Below, piece by piece: positions 1 to 64,000 of a stretch of 64,000 bases of DNA. Location: the NCBI RefSeq assembly GCF_022647885.1, contig NZ_JALCLM010000001.1, positions 1,844,610 through 1,908,609 of the forward strand. Reading direction: 5' to 3'. The translations under genes and the position numbers were made by a program. Every line of letters starts with the position of its first letter. Position 1 is the stretch's first letter. The DNA is from Bifidobacterium sp. (lineage in GTDB: Bacteria; Actinomycetota; Actinomycetes; Actinomycetales; Bifidobacteriaceae). The notes beneath the pieces were generated by a model. The model was not told the origin of the DNA. It searched no databases and saw only the letters and a program-made list of their open reading frames with translations.

Positions 1-2
1 GC

Positions 3-614
3 ACGGTACACAACGGAGAATTGCTGCTTATTGATGCGGGAGTTGAAGTTAACAGCCTCTATACTGCTGATATCACTAGGACTTTCCCTGTAGGTGGATC
101 CTTCAGCCCCTTGCAACGAAAAATCTATGAAACGGTGCTTTCTGCACAGCAGGCAGCCTTTGATATTGCTAAGCCTGGTGTCACATACAGCGATATTCAC
201 CACACTGTCATGCGTGTGCTAGCCGAGGCTCTACATGACTGGGGAATTCTGCCAGTCAGCGTTGAAGAGTCGCTCAGTCCTTCTGGACAACAGCATAGAA
301 GGTGGCACGCATGCGGTTGTGCTCATCATCTGGGTCTAGACGTGCACGATTGCGCACAGGCACGTTACGAGTCTTACCAAGATGCACCTATTGAGGCTGG
401 AATGATTTTCACCATCGAACCGGGTCTCTATTTCAAAGAAAATGATCTCTTAGTGCCACCTGAATTCCGAGGAATCGGCGTACGTATCGAGGATGACGTC
501 TTGATGACCGAGCAGGGTCCTGAATGGATTTCAGCAGGCATTCCTAAGAGCGTAGAGGGCGTAGAACAGTGGATGGCGCAGCAAGCAGCAAGAAAGACAT
601 CATCCGCTGAATAG
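3..614 (+). CDS. pepP: Xaa-Pro aminopeptidase, C-terminal part (cut by window edge)
   Basis: This is the C-terminal catalytic half of a pita-bread-fold (M24) metallopeptidase that removes an N-terminal residue preceding proline from peptides in the cytoplasm. The frame is already open at base 3, so the N-terminus lies outside the window. Visible metal-ligand regions in order are LLIDAGVEV followed by YTADITRTFPVGG (two Asp ligands), HHLGLDVHD (His), FTIEPGLYF (Glu) and GVRIEDDVLMTEQG (Glu). All five expected ligands are present, so the enzyme should be active. The gene ends at TAG 612-614 and is followed by a long hairpin (638-698). The specific symbol is by family resemblance; other M24 dipeptidases share these motifs. 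Confidence 0.85.
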   Translation, partial: TVHNGELLLIDAGVEVNSLYTADITRTFPVGGSFSPLQRKIYETVLSAQQAAFDIAKPGVTYSDIHHTVMRVLAEALHDWGILPVSVEESLSPSGQQHRRWHACGCAHHLGLDVHDCAQARYESYQDAPIEAGMIFTIEPGLYFKENDLLVPPEFRGIGVRIEDDVLMTEQGPEWISAGIPKSVEGVEQWMAQQAARKTSSAE

Positions 615-637
615 ATAGTTAACTCGAGCGTGAGCGT

Positions 638-698
638 GAATCCACACCGGTTGATGAAACTATTGCGAGAACTGTGTTTCATCAACCGGTGTGGATTC
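638..698 (+). terminator. 23-bp perfect hairpin after pepP
   Basis: Arms 638-660 and 676-698 are perfect reverse complements (left arm starts gaatccacaccggttg) around a 15-nt loop, followed by a short T-rich stretch (aatcctttt). It sits 24 nt after the pepP stop and 35 nt before the Nudix start, so it probably terminates pepP transcription. Confidence 0.7.
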
Positions 699-732
699 AA
701 TCCTTTTGAGCACCTCAGGTACAAGGAGTCCA

Positions 733-1278
733 ATGACAACACCATCATTCGTTCTTGATATTCGCAAAAAAATAGGCCATGACATGCTCTGGCTGTGCGG
801 GGTAACCGGCTATGTGGTTGATGCCCAAGATCGCATTTTGCTCGGGCGTCGGGTAGACACCGGCGAGTGGGCTCTTGTCTATGGCATCATTGAACCCGGC
901 GAGGAGCCAGCCGATACTGTTGTGCGTGAAATTAAAGAGGAAACAGGTATTGACGCTGTTCCAACAGATTTGGTGAGTGTGAAATCATCTCCGCGAGTCA
1001 TAACATATTCAAACGGTGACAAAGCCATGTATATGGATCACCTGTTTCTATGCAGTGTGGACCCTGATGGCAATACTGAAGCGTTCGTGGGAGATGATGA
1101 AAGTCTGAGCGTTGGCTGGTTCGACTTAGACGATTTGCCTACACCTTTAGCTCAATCCACTGCTGAGCGTATGCGCTATGTTCACGAATATCAGGCGAAT
1201 CTTGCACAAGGCGACAGCCATGCACTTTTTGCCTACAATCCTTCAAACGACGATTCTGCGTCCTTGACACCACGCTGA
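733..1278 (+). CDS. Nudix hydrolase
   Basis: A 181-residue member of the Nudix superfamily, which hydrolyses nucleoside diphosphates linked to another group using Mg2+. A textbook Nudix box (G-x5-E-x7-REUxEExGU) occupies residues 51-73, beginning GIIEPGEEPAD and ending REIKEETGI. The start ATG at 733 is preceded by AAGGAG at 723-728. A GTG further upstream at 691 is in frame but lies inside the terminator hairpin, so I rejected it. The substrate cannot be told; the N-terminal segment and overall length resemble ADP-ribose or NADH-type pyrophosphatases of actinobacteria. Its last 36 bases overlap the 3' end of nagA on the opposite strand. Confidence 0.85.
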   Translation: MTTPSFVLDIRKKIGHDMLWLCGVTGYVVDAQDRILLGRRVDTGEWALVYGIIEPGEEPADTVVREIKEETGIDAVPTDLVSVKSSPRVITYSNGDKAMYMDHLFLCSVDPDGNTEAFVGDDESLSVGWFDLDDLPTPLAQSTAERMRYVHEYQANLAQGDSHALFAYNPSNDDSASLTPR

Positions 1279-2565
1279 TGCAACTCGCCACGATTGTGGA
1301 GCCATGAGTAAAGCATCGGCTGCATAGCCAGCACTGAGCAATCCTAAAGGATACGCAGTCACCTGATTCGGCCGATCCAGCTCCAAAGCGTGGGCCGGCC
1401 CCAGCGTCGCAGCAGCAACTGCGTCAACTTCGCTGATGCCAATCTGCTCGATTGCTCTGCGAACGGCAATATCTAGCGTTAACGTTGAACCCGCAATCGC
1501 ACCATTCGACAGCAAACGAGCATGACCGTTCTCCACATTCACAGCTAGCTTACCGAGGGTATATCGCCCATCTGCACACCCCGTTGCAGCCATAGAATCG
1601 GTGATCAGAGCTAGCCGATGAGGAAAAAGCTTGAATGCTAGCTCAACCACAGGATTGTGAACATGGAAGCCGTCGTTGATGAGTTCAACTTGCACCCGGG
1701 AATCCTCTAACACTGCAGGAATTGGCCCTGGTTGACGGTGCCCTATCCCATTCATAGCATTAAAAATATGTGTAAGGATTCCCGCGCCCGCATCGATACC
1801 ACGCTTTGTTGTCACATAATCCGCATCACTGTGCCCTATAGCAGGAATCACTCCCATATCACGAAAACGGGCAATAGCCTCAATCCCGTGAGGCAACTCA
1901 GGCGCGATAGTAATTTGACGGATGCAGCCATGAGCAGCTTCTAAGAGCTGCTCAACCAACTCCTCTTGAGGCTCTCGCAGACAGTCAGGATCATGTGCTC
2001 CCTTTCTGGATACTGCGAGAAATGGGCCTTCTAAATGTGCTCCAATGCAATCTGGTCGCTGAGCACAAACAGCAGCAACAGTGCGCAGGTTATTGCACAT
2101 GACGTCCAACGGATTAGTAATCAGGCTAAGTACTTGACGCGTTGTCCCATGCACAGCATGTCCTGCTCTGGCAACAGCTATAGCCTCTTCACCATCGTCA
2201 AAGGAATGTTCCCACGCACCATGCGAATGAATATCAATGTAGCCAGGAGTTAGCGTAGCCCCTTGTGCATCGACGATTTCCAAGCCGGACGCAGAGATGT
2301 GGCTAAGCGGTGCTTGTTCTTCGGACTTATCTAGCGCTGAGCTTGAGCTCTGCTGAGTTTGCATATTGGCTATCGCAGATGCTAAATCATCATCTCTTGT
2401 CCCAGTTGCAACAATGCGTCCCTCATCTGCCACCATCCAAAAATGTTCACAGATACCACTTGCATCAACTTTTCTTGCATGCTGAATTGCCAAGGGGCGC
2501 GCTTCGCTCGTCATGGCATGAGTTATCTGAGAAACTTGCTGTTGTCGGATTGATGCTGTTGTCAT
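1243..2565 (-). CDS. nagA: N-acetylglucosamine-6-phosphate deacetylase
   Basis: Amidohydrolase that removes the acetyl group from GlcNAc-6-phosphate, giving glucosamine-6-phosphate for NagB. Motifs in the 440-residue product are the metal-binding DIHSHG (about residues 111-116), HLEGPF (177-182), IGHSDADY, THIFNAMNG and the catalytic Asp in LITDSMAATG. The protein is longer than most NagA because of a low-complexity Ser/Gln stretch near residues 70-90. The start chosen is preceded by AAGGG 11 nt upstream; an internal ATG at codon 18 is an alternative. It is the last gene of a five-gene minus-strand operon, 54 bp after nagB, and converges on the Nudix gene with a 36-bp overlap. Confidence 0.93.
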   Translation of the reverse strand: MTTASIRQQQVSQITHAMTSEARPLAIQHARKVDASGICEHFWMVADEGRIVATGTRDDDLASAIANMQTQQSSSSALDKSEEQAPLSHISASGLEIVDAQGATLTPGYIDIHSHGAWEHSFDDGEEAIAVARAGHAVHGTTRQVLSLITNPLDVMCNNLRTVAAVCAQRPDCIGAHLEGPFLAVSRKGAHDPDCLREPQEELVEQLLEAAHGCIRQITIAPELPHGIEAIARFRDMGVIPAIGHSDADYVTTKRGIDAGAGILTHIFNAMNGIGHRQPGPIPAVLEDSRVQVELINDGFHVHNPVVELAFKLFPHRLALITDSMAATGCADGRYTLGKLAVNVENGHARLLSNGAIAGSTLTLDIAVRRAIEQIGISEVDAVAAATLGPAHALELDRPNQVTAYPLGLLSAGYAADALLMAPQSWRVASAWCQGRRIVV

Positions 2566-2619
2566 ATATATCAGTGCCCTTAATCTACACAGCTACATTC
2601 ATCTCTTGCCCCGCAAGAA

Positions 2620-3408
2620 TCAAATCTTCTGCCAAGCAGGCTTATTCGTGAAGGCATACTTGTAATAGTCACGATTGCGCAGACGCGATGCAGCAGCATC
2701 ATCCACAATTACTGTGGCATGTGGGTGCAATTGCAGCGCCGAGGCTGGGCAAAATGCTGAAATACCACCCTCTACTGTTTCTGCAACAGCTTCGGCTTTA
2801 CCAGCTCCAAAAGCTAGTAGAACCAGATGCCTAGCCCGTAGAATCGTTCCAATTCCTTGCGTGATGCAATGTGAAGGCACTTTGTTAATATCACCCTCAA
2901 AAAATCGTGCATTATCTATACGCGTTTGTTCGGTGAGCGTTTTGATTCTGGTCCCAGAAGCCAAGGATGAACCAGGTTCGTTGAAACCAATATGACCGTC
3001 TGTCCCGATGCCAAGAATCTGGATATCCACTCCCCCAGCTTGAGCGATTGCTGCATCATATTCTGCACCCGCCTCTTTGATGGTGTCTAAATTGCCGTTA
3101 GGAACATGGACGTTATCGGGGTTGAGTCCCAATGGTTCCACAACCGTTCTGCTGATAGTGCTGCGATATGACTGAGGATGTTCAGGATTTAGTCCCGCAT
3201 ACTCATCCAGTGCGAAAGCTCTAACTCGCGAAACATCCAGCTTGCTGTCTCGAACTTTGCGTGCGAGCTGCTGATACGCAGCCAGAGGGCTGGAACCTGT
3301 AGCCAAACCGAGTACACAATCTGGCTTGGCAGCAATCAAGTCAGCGACGCACTGTGCGTATATCTCGCCAGCATCTTGCTGACTATTAACGATAATTACT
3401 TCTGCCAT
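2620..3408 (-). CDS. nagB: glucosamine-6-phosphate deaminase
   Basis: Converts glucosamine-6-phosphate to fructose-6-phosphate and ammonia, the step that sends amino-sugar carbon into central metabolism (in bifidobacteria the fructose-6-phosphate shunt). The 262-residue product has the family signatures LGLATGSSPLAAYQ near residue 34, FALDEYAGL with the catalytic Asp, and GIGTDGHIGFNEPGSS. A strong ribosome-binding site (AGGAGGA) precedes the ATG. It lies between the ROK kinase gene (47 bp upstream) and nagA (54 bp downstream) in one operon. Confidence 0.95.
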   Translation of the reverse strand: MAEVIIVNSQQDAGEIYAQCVADLIAAKPDCVLGLATGSSPLAAYQQLARKVRDSKLDVSRVRAFALDEYAGLNPEHPQSYRSTISRTVVEPLGLNPDNVHVPNGNLDTIKEAGAEYDAAIAQAGGVDIQILGIGTDGHIGFNEPGSSLASGTRIKTLTEQTRIDNARFFEGDINKVPSHCITQGIGTILRARHLVLLAFGAGKAEAVAETVEGGISAFCPASALQLHPHATVIVDDAAASRLRNRDYYKYAFTNKPAWQKI

Positions 3409-3455
3409 TGCTATTCCTCCTGATTAAAGATGACGAACTCAATAAGTGCTGTGAC

Positions 3456-4478
3456 TTAAGCACGATTTACAGAAATGACTGCTGCACCAATCGCACCAAT
3501 TGCTTGGTCTTTCGGCGATAAACTCAGCCGTTTCGACAATCCCAAGCTCGTGATGAAAGGACTTGTTTCAGCTCTACTTTCGAGATCAATAACAATCCTG
3601 TTAAACAGCGATTCCCCTGTTTTCATCAATCCTCCTCCCAACACAATGCGGTCGGGATCAACGCTGAGTGCAACTGTGAGTATCGCTTTCGTCATTGCAT
3701 GAACGACCATGTCTAGCGTTTGACAAGCTTGCTCATCTCCTGCTTCTTGATGCAATATCAAATCCTGCATTGGGTGTCCACGCTCGACAGGCCACAGCCT
3801 CGCTACTGCAGATCCAGAAGCAACTGTCTCAAGGCATCCTCGTTGCCCACATTTGCAGAGCAAGTTATGCTCCTCAATCGCTAAATGACCGATTTCACCT
3901 GCAGCTCCGCTCACACCTCGCTGCACTGAGCCAGATTGGACAATCCCGCATGCAAGACCTGTTCCGAAATTGATGAAGGCTAGCTGTGAGGCTCTATTCC
4001 CGTCGAGCACTGTCCACGCTCCTAGGGCTGCAGCGTTCACATCATTTTCCACACTTATCGGGATTCCAGGAAACTTAGATTCAAGATCTGCTTGTAAATG
4101 CATACCAGAAATACTGAGATTTACAGCATGAGAAACATCACCTGTATGCGGATTAATCCGTCCAGGAATACCAATGCCGATACCAGCAAGCGAAATACCA
4201 CGATTGGTACACCGTTGAATCAAATCTTCAATCATCGCTATGAGTTCTGTATTGACAGCTAACTCTCCTTGCGGACTGGTAGATCTCATACTTTCCAGCA
4301 CAGTGGAGTGGTCGTCTAGCACAACACCCTCGATTTTTGTGCCACCAACATCGATACCGATATATCCTTGCGATACATGCATCTGAGGTAAGGGGTGAGT
4401 AGCCGTATTATCGACTATTGATGGTGAGCTATGTGCTATAGGACTTCCGAAGTCAAGCATGTCACTTGTTGCCATCAT
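3456..4478 (-). CDS. ROK-family sugar kinase
   Basis: A 340-residue ROK kinase without a DNA-binding domain, expected to phosphorylate a hexose with ATP. The phosphate-binding motif GIDVGGTK is at about residues 41-48, the catalytic region ENDVNAAALG at 144-153 and the zinc motif CKCGQRGCLE at 208-217. Placement between the GH20 hexosaminidase and nagB/nagA suggests N-acetylglucosamine as substrate, by inference from context only. I chose the ATG at 4478 because it forms an ATGA overlap with the stop of the upstream gene and has AGGAG five bases upstream; the frame is open 15 codons further but without such a site. The first 40 residues are a non-conserved extension. Confidence 0.85.
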   Translation of the reverse strand: MMATSDMLDFGSPIAHSSPSIVDNTATHPLPQMHVSQGYIGIDVGGTKIEGVVLDDHSTVLESMRSTSPQGELAVNTELIAMIEDLIQRCTNRGISLAGIGIGIPGRINPHTGDVSHAVNLSISGMHLQADLESKFPGIPISVENDVNAAALGAWTVLDGNRASQLAFINFGTGLACGIVQSGSVQRGVSGAAGEIGHLAIEEHNLLCKCGQRGCLETVASGSAVARLWPVERGHPMQDLILHQEAGDEQACQTLDMVVHAMTKAILTVALSVDPDRIVLGGGLMKTGESLFNRIVIDLESRAETSPFITSLGLSKRLSLSPKDQAIGAIGAAVISVNRA

Positions 4479-6508
4479 GACTGCTCCTGGCGCTGAATAC
4501 GAATTGTATCTGCAAGCTGCCATACAACGTCAGCAATGCGGCGTAATTCTGATTCTCGACTCAGCGATTTCCACGATTGAGAATAACTCTCAAACCACGT
4601 TTCTAGGCGCTCCGGCAATGTTTCCACATGCCATGAAGCGTCACTGCTATCACTGTCTGCAACAGAAGATTGCTTAATGAGGCCTGCATTCACTGCTAAA
4701 CAGTAGCCCAGCTCATTCAACAAACACTGACCGTCAAGAGCCACTAGCCAAGGCTGGATAATCGCTCCACGAACAGCTGCAACATGGGGAGTATCACAAA
4801 TAATCCCTAACTGAGCCTCGTGTAAATCACCATTGCATGCAGCAGCCTTTGCAATCTGGGGCAGTCGACTTTGCAAATATGCGCGTCGCACATCACCTAC
4901 GCGTGGTGTTCGATGAATATCAATAGGTATTGTGGCACCTTCAGCGTTCACTGCCTGAAACACATCTGCATTGACACCTCCACGACCATCATCAAGCTCT
5001 AGAAGGTGTATTGCATTCTCCCACGCAAAAGATACAGACGATGCCGCGGCTTTCATATCAGCAAGCACACGTCCAGTGAGATCACCATATTCAAGTACAG
5101 AAATTCTCGAATCTACAGTTTCGACATCAACCGCGCCAGGTTTCCAAGCCTCCTGCGCACCATAAATCATCGCCGGAATACTCATCCTAGGATCATTGAT
5201 ATGACCATAATCACCCCAATCGGTAACCATGAACCCTTCAGCGTGATATTTCAATCCGATTGCAGCAAGCTTGCTGATATTGAGCCAAGCTCTATCGAAA
5301 TGTGGTAATAAGCTATTCCAGCAGTGTACGGCGGCGCAAACATATTGCCGGACTCCCGAAGCAGCAACCAATCTGACTTTATCGTCCGTGACATCTGGCG
5401 AATATAACCAATTAAGCACCACAACATCCGGAGGTAGTAAATCGAGTATTTCCGGCATCTCAACTGCTATATCGCCCCACAGCATTGCCTGATGTCCATG
5501 CTGCTGCACATATCGGCATAAGCGTTCTACATAGCCTGCATACATATGTGCAGGATCACTGCTTTGACCACCTTCTCGCGAGCGCCCTTTACCTAAGTCG
5601 AAAGTTTCGTCACCACCGATGTTGAAATACACGGAACGTATCTCATCAATATAAGAATCTATGAGCTTGCAAGACAGTGCAAAAGCCTCAGGATGATTGA
5701 TATTGATAGTGTGATGCTCTTGTCGCTCAATGAAACTGAAGGGTCGATCCGCTTGCTCAGGGAACTCACCCAGATCGCGAAAACTGTGAGTACGTAAGGT
5801 CATATAGTGATGCCCAAATGTGGATATTGAAGGCACTAAATCAATACCTCGTTCGGCGCAATACTGATCTAGTTCGATGAAATCCTGAGAACTCAGTGGA
5901 CTGCTCCCACGCCAACTTTCGCTTAACCCATCAATTTTGGTGCTGTGCTCAACGTAGAGCTGCAGCTGGTTGTACTTGTACAAACAGAGTTTATCTATCC
6001 ATGAATGTAGCCACTGCATGGTGGGAACTCGACCACGCGTGACGTCGAGACTATAACTACGCACAGCGTATGCAGCACTATCTTCAATATGCATGCAAGG
6101 CACAGCAGAACCATACTGCGCTATCAATTGGCGTAAAGTTTGTACTGCATCACGCAAATCTGCAATATGAGAACCACAAAGTCGAATTTGAGCGCCGGCG
6201 GCATCAACGTCACATGCTGTTGAAATATCGAGTCTATAACTCCCTTGTGGCAAGGTTGAATCAAGTAATAAGGCTATATTGGCTTTCCACCGTCCACCTC
6301 GGCTTACATTCCATGCAGAACCAGTCGCTTCGCTTAAACTACGTTGAAGTTGCTGAGCTAAGAAACATCCACTATCTGAGGCTGCATCAGTATATTGAGC
6401 AATTGTCCCACTGACAGGCAGCACAACTACTCCTTGTTTCAGCTCCAAATTCTGCACCTCTGGAATCAACAACGGCATTGTTGACGGTGGTGTCGCCTGC
6501 ATTATCAC
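4475..6508 (-). CDS. beta-N-acetylhexosaminidase, GH20 family
   Basis: A 677-residue glycoside hydrolase of the GH20 type that releases terminal N-acetylhexosamine by substrate-assisted catalysis. The signature pair Asp-Glu is seen in NIGGDETFDLG (about residues 296-306), preceded by the typical barrel segments SYSLDVTRGR, YKYNQLQLYVEH and LVPSISTFGHH. No signal peptide or anchor is visible, so it probably works in the cytoplasm on imported oligosaccharides. The start is a GTG at 6508 with AAAGGA eight bases upstream; an ATG two codons on (6502) is nearly as good. It ends in an ATGA overlap with the ROK kinase gene, showing translational coupling. Confidence 0.88.
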   Translation of the reverse strand: MIMQATPPSTMPLLIPEVQNLELKQGVVVLPVSGTIAQYTDAASDSGCFLAQQLQRSLSEATGSAWNVSRGGRWKANIALLLDSTLPQGSYRLDISTACDVDAAGAQIRLCGSHIADLRDAVQTLRQLIAQYGSAVPCMHIEDSAAYAVRSYSLDVTRGRVPTMQWLHSWIDKLCLYKYNQLQLYVEHSTKIDGLSESWRGSSPLSSQDFIELDQYCAERGIDLVPSISTFGHHYMTLRTHSFRDLGEFPEQADRPFSFIERQEHHTININHPEAFALSCKLIDSYIDEIRSVYFNIGGDETFDLGKGRSREGGQSSDPAHMYAGYVERLCRYVQQHGHQAMLWGDIAVEMPEILDLLPPDVVVLNWLYSPDVTDDKVRLVAASGVRQYVCAAVHCWNSLLPHFDRAWLNISKLAAIGLKYHAEGFMVTDWGDYGHINDPRMSIPAMIYGAQEAWKPGAVDVETVDSRISVLEYGDLTGRVLADMKAAASSVSFAWENAIHLLELDDGRGGVNADVFQAVNAEGATIPIDIHRTPRVGDVRRAYLQSRLPQIAKAAACNGDLHEAQLGIICDTPHVAAVRGAIIQPWLVALDGQCLLNELGYCLAVNAGLIKQSSVADSDSSDASWHVETLPERLETWFESYSQSWKSLSRESELRRIADVVWQLADTIRIQRQEQS

Positions 6509-6625
6509 GGTTACTATCCTTTGTTGTTGTCTCTTCACATACTGTTTTTGATGGATATTTTGCTGTGAACCAGCCTCCGCTATTGCCGGAGAAGGAAGGC
6601 ACAGCACAAATTCATTGGCCTTGAC

Positions 6626-7780
6626 TTACAGCACTGCAAGCTCTTTTCTTAGTACTAGTGCTGCAGCACCCAGCATGGCAGCATCTTGTCCAAGCGTCGA
6701 TTGTTGAACATGAACCGCATCAATAAACCTCGATCGTGCCAGCGAATCGATAGTATGTTGCGTCGATTCCACGAGCACTGGTGTGACGATGTGTTTTGGC
6801 CCTGACAACACAATCCTAGTGATATTGGTCATCGCCACCGGCATAGCTAGAGCCCTTCCCAAGCTCTGCCCTGCCTCAAGTAAAATTGTTGCGGCTTGGC
6901 TAGGATTTTTAGCTATGCGTTCATCGAGAACTGGAACAGAAACCAATGTTTCTAAACAACCTGTTTTGCCGCATACGCATGGTTTGTTGCCCTCCGTCAT
7001 CACTACATGACCAATCTCACCAGCGGTAAACCCTCTGCCTGTCACTATGCTGTCCGAAATGAGCACACCCGCACCGATACCTTTAGCTATCTGCACCAAA
7101 ATCATGTCTGGTGCCCCTGCTCCGAAGTAGCGTTCGGCGAACACAGCCGCATCTGCATCGTTGGTGACTACCACAGGAATCTTGCTTATATCACCAAGGA
7201 TTGAAGGCAAATCCATGTTGCTCCACCCAAGGTTGGGAGCCTCAATAACCAGACCTTCGTCATTCACGGTTCCAGGCGTGGCAACCGCTATGCCCATGAC
7301 GGTGGTAGTGCATTGGTGCAGTACGCGCTGACATAAGCCAACTACCTGCTTGATATCTAAGCTTGCTTGTTCAGGACAATCGACCTGTTCTCTCAACAGC
7401 ACATCCCCAACAAGATTAATTACCAGAGCGCGCAGATGAGTAATGTCCGATAGATCAAGGGCAACCACACAACCAGCTTGAGGGTTAAAACCAATAGATA
7501 ATCCAGGTTTGCCGGGACCCTGAGAATTTTTATACTCACCCTCAACCACAAGCCCATCTCGGATGAGCTCTGCCACCACATCTGAGGTGGAAACTTTTGA
7601 CATCCCTGTAATCTTCGCCAGCTCAGCTCTCGAACGCCAATCATGAGGATAAAGCGCCCGCATTATTGCGGTTCGGTTGCGCAAACGAATATCTGAAGGT
7701 GCCGCACTGGCATATCTGCGCGTACCAGATTCGCGCTTGAACCCTACGTTCTCACCAAGAACGGGAACTCGTGCCACCAT
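6626..7780 (-). CDS. ROK-family transcriptional repressor (NagC-like)
   Basis: A 384-residue sugar-responsive regulator. A winged helix-turn-helix spans about residues 32-95 (RSRAELAKITGMSKVSTSDV), followed by a ROK sugar-binding domain with the zinc motif CVCGKTGCLE at 268-277. The start ATG has a GGGGGA ribosome-binding site. It is the first gene of the operon leading to GH20, ROK kinase, nagB and nagA, and so is the natural candidate for controlling amino-sugar use. A palindrome TTGTTAACAA lies about 125 bp upstream and recurs before the ABC importer, which would fit autoregulation plus control of uptake. The inducer is inferred, probably GlcNAc or GlcNAc-6-phosphate. Confidence 0.88.
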   Translation of the reverse strand: MVARVPVLGENVGFKRESGTRRYASAAPSDIRLRNRTAIMRALYPHDWRSRAELAKITGMSKVSTSDVVAELIRDGLVVEGEYKNSQGPGKPGLSIGFNPQAGCVVALDLSDITHLRALVINLVGDVLLREQVDCPEQASLDIKQVVGLCQRVLHQCTTTVMGIAVATPGTVNDEGLVIEAPNLGWSNMDLPSILGDISKIPVVVTNDADAAVFAERYFGAGAPDMILVQIAKGIGAGVLISDSIVTGRGFTAGEIGHVVMTEGNKPCVCGKTGCLETLVSVPVLDERIAKNPSQAATILLEAGQSLGRALAMPVAMTNITRIVLSGPKHIVTPVLVESTQHTIDSLARSRFIDAVHVQQSTLGQDAAMLGAAALVLRKELAVL

Positions 7781-7903
7781 AACAGTCTCCCCCTGCTCCG
7801 TGCACTCACGTTTCGTAGGTACACGACGCTCACATCCCGCACCTACACCTTGTATATAGACAATCGCTCAGCACATCTTCGGTAATGTCAGTCTACGCTT
7901 GAA

Positions 7904-7913
7904 TTGTTAACAA
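7904..7913. promoter_or_regulatory. candidate ROK operator, copy 1
   Basis: Perfect 10-bp palindrome TTGTTAACAA upstream of the ROK repressor operon. Read on the minus strand, it sits in AGTTTTGTTAACAA followed by TTC, the same 14-mer found at 11,547-11,560. The repressor gene starts 124 bp downstream; the permease stop is only 4 bp away on the other side. Confidence 0.5.
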
Positions 7914-7916
7914 AAC

Positions 7917-8792
7917 TCACTTAATAGCCCCCTCAGTTATTCCCTTAACCATGTTGCCTTGAATAATCATGAAGAAGATGACGACAGGGAGCGAAAACAA
8001 CACGGATGCTGCCATTTGCCCACCAAAATCAGTCCCCATCGGAGTTGAAAAGCTAGCCAGCCAGACAGGTAGTGTGTATTTCGATTGATCTTTCATGAAG
8101 GTAAATGCGGTGAGGTAATCGTTCCACGCTGCGATGAAGGCAAATACTGATGTGGAGATGATTCCTGGTGCTACCAACGGGAAGGTAATCATCCGCAAAA
8201 TCTGCCATTCACTGGCGCCTTCTACGCGTGCTGATTCAAATATATCTACGGGAATCGCGAGGAAGAAGCCACGCATATTCCAAATTGAGAATGGGAGTAC
8301 CGCGGCAATATATGCCAATATCAGACCTATATAACTATTCAGTAGTCCGAGTTGATTAAACACGATGAACTGAGGTATCAGCAAGGCAGTACCCGGAAGC
8401 ATCTGAATAGCAAGCACCGTCACGATAATCGAACGACGCCCTTTGAAACGATATAACGTCAACGCCGCACAGGCTAAAAATGCTAACAGAACAGAGAGCA
8501 CCACCGAAACCGTTGTGGTCAAGATGGAATTGAAGAGATTCGTTATGAACTGTGTTTGAAATATGGCCGTACGAAAATTTTGTAGCGACCAATGGGTGGG
8601 CAGGAATACTGGATTAACAGTCATAACCTCATTGCGAGGCTTGAATGCAGTTATCGTCATCCAATACACGGGAAAGAACCATATGATGCAGAACAGCAGT
8701 CCTGCAATATTCGTTCTCAACTGCCCCCACTTAAATCGACGCTTTGCTTTGATAACAGCCGTCTGAGAATGTTGATGGATGCCTTGACTCAT
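7917..8792 (-). CDS. carbohydrate ABC transporter permease (MalG type)
   Basis: A 291-residue inner-membrane permease of a CUT1-type sugar importer. Six hydrophobic segments are evident, and the EAA loop that contacts the ATPase reads EGASEWQILRMITFPLVAPG. It overlaps the preceding permease gene by four bases (ATGA). No ATP-binding subunit follows; the gene ends just before the operator of the ROK/nag operon. CUT1 systems in Gram-positive bacteria commonly share one MsiK-type ATPase encoded elsewhere, which is the likely explanation. Substrate is inferred from the neighbours as a GlcNAc-containing sugar. Confidence 0.9.
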   Translation of the reverse strand: MSQGIHQHSQTAVIKAKRRFKWGQLRTNIAGLLFCIIWFFPVYWMTITAFKPRNEVMTVNPVFLPTHWSLQNFRTAIFQTQFITNLFNSILTTTVSVVLSVLLAFLACAALTLYRFKGRRSIIVTVLAIQMLPGTALLIPQFIVFNQLGLLNSYIGLILAYIAAVLPFSIWNMRGFFLAIPVDIFESARVEGASEWQILRMITFPLVAPGIISTSVFAFIAAWNDYLTAFTFMKDQSKYTLPVWLASFSTPMGTDFGGQMAASVLFSLPVVIFFMIIQGNMVKGITEGAIK

Positions 8793-9787
8793 AGATCCTC
8801 ACCTGACTTCAAGAGGTTGCGAATATACACACCTGTGAGCACGAGCAATAACAGCACCGTAATCACTGAAATGGCTGAACCTTGACCGATATCAAATCCG
8901 ACAAAAGCCTTGGTATAGGTAAATACTCCAATGGTTGCTGTGGATCCAGAGGGACCACCTTGAGAAACCAACCAGATTTGATTGAACACATTGAAATCCC
9001 AAATAACCGACAAAATCGATACAACAAGCAGACTCGGTTTAATCATCGGTACTAATATCTGCCAATACATTCTCCAAGAACCAGCTCCATCAAGTTGAGC
9101 AGCCTCCAGACAGGAATGATCAACAGCAATCGTCGCTGCGTACAGAGTAATAGCAATGTATGGGACAGCTTGCCAGACGACCAGCATCCAGATACAGAGC
9201 AGAGCAAGCGTAGTGTTATTAGACCAAGCAGTATTGCTCATATCTCCAAAAATGCGTAGCCGCGTGAGCATCCAATTAACCACTCCATACCCTGGTTGAA
9301 ACAGCCACTTCCACACAATGGAGGATGCAACGTTGGGCATTGCCCAGGCGAAGATCAATACAAATGTGACAAGGTATCGCATTGCTCCGTTCAACCTTGT
9401 CATCATTTGAGACACATACATGCCTATCAGTACACTTCCCAATACCAAAGCTGCCGTGAAAAGAACAGTTCTGAGCATCGCATACCAGAAGTCTTTGTCA
9501 GCCAGGGCTATGGCATACTGCTGTAAACCAACGATATTGAATTCGCCGGTAAATAAGGAACGTTGATTAAAATCGGAGAATGAAGAAATCAACAGGAATG
9601 CAATAGGAACAGCGACCAAAGCAATCAATATAAGTCCTGTGGGACCAAACAACATCGCTGCGGTTTTTCCATCATGGTCTCGCAGTCCTGGTTTCTTCCC
9701 ATGCTTTCCTCGCGAAGCTTTAGGCTCCCGAGGGAATTCATCCTGTAAATGAGGAGCTGGACTCATCCCCGTACTCGCGGATGTCAT
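8789..9787 (-). CDS. carbohydrate ABC transporter permease (MalF type)
   Basis: A 332-residue partner permease. After a polar, basic N-terminus of about 50 residues there are six membrane segments, and the EAA-like loop reads EAAQLDGAGSWRMYWQILVP. The ATG at 9787 is chosen because AAGGAGG lies just upstream; the frame is open a further 16 codons without a comparable site. It follows the solute-binding protein gene after a 197-bp gap that holds a hairpin, an arrangement that usually gives more binding protein than permease. Confidence 0.9.
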   Translation of the reverse strand: MTSASTGMSPAPHLQDEFPREPKASRGKHGKKPGLRDHDGKTAAMLFGPTGLILIALVAVPIAFLLISSFSDFNQRSLFTGEFNIVGLQQYAIALADKDFWYAMLRTVLFTAALVLGSVLIGMYVSQMMTRLNGAMRYLVTFVLIFAWAMPNVASSIVWKWLFQPGYGVVNWMLTRLRIFGDMSNTAWSNNTTLALLCIWMLVVWQAVPYIAITLYAATIAVDHSCLEAAQLDGAGSWRMYWQILVPMIKPSLLVVSILSVIWDFNVFNQIWLVSQGGPSGSTATIGVFTYTKAFVGFDIGQGSAISVITVLLLLVLTGVYIRNLLKSGEDL

Positions 9788-9876
9788 AACATCCTCCTTT
9801 CTCATCATTCCTAGTCCGCTTGTCTGCTTCCCCAAGCTGGGGATGTCAGTAACATCACCAAGCTTCGATATGGGCT

Positions 9877-9926
9877 GGCAACGCTGAAGTGATTTGGTGA
9901 TTCAACCGTTACACTTCTGCGTTGTC
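9877..9926 (-). promoter_or_regulatory. intercistronic hairpin between binding-protein and permease genes
   Basis: Arms 9877-9891 (ggcaacgctgaagtg) and 9912-9926 pair at 13 of 15 positions around a 20-nt loop. There is no clear U tract. The position 3' of the binding-protein gene suggests mRNA stabilisation or partial termination to raise its level over the permeases. Confidence 0.5.
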
Positions 9927-9984
9927 GCCCGTAGAATGATGACCTGCTTGCCACTCTTCGCTGATACCTGTTCAGGTGTTCGAA

Positions 9985-11298
9985 CTACTTGGCGAATACC
10001 TCATCCATATGCTCATCGAAACTTTTTGCTGCCTGTGCTGGGGTCGCAGTGCCGGTAGCAATTGACTGAGTGAAGGAATTCACCGATTTATCTCCCTCAA
10101 TCGTTGCCCAGTTTGCAGATCCTGGAGTCGCTTTAGAATCCTTTGCTGCCTCGAAGAAGCCTTTTTGAGCCTCTGGGAAGCTGGAGGACTTCATCGCTTT
10201 ATCCAAACCTTCGACTGTATTCGGCAGCCAACCATCATGCCCAAAAACCCACTTCTGCTGAATATCAGAACTGGATGCAATCTTGATCCATTCAAGTGCC
10301 AATCCAGAATTCTTACTCTTAGAGGCGATGGTCCAGTCCGAACCGGCAGTCATTGCAGGCTGGTTCTTACCGCTTTGCCCTGGCATAGCGAAAGTTCCGA
10401 GATCATCGGAGCTCACACTTGAATTGATAGTTTTCACTGATGAGAGCGCCGCGCTATTTGCCAACACAGCTGACGTGGTTCCATCGGCAAGCATCTGATT
10501 TTGGTCAGGAGAATCAGTATCTAGGCTTTGAGATGCCTTGCTGGAATATTTGTTCTGGAATGCTTTCCACTCCTCAAGACCTTTAACACTCTTAGCATTG
10601 GACATCGTACCTGTCCATTTGCCGTCTTTTTCTTGTGCGACTTGTCCGCCAGCATCCCAGACAAATTGAAGCATTGAATACCAATACTGGCCTGGAAGAT
10701 AGAAAGGTGTGAAGTCTGCATTTGAGGCATTCTTCGCGGCAACTTTGTCAAGATCTGCAGTGAATTCATCCCATGTTGTTGGTTCACTGGTCACACCAGC
10801 ATCGGCCCAAATCTTTTTGTTGTATACCACTGCTCTCGCCGCTCCAAAAGCAGGGACACCATATAATTTGCCACCAACTGTTGCAGGGTCTTCCAATCCG
10901 CTCAGCCATTCATTGCCTTCAGACAATTCCTTCTTATGCGAACTCACATCAAGCAATCCCCCACTAGTCGCAAATCCTGCAACTTGCGTATTGCCGATAT
11001 CCAAAACATCAGGAGGTGTGGAAGTGGTAAGAGCGGTGGTGATTTTAGTGGTGATATCCGTCCATTGCTGAGTTTCAACCTTAACTTTCGCCCCTGTTTT
11101 CTTGGTAAATGCAGAGTTGATAGCGTTAAGGGTCTGTGTTGAATAGTCCCCTTGCATTGCCCATATGGTGAGGGTTTTCCCTGTTCCATCCGTAGATTCA
11201 TCAGTCGAAGAAGCAGATGAACCACCGACCGAACACCCGCTTAGCGCCAAGGTGGCAGCGGTAAGTGCCGCAACCATCATCGTTTTCTTATGCCACAT
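9985..11298 (-). CDS. ABC sugar-binding lipoprotein
   Basis: A 437-residue extracellular solute-binding protein of the CUT1 (cluster B) type. Residues 1-21 form a lipoprotein signal peptide with lipobox LSGC and lipidated Cys22, followed by a Ser/Thr-rich linker. The body shows typical features such as LTIWAMQGD at the mature N-terminus and TAGSDWTIAS later on. The ATG at 11298 is preferred because it gives a proper signal peptide and has GGGGG six bases upstream. It heads the importer operon. The ligand cannot be read from sequence; context points to a GlcNAc-containing mono- or oligosaccharide. Confidence 0.9.
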   Translation of the reverse strand: MWHKKTMMVAALTAATLALSGCSVGGSSASSTDESTDGTGKTLTIWAMQGDYSTQTLNAINSAFTKKTGAKVKVETQQWTDITTKITTALTTSTPPDVLDIGNTQVAGFATSGGLLDVSSHKKELSEGNEWLSGLEDPATVGGKLYGVPAFGAARAVVYNKKIWADAGVTSEPTTWDEFTADLDKVAAKNASNADFTPFYLPGQYWYSMLQFVWDAGGQVAQEKDGKWTGTMSNAKSVKGLEEWKAFQNKYSSKASQSLDTDSPDQNQMLADGTTSAVLANSAALSSVKTINSSVSSDDLGTFAMPGQSGKNQPAMTAGSDWTIASKSKNSGLALEWIKIASSSDIQQKWVFGHDGWLPNTVEGLDKAMKSSSFPEAQKGFFEAAKDSKATPGSANWATIEGDKSVNSFTQSIATGTATPAQAAKSFDEHMDEVFAK

Positions 11299-11780
11299 CT
11301 TGAACCCCCATTGTTGATCCTTAACAGCCAAATACATCTGGCTGCTAAGACCTATGCAGACGAAAATTCAGCGTCTCTCAACACTTTTTTCGGCCTCTGC
11401 CAGATGTTTACCGTAAACCGGCGTTGACAAGGAAAGCGGACCAATTCCCCGATACTATGTTTAGTTCGTTTTCCTTACTATTGTTTTTTATACGTCCTTT
11501 GTGTCGTTTCGATTTCGGCAATGAGTCCTGAAGCTCACATTTTTGCAGTTTTGTTAACAAATTCATCGGTAGGTAAAACAGACAAGGTCATGTCTTTGTG
11601 AGCACAAGCATCTCTTTACTCAATCTCTGCAGCGCTAGAAGCTCTGAGAGCATTCGCTCCTCGGGGCTCCGTGATGCTCCCCATACCAGACAACACGCCG
11701 AATGGACTTATTTGCATTAACGAAGTTAATATATTAAAAAATGTTTTTAATTGTTCGTATTCGACGACAAAGGAGTCATC
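11299..11780. promoter_or_regulatory. divergent control region between importer operon and ROK regulator
   Basis: This 480-bp gene-free stretch separates the minus-strand importer operon from the plus-strand ROK gene. It contains the TTGTTAACAA palindrome at 11,551-11,560, T-rich tracts around 11,460-11,500 and a very AT-rich segment near 11,710-11,750 just before the ROK start. I see no open frame worth calling. Confidence 0.6.
11551..11560. promoter_or_regulatory. candidate ROK operator, copy 2
   Basis: Second copy of the perfect palindrome TTGTTAACAA, embedded in agttttgttaacaa (11,547-11,560) followed by attc. The 14-mer is identical to the one before the ROK repressor operon. It is 252 bp upstream of the binding-protein start and 220 bp upstream of the divergent ROK gene. 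Confidence 0.5.
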
Positions 11781-13010
11781 GTGCATTCTGGCACAACAGG
11801 GTTGCCCCGTGGGGGTGATCAACAACCCCTATCTGAACTCAATCGTTCACGAGTTGTGGAGTTTCTACACCGCAACGGTGTCTGCTCACGTGCAGACATC
11901 GCCCACGCGCTCGGCCTTACACCAGCAGCAATTACCAAAATCACGGCAAAACTTATTGAACTTGGCGTTATCAGCGAAACCGGAAATCTTGAAGGTCGAC
12001 TTAACAGACGAGCACTCGGCCTCACTCTCAACCACTCCAAATACAGGGTTATCGGCGTGAAGTTTGCACGTAGTCTTGTACAAATTGGCGTTTTTGATAT
12101 CAGTGGTAGACAGCTCTCACTCATTGATTTACCACCTGTTATCGATTCGCAAATATCTGCCACCGTTGACCATATTCGCAGTATTATTACCGATCTACTC
12201 AGTCAAGATTCACATATCGTTGCAGTTGGCATGTCAGTTCCTGGCCCGTATCTGCGACATGAAGGAAAGATTGCGGTAGTAACCTCAATGCCCGGTTGGA
12301 CAGATATTTGTTACACCGATGAGTTCAGCAATGCCTTCCCTGTGCCGACTTTTATTGAGCATGATGCCAGATCAGGAGCGTTAGCTGAAAGCCTCTTCGA
12401 CCCCCGCGTCTCTTCAGAGAACATTGCTTACTATCTCGTTGGAGAAGGGGTTGGCCTTGGTGTTATGGACCACGAACAACTCATCAATGGCGAACGCGGT
12501 GCAGCAACAGAAATAGGTCATATCAGCATCGATGTCAACGGCAGAGCCTGCAAATGCGGCAATTTTGGTTGCTTGGAATGCTATTGTTCAGCGGTGGCAG
12601 TTCACGAGGAACTTGTAAAGTCACACATCTTAGATGCAGAATTTCCGGACATAGCTTCGATGACGCATCGAGATGCTTGCAAGTCTCTCTTTGCAGCATC
12701 ATCAGCGGGTAACAAACAGGCATTTGAGCTAGTCAGCAAAATCTCGCGATACGTTGGATATGGTTGTGTCAATATCATTAACGCCTACAATCCACAACAA
12801 ATCATCATTGGTGACATCATGGCTCAGGCAGGCGGTGTGTTACTGGACATTGTTTACGAAGTCTTACAAGAACGCATAGTTCCTGAGATATTGAATTCAA
12901 CAGAAATCTTGCTCTCAACGTTGACGAGCGATCCCACAATCACCGGCGCAGCAGCTGCGGCGGCAAATCAATTCCTGCGCCATCCCTCACTATTCGCTAG
13001 AGCTACATAG
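11781..13010 (+). CDS. ROK-family transcriptional regulator
   Basis: A 409-residue second ROK regulator. The winged helix-turn-helix is at about residues 20-75 (SRADIAHALGLTPAAITKIT) and the zinc motif CKCGNFGCLECYC follows in the ROK domain. The GTG at 11,781 is chosen because AAAGGAG precedes it by five bases; an upstream TTG in the same frame has no such site. It is followed 85 bp later by a fructokinase gene and an MFS transporter gene on the same strand, so it probably controls these, the importer, or both. The ligand is unknown. Confidence 0.87.
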   Translation: MHSGTTGLPRGGDQQPLSELNRSRVVEFLHRNGVCSRADIAHALGLTPAAITKITAKLIELGVISETGNLEGRLNRRALGLTLNHSKYRVIGVKFARSLVQIGVFDISGRQLSLIDLPPVIDSQISATVDHIRSIITDLLSQDSHIVAVGMSVPGPYLRHEGKIAVVTSMPGWTDICYTDEFSNAFPVPTFIEHDARSGALAESLFDPRVSSENIAYYLVGEGVGLGVMDHEQLINGERGAATEIGHISIDVNGRACKCGNFGCLECYCSAVAVHEELVKSHILDAEFPDIASMTHRDACKSLFAASSAGNKQAFELVSKISRYVGYGCVNIINAYNPQQIIIGDIMAQAGGVLLDIVYEVLQERIVPEILNSTEILLSTLTSDPTITGAAAAAANQFLRHPSLFARAT

Positions 13011-13095
13011 TGAGAGACGAATAAACACATGGGCACAGTCAAACTCTTAATTGAGCATCAGTGAAACAAGAAACACCGCAAGGAAAGGAAACACC

Positions 13096-13998
13096 ATGAA
13101 CCAACCGATCGTACTCAGCCTTGGTGAGCTACTTTGGGATATGCTGCCCGGAGGCAAACGAGCAGGCGGAGCTCCTGCAAACTTTATATACCATGCAATG
13201 AAGAATGGCTCGGACGGATACTCCATTAGTGCTGTAGGCGAAGATGCCCTTGGCGATGAACTCTCCGGTGCCATCACTGACGCAGGCATCAAGTCAATTC
13301 TTCAACGCAATGCTTGGCCAACCAGCACGGTTGAAGTTGCTCTCAAAAATGGTATTCCTGAGTACACCATCGTGCGCAACGTGGCGTGGGATCATATCGT
13401 GCTCACCCGCGAGCTCATCGAAATGGTCGGCAAAGCAGATGCCGTCTGCTTTGGCACATTGGCACTACGCAGTTCTGAAACCCATGACACGATTATTGAA
13501 CTCCTTAAGCACACTAAACCTGGTGCGATGAAGTTCTTTGATATTAATCTTCGTGGCGATCACTATTCGAAGGAACTTATCACCGAGCTGCTGTGGCAAG
13601 CCACAGTACTGAAACTCAATGATGCAGAACTCCTGCTGTTGCAAGATATGTTTGATATCCGTGGCACCTCAGATGCTGATGCATGCCAGTGGTTCATTGA
13701 TCATTTTGACCTTGAATACGTGGTTCTTACAGCCGGCAGCGAATACAGCAGTATCTTCGGACGCACTGGTGATTCATCAACTCTGTCCACTCCCCGTGTG
13801 AAAGTTACTGACACCGTAGGTGCCGGCGATTCCTTCTCCGGAACCTTCACCAGCAACATCCTTCAAGGCGTGTCCCTTCGCACAGCGCATCGCGCTGCAG
13901 TTAACACCGCAGCATACGTGTGCACGCAAAGTGGTGCATGGCCCGATTATCCAGAAGCAATTCCGGACTACCTCGCACAGGCGGAAGCCGAAAACTAA
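13096..13998 (+). CDS. PfkB-family fructokinase
   Basis: A 300-residue ribokinase-fold sugar kinase, most like fructokinases that make fructose-6-phosphate. Signatures are GGAPANF at residues 24-30 and the anion-hole and catalytic-base motif DTVGAGDSF at 239-247. The ATG at 13,096 has AAAGGAA upstream. It lies between a ROK regulator and an MFS sugar transporter, which supports a role in uptake and activation of free fructose or a related hexose. Ribokinase or other PfkB specificities cannot be excluded. Confidence 0.88.
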   Translation: MNQPIVLSLGELLWDMLPGGKRAGGAPANFIYHAMKNGSDGYSISAVGEDALGDELSGAITDAGIKSILQRNAWPTSTVEVALKNGIPEYTIVRNVAWDHIVLTRELIEMVGKADAVCFGTLALRSSETHDTIIELLKHTKPGAMKFFDINLRGDHYSKELITELLWQATVLKLNDAELLLLQDMFDIRGTSDADACQWFIDHFDLEYVVLTAGSEYSSIFGRTGDSSTLSTPRVKVTDTVGAGDSFSGTFTSNILQGVSLRTAHRAAVNTAAYVCTQSGAWPDYPEAIPDYLAQAEAEN

Positions 13999-14009
13999 GC
14001 AGTTATTGG

Positions 14010-14045
14010 CCGGTGATTCTCAGTTGGGGAATTGAGAATCACCGG
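14010..14045 (+). promoter_or_regulatory. hairpin between fructokinase and MFS genes
   Basis: Thirteen-bp perfect arms (ccggtgattctca at 14,010-14,022; complement at 14,033-14,045) enclose a 10-nt loop. The right arm ends 3 bases before the AGGGG ribosome-binding region of the transporter at 14,049-14,054, and there is no U tract. It may modulate readthrough or initiation of the transporter rather than act as a full terminator. Confidence 0.5.
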
Positions 14046-14061
14046 TTGAAGGGGAACCATT

Positions 14062-15306
14062 ATGTCAAACACAAGTTCTGTCCAACAACGGTCAGGAATG
14101 AATATTAGATCGCTCGCACCTGTTATGGTGTCGTTCTTCATCATGGGTTTTGTCGATCTGGTAGGTATCGCAGCAAACTATGTGAAAGACGATTTCTCAC
14201 TTACTGATTCACAAGCCAATCTCTTCACCAGCATGGTGTTTTTCTGGTTCCTGATTTTCTCGGTACCCACTGGCCTGCTGATGAATCGTCTTGGCCGACG
14301 TAAAACCGTACTCATCAGCATAATTATCACTTCAGCTGCACTGATTGTGCCGATTATCGGCTACTTGCAGCCATCTAAGGACGTCCGCTTCGTTCTTATG
14401 ATTATCTCCTTCTGCTTACTTGGCATTGGTAACACTGTGATGCAGGTTTCTCTCAATCCCCTACTGAGTAATCTGGTAAACAACGACCGCCTAGCAAGCA
14501 CACTCACCCTTGGCCAATTCGTCAAGGCTCTTGCTTCATTCATTGCGCCGATCCTCGCTGGATGGATGGCTGCTGCTTTTGGTATGTGGTGGCTTCTCTA
14601 TGTGATTTTCTTAGTCGTGGCTGTGGTGGGTTACGTACTTCTTGCAAGTGACAATATCCAAGAAGCTACACCTGATAAAGGTAAGACCAGCATCGCTCGT
14701 TGCTTCGCACTGTTGAAGGACCCGGTTGTGTTGCTCTGCTTCCTCGGCATCGTCAGCCATGTGGGTATTGATGTCGGTATCAACACCACTGCGCCCAAGA
14801 TTCTCATGGAGCAGACAGGACAGTCACTGGCAACTGCCGGTATCGCCACCAGTGTATATTTCGTATTCCGTACGATTGGCTGCCTTACTGGAAGTGTGAC
14901 CTTGCAGAGGCTGAGCAATAAAACTGCTCTGCGTATATGTGCAGTGCTCATGGTTCTGTCAGTTGTTTGCCTCACAGTGTTCATTACGGTTGACCAATCA
15001 CCAGTATTCTTGTGCTACCTCGGTCTCGCACTGGTTGGTTTTGGTAACTCCAACGTATTTTCGCTGTTCCTGACACGCGCACTACTTCACCTACCATCAA
15101 GACAGAACGAAATTTCTGGTCTGATGATGATGGGTCTTATCGGCGGAGCAATTTTCCCTCCACTTATGGGTCTTGCATCCGATGCGGTTGGTATGCAAAC
15201 TGGAGCAATTGCTGTCATGTCAGTTGGCGTTATTTATGTGTTAGTGATTGCTGTCTTCCATAAGCTGATTGTTTCCAAAAACGAACAGGTAAATCCAGCT
15301 AATTAA
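14062..15306 (+). CDS. MFS sugar transporter (FucP/GluP-like)
   Basis: A 414-residue major-facilitator protein with about twelve hydrophobic segments. The loop between helices 2 and 3 reads GLLMNRLGRRKTV, the MFS signature, and the N-terminus FFIMGFVDLVGIAANYVK resembles the fucose/glucose/galactose proton-symporter branch. It follows the fructokinase gene by 63 bp on the same strand, so fructose or another hexose is the likely substrate. The start has AGGGG upstream. A hairpin follows the gene. Confidence 0.85.
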   Translation: MSNTSSVQQRSGMNIRSLAPVMVSFFIMGFVDLVGIAANYVKDDFSLTDSQANLFTSMVFFWFLIFSVPTGLLMNRLGRRKTVLISIIITSAALIVPIIGYLQPSKDVRFVLMIISFCLLGIGNTVMQVSLNPLLSNLVNNDRLASTLTLGQFVKALASFIAPILAGWMAAAFGMWWLLYVIFLVVAVVGYVLLASDNIQEATPDKGKTSIARCFALLKDPVVLLCFLGIVSHVGIDVGINTTAPKILMEQTGQSLATAGIATSVYFVFRTIGCLTGSVTLQRLSNKTALRICAVLMVLSVVCLTVFITVDQSPVFLCYLGLALVGFGNSNVFSLFLTRALLHLPSRQNEISGLMMMGLIGGAIFPPLMGLASDAVGMQTGAIAVMSVGVIYVLVIAVFHKLIVSKNEQVNPAN

Positions 15307-15327
15307 GACTGCCTAGCAATACCTACG

Positions 15328-15390
15328 GCGGATGTTGGTGACAGAGAGTTTTTTATACTCCTTTGTTATCAACATCCGCTGTTGTGTTTT
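15328..15390 (+). terminator. terminator after MFS gene
   Basis: Ten-bp arms gcggatgttg (15,328-15,337) and caacatccgc (15,370-15,379) are followed by tgttgtgtttt. The 32-nt loop holds a further T6 run. It lies 22 nt after the transporter stop. From here to the tmRNA promoter I see no gene. Confidence 0.55.
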
Positions 15391-15598
15391 AGTTCTAGCT
15401 TGCTGTGCTTCTTAGTTGCTATACTCCTCAGTTATTGTGCTTCGTACTGCTAATTATGCTAGGACGGTTCGCTACTCATTTCAGAAAGTACGCTCGAACA
15501 CTTACCGCGGAGCATTGTCTTCTTCTGAATACCGCTGAAATGTGAAGTGCTTTCTCCAACGCGTAATAAGTACCGGGAATAATGTCATCGCTGAAGTG

Positions 15599-15631
15599 TT
15601 GTCTGAGATGCTATTGCAGATGGTATACAAT
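15599..15631 (+). promoter_or_regulatory. ssrA: candidate ssrA promoter
   Basis: TTGTCT at 15,599-15,604 and TATACAAT at 15,624-15,631 are spaced 19 bp and stand 44 bp before the mature tmRNA 5' end, as expected for a precursor trimmed by RNase P. Confidence 0.45.
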
Positions 15632-15675
15632 AGAGTGCTTGGTTAATTAGCCAAGCTGGTTTAATAATTAAATAT

Positions 15676-16070
15676 GGGGCTGATCGGTTTCGACGGTGAT
15701 CTGTTCGTCGCAGAGAAGCGTGCCGAGAACGCGGGGGTCCACTCGTTAATGTCCTCCCGCAAACAACAAGTGCTAAATCTAACCGCACTGAGTTCGCTCT
15801 CGCTGCCTGAGCTTCGCGCCAGGAATAAACAGTGAGCAGTGGCTCCGTTCACTCTCTCTCGTCTTCGGGGAGAAGCTGAACGTCATTTAGAGGACTTGCT
15901 TGAATCGCTGCGTCACAGGGTGATTCAGGGACTTTAACTGTGAATATGCCAGCCAATAGTTGTCTGCGACACCATTGGGGGCAGAATAATAGCCATACGG
16001 CCAGCAGACTACGCACGTAGAAGACTGGGAGTACTGTCACCGGACCCGGGTTCAATTCCCGGCAGCTCCA
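15676..16070 (+). ncRNA. ssrA: tmRNA (trans-translation rescue RNA)
   Basis: Rescues stalled ribosomes and tags the incomplete peptide for proteolysis. The 5' end GGGGCTGATCGGTTTCGAC is the classic tmRNA start. The 3' end carries the tRNA-like T arm (ggttcaattccc) and CAGCTCC, which pairs with the 5' GGGGCTG to form the acceptor stem. The tag frame at 15,772-15,810 encodes AKSNRTEFALAA then TGA, a bifidobacterial-type tag. The terminal CCA is not fully encoded (CC is followed by T). An integrated island begins directly at the 3' end, and a relic serine-recombinase gene overlaps the last 19 bases on the other strand. Confidence 0.97.
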
Positions 16071-17020
16071 CCTGAGGGGGAAGTGTCGAACTCTATGTTC
16101 AGCACTTCCCCCGTTTGTTTTGCCTCAGGGAGATCAGCGCGTGTAATTGCCTGCCCGCCGTCGAAGAACCATGATGCGATAGTCAGTGTCTTGTCCCCCA
16201 CGAAGATCCTGTCAATGAAGTACTCGAACAGCAGATCCCTCGTTTCCTTGCTGTCCATGGTCGCACGGGCGAAACGCTTGTAGAAGGCACTGATCGACGC
16301 TTCATCCTCGAACAGTGCAGCCTTGACATGTTCGGCTTGTATGGCCGCGTCCAACTCCTGCTTCTGCTCCTCCAGGGACGCCATCGCTGCGGCGGTGGAC
16401 TGGTTCATGATGCCCATGGCGATGGCGTTCACGAAGTTCGCCAACTTCGACTCCACGTCATTTCTTCGCGATCCAAGACCGTCGAGAATCTCCCGTGCCC
16501 TGCTGTGCGTCTGACGGTAATGGTCAGCCATATCGACCGCCAGCGATGCCAGCATCTCCGTGTCCTCCAGGAACGATTCAACGGTCAGTGTGACGCGATC
16601 CTCGATGAGATCCTTACGCACGGGCTTGGCCGTGCATTGCTTCCTGCGCTGGTTCAGACAGTAGTAGTACCGGTATTTCCGGCCCGTCTTCGACGTGCCG
16701 AACACGCCTTCCATCGGTGCGCCGCACCGCTCGCAGAACAGCCTTCCCGTGAGCCAGTAGTCCGGTGCCTCGCTGCTCATGGCTGCCAGTTCGGTCTTCG
16801 TTTTCACGCCCCGATGCTTGTTCATCGCGAACATCTTCTGCACCTCATCGAAGGTCACGTCATCAACGATCTGAGGCATACCACCCGGGATCACATGCCC
16901 GGCATAGCAGTACTCACCAATGTAGGCACGGTTCTTGAGCAGCTTGTTCAACGACTTCGACGTGAACAACCTGTCATTGACCGTGCACACCCCAGTCGCG
17001 TTCAACTCGTCGGCGATCCC
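16052..17020 (-). pseudogene. large serine recombinase relic without catalytic domain
   Basis: About 320 residues matching the DNA-binding half of a large serine recombinase. They comprise the recombinase domain (SLNKLLKNRAYIGEYCYAG), a zinc ribbon with CERCGAPMEG and a later YYYCLNQRRKQC, then the coiled-coil C-terminal region. The family motif GIADELNATGV reads back only to a TAA at 17,021-17,023. The whole N-terminal resolvase domain with its catalytic serine is missing; these enzymes normally exceed 450 residues. The 3' end runs into the tmRNA gene. It probably once integrated the element at ssrA and can no longer do so. Confidence 0.8.
16064..16120. repeat. left boundary repeat of the island (att-like)
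   Basis: A 57-nt sequence starting agctccacctg at the tmRNA 3' end and ending ccgtttgttt. It matches 39,226-39,282 at 52 of 57 positions in the same orientation. It also encodes the C-terminus (EVLNIEFDTSP) of the serine-recombinase relic, so it may be an attachment site adjoining the integrase gene or simply the shared 3' end of two related recombinase genes. Confidence 0.55.
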
Positions 17021-17125
17021 TTAGCCATCATCACAGATCCCATCGCTATGCCTCTGATACCCGCCGGGTTATGAAACAAACTCATTTCAACCGAATCAGC
17101 GTCTCCGAAAGGCATATTCTTATTT

Positions 17126-17141
17126 TTGACTGTTTAGTCAA
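17126..17141. promoter_or_regulatory. candidate TetR operator
   Basis: Inverted repeat TTGACT-gttt-AGTCAA lying 8 bp before the TetR start codon, the usual place for an autoregulatory TetR site. Confidence 0.55.
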
Positions 17142-17149
17142 TTAAATGT

Positions 17150-17593
17150 ATGCTGTGTTTCGTGGGCCGAAAAAAAGGGTTTGACAATGGTGAAGTACTT
17201 GCGCATTTCAGGAGAGCTTTCCTCACACATGGTTATGAAGGCACTTCGATAGACGATCTCGTTAACGCCTCAGGTTTACTCCGAGGCAGTCTTTACGCAG
17301 CCTTCGGCAGCAAACGTGGCATGTTCATAGCAGCGCTGCACGAAGCCATTGCGTTGGACCCCTCCGGATCAGATACCCGGGGTTTGGTGTTGGTGGCTCT
17401 CATGGAATTATCTGCGGGCGACGTTGAGATTCGCACAATCGCCCAATCGTATGTGGAATCGATGTCATCTACCGACGTGGGAGGCTCCCAAAACGGACTC
17501 GTCGCCATACAAACAAAGTTGGGTAAGGCGATTCTGGAACGTGCGTGCGTGCAACTGAAGATTACTACGATGAAGGAAGATAATCATGGGTAA
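17150..17593 (+). CDS. TetR-family transcriptional regulator
   Basis: A 147-residue regulator with a clear TetR N-terminal helix-turn-helix: FRRAFLTHGYEGTSIDDLV then LLRGSLYAAFGSKRGMF (about residues 20-63). The C-terminal ligand domain is short (about 85 residues; most family members total 190 or more), so it may be truncated or degenerate. The start is ambiguous: ATG 17,150, or GTG 17,162, which would give the common MGRKKGF beginning; neither has a good ribosome-binding site. A palindromic candidate operator sits directly upstream. The stop overlaps the start of the next gene by 8 bp, suggesting the pair is co-transcribed. Confidence 0.75.
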   Translation: MLCFVGRKKGFDNGEVLAHFRRAFLTHGYEGTSIDDLVNASGLLRGSLYAAFGSKRGMFIAALHEAIALDPSGSDTRGLVLVALMELSAGDVEIRTIAQSYVESMSSTDVGGSQNGLVAIQTKLGKAILERACVQLKITTMKEDNHG

Positions 17594-17951
17594 CAAGATT
17601 GCAATTGTGGCGAATACGCTAGAGATAGAGCCAGAAGGACTTGACAAATTCTGGTCATTCAAGGGAAAACTCGAAGTACCGATAGACCATATAGACGGAG
17701 CAAGCGAAGATCCCGGTATCCTCGACGACACTAAGGGTTTACGCTCCCCCGGCCTACACACTCCTGGAAAATGGGCAGGAACATTCACCCAACATGGGGA
17801 GAAAATCTTCTGGAATGTCACCAGGCCGGAGCACCCCATCGTAATCCAACTTAACAATGAAGATTACGCTCGTCTGGTAATAGGAGTAAACAATCCACGA
17901 GAGATCGTTGATCAAATCAACAATGCGATCACGCAGCGATACACCAACTGA
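17586..17951 (+). CDS. small conserved protein, possibly PH-like fold
   Basis: A 121-residue soluble protein. Segments such as LDKFWSFKGKLEVPIDHIDGA, GLHTPGKWAGTF and FWNVTRPEHPIVIQL look like a small beta-rich domain of the bacterial PH-like type common in actinobacteria and lactic acid bacteria. There is no signal peptide or membrane segment. It overlaps the TetR gene by 8 bp and is probably co-transcribed with it. Function is unknown; the fold assignment is inference from the pattern of strands. Confidence 0.65.
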   Translation: MGNKIAIVANTLEIEPEGLDKFWSFKGKLEVPIDHIDGASEDPGILDDTKGLRSPGLHTPGKWAGTFTQHGEKIFWNVTRPEHPIVIQLNNEDYARLVIGVNNPREIVDQINNAITQRYTN

Positions 17952-18063
17952 GAAAAGCTAGTATTCAGGCACTCGAATCAGCGCCGTTGTTGATTCGTTC
18001 GTCAGCACCGTAAGGCATGGTCGAGCTGATACAGCTCAGCGGGTATGGGCAGCCGCCCACGAT

Positions 18064-18921
18064 TCATCTCCCCCGCTGATGCCGGTACCGAGTAGCCTCG
18101 GGCGGGGATTGTTCCGTGTTGAGATGTTCGGTTTCTGCCTTGAGTGCCTGACATATATCATTGGCAATCTTCTTCTCCGGCTGCACGCGGCTTTTAGTCT
18201 GGTAGCTGTAGCGTTGCTTCTGCTGCTCGTATTCACTGTCTGAAAGCACCTGATAGATGTTCGGCTGCCCTGGGGTCTCGTCTGTGCCGGCTTTGAAGTC
18301 GATGGAGGGCAGGAATCGTTGATCCTGTCCTGGCGGCAGGGGTTGGGTGATCGTCTCGAACATTCGGGTCAGCAGGTGGTAGTCCACGTTCTCATGTGCG
18401 ATGAATGAGGCGACATCATTCTCGCGTTTGCTAATCTGCGTCCAATCCAACCCCCAGCCGGCGTCACGCGCTATCAACGTCCAGAACACACGTTGGGTAC
18501 GACCATTGCCCTCACGGAAGGGATGCAAGGTGTTGAAATTATCATAATTGACGGCCAGGCGTTCGATGAACCGGCCTCGACTCAAACCTTGCAGCATACT
18601 ATCGTCCTGCAGCGTGCTCTCCGCGTATCGCACGCCTGTGGCGAACAGTTGCAAGGGTTGAAAGACGCTACCCCCGCCTTTACTCATGTCTATAGTGCGA
18701 ATCTGCCCCGCCCACTCGTACACATCCCGAAACAGGAAACGATGAATCCACTGCAACTGCTTGACCGTCCCCTCGGCAGTGAGTGGTGTCGTTTGCAATT
18801 GCAGGAATCGGAACGTGACCCAATCATTCTCAGCACCAGTCAACGCCTGCTCACTATGAGCGTCGACCAGGTTGCATAGCACGCCGGTGCCAGGAATCAG
18901 ATACGGGTCAATGCCACTCAT
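18064..18921 (-). CDS. Fic-domain AMPylase toxin
   Basis: A 285-residue Fic protein that transfers AMP (or a related nucleotide) to target proteins. The active-site loop reads HPFREGNGRTQR (residues 133-144), matching HPFx(D/E)GNGRxxR with all catalytic residues, and FRDVYEWAGQIRT lies upstream as usual. No inhibitory (S/T)xxxE(G/N) helix is seen inside it, which places it in class I, where the inhibitor is a separate protein; the preceding gene supplies it with a 4-bp overlap. The C-terminal 100 residues are polar and not recognised. Confidence 0.9.
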   Translation of the reverse strand: MSGIDPYLIPGTGVLCNLVDAHSEQALTGAENDWVTFRFLQLQTTPLTAEGTVKQLQWIHRFLFRDVYEWAGQIRTIDMSKGGGSVFQPLQLFATGVRYAESTLQDDSMLQGLSRGRFIERLAVNYDNFNTLHPFREGNGRTQRVFWTLIARDAGWGLDWTQISKRENDVASFIAHENVDYHLLTRMFETITQPLPPGQDQRFLPSIDFKAGTDETPGQPNIYQVLSDSEYEQQKQRYSYQTKSRVQPEKKIANDICQALKAETEHLNTEQSPPEATRYRHQRGR

Positions 18922-19100
18922 AGGCTGCTATGCATGGCATACCGTTGGTTCAACCGGTCAAGTAAGCCCTGCAGGTCGATGGATCCATCCACATACTCTT
19001 GCGCGTCTAGGCGGAAGGCGTCGGTGACATGACCGCCTTCAAGCTCGGCGGAATGCATACCATCACGCAGCGCTAACGCCCGCCGCCTTCGCTCATCCAT
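18918..19100 (-). CDS. VbhA-like antitoxin of Fic
   Basis: A 60-residue helical protein containing the Fic-inhibitory motif SAELEG (residues 17-22, pattern S/T-x-x-x-E-G/N), whose Glu blocks ATP binding in the partner Fic protein. AGGAGG precedes the start. It sits directly before the Fic gene with a four-base overlap, the standard order for antitoxin then toxin. Its presence with an intact Fic active site indicates a working toxin-antitoxin pair that could stabilise the island. Confidence 0.85.
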   Translation of the reverse strand: MDERRRRALALRDGMHSAELEGGHVTDAFRLDAQEYVDGSIDLQGLLDRLNQRYAMHSSL

Positions 19101-19218
19101 TGCATCCTCCTATACTCGTACCTGCAATTCTCCCACAATCAGCGGCATTTCACCTTGCCGCACACTGGGTCAGGAGATTCGCAGTCTATGTTTTCTCTCT
19201 TTGGCTCTTGGTAAGCCG

Positions 19219-19558
19219 TTACTGGTGTTTAATGTAGACGCGTTTCGCCATGTAATCGCAACGCCAACCCGTGTTCACAGGCAACCATACCGGGTTGCTC
19301 GCCCTGTCCCAGCCGATGCCAGCGCCTTTCGCCTCTCTGCTGGTCTGGTCTGCGGCTTGCAGCACGTCGAGATCGTTGCAATACAAAACCCGCCCCCGAT
19401 GCCTGCCGCAAGCCGGATGCCCAGGCATCCTGCACCGCCACGTTATGGTCGTTTATCGATCGGTTTTTCGCCTTCCCGAACAGTGACGCGGCTTCATCAC
19501 CCGCTTCAGTAACCTCGCTATCACCTACAGAACCGACGCAAGCCTCTGCGCCATACAT
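19219..19558 (-). pseudogene. broken HNH endonuclease (DUF1524 type), C-terminal part
   Basis: Two minus-strand frames together rebuild the end of a secreted-type HNH nuclease. One frame gives NDHNVAVQDAWASGL, the HNH motif with DAW. After a frame change comes YCNDLDVLQAADQTSREAKG and WLPVNTGWRCDYMAKRVYIK, the usual following segments. A TAA at 19,219-19,221 interrupts the reading before the expected end (the frame goes on as RLTKSQ), and the N-terminus is gone. This is therefore a frameshifted, truncated remnant. Confidence 0.7.
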
Positions 19559-19685
19559 ACCAGGATCCGACCATTAGGAGACACGCCCTATACCTCGGAG
19601 CTCATGGCGAAACCCGCGCACTTGGCGTTGCCGATAGGTCGGCGGCTGTGGCTGTCCACGGGCCGGGATCGTGTAAGGTTGGCTC

Positions 19686-20069
19686 ATGCCTTTTATGCGA
19701 GTCACCGTACCGTCGAACGTATCCGCCCAGTCCAACGCCGCGCTGGCGAAGGACCTTACAAACTTCTCCGTGACCACGTTGCGGAAGCCGCGCGAAATGA
19801 CGACCGTAACGTTCGTACGCGTTGAGCCATCGGAGTACTTCATTGGCGGCGAAGCGGTAGAACCCGGCCCTGGCATCCATCTGGAAGTGTCGCTCACCAC
19901 CGGTACGAACAGTGCCGATGAGCGCAAGCGGTTTATCAAGGAAGTGTCCGAGTCCATCGTGCGAATCTACGGCCCGAACGCGACCCTGCGCGGTGTTGCT
20001 CTGACGGAGTACCTGCCTGAGTCCTACGGTTACGAAGGCATCACGCGGTACGAACGCTCGCACCGCTGA
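19686..20069 (+). CDS. tautomerase-family protein
   Basis: A 127-residue protein beginning Met-Pro-Phe, so that removal of Met would expose the N-terminal proline used as catalytic base by the 4-oxalocrotonate tautomerase/MIF superfamily. The pattern RVTVPSNVSAQSNAALAKDL, then a TTVTFVRVEP strand, fits that fold. AAGG lies seven bases upstream of the ATG. It precedes a broken AfsA-like gene on the same strand. The reaction is unknown; this is one of few intact frames in a decayed stretch, so it may itself be losing function. Confidence 0.65.
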   Translation: MPFMRVTVPSNVSAQSNAALAKDLTNFSVTTLRKPREMTTVTFVRVEPSEYFIGGEAVEPGPGIHLEVSLTTGTNSADERKRFIKEVSESIVRIYGPNATLRGVALTEYLPESYGYEGITRYERSHR

Positions 20070-20139
20070 CCGCCCACCTGTCGTCATCCCCGACAAGCGA
20101 GACCAGATCGCTCCGCACGAAAACGCCAGAGGAGACAAT

Positions 20140-20682
20140 ATGATCGACGCATAGTCGCCTATCTACCGACCACTCCATCTGGACAGGATCGTGCCACGGA
20201 ACATGACCCACCGGCGCTCCGTGCACGAGGTCGTTCTTACCGACTACGAGCAAGTCAATGACGATGAGATGATCGCTGTGGCGGAGGTTCAGCGAACGCA
20301 CAAGTACTTCAACGACCATGTGCGCCATCCCTCTGGCCACGACCCGCTTCTCCTCATCGAGATCAGCCGGCAATCCGGAATTTTGATGACAGAAGAATTC
20401 CTCGGAGCGCCTTACTCAACGCAGTTCGTCCTGTAATCGATCTCCGGAACCCTCTTCTAGGAACTATTCGAACAGCATGGGGAACGGATCGCCGGCGTCA
20501 CAGTCACAACCAATGTAGCGACAATACGCGTCGTGAAAGGAATCTCGAAGCGGCCCACCATCCAGTGCACCGTACGCGATCGGGTTAACGAATTAAGGCA
20601 GTTCGTCTTCTCGTTCCAAGGCTGGCCGAACGCGCTCTACTCCAGGAAACGCGGCGCCATCCCTTACAATGAAGCAGATTAG
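20140..20682 (+). pseudogene. broken AfsA-like (A-factor biosynthesis hotdog) gene
   Basis: One continuous frame from ATG 20,140 (AGAGGAGA upstream) to TAG 20,680-20,682 is interrupted by three in-frame stops: TAG 20,152, TAA 20,434 and TAG 20,458. The translation matches the first repeat of AfsA, the enzyme for gamma-butyrolactone signals in Streptomyces: MTHRRSVHEVVLTDYEQ, HDPLLLIEISRQSGIL and FLGAPYSTQFVL line up with its HDPLL..E..RQ..L and G.P....F.L pattern, and ALYSRKRG near the end matches its repeat border. The second hotdog repeat is not recognisable. No frameshift is needed, so decay is recent. Confidence 0.7.
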
Positions 20683-21744
20683 CCGGCCAACACGCACCGC
20701 GTCCGACCTGTACTTGTTGACCGCCGCTGACCGAGAACGTGCACCTCTCCCCACTCGGGATCGACGACCACTCGCCACGATATGATCGATCTGCACCAAG
20801 GTTCTCGTCTTCTCTCCTTGAGACCCTGCCCGGAAAATGACTTTCCAAACATTCGACCAGTCTCCCAGCAAAATGACAATTGACTGTAGTCACGATGACT
20901 CCACCAGCCTCACATCTGCTCACGAAGAGAGAGCGGACTCGTTCTATCTGGAACATATCCTCTGCCATTCATGCACTCATATGATTGTCACACTCGCAAG
21001 TCGGTCCTCCTCTTTGAATTGCTAAAGGGTGCGACAAATAGCGTGCCGGACAACAAGCGTAAAAACGACTAATGGATATCAACCAATGAGAAATATTATG
21101 TGTGCTGTGAATATTCAAAAGTGGCTTGCGTATTCATCCGATTACCACATCAATAGATGGGTTCTCTTCCTTAAAGTGGTAAACGATGCGGTCAAGAATC
21201 TGGCATCACCGGCGACATTACTATTTCCAACTGTTTTCCATCAACCTTGTTTTTACCCCCCCCTAGATCCACGGACAGGGTTTTCGGTGTTTCGCCGGAA
21301 GCACCTTTCGTGGGATTTTCTTTGGCATCCCGCCGTTTTGGGGTTAAGTAAAGAACAGACGGTCTGTTGCGGGTGTGTTATGTGTGTCCCGCCCATCCTT
21401 TGTGAATGCCGAATCCATGATCTTAGGCGTTAATCCGGACCGGCAGGTTTGACCAAGACGACTGGGATGCGCTGAATACCTGGATTGTGAATTGCGGAGG
21501 CGTTGATTAAGGTGCGGTCGGCAGCGAGAGTGCAGAAATAGCGAATACTAGTACTTGATATTATCGGTTTCATAACGCTTAAATTCTCTACCTTATTATT
21601 TTGGGTTGATGCCACTTTGAACGGCAAAAACGGAGCCACCCATGGCGCAAACAATAAAACAGCAAACTGTTTCAAAAGGACGACAGTCCCAGACGCAAAC
21701 ACGCAAATATTCAGCTGAGGTCATTACGGAAAGACTCAGACGAG
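20683..21744. other. gene-poor stretch with repeat copy A
   Basis: No credible gene. The first 350 bases may be degraded AfsA second-repeat sequence but I cannot show it. The middle holds a diverged repeat (21,043-21,266) shared with the right end of the island. Remaining frames are short and look like chance. Confidence 0.5.
21043..21266 (+). repeat. island-internal repeat, copy A (deleted form)
   Basis: Similar to 38,782-39,227. Shared stretches include ccaatgagaaa-attatgt, attcatccgattaccacatc, aagtggtaaacgatg and gttttcc-tcaacctt. Copy A lacks about 220 bases that copy B has in the middle (between roughly 38,868 and 39,085). Both copies end at ccctag; copy B then continues into the right boundary repeat. 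Confidence 0.65.
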
Positions 21745-23016
21745 TTATACAGTGCTATCAGACCAAGCTTCAGCAAGTATCTCATCACATCTAGTTTTGA
21801 GAGCCTTAGCAAGGGTATCGGGACTGTCAAGCAATGTGACTCCGCCGAGAACTTGCTCGAAGGGATTGCGGGTCAGTCGATTTTCTTCCTTCCACTGGTT
21901 CATACCCGTTTTGTATGACTTAACCATCAGATGCAATGCGACATCCTCATGAAACTCTCCTTTGATAAGCCAATCAATCGGAGTGAAAAATTCGAATGAA
22001 ACGCCAAAAGCAGCTCCCGCTCTTGAAAAGTCCTGAATATAATACCGTGACATCCAGTGCACACGATTCTCATAGGAGCCTTTTCGTTCAAAAGTATCCC
22101 AGAAACGGGGATTACCACAACTCACCAGACCAAGAGGTCCAACCTCATGGCCAGTCTCTTGCGGAACCTCATACAGAGATTGCAGTATCGTTTGCGCATC
22201 TGCTAGCTTGTCATTAGCGCCTATTCGATAGTCGCCGAGCGAATTCAGAAAATTATATGCTACCTCTTCATGTCCCTTCACTTGGTCGGCGAACTGACGT
22301 ATTTGTTGATCAGACTTGTTCATATCCTGCCCGTTTCTTCTTGCACTGAAATTATCCATATACTGTTCCAAGAGATCCACTGCACGAGGGTCCGCGTCCA
22401 GCAGCTTCTCCCCCACACCGTTAAGTACCTGATCGAAAAGTTCGTCATAATTGACCGAGAACAAATTCTCGTTTGCCTGTAAGCCTTTGGCACACCAAGG
22501 AAAATCTGATAATTGTAAATCACCGGCATGCAAGACGACCACGCAAGTAAGATCTTCGACGTTCCCTTGTTCCGATGCTTCACTATGAATTTTTTCGTAA
22601 TAGTCGTGTAGATCGTTGTACAAAGAAGCATCAACTTTGTTCTCAATGGCGATGCTCAGATGTGGGGTATGAACAGCGATGTCAACACGATTACGCGTAT
22701 CAGTCCCGTTGCTGACCTCGGTTTGTACATAGACACCGTCATTGTCGTCCTCGGAGTATGAATACCGCGCTAGTTCTTCGTCACGTTTATCATTCAATAC
22801 GGCAATCAACGATTTTACGAACAACCCCGCTAAACCATGCGATTGCAGCGGATCGAAAAAATATGCAAGAAGATTTGAGGAAACAGTCTCCCGACGTGGA
22901 AACCCTGCGATCTCGAAAACATTAGGACGTTTGGATCTTTCCCCATCCGATGGGGTAAATGAGAATCTGCCCAATGAGGTCCAATCGTATGCACACTTGC
23001 TATCTTGATCGTTCAA
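21745..23016 (-). CDS. PD-(D/E)XK nuclease superfamily protein
   Basis: A 423-residue protein with an N-terminal PD-(D/E)XK core. ETVSSNLLAYFFDPLQSHGLAG (about residues 43-64, starting with a conserved Glu) is followed by the strand RVDIAV with Asp112 and AIENK with Glu125 and Lys127. That spacing matches the family found in standalone nuclease genes of defence and mobile islands. The C-terminal 250 residues are not recognised. The start is a TTG at 23,016 supported by AGGAGG eight bases upstream. It stands alone, with over 500 gene-free bases on its 5' side. DNA cleavage is inferred from the active site. Confidence 0.78.
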   Translation of the reverse strand: MNDQDSKCAYDWTSLGRFSFTPSDGERSKRPNVFEIAGFPRRETVSSNLLAYFFDPLQSHGLAGLFVKSLIAVLNDKRDEELARYSYSEDDNDGVYVQTEVSNGTDTRNRVDIAVHTPHLSIAIENKVDASLYNDLHDYYEKIHSEASEQGNVEDLTCVVVLHAGDLQLSDFPWCAKGLQANENLFSVNYDELFDQVLNGVGEKLLDADPRAVDLLEQYMDNFSARRNGQDMNKSDQQIRQFADQVKGHEEVAYNFLNSLGDYRIGANDKLADAQTILQSLYEVPQETGHEVGPLGLVSCGNPRFWDTFERKGSYENRVHWMSRYYIQDFSRAGAAFGVSFEFFTPIDWLIKGEFHEDVALHLMVKSYKTGMNQWKEENRLTRNPFEQVLGGVTLLDSPDTLAKALKTRCDEILAEAWSDSTV

Positions 23017-23551
23017 AGTAACTGCCTCCTATTTCACTGTAGCCGACGCAGTCACTGCCTCCGACCACTGATATTTCACTATCTTGACTCAGTATTTCCC
23101 CAACAATATAAACGCTGATAATCAGGCATGAGAAACAGATGCTTCTCCGCCGCTTGTAAATACGAGAAAATGGATTTTCGATCTACGCTGAGGTCAGACA
23201 CGATTATGCCCCAGCATTCTTCAACAGCGATTTACAGATCATTCAACTAACACCCTTTTCGACATCAACCTACATCTTTAACGTCACTTCATCTCATCAA
23301 CTCATTTCTACTCTTGTACCAATAGTTTCATGATTAGTTCTAAGCCCCGGAGTGCCACACCATCTAGCATCAACAGATCACCGTTTGCAGCATCCAGAGA
23401 GAACCGTTGGATCACTGAGTCTTTAAGTGCCAATAGTGCCACGGTTCAGTCTGCAGCAGGTACAGGATCCAAAGGAAACAGACGAACTCGATCTCGCTTG
23501 GTGTGTGAACATCTTCAGTGACGATCGACAGGTTGAGAAGTCCAAGGTCAC
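23017..23551. other. gene-free stretch
   Basis: No supportable gene. The first 20 bases carry the AGGAGG site of the minus-strand nuclease gene; its promoter should lie in this region but no clear boxes stand out. Confidence 0.5.
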
Positions 23552-24549
23552 GTGCACACATCCCACAAGATTGCAACCGCCCTCGTGACGACAATCGTTT
23601 CTACTTCCTTAATCGCATGAGGCGGCGTCGCAGTGGCGCATATGGTGAATCCTCAATTCTTCATGACGCAGATCAGTGTGACGAAAGTCTTGGATGGCGA
23701 CACGATCGAAGTCAGCGATCACGGACAGGTCAAATCGGTCAGATTGCTGGACGTCAATACGCCGAAGGCCCTCGACCCAAACAAGCCAGTTGAATGCGGC
23801 GGGCCCGAGGCCAGTATTTTTCTCAAGGAAATGCTCCCGTTAGGAATGATCGTGCGATTGAGATACATTCATGACACACAGGATAGTTACGTATGAGACC
23901 TCGCTGTAGTATTTCTGCAAGAATTTTTGGTCAATGCCACCATCGTTTGCAATGTCTGGGGCACGACTATAACAATCGGAAAGAATACGCATTTTTATTC
24001 TCAAATTCAAGACGTTCAGAATGAAGCACGTGAAAAAACAAGTTGGAATGCACCAACCAACACTTGCACGTACGCCGCAGCAACTAACTCAATCCTATGC
24101 AGGATCCCAAACCCCAGTCACACCAGGCACCACGGCTACAGTGAACGATCTTGCAGATTTCGTCAATGGAATCGACCCTGATGTTGCATCCGGCGCAGAA
24201 CTTCTCGCAATATCCAATGGAGACCCGAATAACCTTCCACTCCTGCTTTACACGACCGACGAAATCACAATTATAAGCAATCAGCCGAAGAACACTACAG
24301 CAAGTCACAATCTGAGCAGATAGATGCAAAGACCACATAACTCGGATCAAAGAGCAAAAAGAAGAGCGCCGTAAACAGGAACAGCAAGAAGGAGAATAGC
24401 TCAAACGTGAGCAGGATCTCGAACAACAAAGGAAGGAACAGAACCAGCAAATCTACAAACAACGGTGGGGGAAGCCATGGTGGAGTGACACCTTAACCAC
24501 CCGTCGCACCCGTTCCACCGTCGACAGCTTCCCTAACACACCCAATTGA
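23552..24549 (+). pseudogene. broken thermonuclease (SNase-like) gene
   Basis: Piecing frames together gives an exported SNase-like nuclease. A hydrophobic signal segment (KIATALVTTIVSTSLIA) ends at an in-frame TGA (23,618-23,620). It is followed by the SNase core VTKVLDGDTIEV and VRLLDVNTPK, then PVECGGPEASIFLKEML. A second TGA at 23,894-23,896 falls where family members have Arg in the active-site motif YGRxLA (here YV-stop-DLAVV). A frame change near 24,060 leads into YAGSQTPVTPGTTATVNDLA, the next shift into a Glu/Arg/Gln-rich tail, and there is one further stop before TGA 24,547. At least two nonsense and two frameshift mutations make it non-functional. Confidence 0.72.
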
Positions 24550-24652
24550 GCGGTTCTGGTAACCGACTATCAAACCCCGATCCGTGCCGGAAATATTTGC
24601 ATCCAGAGGGAAGACATTTGCTGATATCAACTGCACAACCAAATTTCCACTG

Positions 24653-25377
24653 TCAGGATGAACAATAACTCTTGTGATTTAACACCCTTTTAACCAACCT
24701 CAATCCCCTGTTCGATTGCCCGCATGCTCCACTCTTCGCTGACAATGAGAATACCGTATTTTCAAGCTTTTGCACTTCGCCGAATTCCGAATCAGGATCT
24801 GCGGCAATCAGCAGTTTCACCTTGTTGGTGACATTCGGCAAGACCAAGAGTCCGGGCGCTTCGAGTGCCTCGATCAATTCTTCTCGCTGCACTTACATTG
24901 TCCTGGTAAGCGCCACACGGTCATCCTCAACAAGACGGAACTGGCCCAATGCAGCATTAGATAGCGACTTATCCTTACGAAGGATATGTCTCCTGCACTC
25001 CCCTCGATACTGGCATGACGGCCCGATGGCGTGCTTCTTCTGTCGCTGTCGCACCTGAATACCTTATCGACAATCCTTTGTGGGATATCGAGCAAGTGAC
25101 CAACAGCTTGCGGTTGAGGGATTTCTGGGGTGGTCAGTCTGTCGTCACCCCTGCGACCTGGGCGAGTGCTGCAAAAAAATTGCTCATGAATCCTCGTGCA
25201 CGATGGACGATCAAGATCAACTGCAGTAGCTGTGTCCGCCAGGACCGCTTTTTCATGTTCGGGCAGCCGTGCGTTAGCCAGGTAGCGATCAAGCAGATCC
25301 ACGTATTCGGCCTCCGAGCCAATGTTGGGACTTCCGGACACTCCTTTGACACGATTGGTGGCTACGTTAATGAGCAT
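24653..25377 (-). pseudogene. broken exonuclease/TerB-like protein with BRCT domain
   Basis: Minus-strand fragments resemble the C-terminal half of actinobacterial exonuclease-domain proteins. A helical segment (YVDLLDRYLANARLPEHEK) is followed, after frame changes, by FFAALAQVAG. Then comes LVEDDRVALTRTM, an in-frame stop, and a BRCT-like domain EELIEALEAPGLLVLPNVTN with KLLIAADPDSEFGEVQKL. The N-terminal exonuclease domain is absent. Several frameshifts and stops show it is a remnant. Confidence 0.6.
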
Positions 25378-26679
25378 GCTGATCTACCATCAATAAGATC
25401 AGCAAATGCAGCATTTAATGAAATAGAACCTGGCGTGGAAATCCAAAAAATACCGGATAGTCTTTTAGACGCTCCGAATACCAAATCATGGAATTCTGTC
25501 ATCATTGATCGTCATGACTAATCTCAGTACCGAGGCAGGAATTCGAAGACGCTCGGTCTCAATTGGATGGTGTGAGTGTGAGCCAGGGACGCTGTGCTCG
25601 AAGTCAGGCTTGTAAACTAGTTCCCAGAGAATGAACCAGATAAAATGTACACTCTTAAGCATAGGAAAAAAGCAATTGCAAGACAATCTTTACCTCTCAC
25701 CTAAAACGAAGGTAGTGCCCAGTTGTTTGCGCGCATTGATTTAGACAGGCATTTGATGCAGTTCCCTTCGTTCATAGTGTCGGAGATGTGGGACATATCA
25801 GTCAAGGCAACGGCAGACCGACAAGCCCTCATTCCATTGAATGCACACAACCAACCATATGAATCACGTGGTAGACCTCGTTGCCCAATAGGCATCAGAG
25901 GCAACAAACCTCAGTGCCATCGAGTGCAGTGTCTGAACGTGCGGAGGTCTCATACTGTGTGTGTTTGGAGAGCAACCAGTCCAGAAACAATCGCAGATCA
26001 CCGCCATCACGCTGGTGTTTCAGCGTTCTGAGTGCTCCGCATTCGTGTGAGGGGCACCACAATGCATCTCTACTCGTGGTGCCGGTGCTTCAATCGCACG
26101 ATTGCATGAAGAATAGGAGGATCTGATCATCACCTCATGAAAGCAACAAACACCAGCCATACTCCCATACGGAATCCAAGCCGATGTCAGATACACATTA
26201 TTTCCGGGGGCGCATTCAACCCAACCAAGCACAACCCCACCATCACGCCTACGGTCGTGAGGGATAGAAGCCCAGAACAATGCACCTTTATTGCCTACTA
26301 AACCAATAGTTAGCCAACCAAAGTGTACTTCTAATTGTCTGCGTCAAATCATTTCCAGGCCATCAAGACCATGTTTGCTCCTGCGATATGGAATCGTTCA
26401 GATATGACCGATATCGAAAGGTAATTTGACCTCGTCGCTTGTAATTGACAATATTGTGCGCCCACGCGGATGGGCTGACCCCATTTCGCTATAAAACATT
26501 TAGATTAGAACCAGCTAAGTCGACAATAACAATTATTGGACTCTCAATTAAGTGAAAATATCATCTTTGATACACGTCGGGATAACAATTTCATGAGCCC
26601 TGACACTCTGAGGGCTCACTCCCCTTTGCAGTCGTTACTATCGCACTGTAAACCAGATCGTCTTCATGTGTGGGAAGTG
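25378..26679. other. 1.3-kb gene-poor stretch
   Basis: Only short frames on both strands, none with a recognisable motif, good codon pattern or ribosome-binding site. It may be further decayed sequence; I cannot assign it. Confidence 0.5.
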
Positions 26680-27108
26680 TTACTCATCAAACGGCATCAT
26701 AACTACTATTTTCTTATCATTTACCACAATGTCAGGAAACTTCAATACAGCAGTGTTCTGTATTGTCTCATGGCCATTATCAGTATTCCCAATCCTTCTA
26801 AATAGATCGCCTTCAACTACCATCCATCTAGTTCTTGCCTCTAGCCAAGAAATCTCAGGTAAGATTCGAGATAATCGTGAAGCGAGGGATGTAGCGCTCA
26901 CTTGAATAAGAGTATCTGTATCATTCATTCCGCGGTAACGGATTCTTGCAACTGCAGACGGTTTGCGATCTGATTCTGGAGATGTACTCGTTGATAGTAT
27001 CCTCAATAGTTCAAAATTAGGAGTCCCGTCTTTTTTTAACTTGAGATTCAACAGCAGGCCCTGTGGCTTCGAATAGCCTGTCAGGAAAGACCGGCGCCGA
27101 TTCATCAT
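26680..27108 (-). CDS. hypothetical protein, possibly truncated defence gene
   Basis: A 142-residue frame I do not recognise. It starts Met-Met-Asn-Arg-Arg-Arg and ends in KKIVVMMPFDE directly before TAA. A hydrophobic strand running into MPFDE is how several TIR-like or deoxyribosyltransferase-like domains begin, so this may be the front part of a longer gene cut by a nonsense mutation; the frame after the stop gives only about 15 more residues before another stop. It lies 106 bp downstream of the AbiJ-like gene on the same strand and could be the last member of that operon. No strong ribosome-binding site. Confidence 0.4.
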   Translation of the reverse strand: MMNRRRSFLTGYSKPQGLLLNLKLKKDGTPNFELLRILSTSTSPESDRKPSAVARIRYRGMNDTDTLIQVSATSLASRLSRILPEISWLEARTRWMVVEGDLFRRIGNTDNGHETIQNTAVLKFPDIVVNDKKIVVMMPFDE

Positions 27109-27214
27109 TTCAAATTATCACGCTAAACATTAATCTCCAATTTGAAGAGAAAATGTAATGAACAAAAAGGATTTGTTTACAGTCTCTGTAGAGTTCAGTG
27201 TAACTTGCATCTTA

Positions 27215-27502
27215 TTAACTACCATTTCTGAAAAAAGATTTGAAATAGTGCATCAAATCTGAAAAAAGTTTGAATGCGTCTTCTTCACGTGCATTTTGAG
27301 CAAACAGCTCTAACGATTCCCCCTTTGAGACTCCACATCGCTTAATAAGCGCTATGCCTACGCTATTTTGGGTAAAAGAATCGAAACCGTCAGTACCGAA
27401 ATCAAGTACACACCCACCTCGATTAAACGAACACAGAAAAGCTTCTTTTCCAACAAATGACAATTGATTTTGGGAATCAGAAAACAATTGCTTATCAGTC
27501 AC
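27215..27502 (-). CDS. small protein coupled to restriction helicase (AbiJ N-terminal-like)
   Basis: A 95-residue protein starting with GTG in a GTGA overlap with the stop of the helicase gene, so its translation is tied to the helicase. The sequence pattern (LFSDSQNQLSFVGKEAF, then FTQNSVGIALIKRCGVSKGESLELF and KLFSDLMHYF) resembles the N-terminal domain that precedes variable effector domains in AbiJ-type abortive-infection proteins, but here it stands alone. It could be a truncated abortive-infection gene or an accessory subunit of the restriction-like system. The family likeness is from memory of the pattern and is weak. Confidence 0.5.
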   Translation of the reverse strand: MTDKQLFSDSQNQLSFVGKEAFLCSFNRGGCVLDFGTDGFDSFTQNSVGIALIKRCGVSKGESLELFAQNAREEDAFKLFSDLMHYFKSFFRNGS

Positions 27503-30024
27503 TGTGACAACTCTTCAAACTCTTGAACAGGTATTGCTGTATCGAAAAGCCCAACCCGCAGATCATGCTCATGTTTATCAATACCTGCATAGGATAGGCT
27601 GTCGTCTTCATAGCGTTTGAATTTGTAGACAGCATCGTTCATGCGCGCGCTATTGAATACGTTCAAACTCAGGAGCAGCTCAAAATCCTCTTTGGTGAGT
27701 CCTGTTACTTTCTTGAACAACTCCGGCTCAAGCTTGGTAATGACATCGCGTAAGGTCTGTTCGCGATAATCAGTCAAGTACATGAAGATAGGGATTCGCG
27801 TGGCAAACTTAATCAGCTTCTTCTGAATCTGCTCACGCAAACTTTTGGTTTCTTTCTCATCCTCCCGCACCTGTTTCTTTTCATCCGCAGAGAGCTTCTC
27901 GTCCTTGCTCTTCATCTCTTTGAGTTCATCGGACTTATTGATGATTTTTTCGAGATCATCATTGAGTTTTCGGAAACCTTCAATACTCATCAGCGCATCC
28001 ATTGCCTGCTGATTGTTCATGAGCTTGCGCAGTGTTAGATCGTCGACGTTTACAAGCAGCGCACTTTCCCAGCGTTTGGCAAGCAGCGTCGCCGAAGTAC
28101 CAGAAGAAGCAATGTCGAGAACATCCGTCGCATTGATCTGCTTCATGCTGCTTCCGTCATAGGCAAGCACAGGCAGGAAATGAATGAACTCACTCACACT
28201 CTGCTCAGGTGAAGTATTCTGGTCAGGATGCAATGCGCAGCTGTAATCGGCAATCTGCCTGAGCGCCCTCGTCGGCGCAAAGTCAAATACATAGCATTCC
28301 TTTTTGAGGATTTCTTGTTCGTTAGGATGCATTCCATCTGGATTATCAATTACCCACGGTGACTGAACGCGAAATGCCGCTTGGAAATACGTCTCAGGAC
28401 TTTTGAGATTGCGTAACATCAAGATCCCAGTCCAAGGTTTGACAGTCACCCCTGTTGTCAACTTACCGCACGATAAGGTGATTGTTTTCGACGCAAGCGG
28501 GTCAGCCATCGATTTACGAACAGGTTCCAAGGCAGCAAGGCCAATGCCAGCTGCAGCGCCTGCGGCAACGTTCACCGTGTAATCACGGAAAAATACATTT
28601 TGTCGTTCCTGCAACAGATTCGCCATAGCATAGCAGGATGCCACAGATGGCATGAACCAGAATGTGTGAGTCAGGATGTTTTTCAGACGTGCATCGGAGA
28701 AGGGCATGGGTGGCTTCTTCGCACCCAGCTTGAGTTCGTCTACCGTTGTTTCTGCAAAACCTCCACGGAGAAGATCAAGCCACTTTTGCACTTCGCTGCG
28801 GTGCTTGAAACTGGCTTCGTTGCCCTCACCGACAGCGGAGAAGAACTCGTTGAGGTCGAACTCGTCAAATTCGCCGCCCGAGGCGATTTCGCGAATCTGG
28901 TCAGGCATCTGATAGGTCATCAACACCATGCGAGGTAACGACGAGTAAGGATTGTCAGCGTTTTCGGGTTCCCACTGCTCTTTCGCCCGTTGCTCGTCAG
29001 AGTACGTCCAGTTAAAAATCTGTTCTTCGATGAACTCACCGTTAGCGATAGCCCGGAACGGCGTTCCGGATAGAAACAGATAAGCACCCGTGGTGATCGG
29101 CAGGAAATCCGTATCGCCCATCGCAAAGCCCTCATCGATGAGCTGAGCGACACCGTTCATATTGTCATTTTGCTCTCGCTTATCCTCTTCTTCGAAGAGT
29201 TCACGTGCACTGTCTCTCCAAGCACCGAAATGATATTCGTCGAAAATAACAAGATCCCAGTTGATCTCATGCACCCACTCATTACGAGCTTTAATGCCAC
29301 CAGCCTCATTCTTACCCAAGTAATCCTGGAACGACCCGAAGCACACTATTGGCCTAGATTTATCTGCCTTACCATATGTAAGTTGAGTCTCGCGAGAGAT
29401 GAACTGCCATCCGTCAAAATCCTCATGTGATTCAAGGTCCTCACGCCATGAATTCTCGACTGCTGGTTTAAAAGTCAATACGAGCACCCGTTTGTATCTC
29501 TGAGCTTTTGCGAACTCATAACTGGTGAACGTTTTACCGAAGCGCATCTTCGCATTCCAGAGAAAACGCGGCGGCTGACCTGGATTGTCTTGATTGAATT
29601 TCGTGAAATACTCTTGTGTTCTCTTTACGGCTTCAATCTGCTCTGGGCGCATACCGAAACGCTGCGTACGCTCGGTCAATGAACTCCTACGTTCACGTAC
29701 AGCCGAAATTGCATTCTGAACGTCTGTGACCGAGCAGATAAACCACTCACCAGCTACGTGCGTGAACTGTTGCTTGAGCAGCTGGTGAACGGCATGATCA
29801 TCGAAGGTGGAACCGTCATCACGCATTGCCGTTTCTTCAAGCACGATACGAACTTGTATATGCGCAGTTCTCGTCTGCTCTGCGATTCTGGTGCGAATAT
29901 CACGGTCTGTGTATCCTACTTTGAGCTGTCCTTTATGCGAAGCATCGTCAATTGCATAAGCGTAGATCTTAGGCGTAATCGCAGGTCGCTGAGGAAAGAA
30001 ACCGTCAGGCATCGTTGTCACCAT
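27499..30024 (-). CDS. GIY-YIG nuclease-helicase fusion, restriction subunit
   Basis: An 841-residue fusion. Residues 20-100 form a GIY-YIG-type domain of the T5orf172 kind (IYAYAID, LKVGYTDRDIRTRI, later GEWF). A superfamily-2 helicase follows, with Walker A MRFGKT (160-165), Walker B DEYH (262-265) and a C-terminal helicase half (TLSCGKLTTGVTV). A charged Lys/Glu-rich coiled coil lies near residues 710-740. It is the third gene of an operon after two methyltransferase-type genes, overlapping the second by 20 bp. The arrangement suggests that it translocates on and cuts DNA lacking the host methylation, with the GIY-YIG domain as nuclease (inferred). Confidence 0.82.
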   Translation of the reverse strand: MVTTMPDGFFPQRPAITPKIYAYAIDDASHKGQLKVGYTDRDIRTRIAEQTRTAHIQVRIVLEETAMRDDGSTFDDHAVHQLLKQQFTHVAGEWFICSVTDVQNAISAVRERRSSLTERTQRFGMRPEQIEAVKRTQEYFTKFNQDNPGQPPRFLWNAKMRFGKTFTSYEFAKAQRYKRVLVLTFKPAVENSWREDLESHEDFDGWQFISRETQLTYGKADKSRPIVCFGSFQDYLGKNEAGGIKARNEWVHEINWDLVIFDEYHFGAWRDSARELFEEEDKREQNDNMNGVAQLIDEGFAMGDTDFLPITTGAYLFLSGTPFRAIANGEFIEEQIFNWTYSDEQRAKEQWEPENADNPYSSLPRMVLMTYQMPDQIREIASGGEFDEFDLNEFFSAVGEGNEASFKHRSEVQKWLDLLRGGFAETTVDELKLGAKKPPMPFSDARLKNILTHTFWFMPSVASCYAMANLLQERQNVFFRDYTVNVAAGAAAGIGLAALEPVRKSMADPLASKTITLSCGKLTTGVTVKPWTGILMLRNLKSPETYFQAAFRVQSPWVIDNPDGMHPNEQEILKKECYVFDFAPTRALRQIADYSCALHPDQNTSPEQSVSEFIHFLPVLAYDGSSMKQINATDVLDIASSGTSATLLAKRWESALLVNVDDLTLRKLMNNQQAMDALMSIEGFRKLNDDLEKIINKSDELKEMKSKDEKLSADEKKQVREDEKETKSLREQIQKKLIKFATRIPIFMYLTDYREQTLRDVITKLEPELFKKVTGLTKEDFELLLSLNVFNSARMNDAVYKFKRYEDDSLSYAGIDKHEHDLRVGLFDTAIPVQEFEELSQ

Positions 30025-31534
30025 TCATAGGGCGAATACAACTTTCAATGAATAATTGCTCTTCTTTTGTGATGCCATATTTCTCGTACAACTTTTCGTC
30101 AGTCCATTCTTGAGTGCAGTCCTGAATAGGAACAAAAGCATATGCCTCACGTGTAATATGCTGGGAGAACATAAACTGCGAAACCAAGAATCTAAAGAAA
30201 CGTGTTTCCATGTAATTTCTGAGATTCTCAGCTTCTCTTTCACTATCAAATGCTCCTACAACTAGGTACGTCTCGTTGCAGATTACTTTAGGTGGCAGGA
30301 TGTGAATTTTAGTAAATACCTTTCTCATACCATTCTTATCAGGGCTACCAGCATGATCATAAGCAGAATATGCTGCAATGACCTTATACTTATTGATCCA
30401 TTCGCGACCATTAGTCACTTCCGCGCTGGGGAATCGACCTTCACCATTTTGCCAATGGAGTATGAGATCACCTTGTTGACGAGGCCGTACGTTAGTGGCA
30501 AGTCCAAATGGCTTACGACTTGAAACCTGAGTGTTCATCATTGACTCATGTCTAGACACTACTTTACGTACGACTGGAACAGCACGGCTGTTTCGAATAA
30601 AAATGGTGAACTCATCCAAGCCTCGAACGCTCTCATGCTCTTTACCATTAATTACGTTAATTACATTGCAACTACCAGGGTTGTCTCTATCCCACAGAAA
30701 ATAGCAGACACCTCCCGCAAGATCCACACCCGGGAAACATTCGTTTGCATTTTCGAAATCAACAAGCTGCCGTATACGTTTGTCCGCAAGCATAGAGGAA
30801 CGAAAACTGTTTAACCCCTTGCCACCGCCGAACCAACGAGACGGAATAATCATTGAGAGGTATCTTGGGTTAAGTTTCTCTGCCTGTTCGACAAACTTGT
30901 GATAAATCGGTGCAGCACTTTTACCGTAACCACCGTCGCTAAGCTGATATGGTGGGTTGCCCACGATGACATCAAACTGCATATCGTTGTAGATCCTCTC
31001 GGGATTAAATGTATGGATGAACTCGTACGTATAACTTTCAAGATCGCTCCCACGGTCATACTGCTCTTTGCTAGCACCGCAATAGACGCAGTTGTTCCCA
31101 GCCCATGTATGCTCAATCGCCCTGTAATGAATGTGCCCGTTCGCATCATCAAAAAGCGGTTCAATAGAGTATTCCCCATTTGCCTTCTTTGAGCAATAGA
31201 GTGTGCGACGAGCAAGGAGCGCAGTCAATTCAGTGATTGCGATACCCCAAACTTGATAGTTCAAAATATGATTGATTCGCTCTTGCAAATCCGGGAACTC
31301 ATCCTCTAAACCAACGAGTAGTCGCTTGGTAATTTCGCGAAGGAACACGCCGGTTTTAGTGAATGGGTCTAGGAAAGTAATCGAACTGTCATGCCATATA
31401 TCCGCTGGCAATAAATCCAATACTTGATTCGCCAGCTGCGGCGAGGTGAACACCTCATCATTGGAGAGGTTCGCCAAACAAGACAGTACGTCCGGATTGT
31501 ACGACATATTCCCAAGCTTCAAACGGCTACTCAT
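30005..31534 (-). CDS. Eco57I-type adenine-N6 DNA methyltransferase
   Basis: A 509-residue methyltransferase. The SAM-binding region FLDPFTKTGVFL is at residues 54-65 and the catalytic motif IV NPPY at 193-196 (VIVGNPPYQLSDGG), the gamma-class adenine-N6 signature. A CVYCG motif near residue 150 may bind zinc. The C-terminal part with EREAENLRNYMETRFFRFL resembles the target-recognition end of Eco57I-like enzymes. It overlaps the upstream gene by 8 bp and the downstream helicase by 20 bp, so the three form one operon. Expected to methylate host DNA as protection. Confidence 0.85.
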   Translation of the reverse strand: MSSRLKLGNMSYNPDVLSCLANLSNDEVFTSPQLANQVLDLLPADIWHDSSITFLDPFTKTGVFLREITKRLLVGLEDEFPDLQERINHILNYQVWGIAITELTALLARRTLYCSKKANGEYSIEPLFDDANGHIHYRAIEHTWAGNNCVYCGASKEQYDRGSDLESYTYEFIHTFNPERIYNDMQFDVIVGNPPYQLSDGGYGKSAAPIYHKFVEQAEKLNPRYLSMIIPSRWFGGGKGLNSFRSSMLADKRIRQLVDFENANECFPGVDLAGGVCYFLWDRDNPGSCNVINVINGKEHESVRGLDEFTIFIRNSRAVPVVRKVVSRHESMMNTQVSSRKPFGLATNVRPRQQGDLILHWQNGEGRFPSAEVTNGREWINKYKVIAAYSAYDHAGSPDKNGMRKVFTKIHILPPKVICNETYLVVGAFDSEREAENLRNYMETRFFRFLVSQFMFSQHITREAYAFVPIQDCTQEWTDEKLYEKYGITKEEQLFIESCIRPMNGDNDA

Positions 31535-32189
31535 ATTGGTTCACTTCCATGAAATGCGTAAGCGGATATTCTTTAATTGGCGTGGATATAGCTCTACCAA
31601 CGGCATCTTCATCGACGTCCATATTCTCAACCATGTCAAGTGTTGGCGCTGCAGTGGCGGTGTTCAACAGTGAATCGAATGTAAAGTCGCGTCGTTTAAT
31701 CTTGCTGCCTGTCACCAGTGACCATTCAGGGAACACGATTGGACTACCGTCGCTCTTAGTGAGCGTTAGCGCATCGCCGCACAAAATGTTCTTGTTAAGT
31801 AGGTAATGAATCGCGTCCCGAAACTCAGGTTTGCAGTTCTCCTTGAATTTACGAGTGTATTGCTTATTGACGATACCGAAGAGACGCTCGCGACATTCCC
31901 CAACATTGTCCTGCATGATATCCACTCCGTATATCGATGACACAGCCACGAACGTATACCGCTCATATTCGAGCTGACTCTTGCCATACCGTTTATTCAC
32001 CACTGCGAGCTTGCGTCTCAGTACTTCGGAAAGGAAGTTGCCATCGCCGCATGCCGGCTCCAGGAATCGACTGTCGATACGCTCAGTCTCCCTCTTTACC
32101 AAGTCAAGCATAGCGTTGACTTCACGAGGATTGGTGAACACCTCGCCGTGTTTCTCAACGCGCTGCTTAGACTTGACTTGTGACGACAT
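31527..32189 (-). CDS. methyltransferase-like protein without catalytic NPPY
   Basis: A 220-residue protein with a Rossmann methyltransferase front end: GEVFTNPREVNAMLDLV, then motif I FLEPACGDGNFL (residues 43-53) and YGVDIMQDNV (motif II). No NPPY-type motif IV is present and the protein is too short for a full enzyme, so it may be a SAM-binding partner or specificity-helper of the next methyltransferase rather than a separate enzyme. GGAGGT lies five bases before the ATG. It is the first gene of the restriction-like operon. It also contains CxxxFR-type polar segments I do not recognise. Confidence 0.75.
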   Translation of the reverse strand: MSSQVKSKQRVEKHGEVFTNPREVNAMLDLVKRETERIDSRFLEPACGDGNFLSEVLRRKLAVVNKRYGKSQLEYERYTFVAVSSIYGVDIMQDNVGECRERLFGIVNKQYTRKFKENCKPEFRDAIHYLLNKNILCGDALTLTKSDGSPIVFPEWSLVTGSKIKRRDFTFDSLLNTATAAPTLDMVENMDVDEDAVGRAISTPIKEYPLTHFMEVNQYE

Positions 32190-32493
32190 TTCTGACCTCC
32201 GTGTAGGCTCTCATATTACTGTTTTACGACGATAATCCCGACAAACTCAAAGCATTTGACGATTCCAGTCAGGGTTGGTCAGTCACAAATTTGCAGAGCG
32301 GTGGTGGCCTATCGTGCTTCTCCTGTGCGCTTAACCAACTATGATCTGAAACGGATTATATAAGTTCCAAAAGGTTAATTCATTATTCTCTATGATCTGC
32401 CCGTATCGGGTGACTCTGTTTTGTACAACACTCCAGAGCATATTTCATTCAACGTTACCTAGACTGCTATGTAAAGCGAGATATCATCAGAAT
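32190..32493. other. divergent intergenic region, methyltransferase operon / TIR gene
   Basis: About 300 bp without a gene between two divergent starts. It should hold promoters for both directions. I see AT-rich blocks around 32,340-32,400 but no convincing boxes. Confidence 0.5.
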
Positions 32494-33216
32494 ATGAGCG
32501 GATGCACAGCCCCTATACTGGGACACAGAACAGCAAGCGGAGCCGCAGCGTGCCCTATTCACGGAAGAGGCGGCTATGGATACTATTCACCCGCACCTTC
32601 ATATTACAGTCGGTCGGATTATGCGCATTCATATAGAGCGAGCAGTGACATGCGGTACTCATCTGGAACAAGTACAGTACGGCCACAATGGTCTCCAAGC
32701 ACTTCACCAGTAACATACACATCTGATGAGATCCGCGCACTGACACCGATCCGTCGTACTATCGAATCCGATTTCCGCCCTGAGAACGATCTCCGTGATA
32801 TTTTCCTCTGTCATGCTTGGGATGATAGACACGGCATAGCCACGAACTTACATGACAGACTTGTGAATCAAGGTGTGACAGTCTGGTTCAGTGAAAAGGA
32901 CATCGTACTAGGTGAACCATTTTTGAGAGAAATCGATAGAGGTCTCGCTAAATCGCGCACAGGTATTGTCCTTGTAACTCCTGCCCTATTAAAGCGAATT
33001 GACAGTCGCGGTGTTTCAGATAAGGAACTTTCTGAACTTCTTGCTAGAGACATACTAGTTCCTGTGCTGCACGATACTACATACGAAGAACTCCGTAGAA
33101 TTAGTCCATTGCTTGCCTCTCGCAATGGCTTAGACACTTCGGCTGATTCTTTAGAGGACATAGCGATTAAAATCAGCGAATTGGTTGCATTTGAAGACAA
33201 TCTAGCAACTGCGTAG
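32494..33216 (+). CDS. TIR-domain protein with Cys/His N-terminal motif
   Basis: A 240-residue protein. The first 25 residues hold Cys4, His11, Cys20 and His23 (CTAPILGHRTASGAAACPIH), which look like a compact zinc site. Residues 28-75 are Tyr/Ser-rich and probably disordered. Residues 101-225 form a TIR domain: RDIFLCHAWDD, GVTVWFSEKDIVLGE, GIVLVTPALL and DKELSELL, where Glu178 is the candidate NADase glutamate. TIR proteins in such islands usually deplete NAD+ when a partner senses infection; no obvious partner is adjacent, so the sensor may be its own N-terminus. Its end overlaps the helicase relic on the other strand. Confidence 0.8.
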   Translation: MSGCTAPILGHRTASGAAACPIHGRGGYGYYSPAPSYYSRSDYAHSYRASSDMRYSSGTSTVRPQWSPSTSPVTYTSDEIRALTPIRRTIESDFRPENDLRDIFLCHAWDDRHGIATNLHDRLVNQGVTVWFSEKDIVLGEPFLREIDRGLAKSRTGIVLVTPALLKRIDSRGVSDKELSELLARDILVPVLHDTTYEELRRISPLLASRNGLDTSADSLEDIAIKISELVAFEDNLATA

Positions 33217-33960
33217 TTTCGCCATTGGCAGATGTGAAGTGCGCACTCATACGGTGAGCTTCATCGACAATGGCGATATCCCAATGCACATCCTTGAACA
33301 TGTTCAATCTGTCGTCATCACGCGCGACCTGATCCATGCAGCAAATAAGCAGTGGATGATCTCTGAAAGGATTGCCGGTCGACGACAATACCTGCATATA
33401 CGGATCAAATTGCTCAAAATCAAGCCCGAACTTCGAACTAAGCTCGCCAGCTTAGCCAAGCCCCCCCCCAAACAAGGAAATGCTCATGCGTTCCGCAGCC
33501 GAACGCATGAGCATTTCCTTGATGTGTAACCCGGCCATGACTGTCTTACCTGCACCAGGATCGTCAGACAGCAGGAAACGAAGCGGCACCTTGGGCAGCA
33601 CGTCTTCATAGACGGCAGGAATCTGATGCGAAGCACCTCAGCAACAAGTCTGAAATTCTCCGGGTTGGCATCAAACGGCAGTACACGGTCGGACTGCCGA
33701 GCCAGATGCAGGTGCTTGACGGATTCCACATCAACGATTTCCTGCCCAAACGTCGAGCCATCCCCTGCACCGTAATACACCGTGACATCCTGGTTGGGCA
33801 CGATCCCTGAGACGACTGCACCGGCTTTGATATCGGAGAGAGTTAGTTCCGAATCGACCATGTTATCTTCCAAGTCCCGTTCTTCAGTCTTCAGTATCGT
33901 TTTGCCTCCCCCTATCGGAGCACTATCACCAATACTGAGATTATGCTGATTATATGACAA
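33173..33960 (-). pseudogene. SNF2-family helicase, N-terminal remnant
   Basis: Minus-strand fragments in several frames rebuild the first 250 or so residues of an SNF2-like helicase of the kind found in DISARM (DrmD) and related systems. They read [32 protein letters not shown], then [19 protein letters not shown] (Walker A), GNPFRDHPLLICCMDQVARD and WDIAIVDEAHRMSAHF (Walker B). Frameshifts lie near 33,630 and around the long palindrome at 33,473-33,521. The remaining helicase and everything downstream is missing, replaced by the TIR gene on the opposite strand. No other DISARM genes are present. Confidence 0.68.
33473..33521. repeat. perfect 21-bp palindrome inside the helicase relic
   Basis: Arms 33,473-33,493 (caaggaaatgctcatgcgtt plus c) and 33,501-33,521 are exact reverse complements around the 7-nt loop cgcagcc. 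A run of nine C lies just before it at 33,461-33,469. Confidence 0.85.
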
Positions 33961-35681
33961 TCAGCGATGAGAACTTTCAAGAACTTGTACAGTGTCTAGG
34001 TCGATGGGCATTGGCCTATTTTCTTAACTGCAGAGCCGAAGACATAGACATTCAAGGCAAAATCATGAAGAACACATCTCCCAAGCAGGACCAGACGCTT
34101 CTCACATTATGCGCGTTATTCATGAGCCGCAAAAGGGCAACGCCAAAAGAACTTCCCAGAGTATTTGAGTCCGATATTAGCCACCTAATCCATGGAGAAA
34201 CATCAACCGGGAATGCGCTACGCGCAGCCAGCGGCGGCGAACTACACAAGGTGCCTAAGAACATTAAAGAAGGGGAACAATATCTATTCAAGATTACCGA
34301 ATCCGTTTATCCCGCTTTATTGATTGATTATAAACAGCCACCTGAGAATGGTGCCAATTCTCGGTATTGGTCATATGACACGTATGGTAATCCTGTCAAT
34401 AGGGAATTCTGTAACTGGTTACGCATAAACAATGAAGCGTTCAAACATTTCAGTTCTGGCAACCAGACCCCAACTCTTTATTTAGTCCATAGCTCTGGTT
34501 TTGCAGGAAGCTTTCAGTTATATACGTTGGCAGAGCATGTCATCGATACAGCGTGGATTACTGCACTACGTAACAAAGAAACTAAAGATCCGCCGACTTT
34601 TACTGACTTGTTTTCTCAGGTTAAAAAAGTATTCGATGAAGTCAGAAATGGACTATCAACAGGCGAATATCATGGTATTGCATTAGTGGGTCTGTCGGGT
34701 GTTCTTCTACCCAATAGCGTGCAGGCATTTGACGTGGCCAATGTAAGAGTTCGGCGTTGGTTGCAAAGTGATACGCGTTTCTCGTCTGTTCTTGATGATC
34801 GATATTATTGTGGCGGTTCCGATGCAGGTTCAGAGGGACACCGGTTCCATTACCGAGGCGACATAGTGGCCGAAATACCAATAACTCTTAAGGTTACTGT
34901 TCCACAGCCACCGGAAGAAAGTTCTTCAGAAGAACGTTCTACAGAATTACATAGTCTCAGCAATGAGCTACGAGAGGCAATCAACTATAAAGTTCATTTG
35001 GTCCAGCTTGCTTTGCTGCTCTCGCAACAATCAAATTCTCCATCTGGGAGATGGACCTGGCAAACGATAATTGATCCATTATCCAACGGGAGCAGTATTG
35101 CTTTTGAGTCCAAAAGCCCTTACATCAATACTCAAGGCGCGCTGACATTGACTACCGATGATCTGGAAAACTGGAAGATTTGGTTGGAACGGATTCTGCA
35201 GCATGAGGAGAGTCTGCGAAATTGCTTCATCGGTGTTAGACATTTGCTGTCGGCTGTCAATGAACGAGAGAATCCGGATGACAGGTTACTTGACGCAGTT
35301 GTTGCTTGGGAGAATCTTGTAGGTGTTGATCATCAAACAACATTCAGAGTAACTGCAGCTTTGGCCTGCTTGCAATCTGATGAACCAGAAGTTTATCAGG
35401 AGAGACAAAAGCAATTCAGTAAAATCTATAACGTCCGAAGCAGAGTGATTCATGGATCTGACACAGCGGACAAAGTTGAAGTGGAGTTCAGACAAACGTA
35501 TGGAGAACCTGCCAGTGAAGTAGCGATTGCAACCGCTGTCAAGGCTTACCAAGCAGCATTAACATCACATCTAGAAATCCTTCATATACGCGATAGTGAA
35601 ACACGCAATCATTGTATTATAAAAGGCAAAGTGATTGAATCTATCCATAACGAATGTTCTCATAAATATGAATGGAGCTGA
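33954..35681 (+). CDS. HEPN-domain protein (ApeA-like), putative antiviral RNase
   Basis: A 575-residue soluble protein. The C-terminal 150 residues resemble the ApeA-type HEPN domain: LLDAVVAWENLVGVD, a helical stretch, then YNVRSRVIHGSD with the RNase motif R-x4-H at Arg495 and His500. Residues 1-400 are not recognised and may sense infection. ApeA is a single-gene antiphage system thought to cut RNA and shut down the cell; the same role is inferred here from the domain and the island context. It starts 7 bp inside the divergent helicase relic. Codon use looks AT-richer than the chromosomal backbone, in keeping with transfer. Confidence 0.7.
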   Translation: MTISDENFQELVQCLGRWALAYFLNCRAEDIDIQGKIMKNTSPKQDQTLLTLCALFMSRKRATPKELPRVFESDISHLIHGETSTGNALRAASGGELHKVPKNIKEGEQYLFKITESVYPALLIDYKQPPENGANSRYWSYDTYGNPVNREFCNWLRINNEAFKHFSSGNQTPTLYLVHSSGFAGSFQLYTLAEHVIDTAWITALRNKETKDPPTFTDLFSQVKKVFDEVRNGLSTGEYHGIALVGLSGVLLPNSVQAFDVANVRVRRWLQSDTRFSSVLDDRYYCGGSDAGSEGHRFHYRGDIVAEIPITLKVTVPQPPEESSSEERSTELHSLSNELREAINYKVHLVQLALLLSQQSNSPSGRWTWQTIIDPLSNGSSIAFESKSPYINTQGALTLTTDDLENWKIWLERILQHEESLRNCFIGVRHLLSAVNERENPDDRLLDAVVAWENLVGVDHQTTFRVTAALACLQSDEPEVYQERQKQFSKIYNVRSRVIHGSDTADKVEVEFRQTYGEPASEVAIATAVKAYQAALTSHLEILHIRDSETRNHCIIKGKVIESIHNECSHKYEWS

Positions 35682-35739
35682 TCGCAAACACTGCTTCTTT
35701 GCGACATTTTAAATTACGACACCATTCTTGTGGTCGGTG

Positions 35740-36012
35740 TCATTTTTTCTTGGCGATGAACCTTGATACCGCTTTAACCACTTTCGGCCCATACTTGACT
35801 GCGAAGCCCGCTATTGCAAGAACTACTGGCGCTATCGGAGCAACTGTCTTTGCAAACTGACTGCGACAGTTGTCGCACTTGCTGTACCTGTATGTCGACG
35901 GGAGTTCTCGATGACATTTCTCACATGTGCGAATCTTCCCAACGTTGAGGGTTGATTTATCATCTTCGTCTTTGTCATTTTGGTTCTGTACCGGACGTTT
36001 CAGTGGGTTCAT
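35740..36012 (-). CDS. small zinc-finger membrane protein
   Basis: A 90-residue protein: an acidic and basic N-terminus, a four-cysteine zinc site (Cys30-x2-Cys33 and Cys46-x2-Cys49, CEKCHRELPS and KCDNCR), then a hydrophobic helix at about 56-75 and a Lys-rich C-terminus ending AKKK. The ATG at 36,012 overlaps the end of the preceding gene by 38 bp, showing that they belong together. It is the third gene of a cassette with a zinc-ribbon protein and a two-helix membrane protein. Function unknown. Confidence 0.6.
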   Translation of the reverse strand: MNPLKRPVQNQNDKDEDDKSTLNVGKIRTCEKCHRELPSTYRYSKCDNCRSQFAKTVAPIAPVVLAIAGFAVKYGPKVVKAVSRFIAKKK

Positions 36013-37186
36013 AGTCGTCGCCTTCCCTCGTGTCAGTATTTTCACTGTTGTTCTTCATTGGTTCGAAAGCACTAAGTAATTGTTTGGGAACTTCTTCATC
36101 ATCGTCGAGTTCCTTGAGATCAATAGCTCTTTGCGCTATGTCTGAGAATTGATCAACAACGTTTTCAAGTTTACTGCCTTGCTTGAGATTCGTATTAATC
36201 CGTAACAAGGTGTCACGGTCATCGAGCTTATTATCAGTGATAAAGTCTCTGAATTCAACTAAACATTCTTTGCTCGCACCCATTTGGCCCAACATGAGGT
36301 AGCCTTCGCCCTCAACTCGGACAGCGTTGGTAATTGCTACTAAATCTTGCAGTGAGTCCTCCGCTTTGACGGCAGAATCTTCTTTTGAAATCGAGTCTTT
36401 GATCATGCCCAATAATGGTTTTTCAGAATGCGACTCAATGTATTGTTTCTTCTCAGTGAAATTCCTCATGAGTATTCGTTTAGCATCTGTTGCCGAAGAA
36501 ATAGCCTGCAAAACATAGAACTCGCGTAGTCGACTATCGGCAATAGCTCGCGCCTGTATGAGCTTGTCCCAAGCACTTTCGGCCATTGCCAGCCGGTCAT
36601 TCTGAAGACCGGACTCCAATTGCTTGATCCCTTCGTTCACGCTATGAACCTCGGCCAGCACCAGCGAAAGCGCTGCCTGAGTTTCCAGATGTTGCATCGC
36701 TTGGGTCAGATCTGCTGGAACCTGAATTTGTTCCAGCCGCACCTGCTTAACGAACCCTTCTTTACCAAAAATTGTTGGCAGTATTTCTCCATTCTTATCC
36801 AGCACAAGACGAAGCGTTCCTTCATCAATCAGTTTTTTGTAATAATCTGATATCTTCGCTACCCAATGTGTTTCGTTCTCACCAGTAGCCATTTTCATAA
36901 TGAGATCCGCAAGTGACGGGAGAGTCGTTCGTATATATTCCCAATTGCCGAAAAACTGCATAAATGTCTTGTTATCACTAGGTGCAGCATTTACAAGCTC
37001 AGACTCGACTATATTTTGCCGGGGGTTCCATCGTTGTATTTCATATTTGATCACAGGGAGGTGCTGGTATGTATCCTGCTCACTGATCGGTTTGCTCACG
37101 TCAGAACTTATAAATCCGCAATGTGTGCATGTCCGAGCTTTGCTGGAAATGCTTGTACCACATTCAGGGCACATAATCATGCTCAT
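35975..37186 (-). CDS. zinc-ribbon protein of unknown function
   Basis: A protein of about 403 residues. The N-terminus is a zinc ribbon (MCPECGTSISS, then CTHCGFISS; Cys6, 9, 20 and 23), followed by a predicted helical body with Gln/Leu/Glu-rich segments (LTQAMQHLETQAALSLVLAE, IKQLESGLQNDRLAMAESAW) that could form coiled coils, and an acidic C-terminal tail. No enzyme motif is visible. Several starts are possible within nine codons (GTG 37,195; ATG 37,186, 37,180, 37,174). It follows the membrane-protein gene with little or no gap and overlaps the small zinc-finger gene, so the three genes form one transcription unit. Confidence 0.65.
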   Translation of the reverse strand: MSMIMCPECGTSISSKARTCTHCGFISSDVSKPISEQDTYQHLPVIKYEIQRWNPRQNIVESELVNAAPSDNKTFMQFFGNWEYIRTTLPSLADLIMKMATGENETHWVAKISDYYKKLIDEGTLRLVLDKNGEILPTIFGKEGFVKQVRLEQIQVPADLTQAMQHLETQAALSLVLAEVHSVNEGIKQLESGLQNDRLAMAESAWDKLIQARAIADSRLREFYVLQAISSATDAKRILMRNFTEKKQYIESHSEKPLLGMIKDSISKEDSAVKAEDSLQDLVAITNAVRVEGEGYLMLGQMGASKECLVEFRDFITDNKLDDRDTLLRINTNLKQGSKLENVVDQFSDIAQRAIDLKELDDDEEVPKQLLSAFEPMKNNSENTDTREGDDYEPTETSGTEPK

Positions 37187-37195
37187 TACAATCAC

Positions 37196-37633
37196 TCATT
37201 CCGAATACTGTTGGTGGATTGAGAGCTTTGGTTTTGGCTTCCACTCTGTGAAAACATACAACACCCAAGATTGAACGGCGAGAAGAATTCCCACGGTAAC
37301 AAGATCGGATCCAAACCGTTGAAGGTAGCCGAAAGTTGTTGACTTTTCTTGATAGTTTTTACTCACTTCATCGTATGCGTTCGAATTCGAAGATGTATCT
37401 GAAGCCGTGTTATGCAGAGATTGAGTATATTCGTCATATGCTTTCAATGACCCACTGGCCGAGACGATTGACAGTACAATTCCCAAAACAAAGACAGAAA
37501 CGGCAATAATCAAAACCCAAAGCGAAATCTGTTCCTTAAGATTACTTTTCTTAGTCACATAGATAATTCTCGTAGGTACATTATTAGGCGGTTCTTGCAC
37601 AGGTGATACTTCGGCATTTTCATATCCTGACAT
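37196..37633 (-). CDS. two-helix membrane protein of unknown function
   Basis: A 145-residue protein with a cytoplasmic N-terminus of about 35 residues, transmembrane helices at about 37-58 and 109-128, and a polar Ser/Asn/Tyr-rich outside loop of 50 residues between them. The C-terminus WKPKPKLSIHQQYSE is basic. It is the first gene of the cassette that continues with the zinc-ribbon protein and the small zinc-finger membrane protein. I do not recognise the family. A membrane anchor plus soluble zinc-ribbon partner suggests a sensing or effector complex at the membrane, which is only inference. Confidence 0.62.
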   Translation of the reverse strand: MSGYENAEVSPVQEPPNNVPTRIIYVTKKSNLKEQISLWVLIIAVSVFVLGIVLSIVSASGSLKAYDEYTQSLHNTASDTSSNSNAYDEVSKNYQEKSTTFGYLQRFGSDLVTVGILLAVQSWVLYVFTEWKPKPKLSIHQQYSE

Positions 37634-37943
37634 TGAGCAACTTCCTATAAGTTTCGAGATTATTTGTCGCGCACAGATAAGAACAGAATACTCTCATTGT
37701 TCTTGAACCGAGAAACCATCAAAGTGAGATCGTTAAGGCAGCCGATGGAGTAATTACCATCCATCTTTCGCCTGACCCAAACGACCAATCACTCTGTGCT
37801 TCACACTTAACCATATCGCGCTCACCGCCCAAACCGCTTCTCGAAAATCTGCCACATCTCACGCAGGCTCTTGCCGCCGCTTTCGCGCTTCCAGAAATCC
37901 AGGGCGTGGGTGGAAGTCCCACCTACGGCGACCAAGGCGGCGA

Positions 37944-38674
37944 ATGGGCTGGAAGATTGTAGTGCCATCGTGCAGCCGCAGGTCGCTAACCGCGCGTTCT
38001 ACGCGGCCATCGGTATTTGCTTAGACGGGTGGCTGCGACGTGTTGGGCATTTGGGGGGTTCACCCGCCTCGGAGGGTGCCAACTACTGGTTGAGCGTGTT
38101 GACCGATTTGAAGAACTGGGGAGTGGCGGACGTGTCCTTCCTGATCTACGACGGGCCCAAAGACCTGCTCTACGTGGTGGAGACGGTGTGGCCGCTGCCG
38201 ATCATGCAGACATGCGTGATCCACCTGATGCGCAACACCTTCAAATACGCATCTAAGAAGGACTGGGACGCGTTGCGTCGCGATGCCAAAGCTCATCTAC
38301 AAGGCCGCCACCTTGGCAGCCGTAGAAACTGCGCACGACGACATGCTCGAACACTGATGAACCACGTATCCGGCAATCATAAGCTTGTGATTCAAAACGT
38401 GGAAACATTCCACTCCCTTCTTGGACTACGACGTGGAAATCCGTATGGTCATCTGCTCGACCAACGCGATTCGCGCGTCTGAACACCCGGTTCCGCCGTT
38501 CCATCCGGGCACGCGAGCATTTCCTTGGGCGCGCAGTCCGCATTGAAATGTCTCTACCTGGCCGTGCATTCACTCGATCCCATAAGCAAAGGCCAGATAC
38601 GATGGTTGACCAGATGGAAACCCGCATTGAACGGGTTCGCTTTCTCTCTTCGCCGACCGCTGGCCGGACAGTAA
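37944..38674 (+). mobile_element. IS256-family transposase relic
   Basis: A plus-strand remnant of a mutator-type (IS256 family) transposase. Readable parts include QVANRAFYAAIGICLDG, GANYWLSVLTDLKNWGVADV, LIYDGPKDL (catalytic Asp), TCVIHLMRNTFKYAS, and, after frame changes past 38,310, AREHFPRAQSALKCLYLA and WKPALNGFA at the C-terminus. The N-terminal third is missing and there are frameshifts, so it is dead. No terminal inverted repeats were found. It lies near the right end of the island. Confidence 0.75.
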
Positions 38675-38781
38675 GAAACAATAATGAAAAATAACAGTTA
38701 CAAACATAACGAGACGGACCTGACAGAAGATAGCAGCGTGAGGTCATCCAGAATCCACAACCTTAACACCTACATAACTAT

Positions 38782-39227
38782 GTGCCGGCTGCCAAGCATA
38801 CAAACGGATAATAGACAACAACCAATGAGAAAACATTATGTATGGTGTGAATATTGAAGTCTTTGGGAATGTGTGGATTGAAGAACGTGCCGTTCCAATC
38901 AGTAAGGTGTCCACAGATGAGCTATTCCGTGTGTCGGAGGCGTGCCGAGAACATCACAAAGCAGGCATGCAGGTCATCAATTTATAAAAGATTTCAGGCC
39001 AATTCATTGAGAACAATTCTTAGATTGCATACAGATAGCCAGATCTTGAGTCGAGTCTCCTATGGGATTCGGCACACTCTGATAGTGGCTTTCATATTCA
39101 TCCGATTACCACATCAATAGATCGGCTCTCTTCAATGAAGTGGTAAACGATGTGGTAAATAATTTGACATTACGGACAACAGCACTGTTTCCCAATGTTT
39201 TCCGTCAACCTTATGTTTTCTCCCTAG
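38782..39227 (+). repeat. island-internal repeat, copy B (full form)
   Basis: Partner of 21,043-21,266, with about 220 extra bases. A 49-codon frame (38,838-38,987) starting MYGVNIEVFGNVWIEERAV lies in it and looks like the front of a decayed gene; copy A keeps only its first few codons. Copy B ends where the right boundary repeat begins. Confidence 0.6.
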
Positions 39228-39282
39228 CTTCACCTGGGGGGGAAGTGTCGAACTCCATGTTCAGCACTTCCTCTGTTTGTTT
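39226..39282. repeat. right boundary repeat of the island (att-like)
   Basis: 57 nt matching 16,064-16,120 at 52 positions, same orientation. Read on the minus strand with the flank up to about 39,330 it encodes the end of a second serine-recombinase gene (REANILDGATVMKQTEEVLN then MEFDTSP), closely like the relic at ssrA. The rest of that second recombinase is not found. Confidence 0.55.
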
Positions 39283-39526
39283 CATCACGGTGGCTCCGTC
39301 GAGGATGTTTGCTTCCCTGTCGGACAGAACGTTTCTCCGTCATCGCCGTTCACAGCCTGACGCCAAGGCGACGTCCAGGACCATAGAGACGTCGTTCGAT
39401 GACTCACGCTGCAAGAAACAACGGTATGGGCAGATATCTCCCAATCCAGCAACTCCAAACCAATAGTTCCAAACCAATTGCTCAAACCGGCAGCCCAAAC
39501 AAGGTCGCGTAACCACACAAGCTTGC
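39283..39526. other. boundary stretch between island and UvrA-like gene
   Basis: No gene. The first 50 bases continue the second recombinase 3' relic; the remainder includes a short imperfect tandem of ccaatagttccaaaccaatt-type sequence near 39,455-39,490. Confidence 0.4.
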
Positions 39527-41785
39527 TCAGGACAGGATTTCGGCTGTAAAGTACTTGCGCAACGCCTGAGCCGTGAACGAATTACCGTGCATAAGCAGTT
39601 GTTCCGGAGGGCCTTCGAAGAGGATGTGCCCGCCGTTTGCCCCCGCACCTGGTCCGACATCGACAATCCAGTCGGCCTGCCCGATGAATCTGAGATTGTG
39701 TTCTATGACGACAATGGTGACCGACCTGTTGACAATCAAGGACTTGAGCAGGTCGATGATCTGCTGGATGTTTGATTCGTGCAGCCCGCTGGTGGGCTCG
39801 TCCAGGACCAGCAGCTTCGTGCTCTCGTTCATGAGGAACTTGGCCAGTTTCAGACGTTGCAGCTCACCACCCGAGAGGGTGTCCAGCGACTGCCCGATTG
39901 ACAGGTACGAGAGCCCGACCTCTTGCAGATGGCGCATGGCCGGCCCCAGTGATCTGGAATACAGTCGCTGAGCCTCTTGCGCCGTCAAGGCAAGAGCCTG
40001 CGCGATATTCAGCCCATGGTGACGATACCGTAATGCCTGTTTGGAATATCGCGTTCCGTTGCAGTCTTCGCACACCGCCGAAGTGTCGGCTAGATAAGCG
40101 AGGTCTAGCGTAATCACGCCCTTGCCCTTGCAAGTGGGGCATCTTCCTTCACCGTTGTATGAGAACAACGAGGGGTCTTGATTCGTGGCGCTTGCGAAAT
40201 CGGAACGCAAGGCGTCGAAAACGCCCAGATAGGTGAGGAGATTCGAGCGGTGGGTCGTGTGGATGGGTCGTTGATCCAGCAGTATTCCTTGCTGCTGTTT
40301 GAGCAAACCTTCCGACACCAAGGTGCTTTTCCCTGAACCGGCGACGCCGGTTATCACGCTTAGCGCGTTCCTCGGAATTCTGGCGGAGACGTTGTCGAGA
40401 TTATGTTTTGTGACGTTCTCGATTTCGAGGAATTCACCATCTACCGCCGAGCCTTGAGTCATCGTCCCGCGATTTCGCAGGGCCTGGCCGGTTCCGGTGT
40501 CGCTGGACAGCAGTGCAGAGTAAGTACCTTGGAACGTAACCGTCCCTCCGCGGCTCCCTCCTCCGGGCCCCATATCAATGACATGGTCGGCTATGTTGAT
40601 GAGTTCCGGGTCGTGATCGACCATGACGAGAGTATTTCCCTTATCTCGTAACCCTTGGAATATTTGCGCCACACTCAGGAGATCATGCGGGTGAAGACCC
40701 ACACTAGGTTCATCGAAGATATACAGCACATCACTCAAGGGACTGTTGAGATAGTTGGCCAGCTTGAGACGCTGCGCCTCGCCGCCGGAAAGTGTTGTCG
40801 TCACCCTATCCAGACTGAGATAGCCCAACCCCACCTTGACGAGATTATCTATCTTTGCGGTTATCTCCTTGACTATCACAGCCGATGAGCCGGCATCGAT
40901 TCCGTTCATCCACTCATGAAGCTGCCGAATACTCATCGAACTGCACTCCGCTATGCTCGTTCCTTTGATTTTCGCGGAAAGCGCCTGCTCATTCAACCTC
41001 GTTCCCTTGCACGACGGGCATATTCCGGTCTGCGTGATTCGCGTGATGTCATGCTCGTAGGTGCTTGAGTCCCGATTCATGATTGCCTCAATCCTCGGAA
41101 TGAGACCTTCGTAGCTTGCGCTTTTATGCCATTGCGCCGACGGGTGCGTCGGTTTCTGCCGCTTCCCGTACAGCAGGAGCTCCAAGGTCGCAGCAGGCCA
41201 ATCTTCGACAGGCAAATCATTGTCGAAGAAACCGGATTCCGTGTATCTCGTCAGTCTCCAACCCCCGGGTTGAAAGGTTGGGAAACGTATGGCCCCTTCC
41301 TTCAGGGTTTTAGACATGTCAAGAAGAGATTGCGGGATTATGGTTCTCGCAAAACCGAGTCCCTGACATGTCGTGCACATCCCCGACGGGGTATTGAAGG
41401 AATACGCCATCGAATATCCGATGAAGGGCTTGGCGATACGGGAGAACAGCAGACGCAGTGCGGTGTATAGGTCGCTATACGTTCCCACGGTGGAACGTGC
41501 GTTTCCGCTGAGCTGTTGCTGACCGACCACCAGGGAAAAGGGCACATTATCTATCCGTCCGACCGTCGGAGCAGGATATTTCGGCAACAGTTGCTGAACA
41601 TAGGCACTGTATGCCTTGTTCACGTTCCTTTGTGATTCTGCTGCAAGTGTGGAGAAAACAAGGGAAGATTTTCCCGATCCAGAAACACCAGTGACCGCAG
41701 TTATCTTATACTTTGGAATGCGCACGGTGACATTCTTGAGATTGTTCGTACTTGCATTCTCAATGATGATATCGCGACCGCTCAT
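39527..41785 (-). CDS. UvrA-like ABC ATPase (class II, drug-resistance type)
   Basis: A 752-residue paralogue of excinuclease subunit A with two ABC modules. Walker A motifs are GVSGSGKSS (residue 33 on) and GVAGSGKST in the second half, with signatures LSGGEAQRLKLANYL and LSGGELQRLKLAKFL. Zinc-site cysteines are seen in CTTCQGLGF, CPSCKGTRL, CPTCKGKG and CEDCNGTRY. It is about 200 residues shorter than canonical UvrA, as in UvrA2/DrrC-like proteins linked to resistance to DNA-binding drugs. It overlaps a MarR gene by four bases (ATGA) and is the second gene of that operon. It is host-side, just beyond the island boundary. Confidence 0.88.
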   Translation of the reverse strand: MSGRDIIIENASTNNLKNVTVRIPKYKITAVTGVSGSGKSSLVFSTLAAESQRNVNKAYSAYVQQLLPKYPAPTVGRIDNVPFSLVVGQQQLSGNARSTVGTYSDLYTALRLLFSRIAKPFIGYSMAYSFNTPSGMCTTCQGLGFARTIIPQSLLDMSKTLKEGAIRFPTFQPGGWRLTRYTESGFFDNDLPVEDWPAATLELLLYGKRQKPTHPSAQWHKSASYEGLIPRIEAIMNRDSSTYEHDITRITQTGICPSCKGTRLNEQALSAKIKGTSIAECSSMSIRQLHEWMNGIDAGSSAVIVKEITAKIDNLVKVGLGYLSLDRVTTTLSGGEAQRLKLANYLNSPLSDVLYIFDEPSVGLHPHDLLSVAQIFQGLRDKGNTLVMVDHDPELINIADHVIDMGPGGGSRGGTVTFQGTYSALLSSDTGTGQALRNRGTMTQGSAVDGEFLEIENVTKHNLDNVSARIPRNALSVITGVAGSGKSTLVSEGLLKQQQGILLDQRPIHTTHRSNLLTYLGVFDALRSDFASATNQDPSLFSYNGEGRCPTCKGKGVITLDLAYLADTSAVCEDCNGTRYSKQALRYRHHGLNIAQALALTAQEAQRLYSRSLGPAMRHLQEVGLSYLSIGQSLDTLSGGELQRLKLAKFLMNESTKLLVLDEPTSGLHESNIQQIIDLLKSLIVNRSVTIVVIEHNLRFIGQADWIVDVGPGAGANGGHILFEGPPEQLLMHGNSFTAQALRKYFTAEILS

Positions 41786-42225
41786 CTGGCTGACCTGCCA
41801 TTACGAAGCTCTTTCACCAGTTTCTGTGACAATTCTTCGAATTGTGACTGTTCTTTTGCTGACCATACGGATCTCGCAACATCTGCAAGTTCCTGATGTT
41901 GACGGTCGACGTTACGCATAAATGCTAAGCCCGAAAGAGACAAAGTTGTCTGCAGCTCTCGTCGGTCACCCGAGCCTGGTACTTGCTCAACATAACCGAG
42001 CGATTTCAGCTCACCAAGATTTTTCGACAGTTTTGAACGCGATATCCCCAAACGCTCGCTCAACACAGATGGTAGAACTGAGCCTTCCGTCAATGCGAAC
42101 ATGATGTCATATTGAAGCCAAGTAACACCTTGTGGGTTCACGCGATTTCTTTCTGCCACGAATTCGCATTGCAACAGCATGAGAGCCGTGTTGAAGGATG
42201 AAGAAGATAAGTCATTTGATTTCAT
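41782..42225 (-). CDS. MarR-family transcriptional regulator
   Basis: A 147-residue winged-helix regulator. The recognition helices are LPSVLSERLGISRSKLSKNL (about residues 51-70) and the wing carries GDRRELQTTLS with the usual Asp-Arg-Arg. It is translationally coupled to the UvrA-like gene. A perfect 15-bp inverted repeat covers its start codon, a likely autoregulatory operator. Probably senses a toxic compound and controls its partner. Confidence 0.87.
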   Translation of the reverse strand: MKSNDLSSSSFNTALMLLQCEFVAERNRVNPQGVTWLQYDIMFALTEGSVLPSVLSERLGISRSKLSKNLGELKSLGYVEQVPGSGDRRELQTTLSLSGLAFMRNVDRQHQELADVARSVWSAKEQSQFEELSQKLVKELRNGRSAR

Positions 42226-42257
42226 ATTGGAAACTATATCAGATATGAAATCAAATG
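42213..42257. promoter_or_regulatory. candidate MarR operator
   Basis: Perfect arms catttgatttcatat (42,213-42,227) and atatgaaatcaaatg (42,243-42,257) separated by 15 bp. The left arm includes the MarR start codon at 42,223-42,225. Arm centres are 30 bp apart, close to three helical turns. Confidence 0.6.
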
Positions 42258-42396
42258 AGCCACTACATTACTGTGCAACACGACAAATTCTCTCATCACA
42301 GAAAACATTGGAATCAGCGGTGCCACAGCAAACGGTCGTCACACAGATAGCGCTATGTGGGAACCACTAACGCCAGCAAGTTAGCGGTAAATGCAT

Positions 42397-42765
42397 TTAT
42401 TGTCTGCTGTCAAAATGACGCAAATGCAACTCAACGGGCACAATGGTGAGGATAGCAAGTACAACCTGCACCACCACAAGCACTGTCGACAACAACGACC
42501 GATCATCTAATGAGACGCGCATCGCGAGGAATGATACCGCCAGCGATACCACCACGGAAATTATGCCCACATACAGCCACACTTGAGCTGCATACATATT
42601 GCCTTCGCGCCAGTTATCCTCACTTGAACGCGATAGCGGTGTGCGGTAACCAAGCAATCCAAACCTGAAAGAAGAGTCCTTACCGACCCATCTCAACACA
42701 GGAACACCAACAAGCAAAACCACAGGAACAATCAACGACACGATAAGAAAGCTTAACCATGACAT
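42397..42765 (-). CDS. SdpI-family membrane protein
   Basis: A 122-residue membrane protein with helices at about 1-22, 57-80 and 88-110. The loop FGLLGYRTPLSRSSEDNWREGNMYA carries the SdpI-family signature GYRTPxSxxSEDNWxxxN, known from the immunity protein against the SDP killing peptide of Bacillus and from related conserved membrane proteins. The ATG at 42,765 is preferred because it starts directly at the first helix; the frame is open 16 codons further. It stands alone. A role in immunity is possible but unproven, as most family members are not linked to a toxin. Confidence 0.72.
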   Translation of the reverse strand: MSWLSFLIVSLIVPVVLLVGVPVLRWVGKDSSFRFGLLGYRTPLSRSSEDNWREGNMYAAQVWLYVGIISVVVSLAVSFLAMRVSLDDRSLLSTVLVVVQVVLAILTIVPVELHLRHFDSRQ

Positions 42766-42813
42766 AGCTGCATTATAGGTCTTCTCAACAAGCTCGATGA
42801 TCACACAGTACAC

Positions 42814-43274
42814 AACATGTGGTTAGTCATAAACACACGTAACCACACGTAGACCGAACCAGCAACATACTGCTGCAGCACTTACATAGATAGACTTCTC
42901 AGCCCTATAACAGACAACACTGCACTCTGACTCTCAATCAAGACACTATCCTTATACAACTTGTCACTCATCCCTACACACAGTGCTCCATACACTGTGT
43001 CCCACACACTGTGCTCCACTATGCTTTTCGGATTCAAACTCTCTTGAGTAACCCATGAAGCTTCGTCCGAAAGTCAACTATCACAGCGCAATATTCGATG
43101 CATGTGCGTTTGTGTAGGGATTCCAAAGTACAAACCCTCCGAAAACCCTTAAGAATGGCGGAATGACGGTACCTCAATTCCATACCACATCTTGAAAAAC
43201 GAAATAATCCCTACACAAACGGAGGCCACATGCCATATCGGGCAGTTCTCACAGAGATAGTGAGCGAACACGCT
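42814..43274. other. 460-bp intergenic region rich in inverted repeats
   Basis: No gene. It holds an 8-bp inverted repeat (tgtggtta, 42,818-42,825; taaccaca, 42,840-42,847), a cluster of cacagtg/cactgtg repeats at 42,974-43,015, and a widely spaced 16-bp inverted repeat (43,107-43,221). Confidence 0.6.
43107..43221. repeat. 115-bp unit bounded by perfect 16-bp inverted repeats
   Basis: cgtttgtgtagggatt (43,107-43,122) and its exact complement aatccctacacaaacg (43,206-43,221) enclose 83 bp. This could be a tiny non-autonomous transposable element or paired regulator sites. Confidence 0.6.
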
Positions 43275-44951
43275 TTAGTGAGCGAGCATCTCCTCTACTA
43301 CCTGCTCCTTGCTCAAACTAGCAGGATAATACGTAGGCCAATTATCCATCTCTTTCAATGCATCCTCTTGATTATCATCGAGGAAGATATGAAAGTGCGC
43401 AGACTTAGCTGCTGTAATCCCATGATCTGAGAACTGGACAGCTCGCGCAGCCCCATCTGGGACATCTCCTGTAGCTGTGAAGAGATAACGCACTCCCCTG
43501 TTGCCCTTGGCATAGTCAAGTATGCGAAATCCGGAGTACTCATATGTTGCCGTCACGCTCTTCTTACCACGAGTGAAAGTAATACTGTTGCCGGTTATTG
43601 ACATGCTGTCGATATCGGTTGCATATCCGACGTCATAGTATTTGGTGTATTCTGCAACGCTCATATCACCTTGCTTAGCTTTAGCCTCCATAACAGGCTT
43701 CAAGCTGCCATCTTTGAGCAGAGGATACACAGACTGCCATTCATTCGCATAATCAGCAAGTGATCGATCCTTAACATCTTGAGTAAGGAACCAACCATTG
43801 GTAGTGTCGTTGGCTAAGGCCTGATGAGTAATCGTAGTTAACCAACCAAGCAATGTTTGCTGCTTCTTCGGCAGTTGCTCAGTAACAGAAATAATCGTCT
43901 TATTACTGCCGATTGCTGCATCGTTAAGCTTTTCAGCGAAACCGCTCATCTCTTGCGGATTGACAATTAGTAGGTCAGTAGCATCTGAAGACACCAGCGC
44001 GAGAGCTTCCTTCAAATCAGCCGCACTAGGTTCAGCTTCACTATTCATCGCCTGAGTATATGAGGCAGGTGTACTGTCCACAGCTCCGATATACTCCAGC
44101 AGATAACTGATAATCGATTCTGTCGCAACATACTGACGCTGAATTTTCTGACTGCGAGCATTGTTTACCAGTGCCACAAATTCTGCGTAATCAGCATTCC
44201 ATTCATTGGCATGTCGCTGCACGGTTGCTGCCGTATCAGTATGCTCTCCCGCCTTTGCCATGAATGCTTCTGTAATGCTCTCTGCAGTCGTCAACACGGC
44301 CTCAGGGCTGAACCATAAATGAGGATTAGTTGAACCGTGATGATGATGCCCTTCTTCCTCATTATCGCTATGCTCGTGTTCTCCAGTTACTGTAACCCCC
44401 ATCAAATCGCCCACATTTACAACTGTCTGCTGATCGCTGAATTGTGCCTGCTGTGCCCAACTGTCATATCCGGCACCGTTTACAATCACCACGTCTGCTG
44501 AGCTGAGCTTGGCCATATCTGACGCCGTAGCTTCATAGCCGTGAGGATCTGCTGATGTGGAATTAATTAATGAGGTAACTACAACACAGGAACCGCCTAA
44601 CTCTTCAGCCAACGATCCCCACTGGTTCACCGATGCTACAACCTTAATTGTGGTGCTACACACATCATTGGCATCAGTCGAAGCCGCCGGTGCTCCTTGA
44701 CCACCACTACTCGTTGATGAGCTACGGAAAAAGGTGACAGCACCAAAGACAAGTGCAGTTACTACCAAACCTGCTATGAAGGAAATCACTAGCGGAAATA
44801 GCTTGTGCCCTGCGATAGCTCTCTGTGAAGTTTCACTTGGCACTGGACTAGACAATATAGGCTGCGAGTTTGTCGCTGCCTTCGGTGAATTTGCTGAGGA
44901 ATCAGTTGATGGGTCGGTGGACGGGCTGAGATTTGAGTCAGTCACGTTCAT
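43275..44951 (-). CDS. zinc-binding protein, ZnuA/AdcA with C-terminal ZinT domain
   Basis: A 558-residue surface protein for zinc capture. A polar N-terminus is followed by one membrane segment (52-75) that probably anchors it. The ZnuA-type cluster-9 domain starts at KVVASVNQW and contains ADPHGYEATASD, the His-rich loop EHEHSDNEEEGHHHHG (191-206) and NPHLWFSP. The last 185 residues are a ZinT domain with YYDVGYATDID, SAHFHIFLDDN and EMDNWPTYYP. This domain order matches AdcA of streptococci. No lipobox is evident, unlike AdcA. No ABC permease or ATPase gene is adjacent. A Zur-like box lies upstream. The ATG at 44,951 is uncertain; a GTG at 44,981 is also in frame. Confidence 0.88.
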   Translation of the reverse strand: MNVTDSNLSPSTDPSTDSSANSPKAATNSQPILSSPVPSETSQRAIAGHKLFPLVISFIAGLVVTALVFGAVTFFRSSSTSSGGQGAPAASTDANDVCSTTIKVVASVNQWGSLAEELGGSCVVVTSLINSTSADPHGYEATASDMAKLSSADVVIVNGAGYDSWAQQAQFSDQQTVVNVGDLMGVTVTGEHEHSDNEEEGHHHHGSTNPHLWFSPEAVLTTAESITEAFMAKAGEHTDTAATVQRHANEWNADYAEFVALVNNARSQKIQRQYVATESIISYLLEYIGAVDSTPASYTQAMNSEAEPSAADLKEALALVSSDATDLLIVNPQEMSGFAEKLNDAAIGSNKTIISVTEQLPKKQQTLLGWLTTITHQALANDTTNGWFLTQDVKDRSLADYANEWQSVYPLLKDGSLKPVMEAKAKQGDMSVAEYTKYYDVGYATDIDSMSITGNSITFTRGKKSVTATYEYSGFRILDYAKGNRGVRYLFTATGDVPDGAARAVQFSDHGITAAKSAHFHIFLDDNQEDALKEMDNWPTYYPASLSKEQVVEEMLAH

Positions 44952-45063
44952 ACTCGTTTCTATATGTTGTGTTGTACTCACCGCTAGCGCATACGATCGA
45001 TGCTGACCGTGAAGAGATTGCTGACGACGAGCCGCTCAGGAAGGCGGATAGTTAAACACTATA

Positions 45064-45076
45064 GATAACGATTATC
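45064..45076. promoter_or_regulatory. candidate Zur box
   Basis: GATAACGATTATC (GATAA-cga-TTATC) within actatagataacgattatca, 113 bp upstream of the zinc-binding protein start. This resembles actinobacterial Zur sites of the TGATAATNATTATCA kind. Zinc repression of the downstream gene is inferred. Confidence 0.6.
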
Positions 45077-45237
45077 ATTTAAGTCAATATTAGTCAGCGT
45101 GTCCTCTCCTCAAGCATGTGATCATCTACCTTATGCGTTGGCATTAAACCAGTGGTACGCCGAGCTCTGAATTGAGCAGCTAATGTGGATCACAGATTGA
45201 TTCATATCAGCCATACAAGAGCAGGCGGTGTAACGCA

Positions 45238-45921
45238 ATGCGCATACTCCCCAATCTCCTCAGTGTGATACGACTATGCTGCTGTCTGCTCATGGTGCTG
45301 CTCATCGACACTATTCCGCTGCTATTAGCGGTCTATATATGCGCAGGGATTAGCGATGTACTGGATGGATTTCTTGCACGCCGCTGGCACGTTACCTCTT
45401 CACTCGGAGCAACGCTAGACAGTATCGGTGACACTGCTTTCACGTTGACCACGATGTATATCGTTATGAGGATGATGCACTGGCCACAGTGGCTAATCAT
45501 CTGGATTATTGCAATATGCGTAATCAAATCAATCACAGCAATCCTGGGGTGGTACAAATATCGCTCTCTGGCATTCCTGCACACCAGACTCAATAAACTT
45601 GCAGGAATTATTGTTTTCGTCACTCCTGTGCTGTTGCTCATAACAAACGAAGTCATTCTGGCACTCGTACCCTGCACAGTAGCAACACTGGCCAGCCTAG
45701 AAGAGCTCTATATCACTGTGTTATCGCCCACGTTGTCACCAAATATTCAGTCTTTCCATTCCCTCTCTCGCGGTGAAGTCAACGCCACTTCGCAACCTAC
45801 TGAAACAACATCAGGCGTATACTCAGCTGACATCACGGATCGTCATCAACTCAACACATCCGATTTACAGCGCTCACCAACTACCAATCACTCGGAGACG
45901 GAAATTCATGACAATGTTTGA
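45238..45921 (+). CDS. CDP-alcohol phosphatidyltransferase
   Basis: A 227-residue membrane enzyme that moves a phosphatidyl group from CDP-diacylglycerol to an alcohol acceptor. The complete motif D-G-x2-A-R-x8-G-x3-D-x3-D is read as DGFLARRWHVTSSLGATLDS with IGD (Asp40, Asp43, Gly44, Ala47, Arg48, Gly57, Asp61, Asp65). About six hydrophobic helices follow. A polar C-terminal tail of 50 residues is unusual. The acceptor (glycerophosphate, inositol or other) cannot be told. It overlaps the following acetyltransferase gene by 14 bp. Confidence 0.87.
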   Translation: MRILPNLLSVIRLCCCLLMVLLIDTIPLLLAVYICAGISDVLDGFLARRWHVTSSLGATLDSIGDTAFTLTTMYIVMRMMHWPQWLIIWIIAICVIKSITAILGWYKYRSLAFLHTRLNKLAGIIVFVTPVLLLITNEVILALVPCTVATLASLEELYITVLSPTLSPNIQSFHSLSRGEVNATSQPTETTSGVYSADITDRHQLNTSDLQRSPTTNHSETEIHDNV

Positions 45922-46402
45922 CATGCTCGTCAATCTCAATAACGATGCGATATTGCAAGAACACATCCGCACGACCGTTCCACATCAACAGGGATACCAG
46001 ATAGTTCGCACACCCAGCATCTTCAGCGATGAGGTTGCGCACTTCGCTGAACGTGAATTCAGCCCCATGTGGGCCTCGGAAGCACGACACAGCCTCTATC
46101 ACACCCCGTCAGATAGTTACGCAGCCATCTTCAACAATCATGTGATTGGTTTTTGCGCATTTAATGCCACTGCAAAGGCATTCTTTGGCCCCACAGGAGT
46201 GCACCACGACCATCGCGGAAAAGGTATTGGCCGCGTATTACTAGTAAATGCACTGCTAACCATGAAATCACAAGGTTATGCCTATGCAATTATTGGAGGC
46301 GTTAACGAAGCTGCAGGCTTCTACGAACAAACAGTTAATGCCACACGAATCGAAGGCTCTGAAGATCACAGCGTTTACACTCATATGGGAATCACCTTCT
46401 AA
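45908..46402 (+). CDS. GNAT-family N-acetyltransferase
   Basis: A 164-residue acetyltransferase. The acetyl-CoA binding motif A reads VHHDHRGKGIGRVLL, followed by AAGFYEQTVNA typical of motif B. The ATG at 45,908 has GGAG nine bases upstream and overlaps the stop of the phosphatidyltransferase gene; an open stretch of 45 further codons upstream lies wholly inside that gene. The substrate is unknown. Probably co-transcribed with the upstream gene. Confidence 0.82.
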   Translation: MTMFDMLVNLNNDAILQEHIRTTVPHQQGYQIVRTPSIFSDEVAHFAEREFSPMWASEARHSLYHTPSDSYAAIFNNHVIGFCAFNATAKAFFGPTGVHHDHRGKGIGRVLLVNALLTMKSQGYAYAIIGGVNEAAGFYEQTVNATRIEGSEDHSVYTHMGITF

Positions 46403-46585
46403 GCGCAACTCACCATAAAGCACCGCAACTCACCGTAACTTAGAGCTTATCCTTCTATCAACGGCATAACGACGACTGCTGGGACAGCACTCCTAGATAT
46501 GGTTCACAACGATACAGTGCAATGAGCGACTACATGGGAATATTCTGGCGACATCGATCACTTCATCTTTAGATACCCTTAAAGT

Positions 46586-47098
46586 ATGAGAATTCTCTTG
46601 CAACGCGTGCGTTCTGCGCAAGTGTCCATCATAGACAACAATCCCACAGCTCAGGGTGATTCGTCATCTCAAGCAGAGCAGACATCTGCCACAACAGGCA
46701 CAGAGCCTCAAGAAATAGCTAGTGGCTTGTTACTACTCGTAGGGGTTGAAGACTCAGACGGCGAAGCAGAGATCGCATGGATGGCTCATAAAATCGCCAA
46801 TCTAAGAATTTTCGAAGACTCACAAGGAAAAATGAACCGCTCTGTGCTTCAAGAACAAGGCTCGGTACTCTCTGTATCGCAATTCACCTTGTATGCCGAT
46901 ACCAAAAAAGGCAATCGTCCTAGCTTCACCAGAGCAGGTCGACCAGAACATGCCAAATTAATATGGGAAAGATTCAACGCACACTTAGAAGAAATTGGAG
47001 TGCCTGTACACACAGGAGTATTCGGGGCACATATGCTTGTAGAACTGCAAAATGACGGTCCAGTCACCATTTTGCTCGACTCACAACGTTCGACATAG
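46586..47098 (+). CDS. dtd: D-aminoacyl-tRNA deacylase
   Basis: A 170-residue DTD that hydrolyses D-amino acids wrongly attached to tRNA. The active-site motifs SQFTLYAD (residues 98-105) and NDGPVTILL near 156-164 (the GPVT loop) are intact, and the N-terminus [15 protein letters not shown] is typical. A low-complexity Ser/Gln/Thr-rich insertion of about 25 residues lies at 18-44, where the family has a short turn; bifidobacterial DTDs can carry such insertions. A 28-bp hairpin directly follows the stop. Confidence 0.93.
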
Positions 47099-47171
47099 AT
47101 AACTGCACTAAAAGTGGAGATTATCTATGAATTTATCTACTAAAATCTCCACTTTTAGTGCAGTTATCTAT
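47095..47171. terminator. bidirectional terminator, 28-bp perfect stem
   Basis: Arms 47,095-47,122 (atagataactgcactaaaa onward) and 47,144-47,171 are exact complements with a 21-nt loop. It lies between the convergent dtd and ftsQ genes. A and T blocks inside the stem give U-rich RNA on either strand. Confidence 0.8.
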
Positions 47172-47187
47172 CATCACGATTATATGG

Positions 47188-48261
47188 CTACTTGATAATA
47201 GGTCTGAGAGGCGCCGAGACATCAACCTGATGCTTGTCTCCTATTTTGCTCGAGTCATTAATAATTTTGTCTACCACAGCCTTCTTCAAGGTCATCTGTG
47301 ATGAATCTCCCCACACAATCAAATATTTTCCATTGCTAATTTGCGTGGTGATTGAATCTTGCGTAGCGGCTGAAACCTTGGTGATCTGAGTGCGCATAGT
47401 CTCGGGTAACACAGCTAAGACTTTCAAGGCTTGCTGCACAGCAGCGTCATCTGTGCCTTTGCCGACACTCGAGACGTCAATGATGGGAATCCCATCGACG
47501 GATGCTCCCACAGCATTGAGCACTCGAGCTTCCTTATCAACTGCCGTTAGCGCCCCTTTGGCATCTCGCAATACTGCGGCCGGGCGTTGAGCATTCACAG
47601 TGATGGAAAGACCGTTAGGAAAATCTTTCTTCACTGTCGCTGAGGTGACGCCAGGCAACTCGCCAATCTGCTCTTCCATGTCACCAGTAGACACCACAAA
47701 CAGCGATATATCGAGTTGTTGCTTAGCAATAGCTTCAATACGAGAAGAGCTTACCCAGGTATTAGTTCCACTCACCTGTATTGAAGAGGCGCGTAATAAA
47801 AACACCGGTGACAGCAACAAGAACCAAAGCAATGCACCAAGAGCGACGAGAGCAGCAACGGTAATTGCTGCCCTCTTCATAACCACATGTGCGTTAGCCT
47901 GTCGTTTCTCACGCAAGCGTTGAGAGAAATCAATAACTTTTGGCCGTGTAAACACACCTTCACTAGATACCCCCGCATGTAGCAACCGTGCGTCGACATC
48001 GTCGTTGCTGCTCATCACACGAGCATCTACAAAACCATCAGATTGGGATTTAGCATTACTAATTGAATGTGCATTATCCTTCTTAGCCGAACCAGAAGCG
48101 ACACGACCAAGCTTGCGTTTAGCAGTATCACCTTTTTCAGGCTTGCGCTTTGTTGAAGATGCCGCCTTACCACTAACAGATCGTCGCTTAGCCGAATGGG
48201 AAACCGATTCGCGCCGTGAATCCTCTGAACCCGAATCTTGGGAGGAAACACGACGTGTCAT
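47188..48261 (-). CDS. ftsQ: cell division protein FtsQ/DivIB
   Basis: A 357-residue division-septum protein. An unusually long, basic Ser/Lys/Arg-rich cytoplasmic N-terminus (about 110 residues) precedes one membrane helix (VALGALLWFLLLSPVFLL). Then come the POTRA domain, SSIQVSGTNTWVSSSRIEAI, LPGVTSATVKKDFPNGLSI, and the FtsQ domain. It forms the FtsQ-FtsB-FtsL subcomplex that recruits and activates FtsW-FtsI. Its start overlaps the murC stop (ATGA). It is the last gene of the dcw operon, and a strong terminator follows. Confidence 0.9.
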   Translation of the reverse strand: MTRRVSSQDSGSEDSRRESVSHSAKRRSVSGKAASSTKRKPEKGDTAKRKLGRVASGSAKKDNAHSISNAKSQSDGFVDARVMSSNDDVDARLLHAGVSSEGVFTRPKVIDFSQRLREKRQANAHVVMKRAAITVAALVALGALLWFLLLSPVFLLRASSIQVSGTNTWVSSSRIEAIAKQQLDISLFVVSTGDMEEQIGELPGVTSATVKKDFPNGLSITVNAQRPAAVLRDAKGALTAVDKEARVLNAVGASVDGIPIIDVSSVGKGTDDAAVQQALKVLAVLPETMRTQITKVSAATQDSITTQISNGKYLIVWGDSSQMTLKKAVVDKIINDSSKIGDKHQVDVSAPLRPIIK

Positions 48262-49913
48262 AGTCTTTTATCCTGCGTGTGCTTATGCGAGATCTGATCA
48301 TTCAGCTCTTGACTGCCTTGGCCACGAGCTTCAAGTGCATGAAGAATAACTGGTACAACTTGTGTAACATCACCTGCACCTACCGTAAACAGCACATCAC
48401 CAGGATTGGCACGCATTGCTAACATCATCGCCGCCTGATTCATATCTTCAACCGCATGTATCCATCCATGCTCGGGTTGATGCGGTAGCTGCTCGGCTGC
48501 TTGGACTATCACTGATTCAGTGATTTGTGGAAAGTCCTCTTGCCGTTCTCGTGCTGGGAATATGCCTGTTACCATCACGTCATCGGCTTTGGCAAGCGAC
48601 TCGGCAAAAGCTTGAGTAAAGAATTCTGTGCGCGAGAAGAGGTGGGGTTGGAAGAGTACTCGCAGCGTGGAGTTAGGATAACGCCTTCTTGCAGCATCGA
48701 GCAATGCCGCAATTTCAGTTGGATGGTGCGAATAATCATCTACTACGCTGACTCCTCCGACAACACCCCTGAGCTGGAATCTCCGGTCAGCACCAAGGAA
48801 TGATTGAGCCGCATCAGCCGCTTGTTGAGGATCTAGACCGAGCAGCGTGCACGTAATGATAGCCGCACTGGCATTTCTTGCATTATGTAAGCCAGGAATT
48901 TGAAGCGTCACTCTAACATCAGCATCTCGTCCATCTGGCAGCATATCTGCTGGCAAGTGCAGCGTGAAGCGTTCTTCTCCTGATTCACTCTGTTCACTTT
49001 CGGATTGGATACGCGCTACGTGAGCTCCGTTCACATCCCCAAGTGAATCTTGGTCTTGCGTACTATATGCCACAGCGTGGCGCGCTGCTTCAGGATCCAT
49101 CGCACGCAATACAGCAAGAGCACCCTCATCGTCTGCACATATAACCACATGCTCGCTGGCGTGATGTGCATGCTCAACAAATGCTGCTCTGAAGTGCTGT
49201 GCATCTCCATAATGATCGAGGTGATCCGCCTCCACATTGGTTATCACAGCTATTGCGGGTTGATATTTGCAGAAGCTGCCATCGGACTCATCTGCCTCTG
49301 CAACCAATACGCTGCCTTTACCTGCATGCCCGCCGTCTAAAGACCCTGTAGGTCCTTGAATGGTGCCTCCAACAGCGTAGCTTGGATCTGCAAGTTCACC
49401 AGTCCCAGCATGAGTAAGAATATGGGCAATAAGAGCACTCGTTGTGGTCTTCCCATGCGCCCCAGCAACGGTAACGCCAATGTGGTTACTGAGCAGCAGC
49501 GCGAGGATATCACTACGATGAACCAGCCGCTTGCCTTGCTGATAAGCAGCTTGTAATTCTGGATTTTGCTGCTTAATTGCACTTGACCACACGACCGTAT
49601 CAACGTTGTCAACATTCTCACGACGTTGACCAATTTCAACGGGAATTCCCAAGGTTTGCAATCGCTCAGTTTTAGTACTGGCTAATACATCTGAGCCATC
49701 CACCTCAATGCCGTCCTCGTGAAGCATTTCTGCTAAAACGCTCATACCGGCTCCACCCACACCAATAAAGTGTGTGTTCCCCAGACCATCTAGCCCACCG
49801 GAATAACCGGCAAACCCCCATCTGGTCGGATCGAGAAGAGGTTCAGTGGCAGATGCGTTCTGCTCGACGCTCGCAACTTCTTGCGAGGCATGGGTCAATT
49901 CATGTTCCGACAC
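48258..49913 (-). CDS. murC: UDP-N-acetylmuramate-L-alanine ligase
   Basis: A 551-residue cytoplasmic Mur ligase that adds L-alanine to UDP-MurNAc. It shows the UDP-binding glycine motif FIGVGGAGMSVL near residue 50, the ATP loop VAGAHGKTTTSALI, DHLDHYG with carbamate-region residues, and DDYSHHPTEI in the C-terminal domain. The GTG at 49,913 is chosen because AAGGAG lies nine bases upstream; the TTG three codons earlier directly abuts that site. It follows murG and overlaps ftsQ by four bases. Confidence 0.95.
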   Translation of the reverse strand: MSEHELTHASQEVASVEQNASATEPLLDPTRWGFAGYSGGLDGLGNTHFIGVGGAGMSVLAEMLHEDGIEVDGSDVLASTKTERLQTLGIPVEIGQRRENVDNVDTVVWSSAIKQQNPELQAAYQQGKRLVHRSDILALLLSNHIGVTVAGAHGKTTTSALIAHILTHAGTGELADPSYAVGGTIQGPTGSLDGGHAGKGSVLVAEADESDGSFCKYQPAIAVITNVEADHLDHYGDAQHFRAAFVEHAHHASEHVVICADDEGALAVLRAMDPEAARHAVAYSTQDQDSLGDVNGAHVARIQSESEQSESGEERFTLHLPADMLPDGRDADVRVTLQIPGLHNARNASAAIITCTLLGLDPQQAADAAQSFLGADRRFQLRGVVGGVSVVDDYSHHPTEIAALLDAARRRYPNSTLRVLFQPHLFSRTEFFTQAFAESLAKADDVMVTGIFPARERQEDFPQITESVIVQAAEQLPHQPEHGWIHAVEDMNQAAMMLAMRANPGDVLFTVGAGDVTQVVPVILHALEARGQGSQELNDQISHKHTQDKRL

Positions 49914-49938
49914 AGCAAGCAACTCCTTGAAAAGGTAT

Positions 49939-51132
49939 TTACTCCATTATGGACGTGCCATCGGCAAGCGCAAGCACGCGCTCTGCCATTTTTTCTGCAG
50001 CGTCTCGAGTACCGAATTTCCAGGCTGCCTCAGCCAGATGCTGAAGCTGATGTTGGTCTTGCACGAGCCCCACAACATTCTTAGCAACCCAATCCTTCGT
50101 GAAATCGGCATCATCAACTAATAGTCCGCCCCCAGCCTCAACCAAAGGTTGAGCATTAAAGCGCTGTTCACCATTGCCAAATGGCAAGGGGACATAGATT
50201 GCAGGCATCCCAACTGCAGCTAACTCAGCAACGGTCCCAGCACCAGCTCTACAGATAGTGAGATCAGCGCATGCATAAGCCAAGTCCATTCTCTCGAGAT
50301 ATTCTACGGCATGGTAATCACCTTGCCCAAGATGTTGCAGACTTAAATCATTGAGTACCTCACTGCCAGCATTAGCGCTAACGATACGCTTAACCTCTTC
50401 AAGCTTGCCTTTGCCGGTGAGATGTATGATTTGTACTCTCTCGAGTAGCTCTGCAGATGCACCCGCTACAGCACTATTGATGCTTGCAGCTCCCAAAGAA
50501 CCACCCGTAACTAACATCAGTGGACGTGTTGGATCTATACCTAAGCTGGATGCCGCTTCAACGCGGGCTAGTCGAGGCGTGTCTAAGCCTCTGCACAGGC
50601 GCGCAATTGATGGGCGCAGCGGAAGTCCTACACGCTCACTGCTAGCGTTACCTTTGCTTTCAAGCCCTGTGTGGTCATATACCGTGCCAATGTAATCTGC
50701 CCACTTTGCACCAAGCTTGTTGGCCATCCCTGCCTTGGCGTTCTGCTCATGAATAGCAATCGGTACATGCAAACTTTTAGCAGCTCTATACACAGGCGCA
50801 GAAGCATAACCGCCGAATCCTACAACAACATCTGCCTGATGACGTTTCAAAATGGCTTTAGCCTTGCGCAATTCTGAGAACCACTTACTCGGAAACGCTA
50901 GAGCTGCAGCATTCAACGAGCGCGGAAAGGGGACTTTCTCAATGGTTTCTAGCTCATATCCTGCCTGGGGAACTAGTTCACGCTCCAGACCTGTTTCTGT
51001 ACCAATCACAGTAATCGATGAGTTTGGTCGCTTCGCTCGAATCGCGTCTGCAACACTTAGCAATGGATTGACATGTCCTGCTGTACCGCCTCCGGCCAAC
51101 ACCACATGAACCTGCTCTTCTCGTTTTCCCAT
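49939..51132 (-). CDS. murG: UDP-GlcNAc:lipid I GlcNAc transferase
   Basis: A GT28-type membrane-associated enzyme of about 397 residues that converts lipid I to lipid II. The N-terminal glycine loop [16 protein letters not shown] and the second loop [12 protein letters not shown] are present, with [19 protein letters not shown] in the UDP-GlcNAc site. The start is uncertain: ATG 51,132, ATG 51,144 and GTG 51,156 are all in frame and none has an ideal ribosome-binding site. It lies between ftsW and murC. Confidence 0.93.
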
Positions 51133-51190
51133 ACCTTTGAGCATATCCCCATACACCCGACTAATGGTGACACAACAAGCCGAAAGGTGC

Positions 51191-52489
51191 TCAAGCCTCG
51201 CTTACCGCACCACGAATCTCTGGAAGGCTGCGCATCATTCTGGCAGCTACACCCGCAGAAATCAAACACATGATAAGTGCTGTTCCACCAGCAGAAACGA
51301 ATGGTAGAGGAAGGCCCATAACAGGCAGAATCCCTAGAACCACACAAATATTAATCAGCGCTTGTCCAACAATCCAAGCTGCTATGCCGACCATCACCAT
51401 TCGGGCATACCCGTCACGCGAAAGCCATGCGACACGTATTAAGCACCAACCCATTACTACAAAAGCAAGGATGACCATACAGGCGCCAACAAATCCCAAT
51501 TCTTCACCTATCACCGCGAAGATAAAATCGTTGTGAGCTTCGGGAAGATAATTCCACTTCTCACGCGAATTACCCAGTCCAACTCCTGTCAGGCCACCTG
51601 AAGCCATTGCATACAGGCCGTGAATAGACTGGTAGCAGACACCTTGGGCATCGGATGCAGTACAAGGCTTATATGCAGCCAGAATTCGGCTCATCCTGTT
51701 GTTATTGCCTAAAACAAATATAGCTACGATGCCAACCGCTCCAACAAGACCAATGGAGAGCAACCAACGTATAGGGAAACCGCCCAGCAAAAAGGCAACA
51801 ACCCCAATGAGGACGATAATCATTGCTGTACCGAGATCTTTGCCAATCATAACCAACACGAAGGCGAGCACGAATCCCACCGCGGGAACCCAATAAGCTT
51901 TCAAAGGACCTTCGGATTTCACACGTTTCTGGGCAGAGCCCAAGGCAATGGGTAGCCACAGACACAATGCAAGCTTCAATATCTCAGCAGGCTGGAAGCT
52001 CACAGACCCAAAACCAATCCATCCCGAATTACCGTTGACACTAATACCCAGCGGGCTAAAAGTTAATGCCTGCAACAAGAACCCAAACAGCAGAAATCCG
52101 AACGACGCTCTTTTGTATAGCATCAAAGGCAAATGCATAGCAACTACCGCAACCAGCAATCCAAGACCACCATAAAAGGCTTGATTAGCAACCTGTGCCC
52201 ATGGAGATTCTCCATCAGCCACCATATCGACAGAGGAACTAGAAAAGACCATCAACAAACCAAAAATTGTCAGTGCCCCTACCGAGGTAATAAAACCGTT
52301 ATAACACCATACCGGATTGAGGATGTTGCGCCAACCTATATATGCTGTTTCGCTAGGGCGTCCTGTATCCCGTTTCTGTTGAGAAGAGTTGTTAGAGCGA
52401 CGTGGCGATACAGCTGTGCTAAGACCTTGGCGAGTAGCAGCCGACTGTGCACTCCTCGGTGTCGCTTTGCGCTTATCCTTCTTGAACAT
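51191..52489 (-). CDS. ftsW: peptidoglycan glycosyltransferase FtsW
   Basis: A SEDS-family polymerase of about 432 residues that makes septal glycan strands with FtsI. Around ten membrane helices follow a basic N-terminus of about 60 residues. Signature regions are [18 protein letters not shown]-like loop 1 (with E), [35 protein letters not shown] and [15 protein letters not shown]. The ATG at 52,489 overlaps murD by 17 bp; the frame stays open 32 codons further inside murD. The partner FtsI is encoded five genes upstream in the same operon. Confidence 0.92.
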
Positions 52490-53978
52490 GGCGGTCTGCC
52501 TGCTGGCGCGAAATCCATAACTTAGCCTGAGCAGCGAATTGCTCTCCTCGATCCGCATACGAAACAAATTGGTCCATTGAAGCACATGCCGGTGCCATCA
52601 ACACCACATTTCCCGCTTGCGCCAAATCACCCGCAGCCGCAACCGCTCGCTGCATAACCGTTGCATTGGGCTCCGGTTCAACAATGGACAAGGGAATATT
52701 TGGTGCTTGAGTTGCAAAAGCATCCACGAGTGGCTGCTGGTCAACACCGATAATCACAGCAGCAGCTATACGCTGCGCATATGTAGACACAAGATGTTCA
52801 AAATGCCCGCCTTTTGCGAGACCGCCTGCAATCCAGATCACCGATTTCTCAGGAAAACTCGATAGCGAAGCCCCTGCAGCGTGAGCATTAGTAGCTTTAG
52901 AATCATCAACAAATCGGATATCGGCAGATGTCGATTGCTGCTGTGCGCCCTGCACAGCTAAGTCGTTACTGTGTTCATCACCGCTTGCTACGTGATATCG
53001 CGCAACGGTTTGTATACGATGTCCACCAGGCTTAAAAGCTTTCAATGCCGACAGTGCTTTATCAAGCTCAACACCGTGCCCAAGTGCCAATGCTAATGCG
53101 CATAAAGCATCAGCAAGCAGATGCGGATAGACTGAACCATCTGGCTCACACAGATGCGAGAATTCCTTGACCTCGCAAAGTGGCACAGCTGCGGCATCGC
53201 TGTCTGGGGTTAATCCTGAAAAATCTACAATCTTCCCGTCAACAACACCGAGTTGACCGGCTTTGGGTTTACCGAGAGTGAAGCCGATTCTACGGCATCC
53301 TTCGGCTGGTGTTGCTAGCTTGGCTAATTCAGTAACGCGAGCATCGTCAGCATTGTAAACCAATGCTTTGCTAACTCCCCTATACACCTTTGACTTATCA
53401 GCAGCATAATTCGCGAAGCCACCATGCCAATCTAGATGGTCATCAGCCAAATTAGTGATTGCGGCACATTGCAAACGCAACGATTGTGTGAAATGTAATT
53501 GGAAAGAACTCAATTCCACGCACAGCACCTGATTGTCAGCGTCCACCGCTGCATGCGAAACCGCTTTGCCAATATTGCCCACTGCTGGCGCAACCTCTCC
53601 TGCATCAGACAACATTGCAGAGGTCATCTCTGTGGTTGAGGTTTTACCATTCGTTCCGGTGATACCAATCCAAGGAGCAGGTTTGCCAGTGAGCTGCGCA
53701 TCTGTGCGAAGCATCCAAGCGAGCTCAACCTCACTGACCACCGGAATACCTTTGCGCTGAGCCTGCATAATAAAAGGAGTCCTAGGATTGAATACCGGCG
53801 AACTCATCACCAGATCAATCTCATCCCAATTAATATCTTCAAAAGAGTGCAAATCAGCATCAGCTTTGCCTTCATCAACACTGATAACTCGAGCTGCCCG
53901 TCCTGCAAGTACCTCGCAAGCACTACGCCCTGAAACACCCATTCCTGCAACCAGAACCGTTGCTGTACTGATATCCAT
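52473..53978 (-). CDS. murD: UDP-N-acetylmuramoyl-L-alanine-D-glutamate ligase
   Basis: A Mur ligase of about 501 residues adding D-glutamate. [17 protein letters not shown] is the UDP-binding N-terminus, [19 protein letters not shown] the ATP loop, [14 protein letters not shown] the central signature and [10 protein letters not shown] the C-terminal one. The ATG at 53,978 has GAGG seven bases upstream; ATG 53,984 is a near-equal alternative. It lies 25 bp after mraY and overlaps ftsW. Confidence 0.94.
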
Positions 53979-54003
53979 CACCATGCCTCGATTCTTTTCG
54001 CAA

Positions 54004-55107
54004 TTAACCAATCAGACCTGAACGAGCTACCCAATCCCCATAAAACACCACAAGGCCAACGAGTACCAGCAGCAGCTCAATCATCCAGAAACGCACCACA
54101 ACTTTTGATTCATGCCAACCTTTAAGCTCGAAATGATGGTGTATCGGTGCCATTTTGAACACCCTCTTATGAGTCATCTTAAAGAAACCAACTTGGATTA
54201 CATCTGATGCAGTCTCAATCACAAACAAACCACCGATTATCACAGCGAGCACTTCTGTATGTGTTGCAATCGATAATGCAGCAAACAATCCACCTAGAGA
54301 CAATGATCCTGTATCACCCATAAAAATCGAGGCGGGATTAGTGTTGTACCACAAGAATCCGAAACAGGCCACTGCTGCACAAACCGCAATAATCGACAAA
54401 TCGAGAGGATCTGAAACCGCATACGAATACCCAATGTGGTCACCTCCCTTAATATGGTAGCTTTCCCAAAAAGCAATAAGTCCATACCCAACGAAAGCAA
54501 TCATCGAGCTTCCCGCAGCAAGACCATCGAGACCATCAGTTAAATTCACCGCATTAGACCACGCTGTCATCAACAGATTCACCCAGAGTACAAACAACAC
54601 AGCAGCAAGTACTCGACCAGCAAAGTCAAACGTCAAAAATGGCTTTTCGATAAAAGAGATCCCAGCCTGAGCACTGGGGAAACCAGATTTGGTTGGAACC
54701 AACAGTGACAGCAGGGCATAAATAGTTGCTAATACAAACTGGCCAGCAAACTTCGCGCCAACGGAAAGACCTAAATTCTGCTTTTTCCTGACCTTCGCGA
54801 AATCATCAATGAACCCCAATAACCCCATCGACAGCATGGCAAACAGTACCAACAATGCCGACGATGAGGGTAAATCACCCCTGGAGCAATAACGATATAG
54901 CGCCGAACTCCCCCAGCCAAGCACTATTGCCAGATTAATGACCACACCGCCCATAATTGGGGTGCCTCGTTTAACCTGATGTGATTTCGGACCATCTTGG
55001 CGAATATATTGACCGTAATTAAGCTTATGAACTAGGCGAATGAGCAATGGCGTGCCAACAACGGTCACCACCAGCGAGACCAACATGCCAATAATCAGTG
55101 AAATCAA
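54004..55107 (-). CDS. mraY: phospho-MurNAc-pentapeptide transferase
   Basis: A 367-residue integral membrane enzyme making lipid I from UDP-MurNAc-pentapeptide and undecaprenyl phosphate. Ten helices are evident. Catalytic signatures are [42 protein letters not shown] and the His loop [14 protein letters not shown]. The start is probably a TTG at 55,107 in a TTGA overlap with the murF stop; an ATG seven codons on is possible. Confidence 0.95.
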
Positions 55108-56684
55108 CGAAGAACCCCGCTGTCTTGTTGTGATGCCGAAGCATTATCCCTTTGAACTTGCTCCCAACGTTCTGCCAAAGCACTCAACCCCGAAACATGC
55201 GAACCTTTGAGTAACACCACCATATCGTGATGCTCATGAGCCAGAGCAGTCACCAGTTCGTCGGCCTTGTTGGCGTCTGACGCATATTCCACACGAATAT
55301 CCCCTGACGACGTTCCATCACCGCCCTGCTGAGCATTCATAGTTGCACCTTGCGCGAGTGATTCAGCCAAGGGGGCTAGCTCCTCAGTGCCTCCAACAGC
55401 TATAACTGCGTCCAAGCCTAGTTTGGCGCAATCTTCACCGATTTCGGTATGCAGTTGTAGCTCATCGTGACCAAGTTCAAGCATGGCTCCAAGCACTGCC
55501 ACGCGATACGGCTTTGGCGTATGATCAGCACCCCAGGCACTCAAGCCTCTCAGACCTGCGCGCATCGAATCAGGATTGGCGTTAAAAGAGTCATCAATCA
55601 AAGTGAAACTGACTTGATCTTTATTCACTGTTGAGATTGCCATACGATGTGGGCTTATACGCTGTTGTGATGCCAGCGAAGCAGCAATGTCTGATAACGA
55701 CAAACCGAGGTAATGTGCTACCGCCGCCGCAGCTAATGCATTCATCACGTTGTGCTCACCGCTGATGGCGAGTGCTACATCAACACTCGAATCAGTTCCT
55801 TGGAGCGTAAATGAGGGATGATCAAGCGCATCAACATGAATACCTTGTGCCGTCATATCGAGCTCTTGGTGGTCATTAAATAGAGGCGTCTCATCACTAA
55901 GAGGCAAACCGAACCACAGTACCTTAGCTGGAGCAAACTGCTGCATATCAGCAACATGTTTGTCATTAGCATTGAGCACAGCAACGCCATGTGGAAGTAA
56001 GCCCTGAACTATCTCACTTTTGGCTTTTGCGATATTCTCAACAGAACCAAATTCGCCCAAATGCGCCACTCCGACCTTCAAGGCGATAGAGATATCCGGT
56101 GGTGCAATTGTCGTCAGGTACGCTATCTCCCCAATGTGAGAAGCTCCCATCTCTGCAACTAAAAATCGCGTTGACGAGTTGACTTGCAAAGCTGTGAGTG
56201 GCAATCCAATCTCGTTATTGAATGATCCAACCGGCGCCACGGTACTCCCCAGGCGTCGCAACATAGTCGACAATAAGTCCTTTGTGGTCGTCTTTCCGAC
56301 TGATCCCGTGATGCCAATAATGGTGAAATCGTTACCACAATTCCGCCGTTTATCGATATTATGTCTTGCAAGCAAACCGAGAGCAGTGATGCTCGTATCC
56401 ACAACTATTTGCGGAATCGAAGCGCCGACAACTTCATGTTCCACAATCGCTGCAACGGCACCCGACTGTGCAATATTCGGAACAAATTTATGCCCATCCA
56501 CTCGTTCTCCAACGATGGCCACAAATACTGAGCCTTGGCGTAACTGGCGAGAATCGCTGTACACGCTGGAAGCAACTTGTTGCGTGTCGGCTACGTGTTC
56601 CCCAACAATTAGCCGACCGTTAATCGCCTCAGCGATTTCTTGCAAGGTCATCGGCATCATGCCGACAGTCTCGTCTTGATTCAT
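55104..56684 (-). CDS. murF: UDP-MurNAc-tripeptide-D-alanyl-D-alanine ligase
   Basis: A ligase of about 526 residues completing the UDP-MurNAc-pentapeptide. IIGITGSVGKTTTKDLLSTM is the ATP loop, SFNNEIGLPLTAL the following signature, and DDSFNANPDSMRAGL the C-terminal one. The N-terminus carries the Mur ligase substrate domain with SDSRQLRQGSVFVAI. The ATG at 56,684 has AAGGTG six bases upstream; the GTG three codons earlier overlaps that site. It follows the murE-like gene by 10 bp. Confidence 0.94.
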   Translation of the reverse strand: MNQDETVGMMPMTLQEIAEAINGRLIVGEHVADTQQVASSVYSDSRQLRQGSVFVAIVGERVDGHKFVPNIAQSGAVAAIVEHEVVGASIPQIVVDTSITALGLLARHNIDKRRNCGNDFTIIGITGSVGKTTTKDLLSTMLRRLGSTVAPVGSFNNEIGLPLTALQVNSSTRFLVAEMGASHIGEIAYLTTIAPPDISIALKVGVAHLGEFGSVENIAKAKSEIVQGLLPHGVAVLNANDKHVADMQQFAPAKVLWFGLPLSDETPLFNDHQELDMTAQGIHVDALDHPSFTLQGTDSSVDVALAISGEHNVMNALAAAAVAHYLGLSLSDIAASLASQQRISPHRMAISTVNKDQVSFTLIDDSFNANPDSMRAGLRGLSAWGADHTPKPYRVAVLGAMLELGHDELQLHTEIGEDCAKLGLDAVIAVGGTEELAPLAESLAQGATMNAQQGGDGTSSGDIRVEYASDANKADELVTALAHEHHDMVVLLKGSHVSGLSALAERWEQVQRDNASASQQDSGVLR

Positions 56685-56694
56685 CGTATGCACC

Positions 56695-57597
56695 TTACGA
56701 CAACTCCCTCGAAACGCGTAGAGCGCTTCGTATATTGTTCTTCTTCACTCCTGCGGACATAACCATCGCTATACTCAACGACAATCGCATCGTTGAATCG
56801 TCCTCTTGGAATACGTTCGATTGCACGGCAAGCGAGTCAGAGTCTTCATTCCTTGACGCCACATTCGTGCGATCTCCTAACGCAAAACCAAAGATACGAG
56901 AAGCCTGTTCAGCCAACACTTCCTGTTGCCCGCGACGCAATGTTGCGCGCTGAGCAAGGCTGAGCACATCCACTTCTACAGCATGCAAAGCGTCTTTCTG
57001 CAATGTGTCACGATCTGCAGATATCGCCACTGCAGAAGCACCATCTTCGACACAAACCGACAGCATTCTCTGCATATCGATTGCACTCAAGGGATATTGC
57101 AAATCAAGCTGACGATCGAGAGAATATGAGCCTGAAGCACTGACCACACCAACTGGATTACCTAAAACGTGCAAAAACTCTGCAAGGACTTTGACCGATG
57201 CCGAAGCATCCTCTCCGTACACAGCAAAAACGGCAAGAGATTGTGAAGGCTTACCAGCGATATCGGCGGCGAGTTCAGCGATTTGTTTGGCATCAAGATC
57301 GCCAAACAACACGGGAATATCAGTTTCTTGCAAAGCCGCGCGCGCTGAAGCTGGTGCTAAAACCGCATATGCTCCACGCCGCTCAGCCAGAGCAATGAGT
57401 TGATTGTCCACTTCCCCTTTGTCTGCAGACAACCGTCCTGGAAGCAACAACGATCCTGGTCTGACTGAATCCACATCATCAGCGATTGAAGTGACCGTCA
57501 CCGGTTCAGAAAAACGTGGAGATGCCACAAGACCATACTGAGAGCAGAGGTAGCCCAGCGTCATGCGCTGTGCAATTGATTCGCCCAATGCACTCAT
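56695..57597 (-). CDS. MurE-like protein lacking catalytic motifs
   Basis: A 300-residue protein in the murE position between ftsI and murF. It keeps the outline of a MurE N-terminal and central domain: VTVTSIADDVDSVRPGSLLL matches the substrate-domain start, and later DLQYPLSAIDMQRMLSVCVE and AVAISADRDTLQ line up with the TTP..LELQ.LL and VMEVSSH regions. The ATP loop GTNGKTT is replaced by AVYGEDASASVKV, the DH signature is gone, and the whole C-terminal ligase domain (about 150-200 residues) is absent. It cannot be a working ligase; an active MurE must be encoded elsewhere. The ATG at 57,597 has GAGG seven bases upstream. Confidence 0.82.
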   Translation of the reverse strand: MSALGESIAQRMTLGYLCSQYGLVASPRFSEPVTVTSIADDVDSVRPGSLLLPGRLSADKGEVDNQLIALAERRGAYAVLAPASARAALQETDIPVLFGDLDAKQIAELAADIAGKPSQSLAVFAVYGEDASASVKVLAEFLHVLGNPVGVVSASGSYSLDRQLDLQYPLSAIDMQRMLSVCVEDGASAVAISADRDTLQKDALHAVEVDVLSLAQRATLRRGQQEVLAEQASRIFGFALGDRTNVASRNEDSDSLAVQSNVFQEDDSTMRLSLSIAMVMSAGVKKNNIRSALRVSRELS

Positions 57598-57707
57598 CGT
57601 CCCGCCTCTCATCTTCACTATGAAACCAACGGCTTGGATCCGCAGTTATCACGTTTGTATCCAGTTCTTCACAATCCGCCAATCACCCGGAGCGAATCGT
57701 ACTGCTA

Positions 57708-59504
57708 TCACCAATCTACTGGAATAGCATCATTGCGCGGCGTAGAGGTTGGAACCTCATATTTCTGCATAAGGAATTCACCAATATTGGCAAAAACCGG
57801 CCCCGCAGTTAAACCGCCATAAGTGCCCTGTGGATCTTTCATAACCACGGTAACCACAAACTGTGGGTTATCTGCAGGAAGCACTCCAACCCAATCTGCG
57901 ACTATTGAGGTTAAACCGCCACCAGAACCAGCGACTTCTGCCGTACCAGTTTTTGCGGCAACTCGGTATCCGTCGACTGCTGCGACTTTCTTGTATTTCT
58001 CTGCAACCGACTCCATTGCATTGAGCACTTGAGCAGAAACCGAAGAACTCACTACTTGCGTGGAAGACGTTTTCGGTTTAGTTACCTTGCCGTCAGCACT
58101 GGTGACCGAATCAATAATCGACTGCTGTTGCTTAACACCTTTGTTGGCTATGGTGGACACAGCATTGGTAACTTGTAGGGCGTTGGTAGCATACCCTTGA
58201 CCAAACAACACCGTGTTGCGGGTTCGTTTATCCCAGTTTTCAGAAGAGCTTAGCAAACCTTGCGATTCACCGGATAGCCCCATCCCAGAAGCCTGACCTA
58301 TACCAAACTTTGTCAGATATGCATATCTCTGAGCAGTGGAATACTGCTCACCAGCCATGACCATGCCAACATTTGAGGAATTCTGCAAAATCCCCGCCAA
58401 AGTCCATCGCTCAGTCCCATGAGACTCAGAATCGTGGTATTGCTGACCGTCAACATTGATGCTGTACGGGACACTAAATTCATCAGTAATTTTGTGAGTA
58501 CCCTCTTGCAACATTCCCGCCAGTGAAATGATCTTGCCAACTGAGCCAGGCTCAAAAGTCTCAGTCACAGCAAGCGAAGGATTCATTTTAGCTTCGGTAC
58601 TTCCGGCCTGTACTTGGTCCGTCCCAGCTAGCGCAAGAATTTTGGCATCAGACACGCGCTGCACCACAGCAATGGCCCACTTCGCCTGATACTTCTCTTG
58701 TCCCTCTTTCAATGCTTTTTCGACATACCATTGCACATCTCTGTCTAAAGACAGTTTGACTGTTGAACCATCGACAGCAGCTTTTGATTCAGTTTGCGTT
58801 CCTGGAATCTGCTGCCCATTGGCACCTCGTTGGTATATCTGATAGCCATTAACACCTGTTAAAGCACTATTTTCCATCTTCTCTATACCGGAAACACCAT
58901 TGTCATCGCTGTCTACACCACCCAGCAAGGAACCCATCAATGTGCCGTTCGGATAAGTTCTTTCACTGCTAAGCTCGGCACTGATAATGCCGCTGAGATT
59001 CAATTTATCAATACTGCGCTTAACAGAAGGAACCACATCCTCCTTAATAACTACATATTGATTGGTGCCGGTCAACATAGCACCGAGTTGAAGACGATCC
59101 ATACCAAGTACAGGAGCTAGCAGGCGTGCAACAGCAGCAGGGCCAGTAGCTCCAACCGGTTTACCGTCAATGCTGTGGCAGTTACTCTTTGTTTTCGCTG
59201 TGCACGTGGTGGGTTGGAAGCTTGCCGCGAATTTAGGATTACCAATAATCGTGTAGCGTTCCACACTTTGGGCGAGCACAATACCATTCGTGTCAGTGAC
59301 CTTACCGCGCTCAGCCTGTAATACCTTAGTAGTCGTTCTGCTTGCTGTTGCAGCCTCAGCTGTTGTTTTTCCATCGAGAAGCTGAATATAGGCAAGCTTC
59401 GCTACAGCAGACGATGCTATAAATGCAATAACAAAGCAAACGATAATAACTCGTTTACCAAATGAGCTGCAGCCTTTCCAAAACGCCATACCGGATCGAA
59501 TCAT
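57708..59504 (-). CDS. ftsI: septal penicillin-binding protein FtsI
   Basis: A 598-residue class B transpeptidase that cross-links septal peptidoglycan. One membrane anchor (about residues 18-38) is followed by the dimerisation domain and the penicillin-binding domain with SVGK (in EPGSVGKIIS, nucleophile Ser), SSN (in LQNSSNVGMV) and KTGT (in AAKTGTAEVAG). It starts in an ATGA overlap with ftsL. No PASTA repeats are present. It works with FtsW encoded further along the operon. Confidence 0.95.
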   Translation of the reverse strand: MIRSGMAFWKGCSSFGKRVIIVCFVIAFIASSAVAKLAYIQLLDGKTTAEAATASRTTTKVLQAERGKVTDTNGIVLAQSVERYTIIGNPKFAASFQPTTCTAKTKSNCHSIDGKPVGATGPAAVARLLAPVLGMDRLQLGAMLTGTNQYVVIKEDVVPSVKRSIDKLNLSGIISAELSSERTYPNGTLMGSLLGGVDSDDNGVSGIEKMENSALTGVNGYQIYQRGANGQQIPGTQTESKAAVDGSTVKLSLDRDVQWYVEKALKEGQEKYQAKWAIAVVQRVSDAKILALAGTDQVQAGSTEAKMNPSLAVTETFEPGSVGKIISLAGMLQEGTHKITDEFSVPYSINVDGQQYHDSESHGTERWTLAGILQNSSNVGMVMAGEQYSTAQRYAYLTKFGIGQASGMGLSGESQGLLSSSENWDKRTRNTVLFGQGYATNALQVTNAVSTIANKGVKQQQSIIDSVTSADGKVTKPKTSSTQVVSSSVSAQVLNAMESVAEKYKKVAAVDGYRVAAKTGTAEVAGSGGGLTSIVADWVGVLPADNPQFVVTVVMKDPQGTYGGLTAGPVFANIGEFLMQKYEVPTSTPRNDAIPVDW

Positions 59505-59962
59505 TGCTGCCCCTTGCTATCAGTTGCAGCCTTATACCCTTGGAGATCTATACTGATTGATCCCTTCTGAGGTATCATGCCCATCTTCTCGGCCTTGTCA
59601 GGTAACGACGCTTGAAGCTCATCCAATTTGCTCTGATCATCTTGAATGTCCTGATTCAATCTGCTGATTGACTGCTGTGTTGTAGTAGCTTCAAAAGAAT
59701 TCTCAATCATCTGTGTCCTGAGCATCAGTGACACCACAAGGCTTGCCCCCAAAATGCTCAGCGCAACCACAATGTGAAATAATGGCGCGCGTCGCGTGCG
59801 AGTCCATACCAACAGTCGTCGAGCACCATCGAGCATGATCTCTCGGCTACCTTGTTTGCCAGAAACCACATGTAACTGTGGCCGTGTGGATGAAGGTTGT
59901 GCCTGCGGACGCCGCTTATCAGGCATCGCGCCTGAGCGCACTGAGCGTTGTACTGCTGGCAT
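59501..59962 (-). CDS. ftsL: FtsL-like division protein
   Basis: A 153-residue bitopic membrane protein. A basic cytoplasmic N-terminus of about 60 residues precedes one helix (LFHIVVALSILGASLVVSLML) and an outside coiled coil (QSISRLNQDIQDDQSKLDEL), which is the FtsL layout. Sequence conservation in this family is low, so the call rests on size, topology and position between rsmH and ftsI. AAGGAGA precedes the start; the stop overlaps ftsI by four bases. Confidence 0.8.
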   Translation of the reverse strand: MPAVQRSVRSGAMPDKRRPQAQPSSTRPQLHVVSGKQGSREIMLDGARRLLVWTRTRRAPLFHIVVALSILGASLVVSLMLRTQMIENSFEATTTQQSISRLNQDIQDDQSKLDELQASLPDKAEKMGMIPQKGSISIDLQGYKAATDSKGQQ

Positions 59963-59964
59963 GC

Positions 59965-61026
59965 TTATCTCCTTCTCCCCTGAGACGATTGATGGTGTTC
60001 ATTTGGACGCTGGTCGTGACGTTCGAAGCCATGGGAAACCTCATCGAACATTCGAATCCATCGTTTCGGCAACTCTCTGGTCAGCTCAACGGCTCTGAGT
60101 CTCACAGAAGCCGAACGCGGATTACTGGCAATTTCCTCATCGTCAGCCTTTATGGCACCACGTGTAAGGTCTCTGAAAACCGGCTGAGCCTCATCGGGAA
60201 TCACTGGTAATCCGGGAGGCACATCAGCAGTCATTCCCTTAGCCATAAATCGTTTAACTGTGCGATCTTCTAGAGAGTGATATGACTCAACAACTAACCG
60301 ACCTCCCACACTGAGATGGTCTGCAATCTGTGGCAGTGTTCGTGAGAGTTTGGTAAGTTCGCCATTCACTTCAATACGCAATGCTTGGAACACCCGCTTT
60401 GCTGGGTTGCCTGCAGGCCTGTGGGCTTTAGGAACCACACGATCTACTAGCTCACTCAGTTGCCTTGAACTGACAATGGCGGATTCCTCACGCTCATGTA
60501 CGATGGCACGTGCAATTGGACGGCTAAAACGTTCCTCACCATATTCATGGAAAATATATGCCAAGTCGCGGGCATCGTACTCACGCAATATGCCCTGTGC
60601 TGTCAATTCTTGAGAAACATCCATACGCATATCCAGAGGTGCATCCTGCGCATAAGTGAAACCTCGTTCACGTTCGTCAATTTGCAAACTGGACAAACCC
60701 AAATCCATAAACACCGCTTGCACGCGCTGCACGTTCATATCGTCAAGTACGTCACCAAATTCATCGAATGCAGCATGAACGGGGGTGAAACGTGATGAGA
60801 AACCAGCGTCAGCAATCCGTGTCGATGCCAGATTGAGTGCCTCGGCGTCACGGTCAATCCCAATCAGCGTTGCTTGGGGACATGCCTCAAGGAACGCAAT
60901 AGCATGACCCGCAAGACCCAAGGTGCAGTCAACCACAGTCGAATCGGGTTCAAGCAAAGCTGGAGACACTAAAGAAACACAAGTATTAAGCAGCACTGGC
61001 TGGTGTATCTCATTGAGATTAGTCAT
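59965..61026 (-). CDS. rsmH: 16S rRNA (cytosine(1402)-N(4))-methyltransferase
   Basis: A 353-residue SAM-dependent enzyme (MraW) methylating C1402 of 16S rRNA. Motif I is VVDCTLGLAGHAIAFLE, followed by VFMDLGLSSLQIDERERGF, the family signature, and later PAKRVFQALRIEVNGEL and VESYHSLEDRTVKRF. Its start codon shares one base with the mraZ stop (TGATG), indicating coupling. It is the second gene of the dcw operon. Confidence 0.95.
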   Translation of the reverse strand: MTNLNEIHQPVLLNTCVSLVSPALLEPDSTVVDCTLGLAGHAIAFLEACPQATLIGIDRDAEALNLASTRIADAGFSSRFTPVHAAFDEFGDVLDDMNVQRVQAVFMDLGLSSLQIDERERGFTYAQDAPLDMRMDVSQELTAQGILREYDARDLAYIFHEYGEERFSRPIARAIVHEREESAIVSSRQLSELVDRVVPKAHRPAGNPAKRVFQALRIEVNGELTKLSRTLPQIADHLSVGGRLVVESYHSLEDRTVKRFMAKGMTADVPPGLPVIPDEAQPVFRDLTRGAIKADDEEIASNPRSASVRLRAVELTRELPKRWIRMFDEVSHGFERHDQRPNEHHQSSQGRRR

Positions 61027-61535
61027 CAGAATTCCACCCCCGGTAATACATCGTCTGCAATATCGGAATACCCCTGTTCCTTACTTGCTAAGTAAGATTC
61101 CCAAGCGGCGGTGTCCCAAATCTCCGCCCTAGTACCAACGCCAATCACTACAACGTCATCACTCAAGTGCGCGTAGTCACGTAGCATCTGAGGAACCAGC
61201 ACACGCCCTTGTTTGTCAGGTTTCTGTTCAACTGCTCCTGAGAGGAATACTCGTAGATACTCTCGAGCGGCTTTATTACCCATCGAAGTGCGTTGAATTT
61301 GTACAGCAACACGCCTGAACTCTCGCTGCGGCAAGAGATAAATACAGCGTTCCTGCCCTCTCGCCATTACTAAACCTGGTCCGAGCTGGCTACGTAATTT
61401 TGCCGGTAGCGCCAAACGGCCTTTGTCATCAACTTTCGGAGTGTATGTACCGAGGAGCAGGGGGGGAAGCTCCTGCATTCCTTCTGCACTAAGGGTTTCG
61501 GTGGGGTTCTGCTCTGCATCGTCGGCACTTAGCAT
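61026..61535 (-). CDS. mraZ: transcriptional regulator MraZ
   Basis: A 169-residue regulator with two AbrB-like repeats: YTPKVDDKGRLALPAKLR (about 31-48) and QKPDKQGRVLVPQMLR (about 104-119), each with the DxxGR core. An N-terminal extension of 28 residues is longer than in E. coli (152 aa). MraZ binds repeats in front of its own operon and controls dcw expression; four such boxes lie 56 bp upstream of its start. AAGGAGGT precedes the ATG. Confidence 0.95.
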   Translation of the reverse strand: MLSADDAEQNPTETLSAEGMQELPPLLLGTYTPKVDDKGRLALPAKLRSQLGPGLVMARGQERCIYLLPQREFRRVAVQIQRTSMGNKAAREYLRVFLSGAVEQKPDKQGRVLVPQMLRDYAHLSDDVVVIGVGTRAEIWDTAAWESYLASKEQGYSDIADDVLPGVEF

Positions 61536-61590
61536 GACCCACCTCCTTCACCGCTGCGCTGTCTGGTATGCTCAATCGCCTGACTGTTTC

Positions 61591-61624
61591 CCCACTTTAC
61601 CCCATAGTTCCCCATTCTTACCCA
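61591..61624 (-). promoter_or_regulatory. MraZ-binding box array (four TGGG at 10-bp steps)
   Basis: CCCA occurs at 61,591, 61,601, 61,611 and 61,621 on the plus strand, so TGGG repeats exactly every 10 bp on the mraZ coding strand, ending 56 bp before the start codon. Tandem TGGG-type boxes at one helical turn are the known MraZ target. Most described arrays have three boxes; this has four. Confidence 0.85.
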
Positions 61625-61785
61625 CTTAATGTGTAACCAACAGGTGATTCAGCTCACGATTGCCACATCTGACAGATAAACGTGATCGTTCGTAGACACA
61701 TTGCATAACCCTCATAGCCCTTGCAACGTAGAGGCTTCGAGGTATATTAGATTGCTCAGTTTGAGGACCCGAGAAACGGATATGC

Positions 61786-64000
61786 ATGTCGAGATACTCT
61801 TCACAAATTCAAGAAGAACAACGTGCAACAGATCGCGCTTACCAACGTCTGGACTCGTTACGTTCACAGACACGAACTCGTCTGGATGCCGTCAGAGCTG
61901 CTGGCTCCCACGGCTCACCAACCCAGCGAACGGAACGCGATTCTTTCGCTACACTCTATGAAGATCGCCTTACTCAATTACGGGCCGTGGAAGATCGACT
62001 AGTCTTCGGCAGATTAGACGAGTCCTCTGGAAAATCGCGATACATCGGTCGAATTGGTCTCTCCAACGAGCAGCACGAACCCATACTCACTGATTGGCGT
62101 GCAGATGCCGCGCGCCCCTTCTATGAAGCAACACCATCTCACCACGGCGATATTGTGATGCGCAGACACATCACGTTGAATTTCAGAACCGTCGTTGGCT
62201 TGGAAGACGAAGTTCTTGACCTTAAAGCACCACAGGTTTCTCAAGCTTCGCAATCCGGCACACTTACTGGAGAAGGTGCGTTATTAGCGTCATTGAGTTC
62301 TAAACGCACCGGAAAAATGACCGACATCGTAGCGACGATTCAAGCAGAGCAGGATCGCATTATTCGTTCACCTATGAGTAGAGCCATAGTTGTTCAAGGT
62401 GGGCCTGGAACCGGCAAAACAGCAGTGGCACTGCACCGCGCAGCATACTTGCTCTATACCCACCGCAACACACTCGAACGTTCGGGAGTGCTTGTTGTCG
62501 GTCCAAGCGCAACATTTTTGCATTACATCGATCAGGTACTACCTTCACTGGGCGAAACAGGTGTAGTCAGCCGAACCATCGCGGATCTCATACCTCAAGT
62601 TGTCGCTCAACGCAATGAAACACCTAAAGCAGCACAGCTCAAGGGTGACCATCGCATGGCTAGAGCTGTAGCCAATGCCATATCAGCACGCATCCGAATT
62701 CCGCAGCACCTGCCAACTGTGCATGTCAATGGCATCGCTGTACCGATGCTCGCAGCAGACATCCAACAGGCTCAGAATGATGCCCGTCGCAGTCACCAAA
62801 CACACAACGAGGCACGAAAAACTTTTATCCGCACAATGATGCACCTCTTAACGATGCGCTATAGCGAAGGTCTCGATTACACTCCTGAAGAGTCCGAGCT
62901 TGCACAAGCTACATCAATGCTGCGTATGAATGACGACATCAAGCGCACACTGAACCTTGCTTGGCTCCCTATGAATGCCAACTGGCTTGTCAGCAGAATG
63001 TGGTCCGACACACAGCGACTGTCACGTTACGCACCATGGTTGACTCCTCAAGAGCTTGAAATTCTTCACAGGTCCAGTGATTCACCCATGACCAAATCCG
63101 ACATCCCCTTACTCGATGAGGCCATGGATTTACTCGGCCCCGACCCCAAGCTCAGCGCTAAATCAGCAGCCCTACGAGAGCAACAACGCAACGACGAACA
63201 GTTCGCCAAAGATACGCTGGCTCAAAATGGTATCGGTAATGGATTAGTTACTTCCCAAATGTTGCTTGACCAGATGCAAAGTGACGATCCCGAACTCTTA
63301 TCGCAACGTGCTGCTTCAGATAGAGAATGGACCTATGGGCATATCGTTGTTGATGAAGCACAAGAACTAACAGCTATGGACTGGCGTATGCTCATGCGCC
63401 GATGCCCATCCAGATCCTTCACCATAGTGGGTGATGTCGCCCAGACCTCCGCTCTCGGAGGTTCACGTTCATGGGATCGTACCATGAACCGACTTTTCGG
63501 TAACGAGGGTTGGGATTTGAACGAATTAACGATTAATTATCGTAACCCTCGCGAAGTCAGCGATTTGGCCTCAACATTTGCACAGTCAGAAGGTCTATAC
63601 ATATCTACAGTGAACGCTGTTCGTGAACTACCACAATCAGTAGAACATGTATATGCACATGATACCCAAGAGCTATTGTCAACAGCATGTAAGCACACTG
63701 TGCTGCTGGCTCAGCAATATTTGGCTCAAGATGGATCTGGGCGGATTGCGATCATAGCTGACGGTGAGCTCTTGGAAGACTTGAAATCAGCACTACTGCC
63801 CTACCTCAGATCACAACTTGGTGAGCATGAATTCACTCGACTAGCAGCACAAAATCAGTGGAACCGCCAAATTAATATCTGCGATGCCAATGAAGTGAAA
63901 GGCATGGAGTACGACGCGGTAATACTGATACAGCCCGGTACCATCTCGCAAAATGCAGCTTCTAGACTCGTTGCGGCATCAGATTTATATGTAGCGATGA
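61786..64000 (+). CDS. helD: HelD-type superfamily 1 helicase (cut by window edge)
   Basis: At least 738 residues of a UvrD/Rep-like ATPase of the HelD kind, which binds RNA polymerase and recycles stalled complexes. The N-terminal 200 residues are helical (SQIQEEQRATDRAYQRLDSL, coiled coil) and include YIGRIGLSNEQHEPILTDWR, a HelD-typical segment. Walker A is GGPGTGKTAVALHR (205-218), Walker B HIVVDEAQELTAMDW, followed by VGDVAQTSALGG and LTINYRNPREVSD (motifs III-IV). The ATG at 61,786 is chosen although an ATG four bases earlier opens a different, shorter frame. It is divergent from mraZ across 250 bp and is still open at the window end. Confidence 0.88.
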   Translation, partial: MSRYSSQIQEEQRATDRAYQRLDSLRSQTRTRLDAVRAAGSHGSPTQRTERDSFATLYEDRLTQLRAVEDRLVFGRLDESSGKSRYIGRIGLSNEQHEPILTDWRADAARPFYEATPSHHGDIVMRRHITLNFRTVVGLEDEVLDLKAPQVSQASQSGTLTGEGALLASLSSKRTGKMTDIVATIQAEQDRIIRSPMSRAIVVQGGPGTGKTAVALHRAAYLLYTHRNTLERSGVLVVGPSATFLHYIDQVLPSLGETGVVSRTIADLIPQVVAQRNETPKAAQLKGDHRMARAVANAISARIRIPQHLPTVHVNGIAVPMLAADIQQAQNDARRSHQTHNEARKTFIRTMMHLLTMRYSEGLDYTPEESELAQATSMLRMNDDIKRTLNLAWLPMNANWLVSRMWSDTQRLSRYAPWLTPQELEILHRSSDSPMTKSDIPLLDEAMDLLGPDPKLSAKSAALREQQRNDEQFAKDTLAQNGIGNGLVTSQMLLDQMQSDDPELLSQRAASDREWTYGHIVVDEAQELTAMDWRMLMRRCPSRSFTIVGDVAQTSALGGSRSWDRTMNRLFGNEGWDLNELTINYRNPREVSDLASTFAQSEGLYISTVNAVRELPQSVEHVYAHDTQELLSTACKHTVLLAQQYLAQDGSGRIAIIADGELLEDLKSALLPYLRSQLGEHEFTRLAAQNQWNRQINICDANEVKGMEYDAVILIQPGTISQNAASRLVAASDLYVAM

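Follow-up and report, generated by a model that had tools for sequence, protein, structure and literature searches.

Two overlapping minus-strand genes, which we call A and B, occur in a 64,000-nucleotide stretch of Bifidobacterium DNA (the window) and are conserved as an overlapping pair across phyla, beyond chance. The pair is mobile and often stands beside restriction and other defence genes. Our preferred reading, which is tentative and built on sequence comparison, is that A and B may be a two-gene module, a membrane-anchored complex that serves as an accessory of restriction-type anti-phage operons and would act as a second layer at the membrane. Because the pair travels between distantly related bacteria, often just behind DNA-cutting anti-virus genes, we believe that it is probably an unrecognised add-on to bacterial immunity. 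Where single loci must be told apart they carry L numbers, and plasmid and phage records carry H numbers.

An overlapping pair of genes

Gene A (35975..37186, minus strand) encodes 403 aa, with an N-terminal four-cysteine zinc ribbon, a middle region, a helical-looking body that contains a QNDRLA motif, and a C-terminal tail. The ribbon (CPEC...CTHC) lies close to the N-terminus and is predicted to bind zinc; by hydropathy, A is without a membrane segment. We place the start at the ATG at 37186, at the equivalent of which the homologues of A also begin, while an alternative GTG at 37195 would give 406 aa. Twenty-nine relatives of A have 39–48% identity.

Gene B (35740..36012, minus strand) encodes a 90-aa cationic protein. 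It starts at the ATG at 36012 and overlaps A by 38 bp (35975–36012) in the +1 frame, the overlap that had already been read from the letters of the window. B has a CxxC-12-CxxC ribbon followed by a Gly/Ala-rich C-terminal hydrophobic segment (about residues 56–72) and a basic tail. A 17-aa window with a mean hydropathy of at least 1.66, again followed by a basic tail, is present in 26 of 28 members of the B family, and the exceptions (L083 and L094) have best 17-aa means of 1.34 and 1.46. The hydrophobic segment is kept across the family, and from it we infer a membrane location for B.

B follows A in 35 of 36 loci from named genomes, the exception being L082, which is without B. It is directly behind A in all 14 full-length Bifidobacteriaceae loci that we counted, where B was called with blast, except that L022–L024 were called by inspection and the named copy of L023 with an HMM. 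All 33 overlapping loci have B in the +1 frame relative to A, as in the window, and the overlap is 20–38 bp in 24 of 34 loci measured from mechanical starts. There is also a possible fusion: in L041 the C-terminus of A carries a weak B-like ribbon and hydrophobic tail (HMM E 0.037). The fixed order, the overlap frame and this possible fusion are why we think that A and B would work as one membrane-anchored complex.

A is under purifying selection, with dN/dS of 0.02–0.25 in 20 of 32 A pairs where dS was computable. B is less constrained (dN/dS 0.05–1.04 in 16 of 24 pairs with an estimate).

Profiles made from the core alone reach forms of A that have no N-terminal ribbon (for example L036, L037, L104 and L132–L137). 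Twelve loci with distant forms were examined, and six have a B-like ORF at E ≤ 0.01; in L104 and L135 only inspection by eye shows a small ORF, the tail of which is hydrophobic and basic. In L104 the distant A relative stands beside a gene (391–1134) for a 247-aa protein with many GYDRDGFN-like repeats.

Restriction and defence genes beside the pair

A reference restriction or defence gene lies within 4 kb of A/B in 30 of 46 loci and in 0 of 40 control pieces, counts that are not blind and are biased because the references (scanned neighbours of A/B loci, plus the ThsB, type IIG-like and Eco57I proteins of the window) were drawn from the same loci, and that are inflated because many clostridial loci are related by descent. 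The controls are pieces of 20 regions picked at random in ten Bifidobacteriaceae genomes and represent that family only. After we collapsed look-alikes by hand, about 18 of 33 loci had a reference defence gene within 4 kb. A search for the neighbourhood of the genes near defence loci had been proposed for three genes, and it is for the A/B pair that it gave this association. In the 30 loci the nearest reference gene is upstream on the same strand 25 times, downstream on the same strand three times, and downstream on the opposite strand twice, the window being one of these two.

The count of 46 omits L065, L066, L076, L094 and L025, which come from the same or nearly the same record as a kept locus, and also L101, the distant forms (L036–L041, L104 and L132–L137) and the short locus L103, where the pair is full and bears the ribbon. 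Near-duplicates that were kept are the AIPR group, L079/L081–L083, L084/L100, L085/L086, L087/L095, L023/L024 and L078/L080.

A PADLOC tally at E ≤ 1e-20 is less biased than the reference-gene count. It gave 136 models for 100 neighbour ORFs from 14 Bifidobacteriaceae loci and 43 for 100 of 242 control ORFs (200–1500 aa, mechanical ORF calls included), numbers that count models and not unique genes. Among the best 25 models of each set, those leading in the neighbours were GmrSD-type (up to 5 ORFs), BrxL (3), PglZ (3) and mad3 (3), and those in the controls included mad3 (2) and single-ORF matches such as PDC-S01, PD-T4-6, SoFic, mad6 and SspH, none being above 2 ORFs.

The scanned neighbours include BrxL, an MvaI/BcnI endonuclease with a C5 methylase, GmrSD-type proteins, AIPR/AbiU, AlwI, MmeI domains and REase-ARP, as well as a Druantia-like DruE with a UvrD helicase, type I HsdS/HsdR, a Schlafen-type helicase and a set of SMODS, SLATT_4 and AlbA. 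Among the systems near A/B are BREX, MvaI, AlwI, GmrSD, type I restriction-modification, Druantia-like, AIPR/AbiU and CBASS, with McrBC and type III-like genes in addition on plasmids, and in L084–L086 the pair sits between hsdS and hsdR. Consistent presence with any one of the two systems for which we counted it was not seen: of the 46 loci, 3 have BrxL at a distance of up to 4 kb and 5 have hsdR or hsdS, a count that includes L069, where the match is at 24% identity only. Genes for hsdR/hsdS are also annotated on some plasmids that carry relatives of A.

These plasmids were reached through an Enterococcus faecium plasmid protein that aligns with 52% of a clostridial-type A at 22.3% identity. 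As a query it returned 16 plasmid records (Enterococcus, Lactococcus and Lactiplantibacillus), and comparison of this set with the A family by hhalign (probability 99.5, E 2.1e-23) supports homology to A; because the set was found through the A family, it is no independent discovery. We examined the context in 11 of the 16 records. In 10 of the 11 the end of A overlaps with a small ORF that encodes a Cys/His ribbon, a hydrophobic stretch and a basic tail, and in the exception (H11) A itself is annotated as two pieces. Annotated restriction genes are nearby in 8 of the 11, with none in the stretch for H15, H17 and H18. There are sets of hsdS-hsdR-DUF262 and of DUF3578-McrC (with hsdS further on) near the A relative, an Eco57I methylase with BsuBI/PstI that is separated from it by IS30, two sets of a helicase, DUF4391 and a methyltransferase, one of them on the opposite strand, that we term type III-like, and three sets with hsdS and GIY-YIG.

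We propose that A/B was recruited to restriction-type operons, usually being placed behind other genes. Through its C-terminal hydrophobic segment B would hold a zinc ribbon at the inner side of the membrane, and A, with a helical body and a second zinc ribbon, would be its partner in the cytosol. The putative complex would respond when invading DNA meets or escapes restriction, and its output would most likely be at the membrane, as an abortive, membrane-level response. Since the frequent companion is restriction of unrelated kinds, a general second layer seems likelier than a subunit of one system. In its widest form, which we consider possible but hold with less confidence than the two-gene reading itself, A/B could be a portable, so far unrecognised membrane-level back-up to restriction-type operons of almost all classes (types I, II, III-like and IV, BREX and Druantia-like) in at least two phyla. 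It would then belong to no single system and would be tied, as a general second line, to the restriction of DNA. If this is true, a two-gene membrane partner has been overlooked in many restriction loci that were long taken as complete, and it becomes directly testable how restriction is linked to the membrane or to the death of the cell.

There are several points against the membrane-complex reading. Sixteen of the 46 loci (L027, L028, L030, L032, L034, L073, L077, L078, L080, L088, L091, L092, L093, L096, L098 and L099) show none of the reference defence genes up to 4 kb away, their neighbours having been scanned against the libraries in part. Beyond this, B is the less constrained of the two genes, no catalytic motif was found in A or B, and in one group the pair is at rlmD-type ends. 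A/B may be a defence-island hitchhiker.

The association mainly with DNA-restricting systems of many kinds would also fit a membrane tether, in which A/B neither kills nor senses by itself but keeps restriction nucleases, or DNA on its way in, close to the membrane, where foreign DNA would be met on entry. B as a membrane-type cationic ribbon suits such a part, as does the weak fused form in L041, which suggests that B need not leave A. A tether would however have to bind many unrelated enzymes, and A/B also occurs beside AIPR, beside CBASS genes, or with no defence gene seen; we regard it as unlikely.

Comparison with named families and systems

We compared both proteins with Pfam 2025, NCBIfam 2026, PADLOC 2023 and PHROGs v4. 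The N-terminus of A matches Zn_ribbon_3 (E 2.1e-6) and Zn_Ribbon_1, with Pfam scores just above the cut-offs, but these are generic domains and leave the body of A unmatched; for the body, no Pfam, NCBIfam or PADLOC model reached its cut-off or a credible E-value. A also belongs to phrog_31650, a PHROGs family of unknown function: residues 4–356 align to profile positions 1–337 of 360 (E 7.5e-34), a significant and near full-length match. This family has no function or partner on record. The best library matches of B are weak, with Pfam at E 0.009 and NCBIfam at E 0.0053 (both under cut-off) and phrog_18044 at E 0.0033. The sequence-only reading had found no family it could name, and this was right for the body of A and for B, whereas A does match zinc-ribbon Pfam models at its N-terminus and phrog_31650. 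On these comparisons, the body of A and B appear to be categorically new as parts, with no named family in Pfam 2025, NCBIfam 2026 or PADLOC 2023, and their mechanism could still be of a known kind.

No PADLOC system model was satisfied by A (best E 0.02, in the ribbon region) or by B (none at E ≤ 1), and when seven distant A and three distant B relatives were scanned the best match had E 0.028 and none was accepted. Among solved structures, the best match for A was a lectin coil at E 0.0049, which we do not find credible, and the plasmid relatives gave none.

The ribbon of B is weakly like the zinc-type ribosomal protein uS14 (profile E 0.0036), but B differs from it by its hydrophobic tail and by a non-ribosomal context. 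Kiwa consists of a membrane protein and a DNA-binding partner that work alongside host nucleases. A/B resembles it in possible working only, as two genes with one product at the membrane and one in the cytosol; no PADLOC Kiwa model matched A or B at E ≤ 1, and A has a zinc ribbon while B has a single C-terminal hydrophobic segment. In six loci (L067, L068, L070, L074, L075 and L097) an AIPR gene lies about 110 bp upstream of A, which recalls AbiU/AIPR. However, no AbiU model was matched by A, B or their distant relatives, and the remaining loci are without AIPR except for a remnant in L026. In type 4 BREX a small HTH-like zinc-finger protein is found beside a cysteine desulfurase, as described in a paper on BREX diversity (PMC12839542); B is here without a cysteine desulfurase context, and we compared the two by context alone.

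Literature searches listed no paper on the A/B pair, and a single search of limited reach on lactococcal Abi names returned no papers. Because of this last result, A/B may equal an old Abi gene that is absent from PADLOC. The sequence-only reading had taken the genes for an undescribed membrane-acting defence system. The defence association (30 of 46 loci) and the lack of a description hold for the A/B pair, and they do not extend to the three genes that were proposed.

Two overlapping genes and a small cationic product with a hydrophobic segment are also what one might see in a toxin-antitoxin or addiction module by which defence islands and plasmids are kept stable, where B would be a small membrane-acting toxin and A its partner. 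The presence of the pair at island ends and on small plasmids, and the loci without defence genes, would agree with this. What makes us judge such a module quite unlikely is that A is large and conserved, that the weak A-B fusion in L041 fits poorly with a released toxin, and that no toxin-antitoxin model in Pfam, NCBIfam or PADLOC reached its cut-off for A or B.

Distribution, mobility and the setting in the window

Had homologues of the genes been found mostly in core genomes, the sequence-only reading would have given up its defence proposal. A is instead sporadic: it has matches in 20 of 189 genomes of the family (15 with the full form and 5 with distant forms only), and its core is found in 7 of 200 genomes of one clostridial family, including the genome on which that search was centred. 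A search of named genomes gave 36 A loci, mainly from gut Clostridia, with others from Erysipelotrichaceae, Arcanobacterium and Bifidobacterium. The pair therefore recurs in Bifidobacteriaceae and gut Clostridia, and its distant relatives are on Lactobacillales plasmids.

We had considered a general actinobacterial family and rejected it because searches of the window's own phylum gave almost nothing: at class level, matches in the genome itself and 4 of 394 others, all of them short and in the N-terminal ribbon region, and in a wider search the genome itself and 2 of 396. The A of the window, searched against plasmids, phages and viral contigs and on its own against named genomes, gave ribbon matches or nothing, and using relatives of A or an alignment as the query reached more. 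Five A-type proteins were run with tblastn against 50,697 phage records; one had a ribbon-only match, three had none, and one had a weak partial match. This last match, in an unannotated phage record (H22, 24% over 62%), was too weak to use. We did not take a match in a viral contig (L101) as phage carriage because its neighbours are the same as those of Blautia L075.

One sequence group shows how the pair has moved. Its members have 1.4–1.7 kb of DNA in common, bounded at about -60/-82 on one side and +1350/+1590 on the other, counted from the start of A, and this unit stands behind AIPR, GmrSD, AlbA or rlmD. It is common to clostridial copies, to Arcanobacterium L071 (up to 94%) and to Bifidobacteriaceae L026 (up to 91%), which has the AIPR remnant (48.6% over 70 aa). 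This A/B group has moved between phyla at 91–94% DNA identity. The final ~30 bp of rlmD recur at the right end in six loci (L068–L071, L074 and L097), and L071 carries this copy in several positions; we scanned 38 loci for it and found it at the right side in that group only. We had thought of this conserved ~30-bp sequence as a recombination site and dropped the idea, as it matches the 3' end of rlmD. The copies look like island attachment repeats, and these A/B copies therefore seem to border islands that have integrated at rlmD. In the Arcanobacterium locus (L071, about 5887–11588), ~30-bp repeats of the 3' end of rlmD flank genes for a CD-NTase, SLATT_4, AlbA and A/B. This is a compact island of defence genes, and those that we listed there include no recombinase.

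Shared unit DNA under different upstream genes, with ends at about -60/-82 and up to +1590, together with the rlmD copies at the right end in six loci, could point to selfish or regulatory cargo of integrative elements, with A/B hitchhiking at island ends or aiding excision and having no defence role. Loci without a defence reference add to this, since some have mobilisation genes (the relaxase MobL in L096 and Toprim_2/DUF3991 in L073); others have ordinary neighbours, such as a 4-alpha-glucanotransferase (L091) or rlmD (L098, named from reading the sequence). Yet the rlmD end is limited to one group. In the Bifidobacterium, Druantia-like, type I and plasmid contexts the sites are different and defence genes still adjoin, and a place between hsdS and hsdR in L084–L086 suits cargo badly. 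We doubt this explanation rather strongly.

Returning to the window, the three minus-strand ORFs at 35740..37633 are present as the sequence-only reading placed them, but the three-gene cassette that it made of them did not hold up. The third gene (37196..37633, minus strand) encodes a 145-aa protein with two hydrophobic stretches by hydropathy. It was found beside A only in the window: the best match in 188 other genomes of the family had E 0.0023, the gene was not found in the other 20 loci of the Bifidobacteriaceae-search set, and the 4,459 ORFs of another 39 loci gave no match at E ≤ 1. The protein has a weak match to PADLOC PDLC03819 (RTasSLATT, E 0.0013), which we did not accept, and none to Pfam SLATT at E ≤ 1. 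The two-helix gene is thus no conserved partner of A/B; the three genes are not conserved together, and only A and B co-travel. Because of this, the idea of two membrane partners now rests on B, which is conserved and membrane-type. The stop codon of the two-helix gene is 9 bp before the start of A, and it is possibly co-transcribed with A/B, but a membrane complex of three genes specific to the window is very improbable when the two-helix gene stands with A in no other locus searched and has no convincing homologue in 188 genomes of the family.

On the other side, a gene on the plus strand (33954..35681, 575 aa) converges on B. It had been called a HEPN gene, and it does adjoin the pair, on the opposite strand, with an RSRVIHG motif that may be of HEPN type (Rx4-6H); no HEPN profile matched it, and neither did any Pfam, NCBIfam or PADLOC model at E ≤ 1. 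It has one relative in 188 other genomes of the family, with 53% identity and RSRVIHG kept, and none in 39 further A/B loci.

Several other genes of the window are worth naming. A ThsB-type TIR protein of Thoeris (32392..33216, plus strand; PADLOC PDLC00424, E 6.9e-93) is 2.8 kb from A, and there was no ThsA among the window proteins that were scanned for other purposes. A restriction-methylation set of three overlapping genes (27499..32189, minus strand) encodes a T5orf172/ResIII protein, an Eco57I methylase and a second methylase-like protein, and appears to be an unusual split type IIG-like set. Further along, 21745–23016 encodes a PDDEXK_4 nuclease that matches the candidate defence family PDC-S26 (PADLOC E 2.8e-35). 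A serine recombinase remnant (16052–17005, with Recombinase and zinc beta ribbon domains) runs into the tmRNA gene (15676–16072) at the 3' end of the latter, which suggests an old island at ssrA; when we looked within the window for an ssrA-end repeat bounding it, we found only the ssrA copy itself. Beyond the two-helix gene, a UvrA-like ABC protein (39527–41785) adjoins a MarR-type regulator (41782–42225), and 43275–44981 encodes a fusion of a ZnuA-type zinc uptake protein and ZinT.
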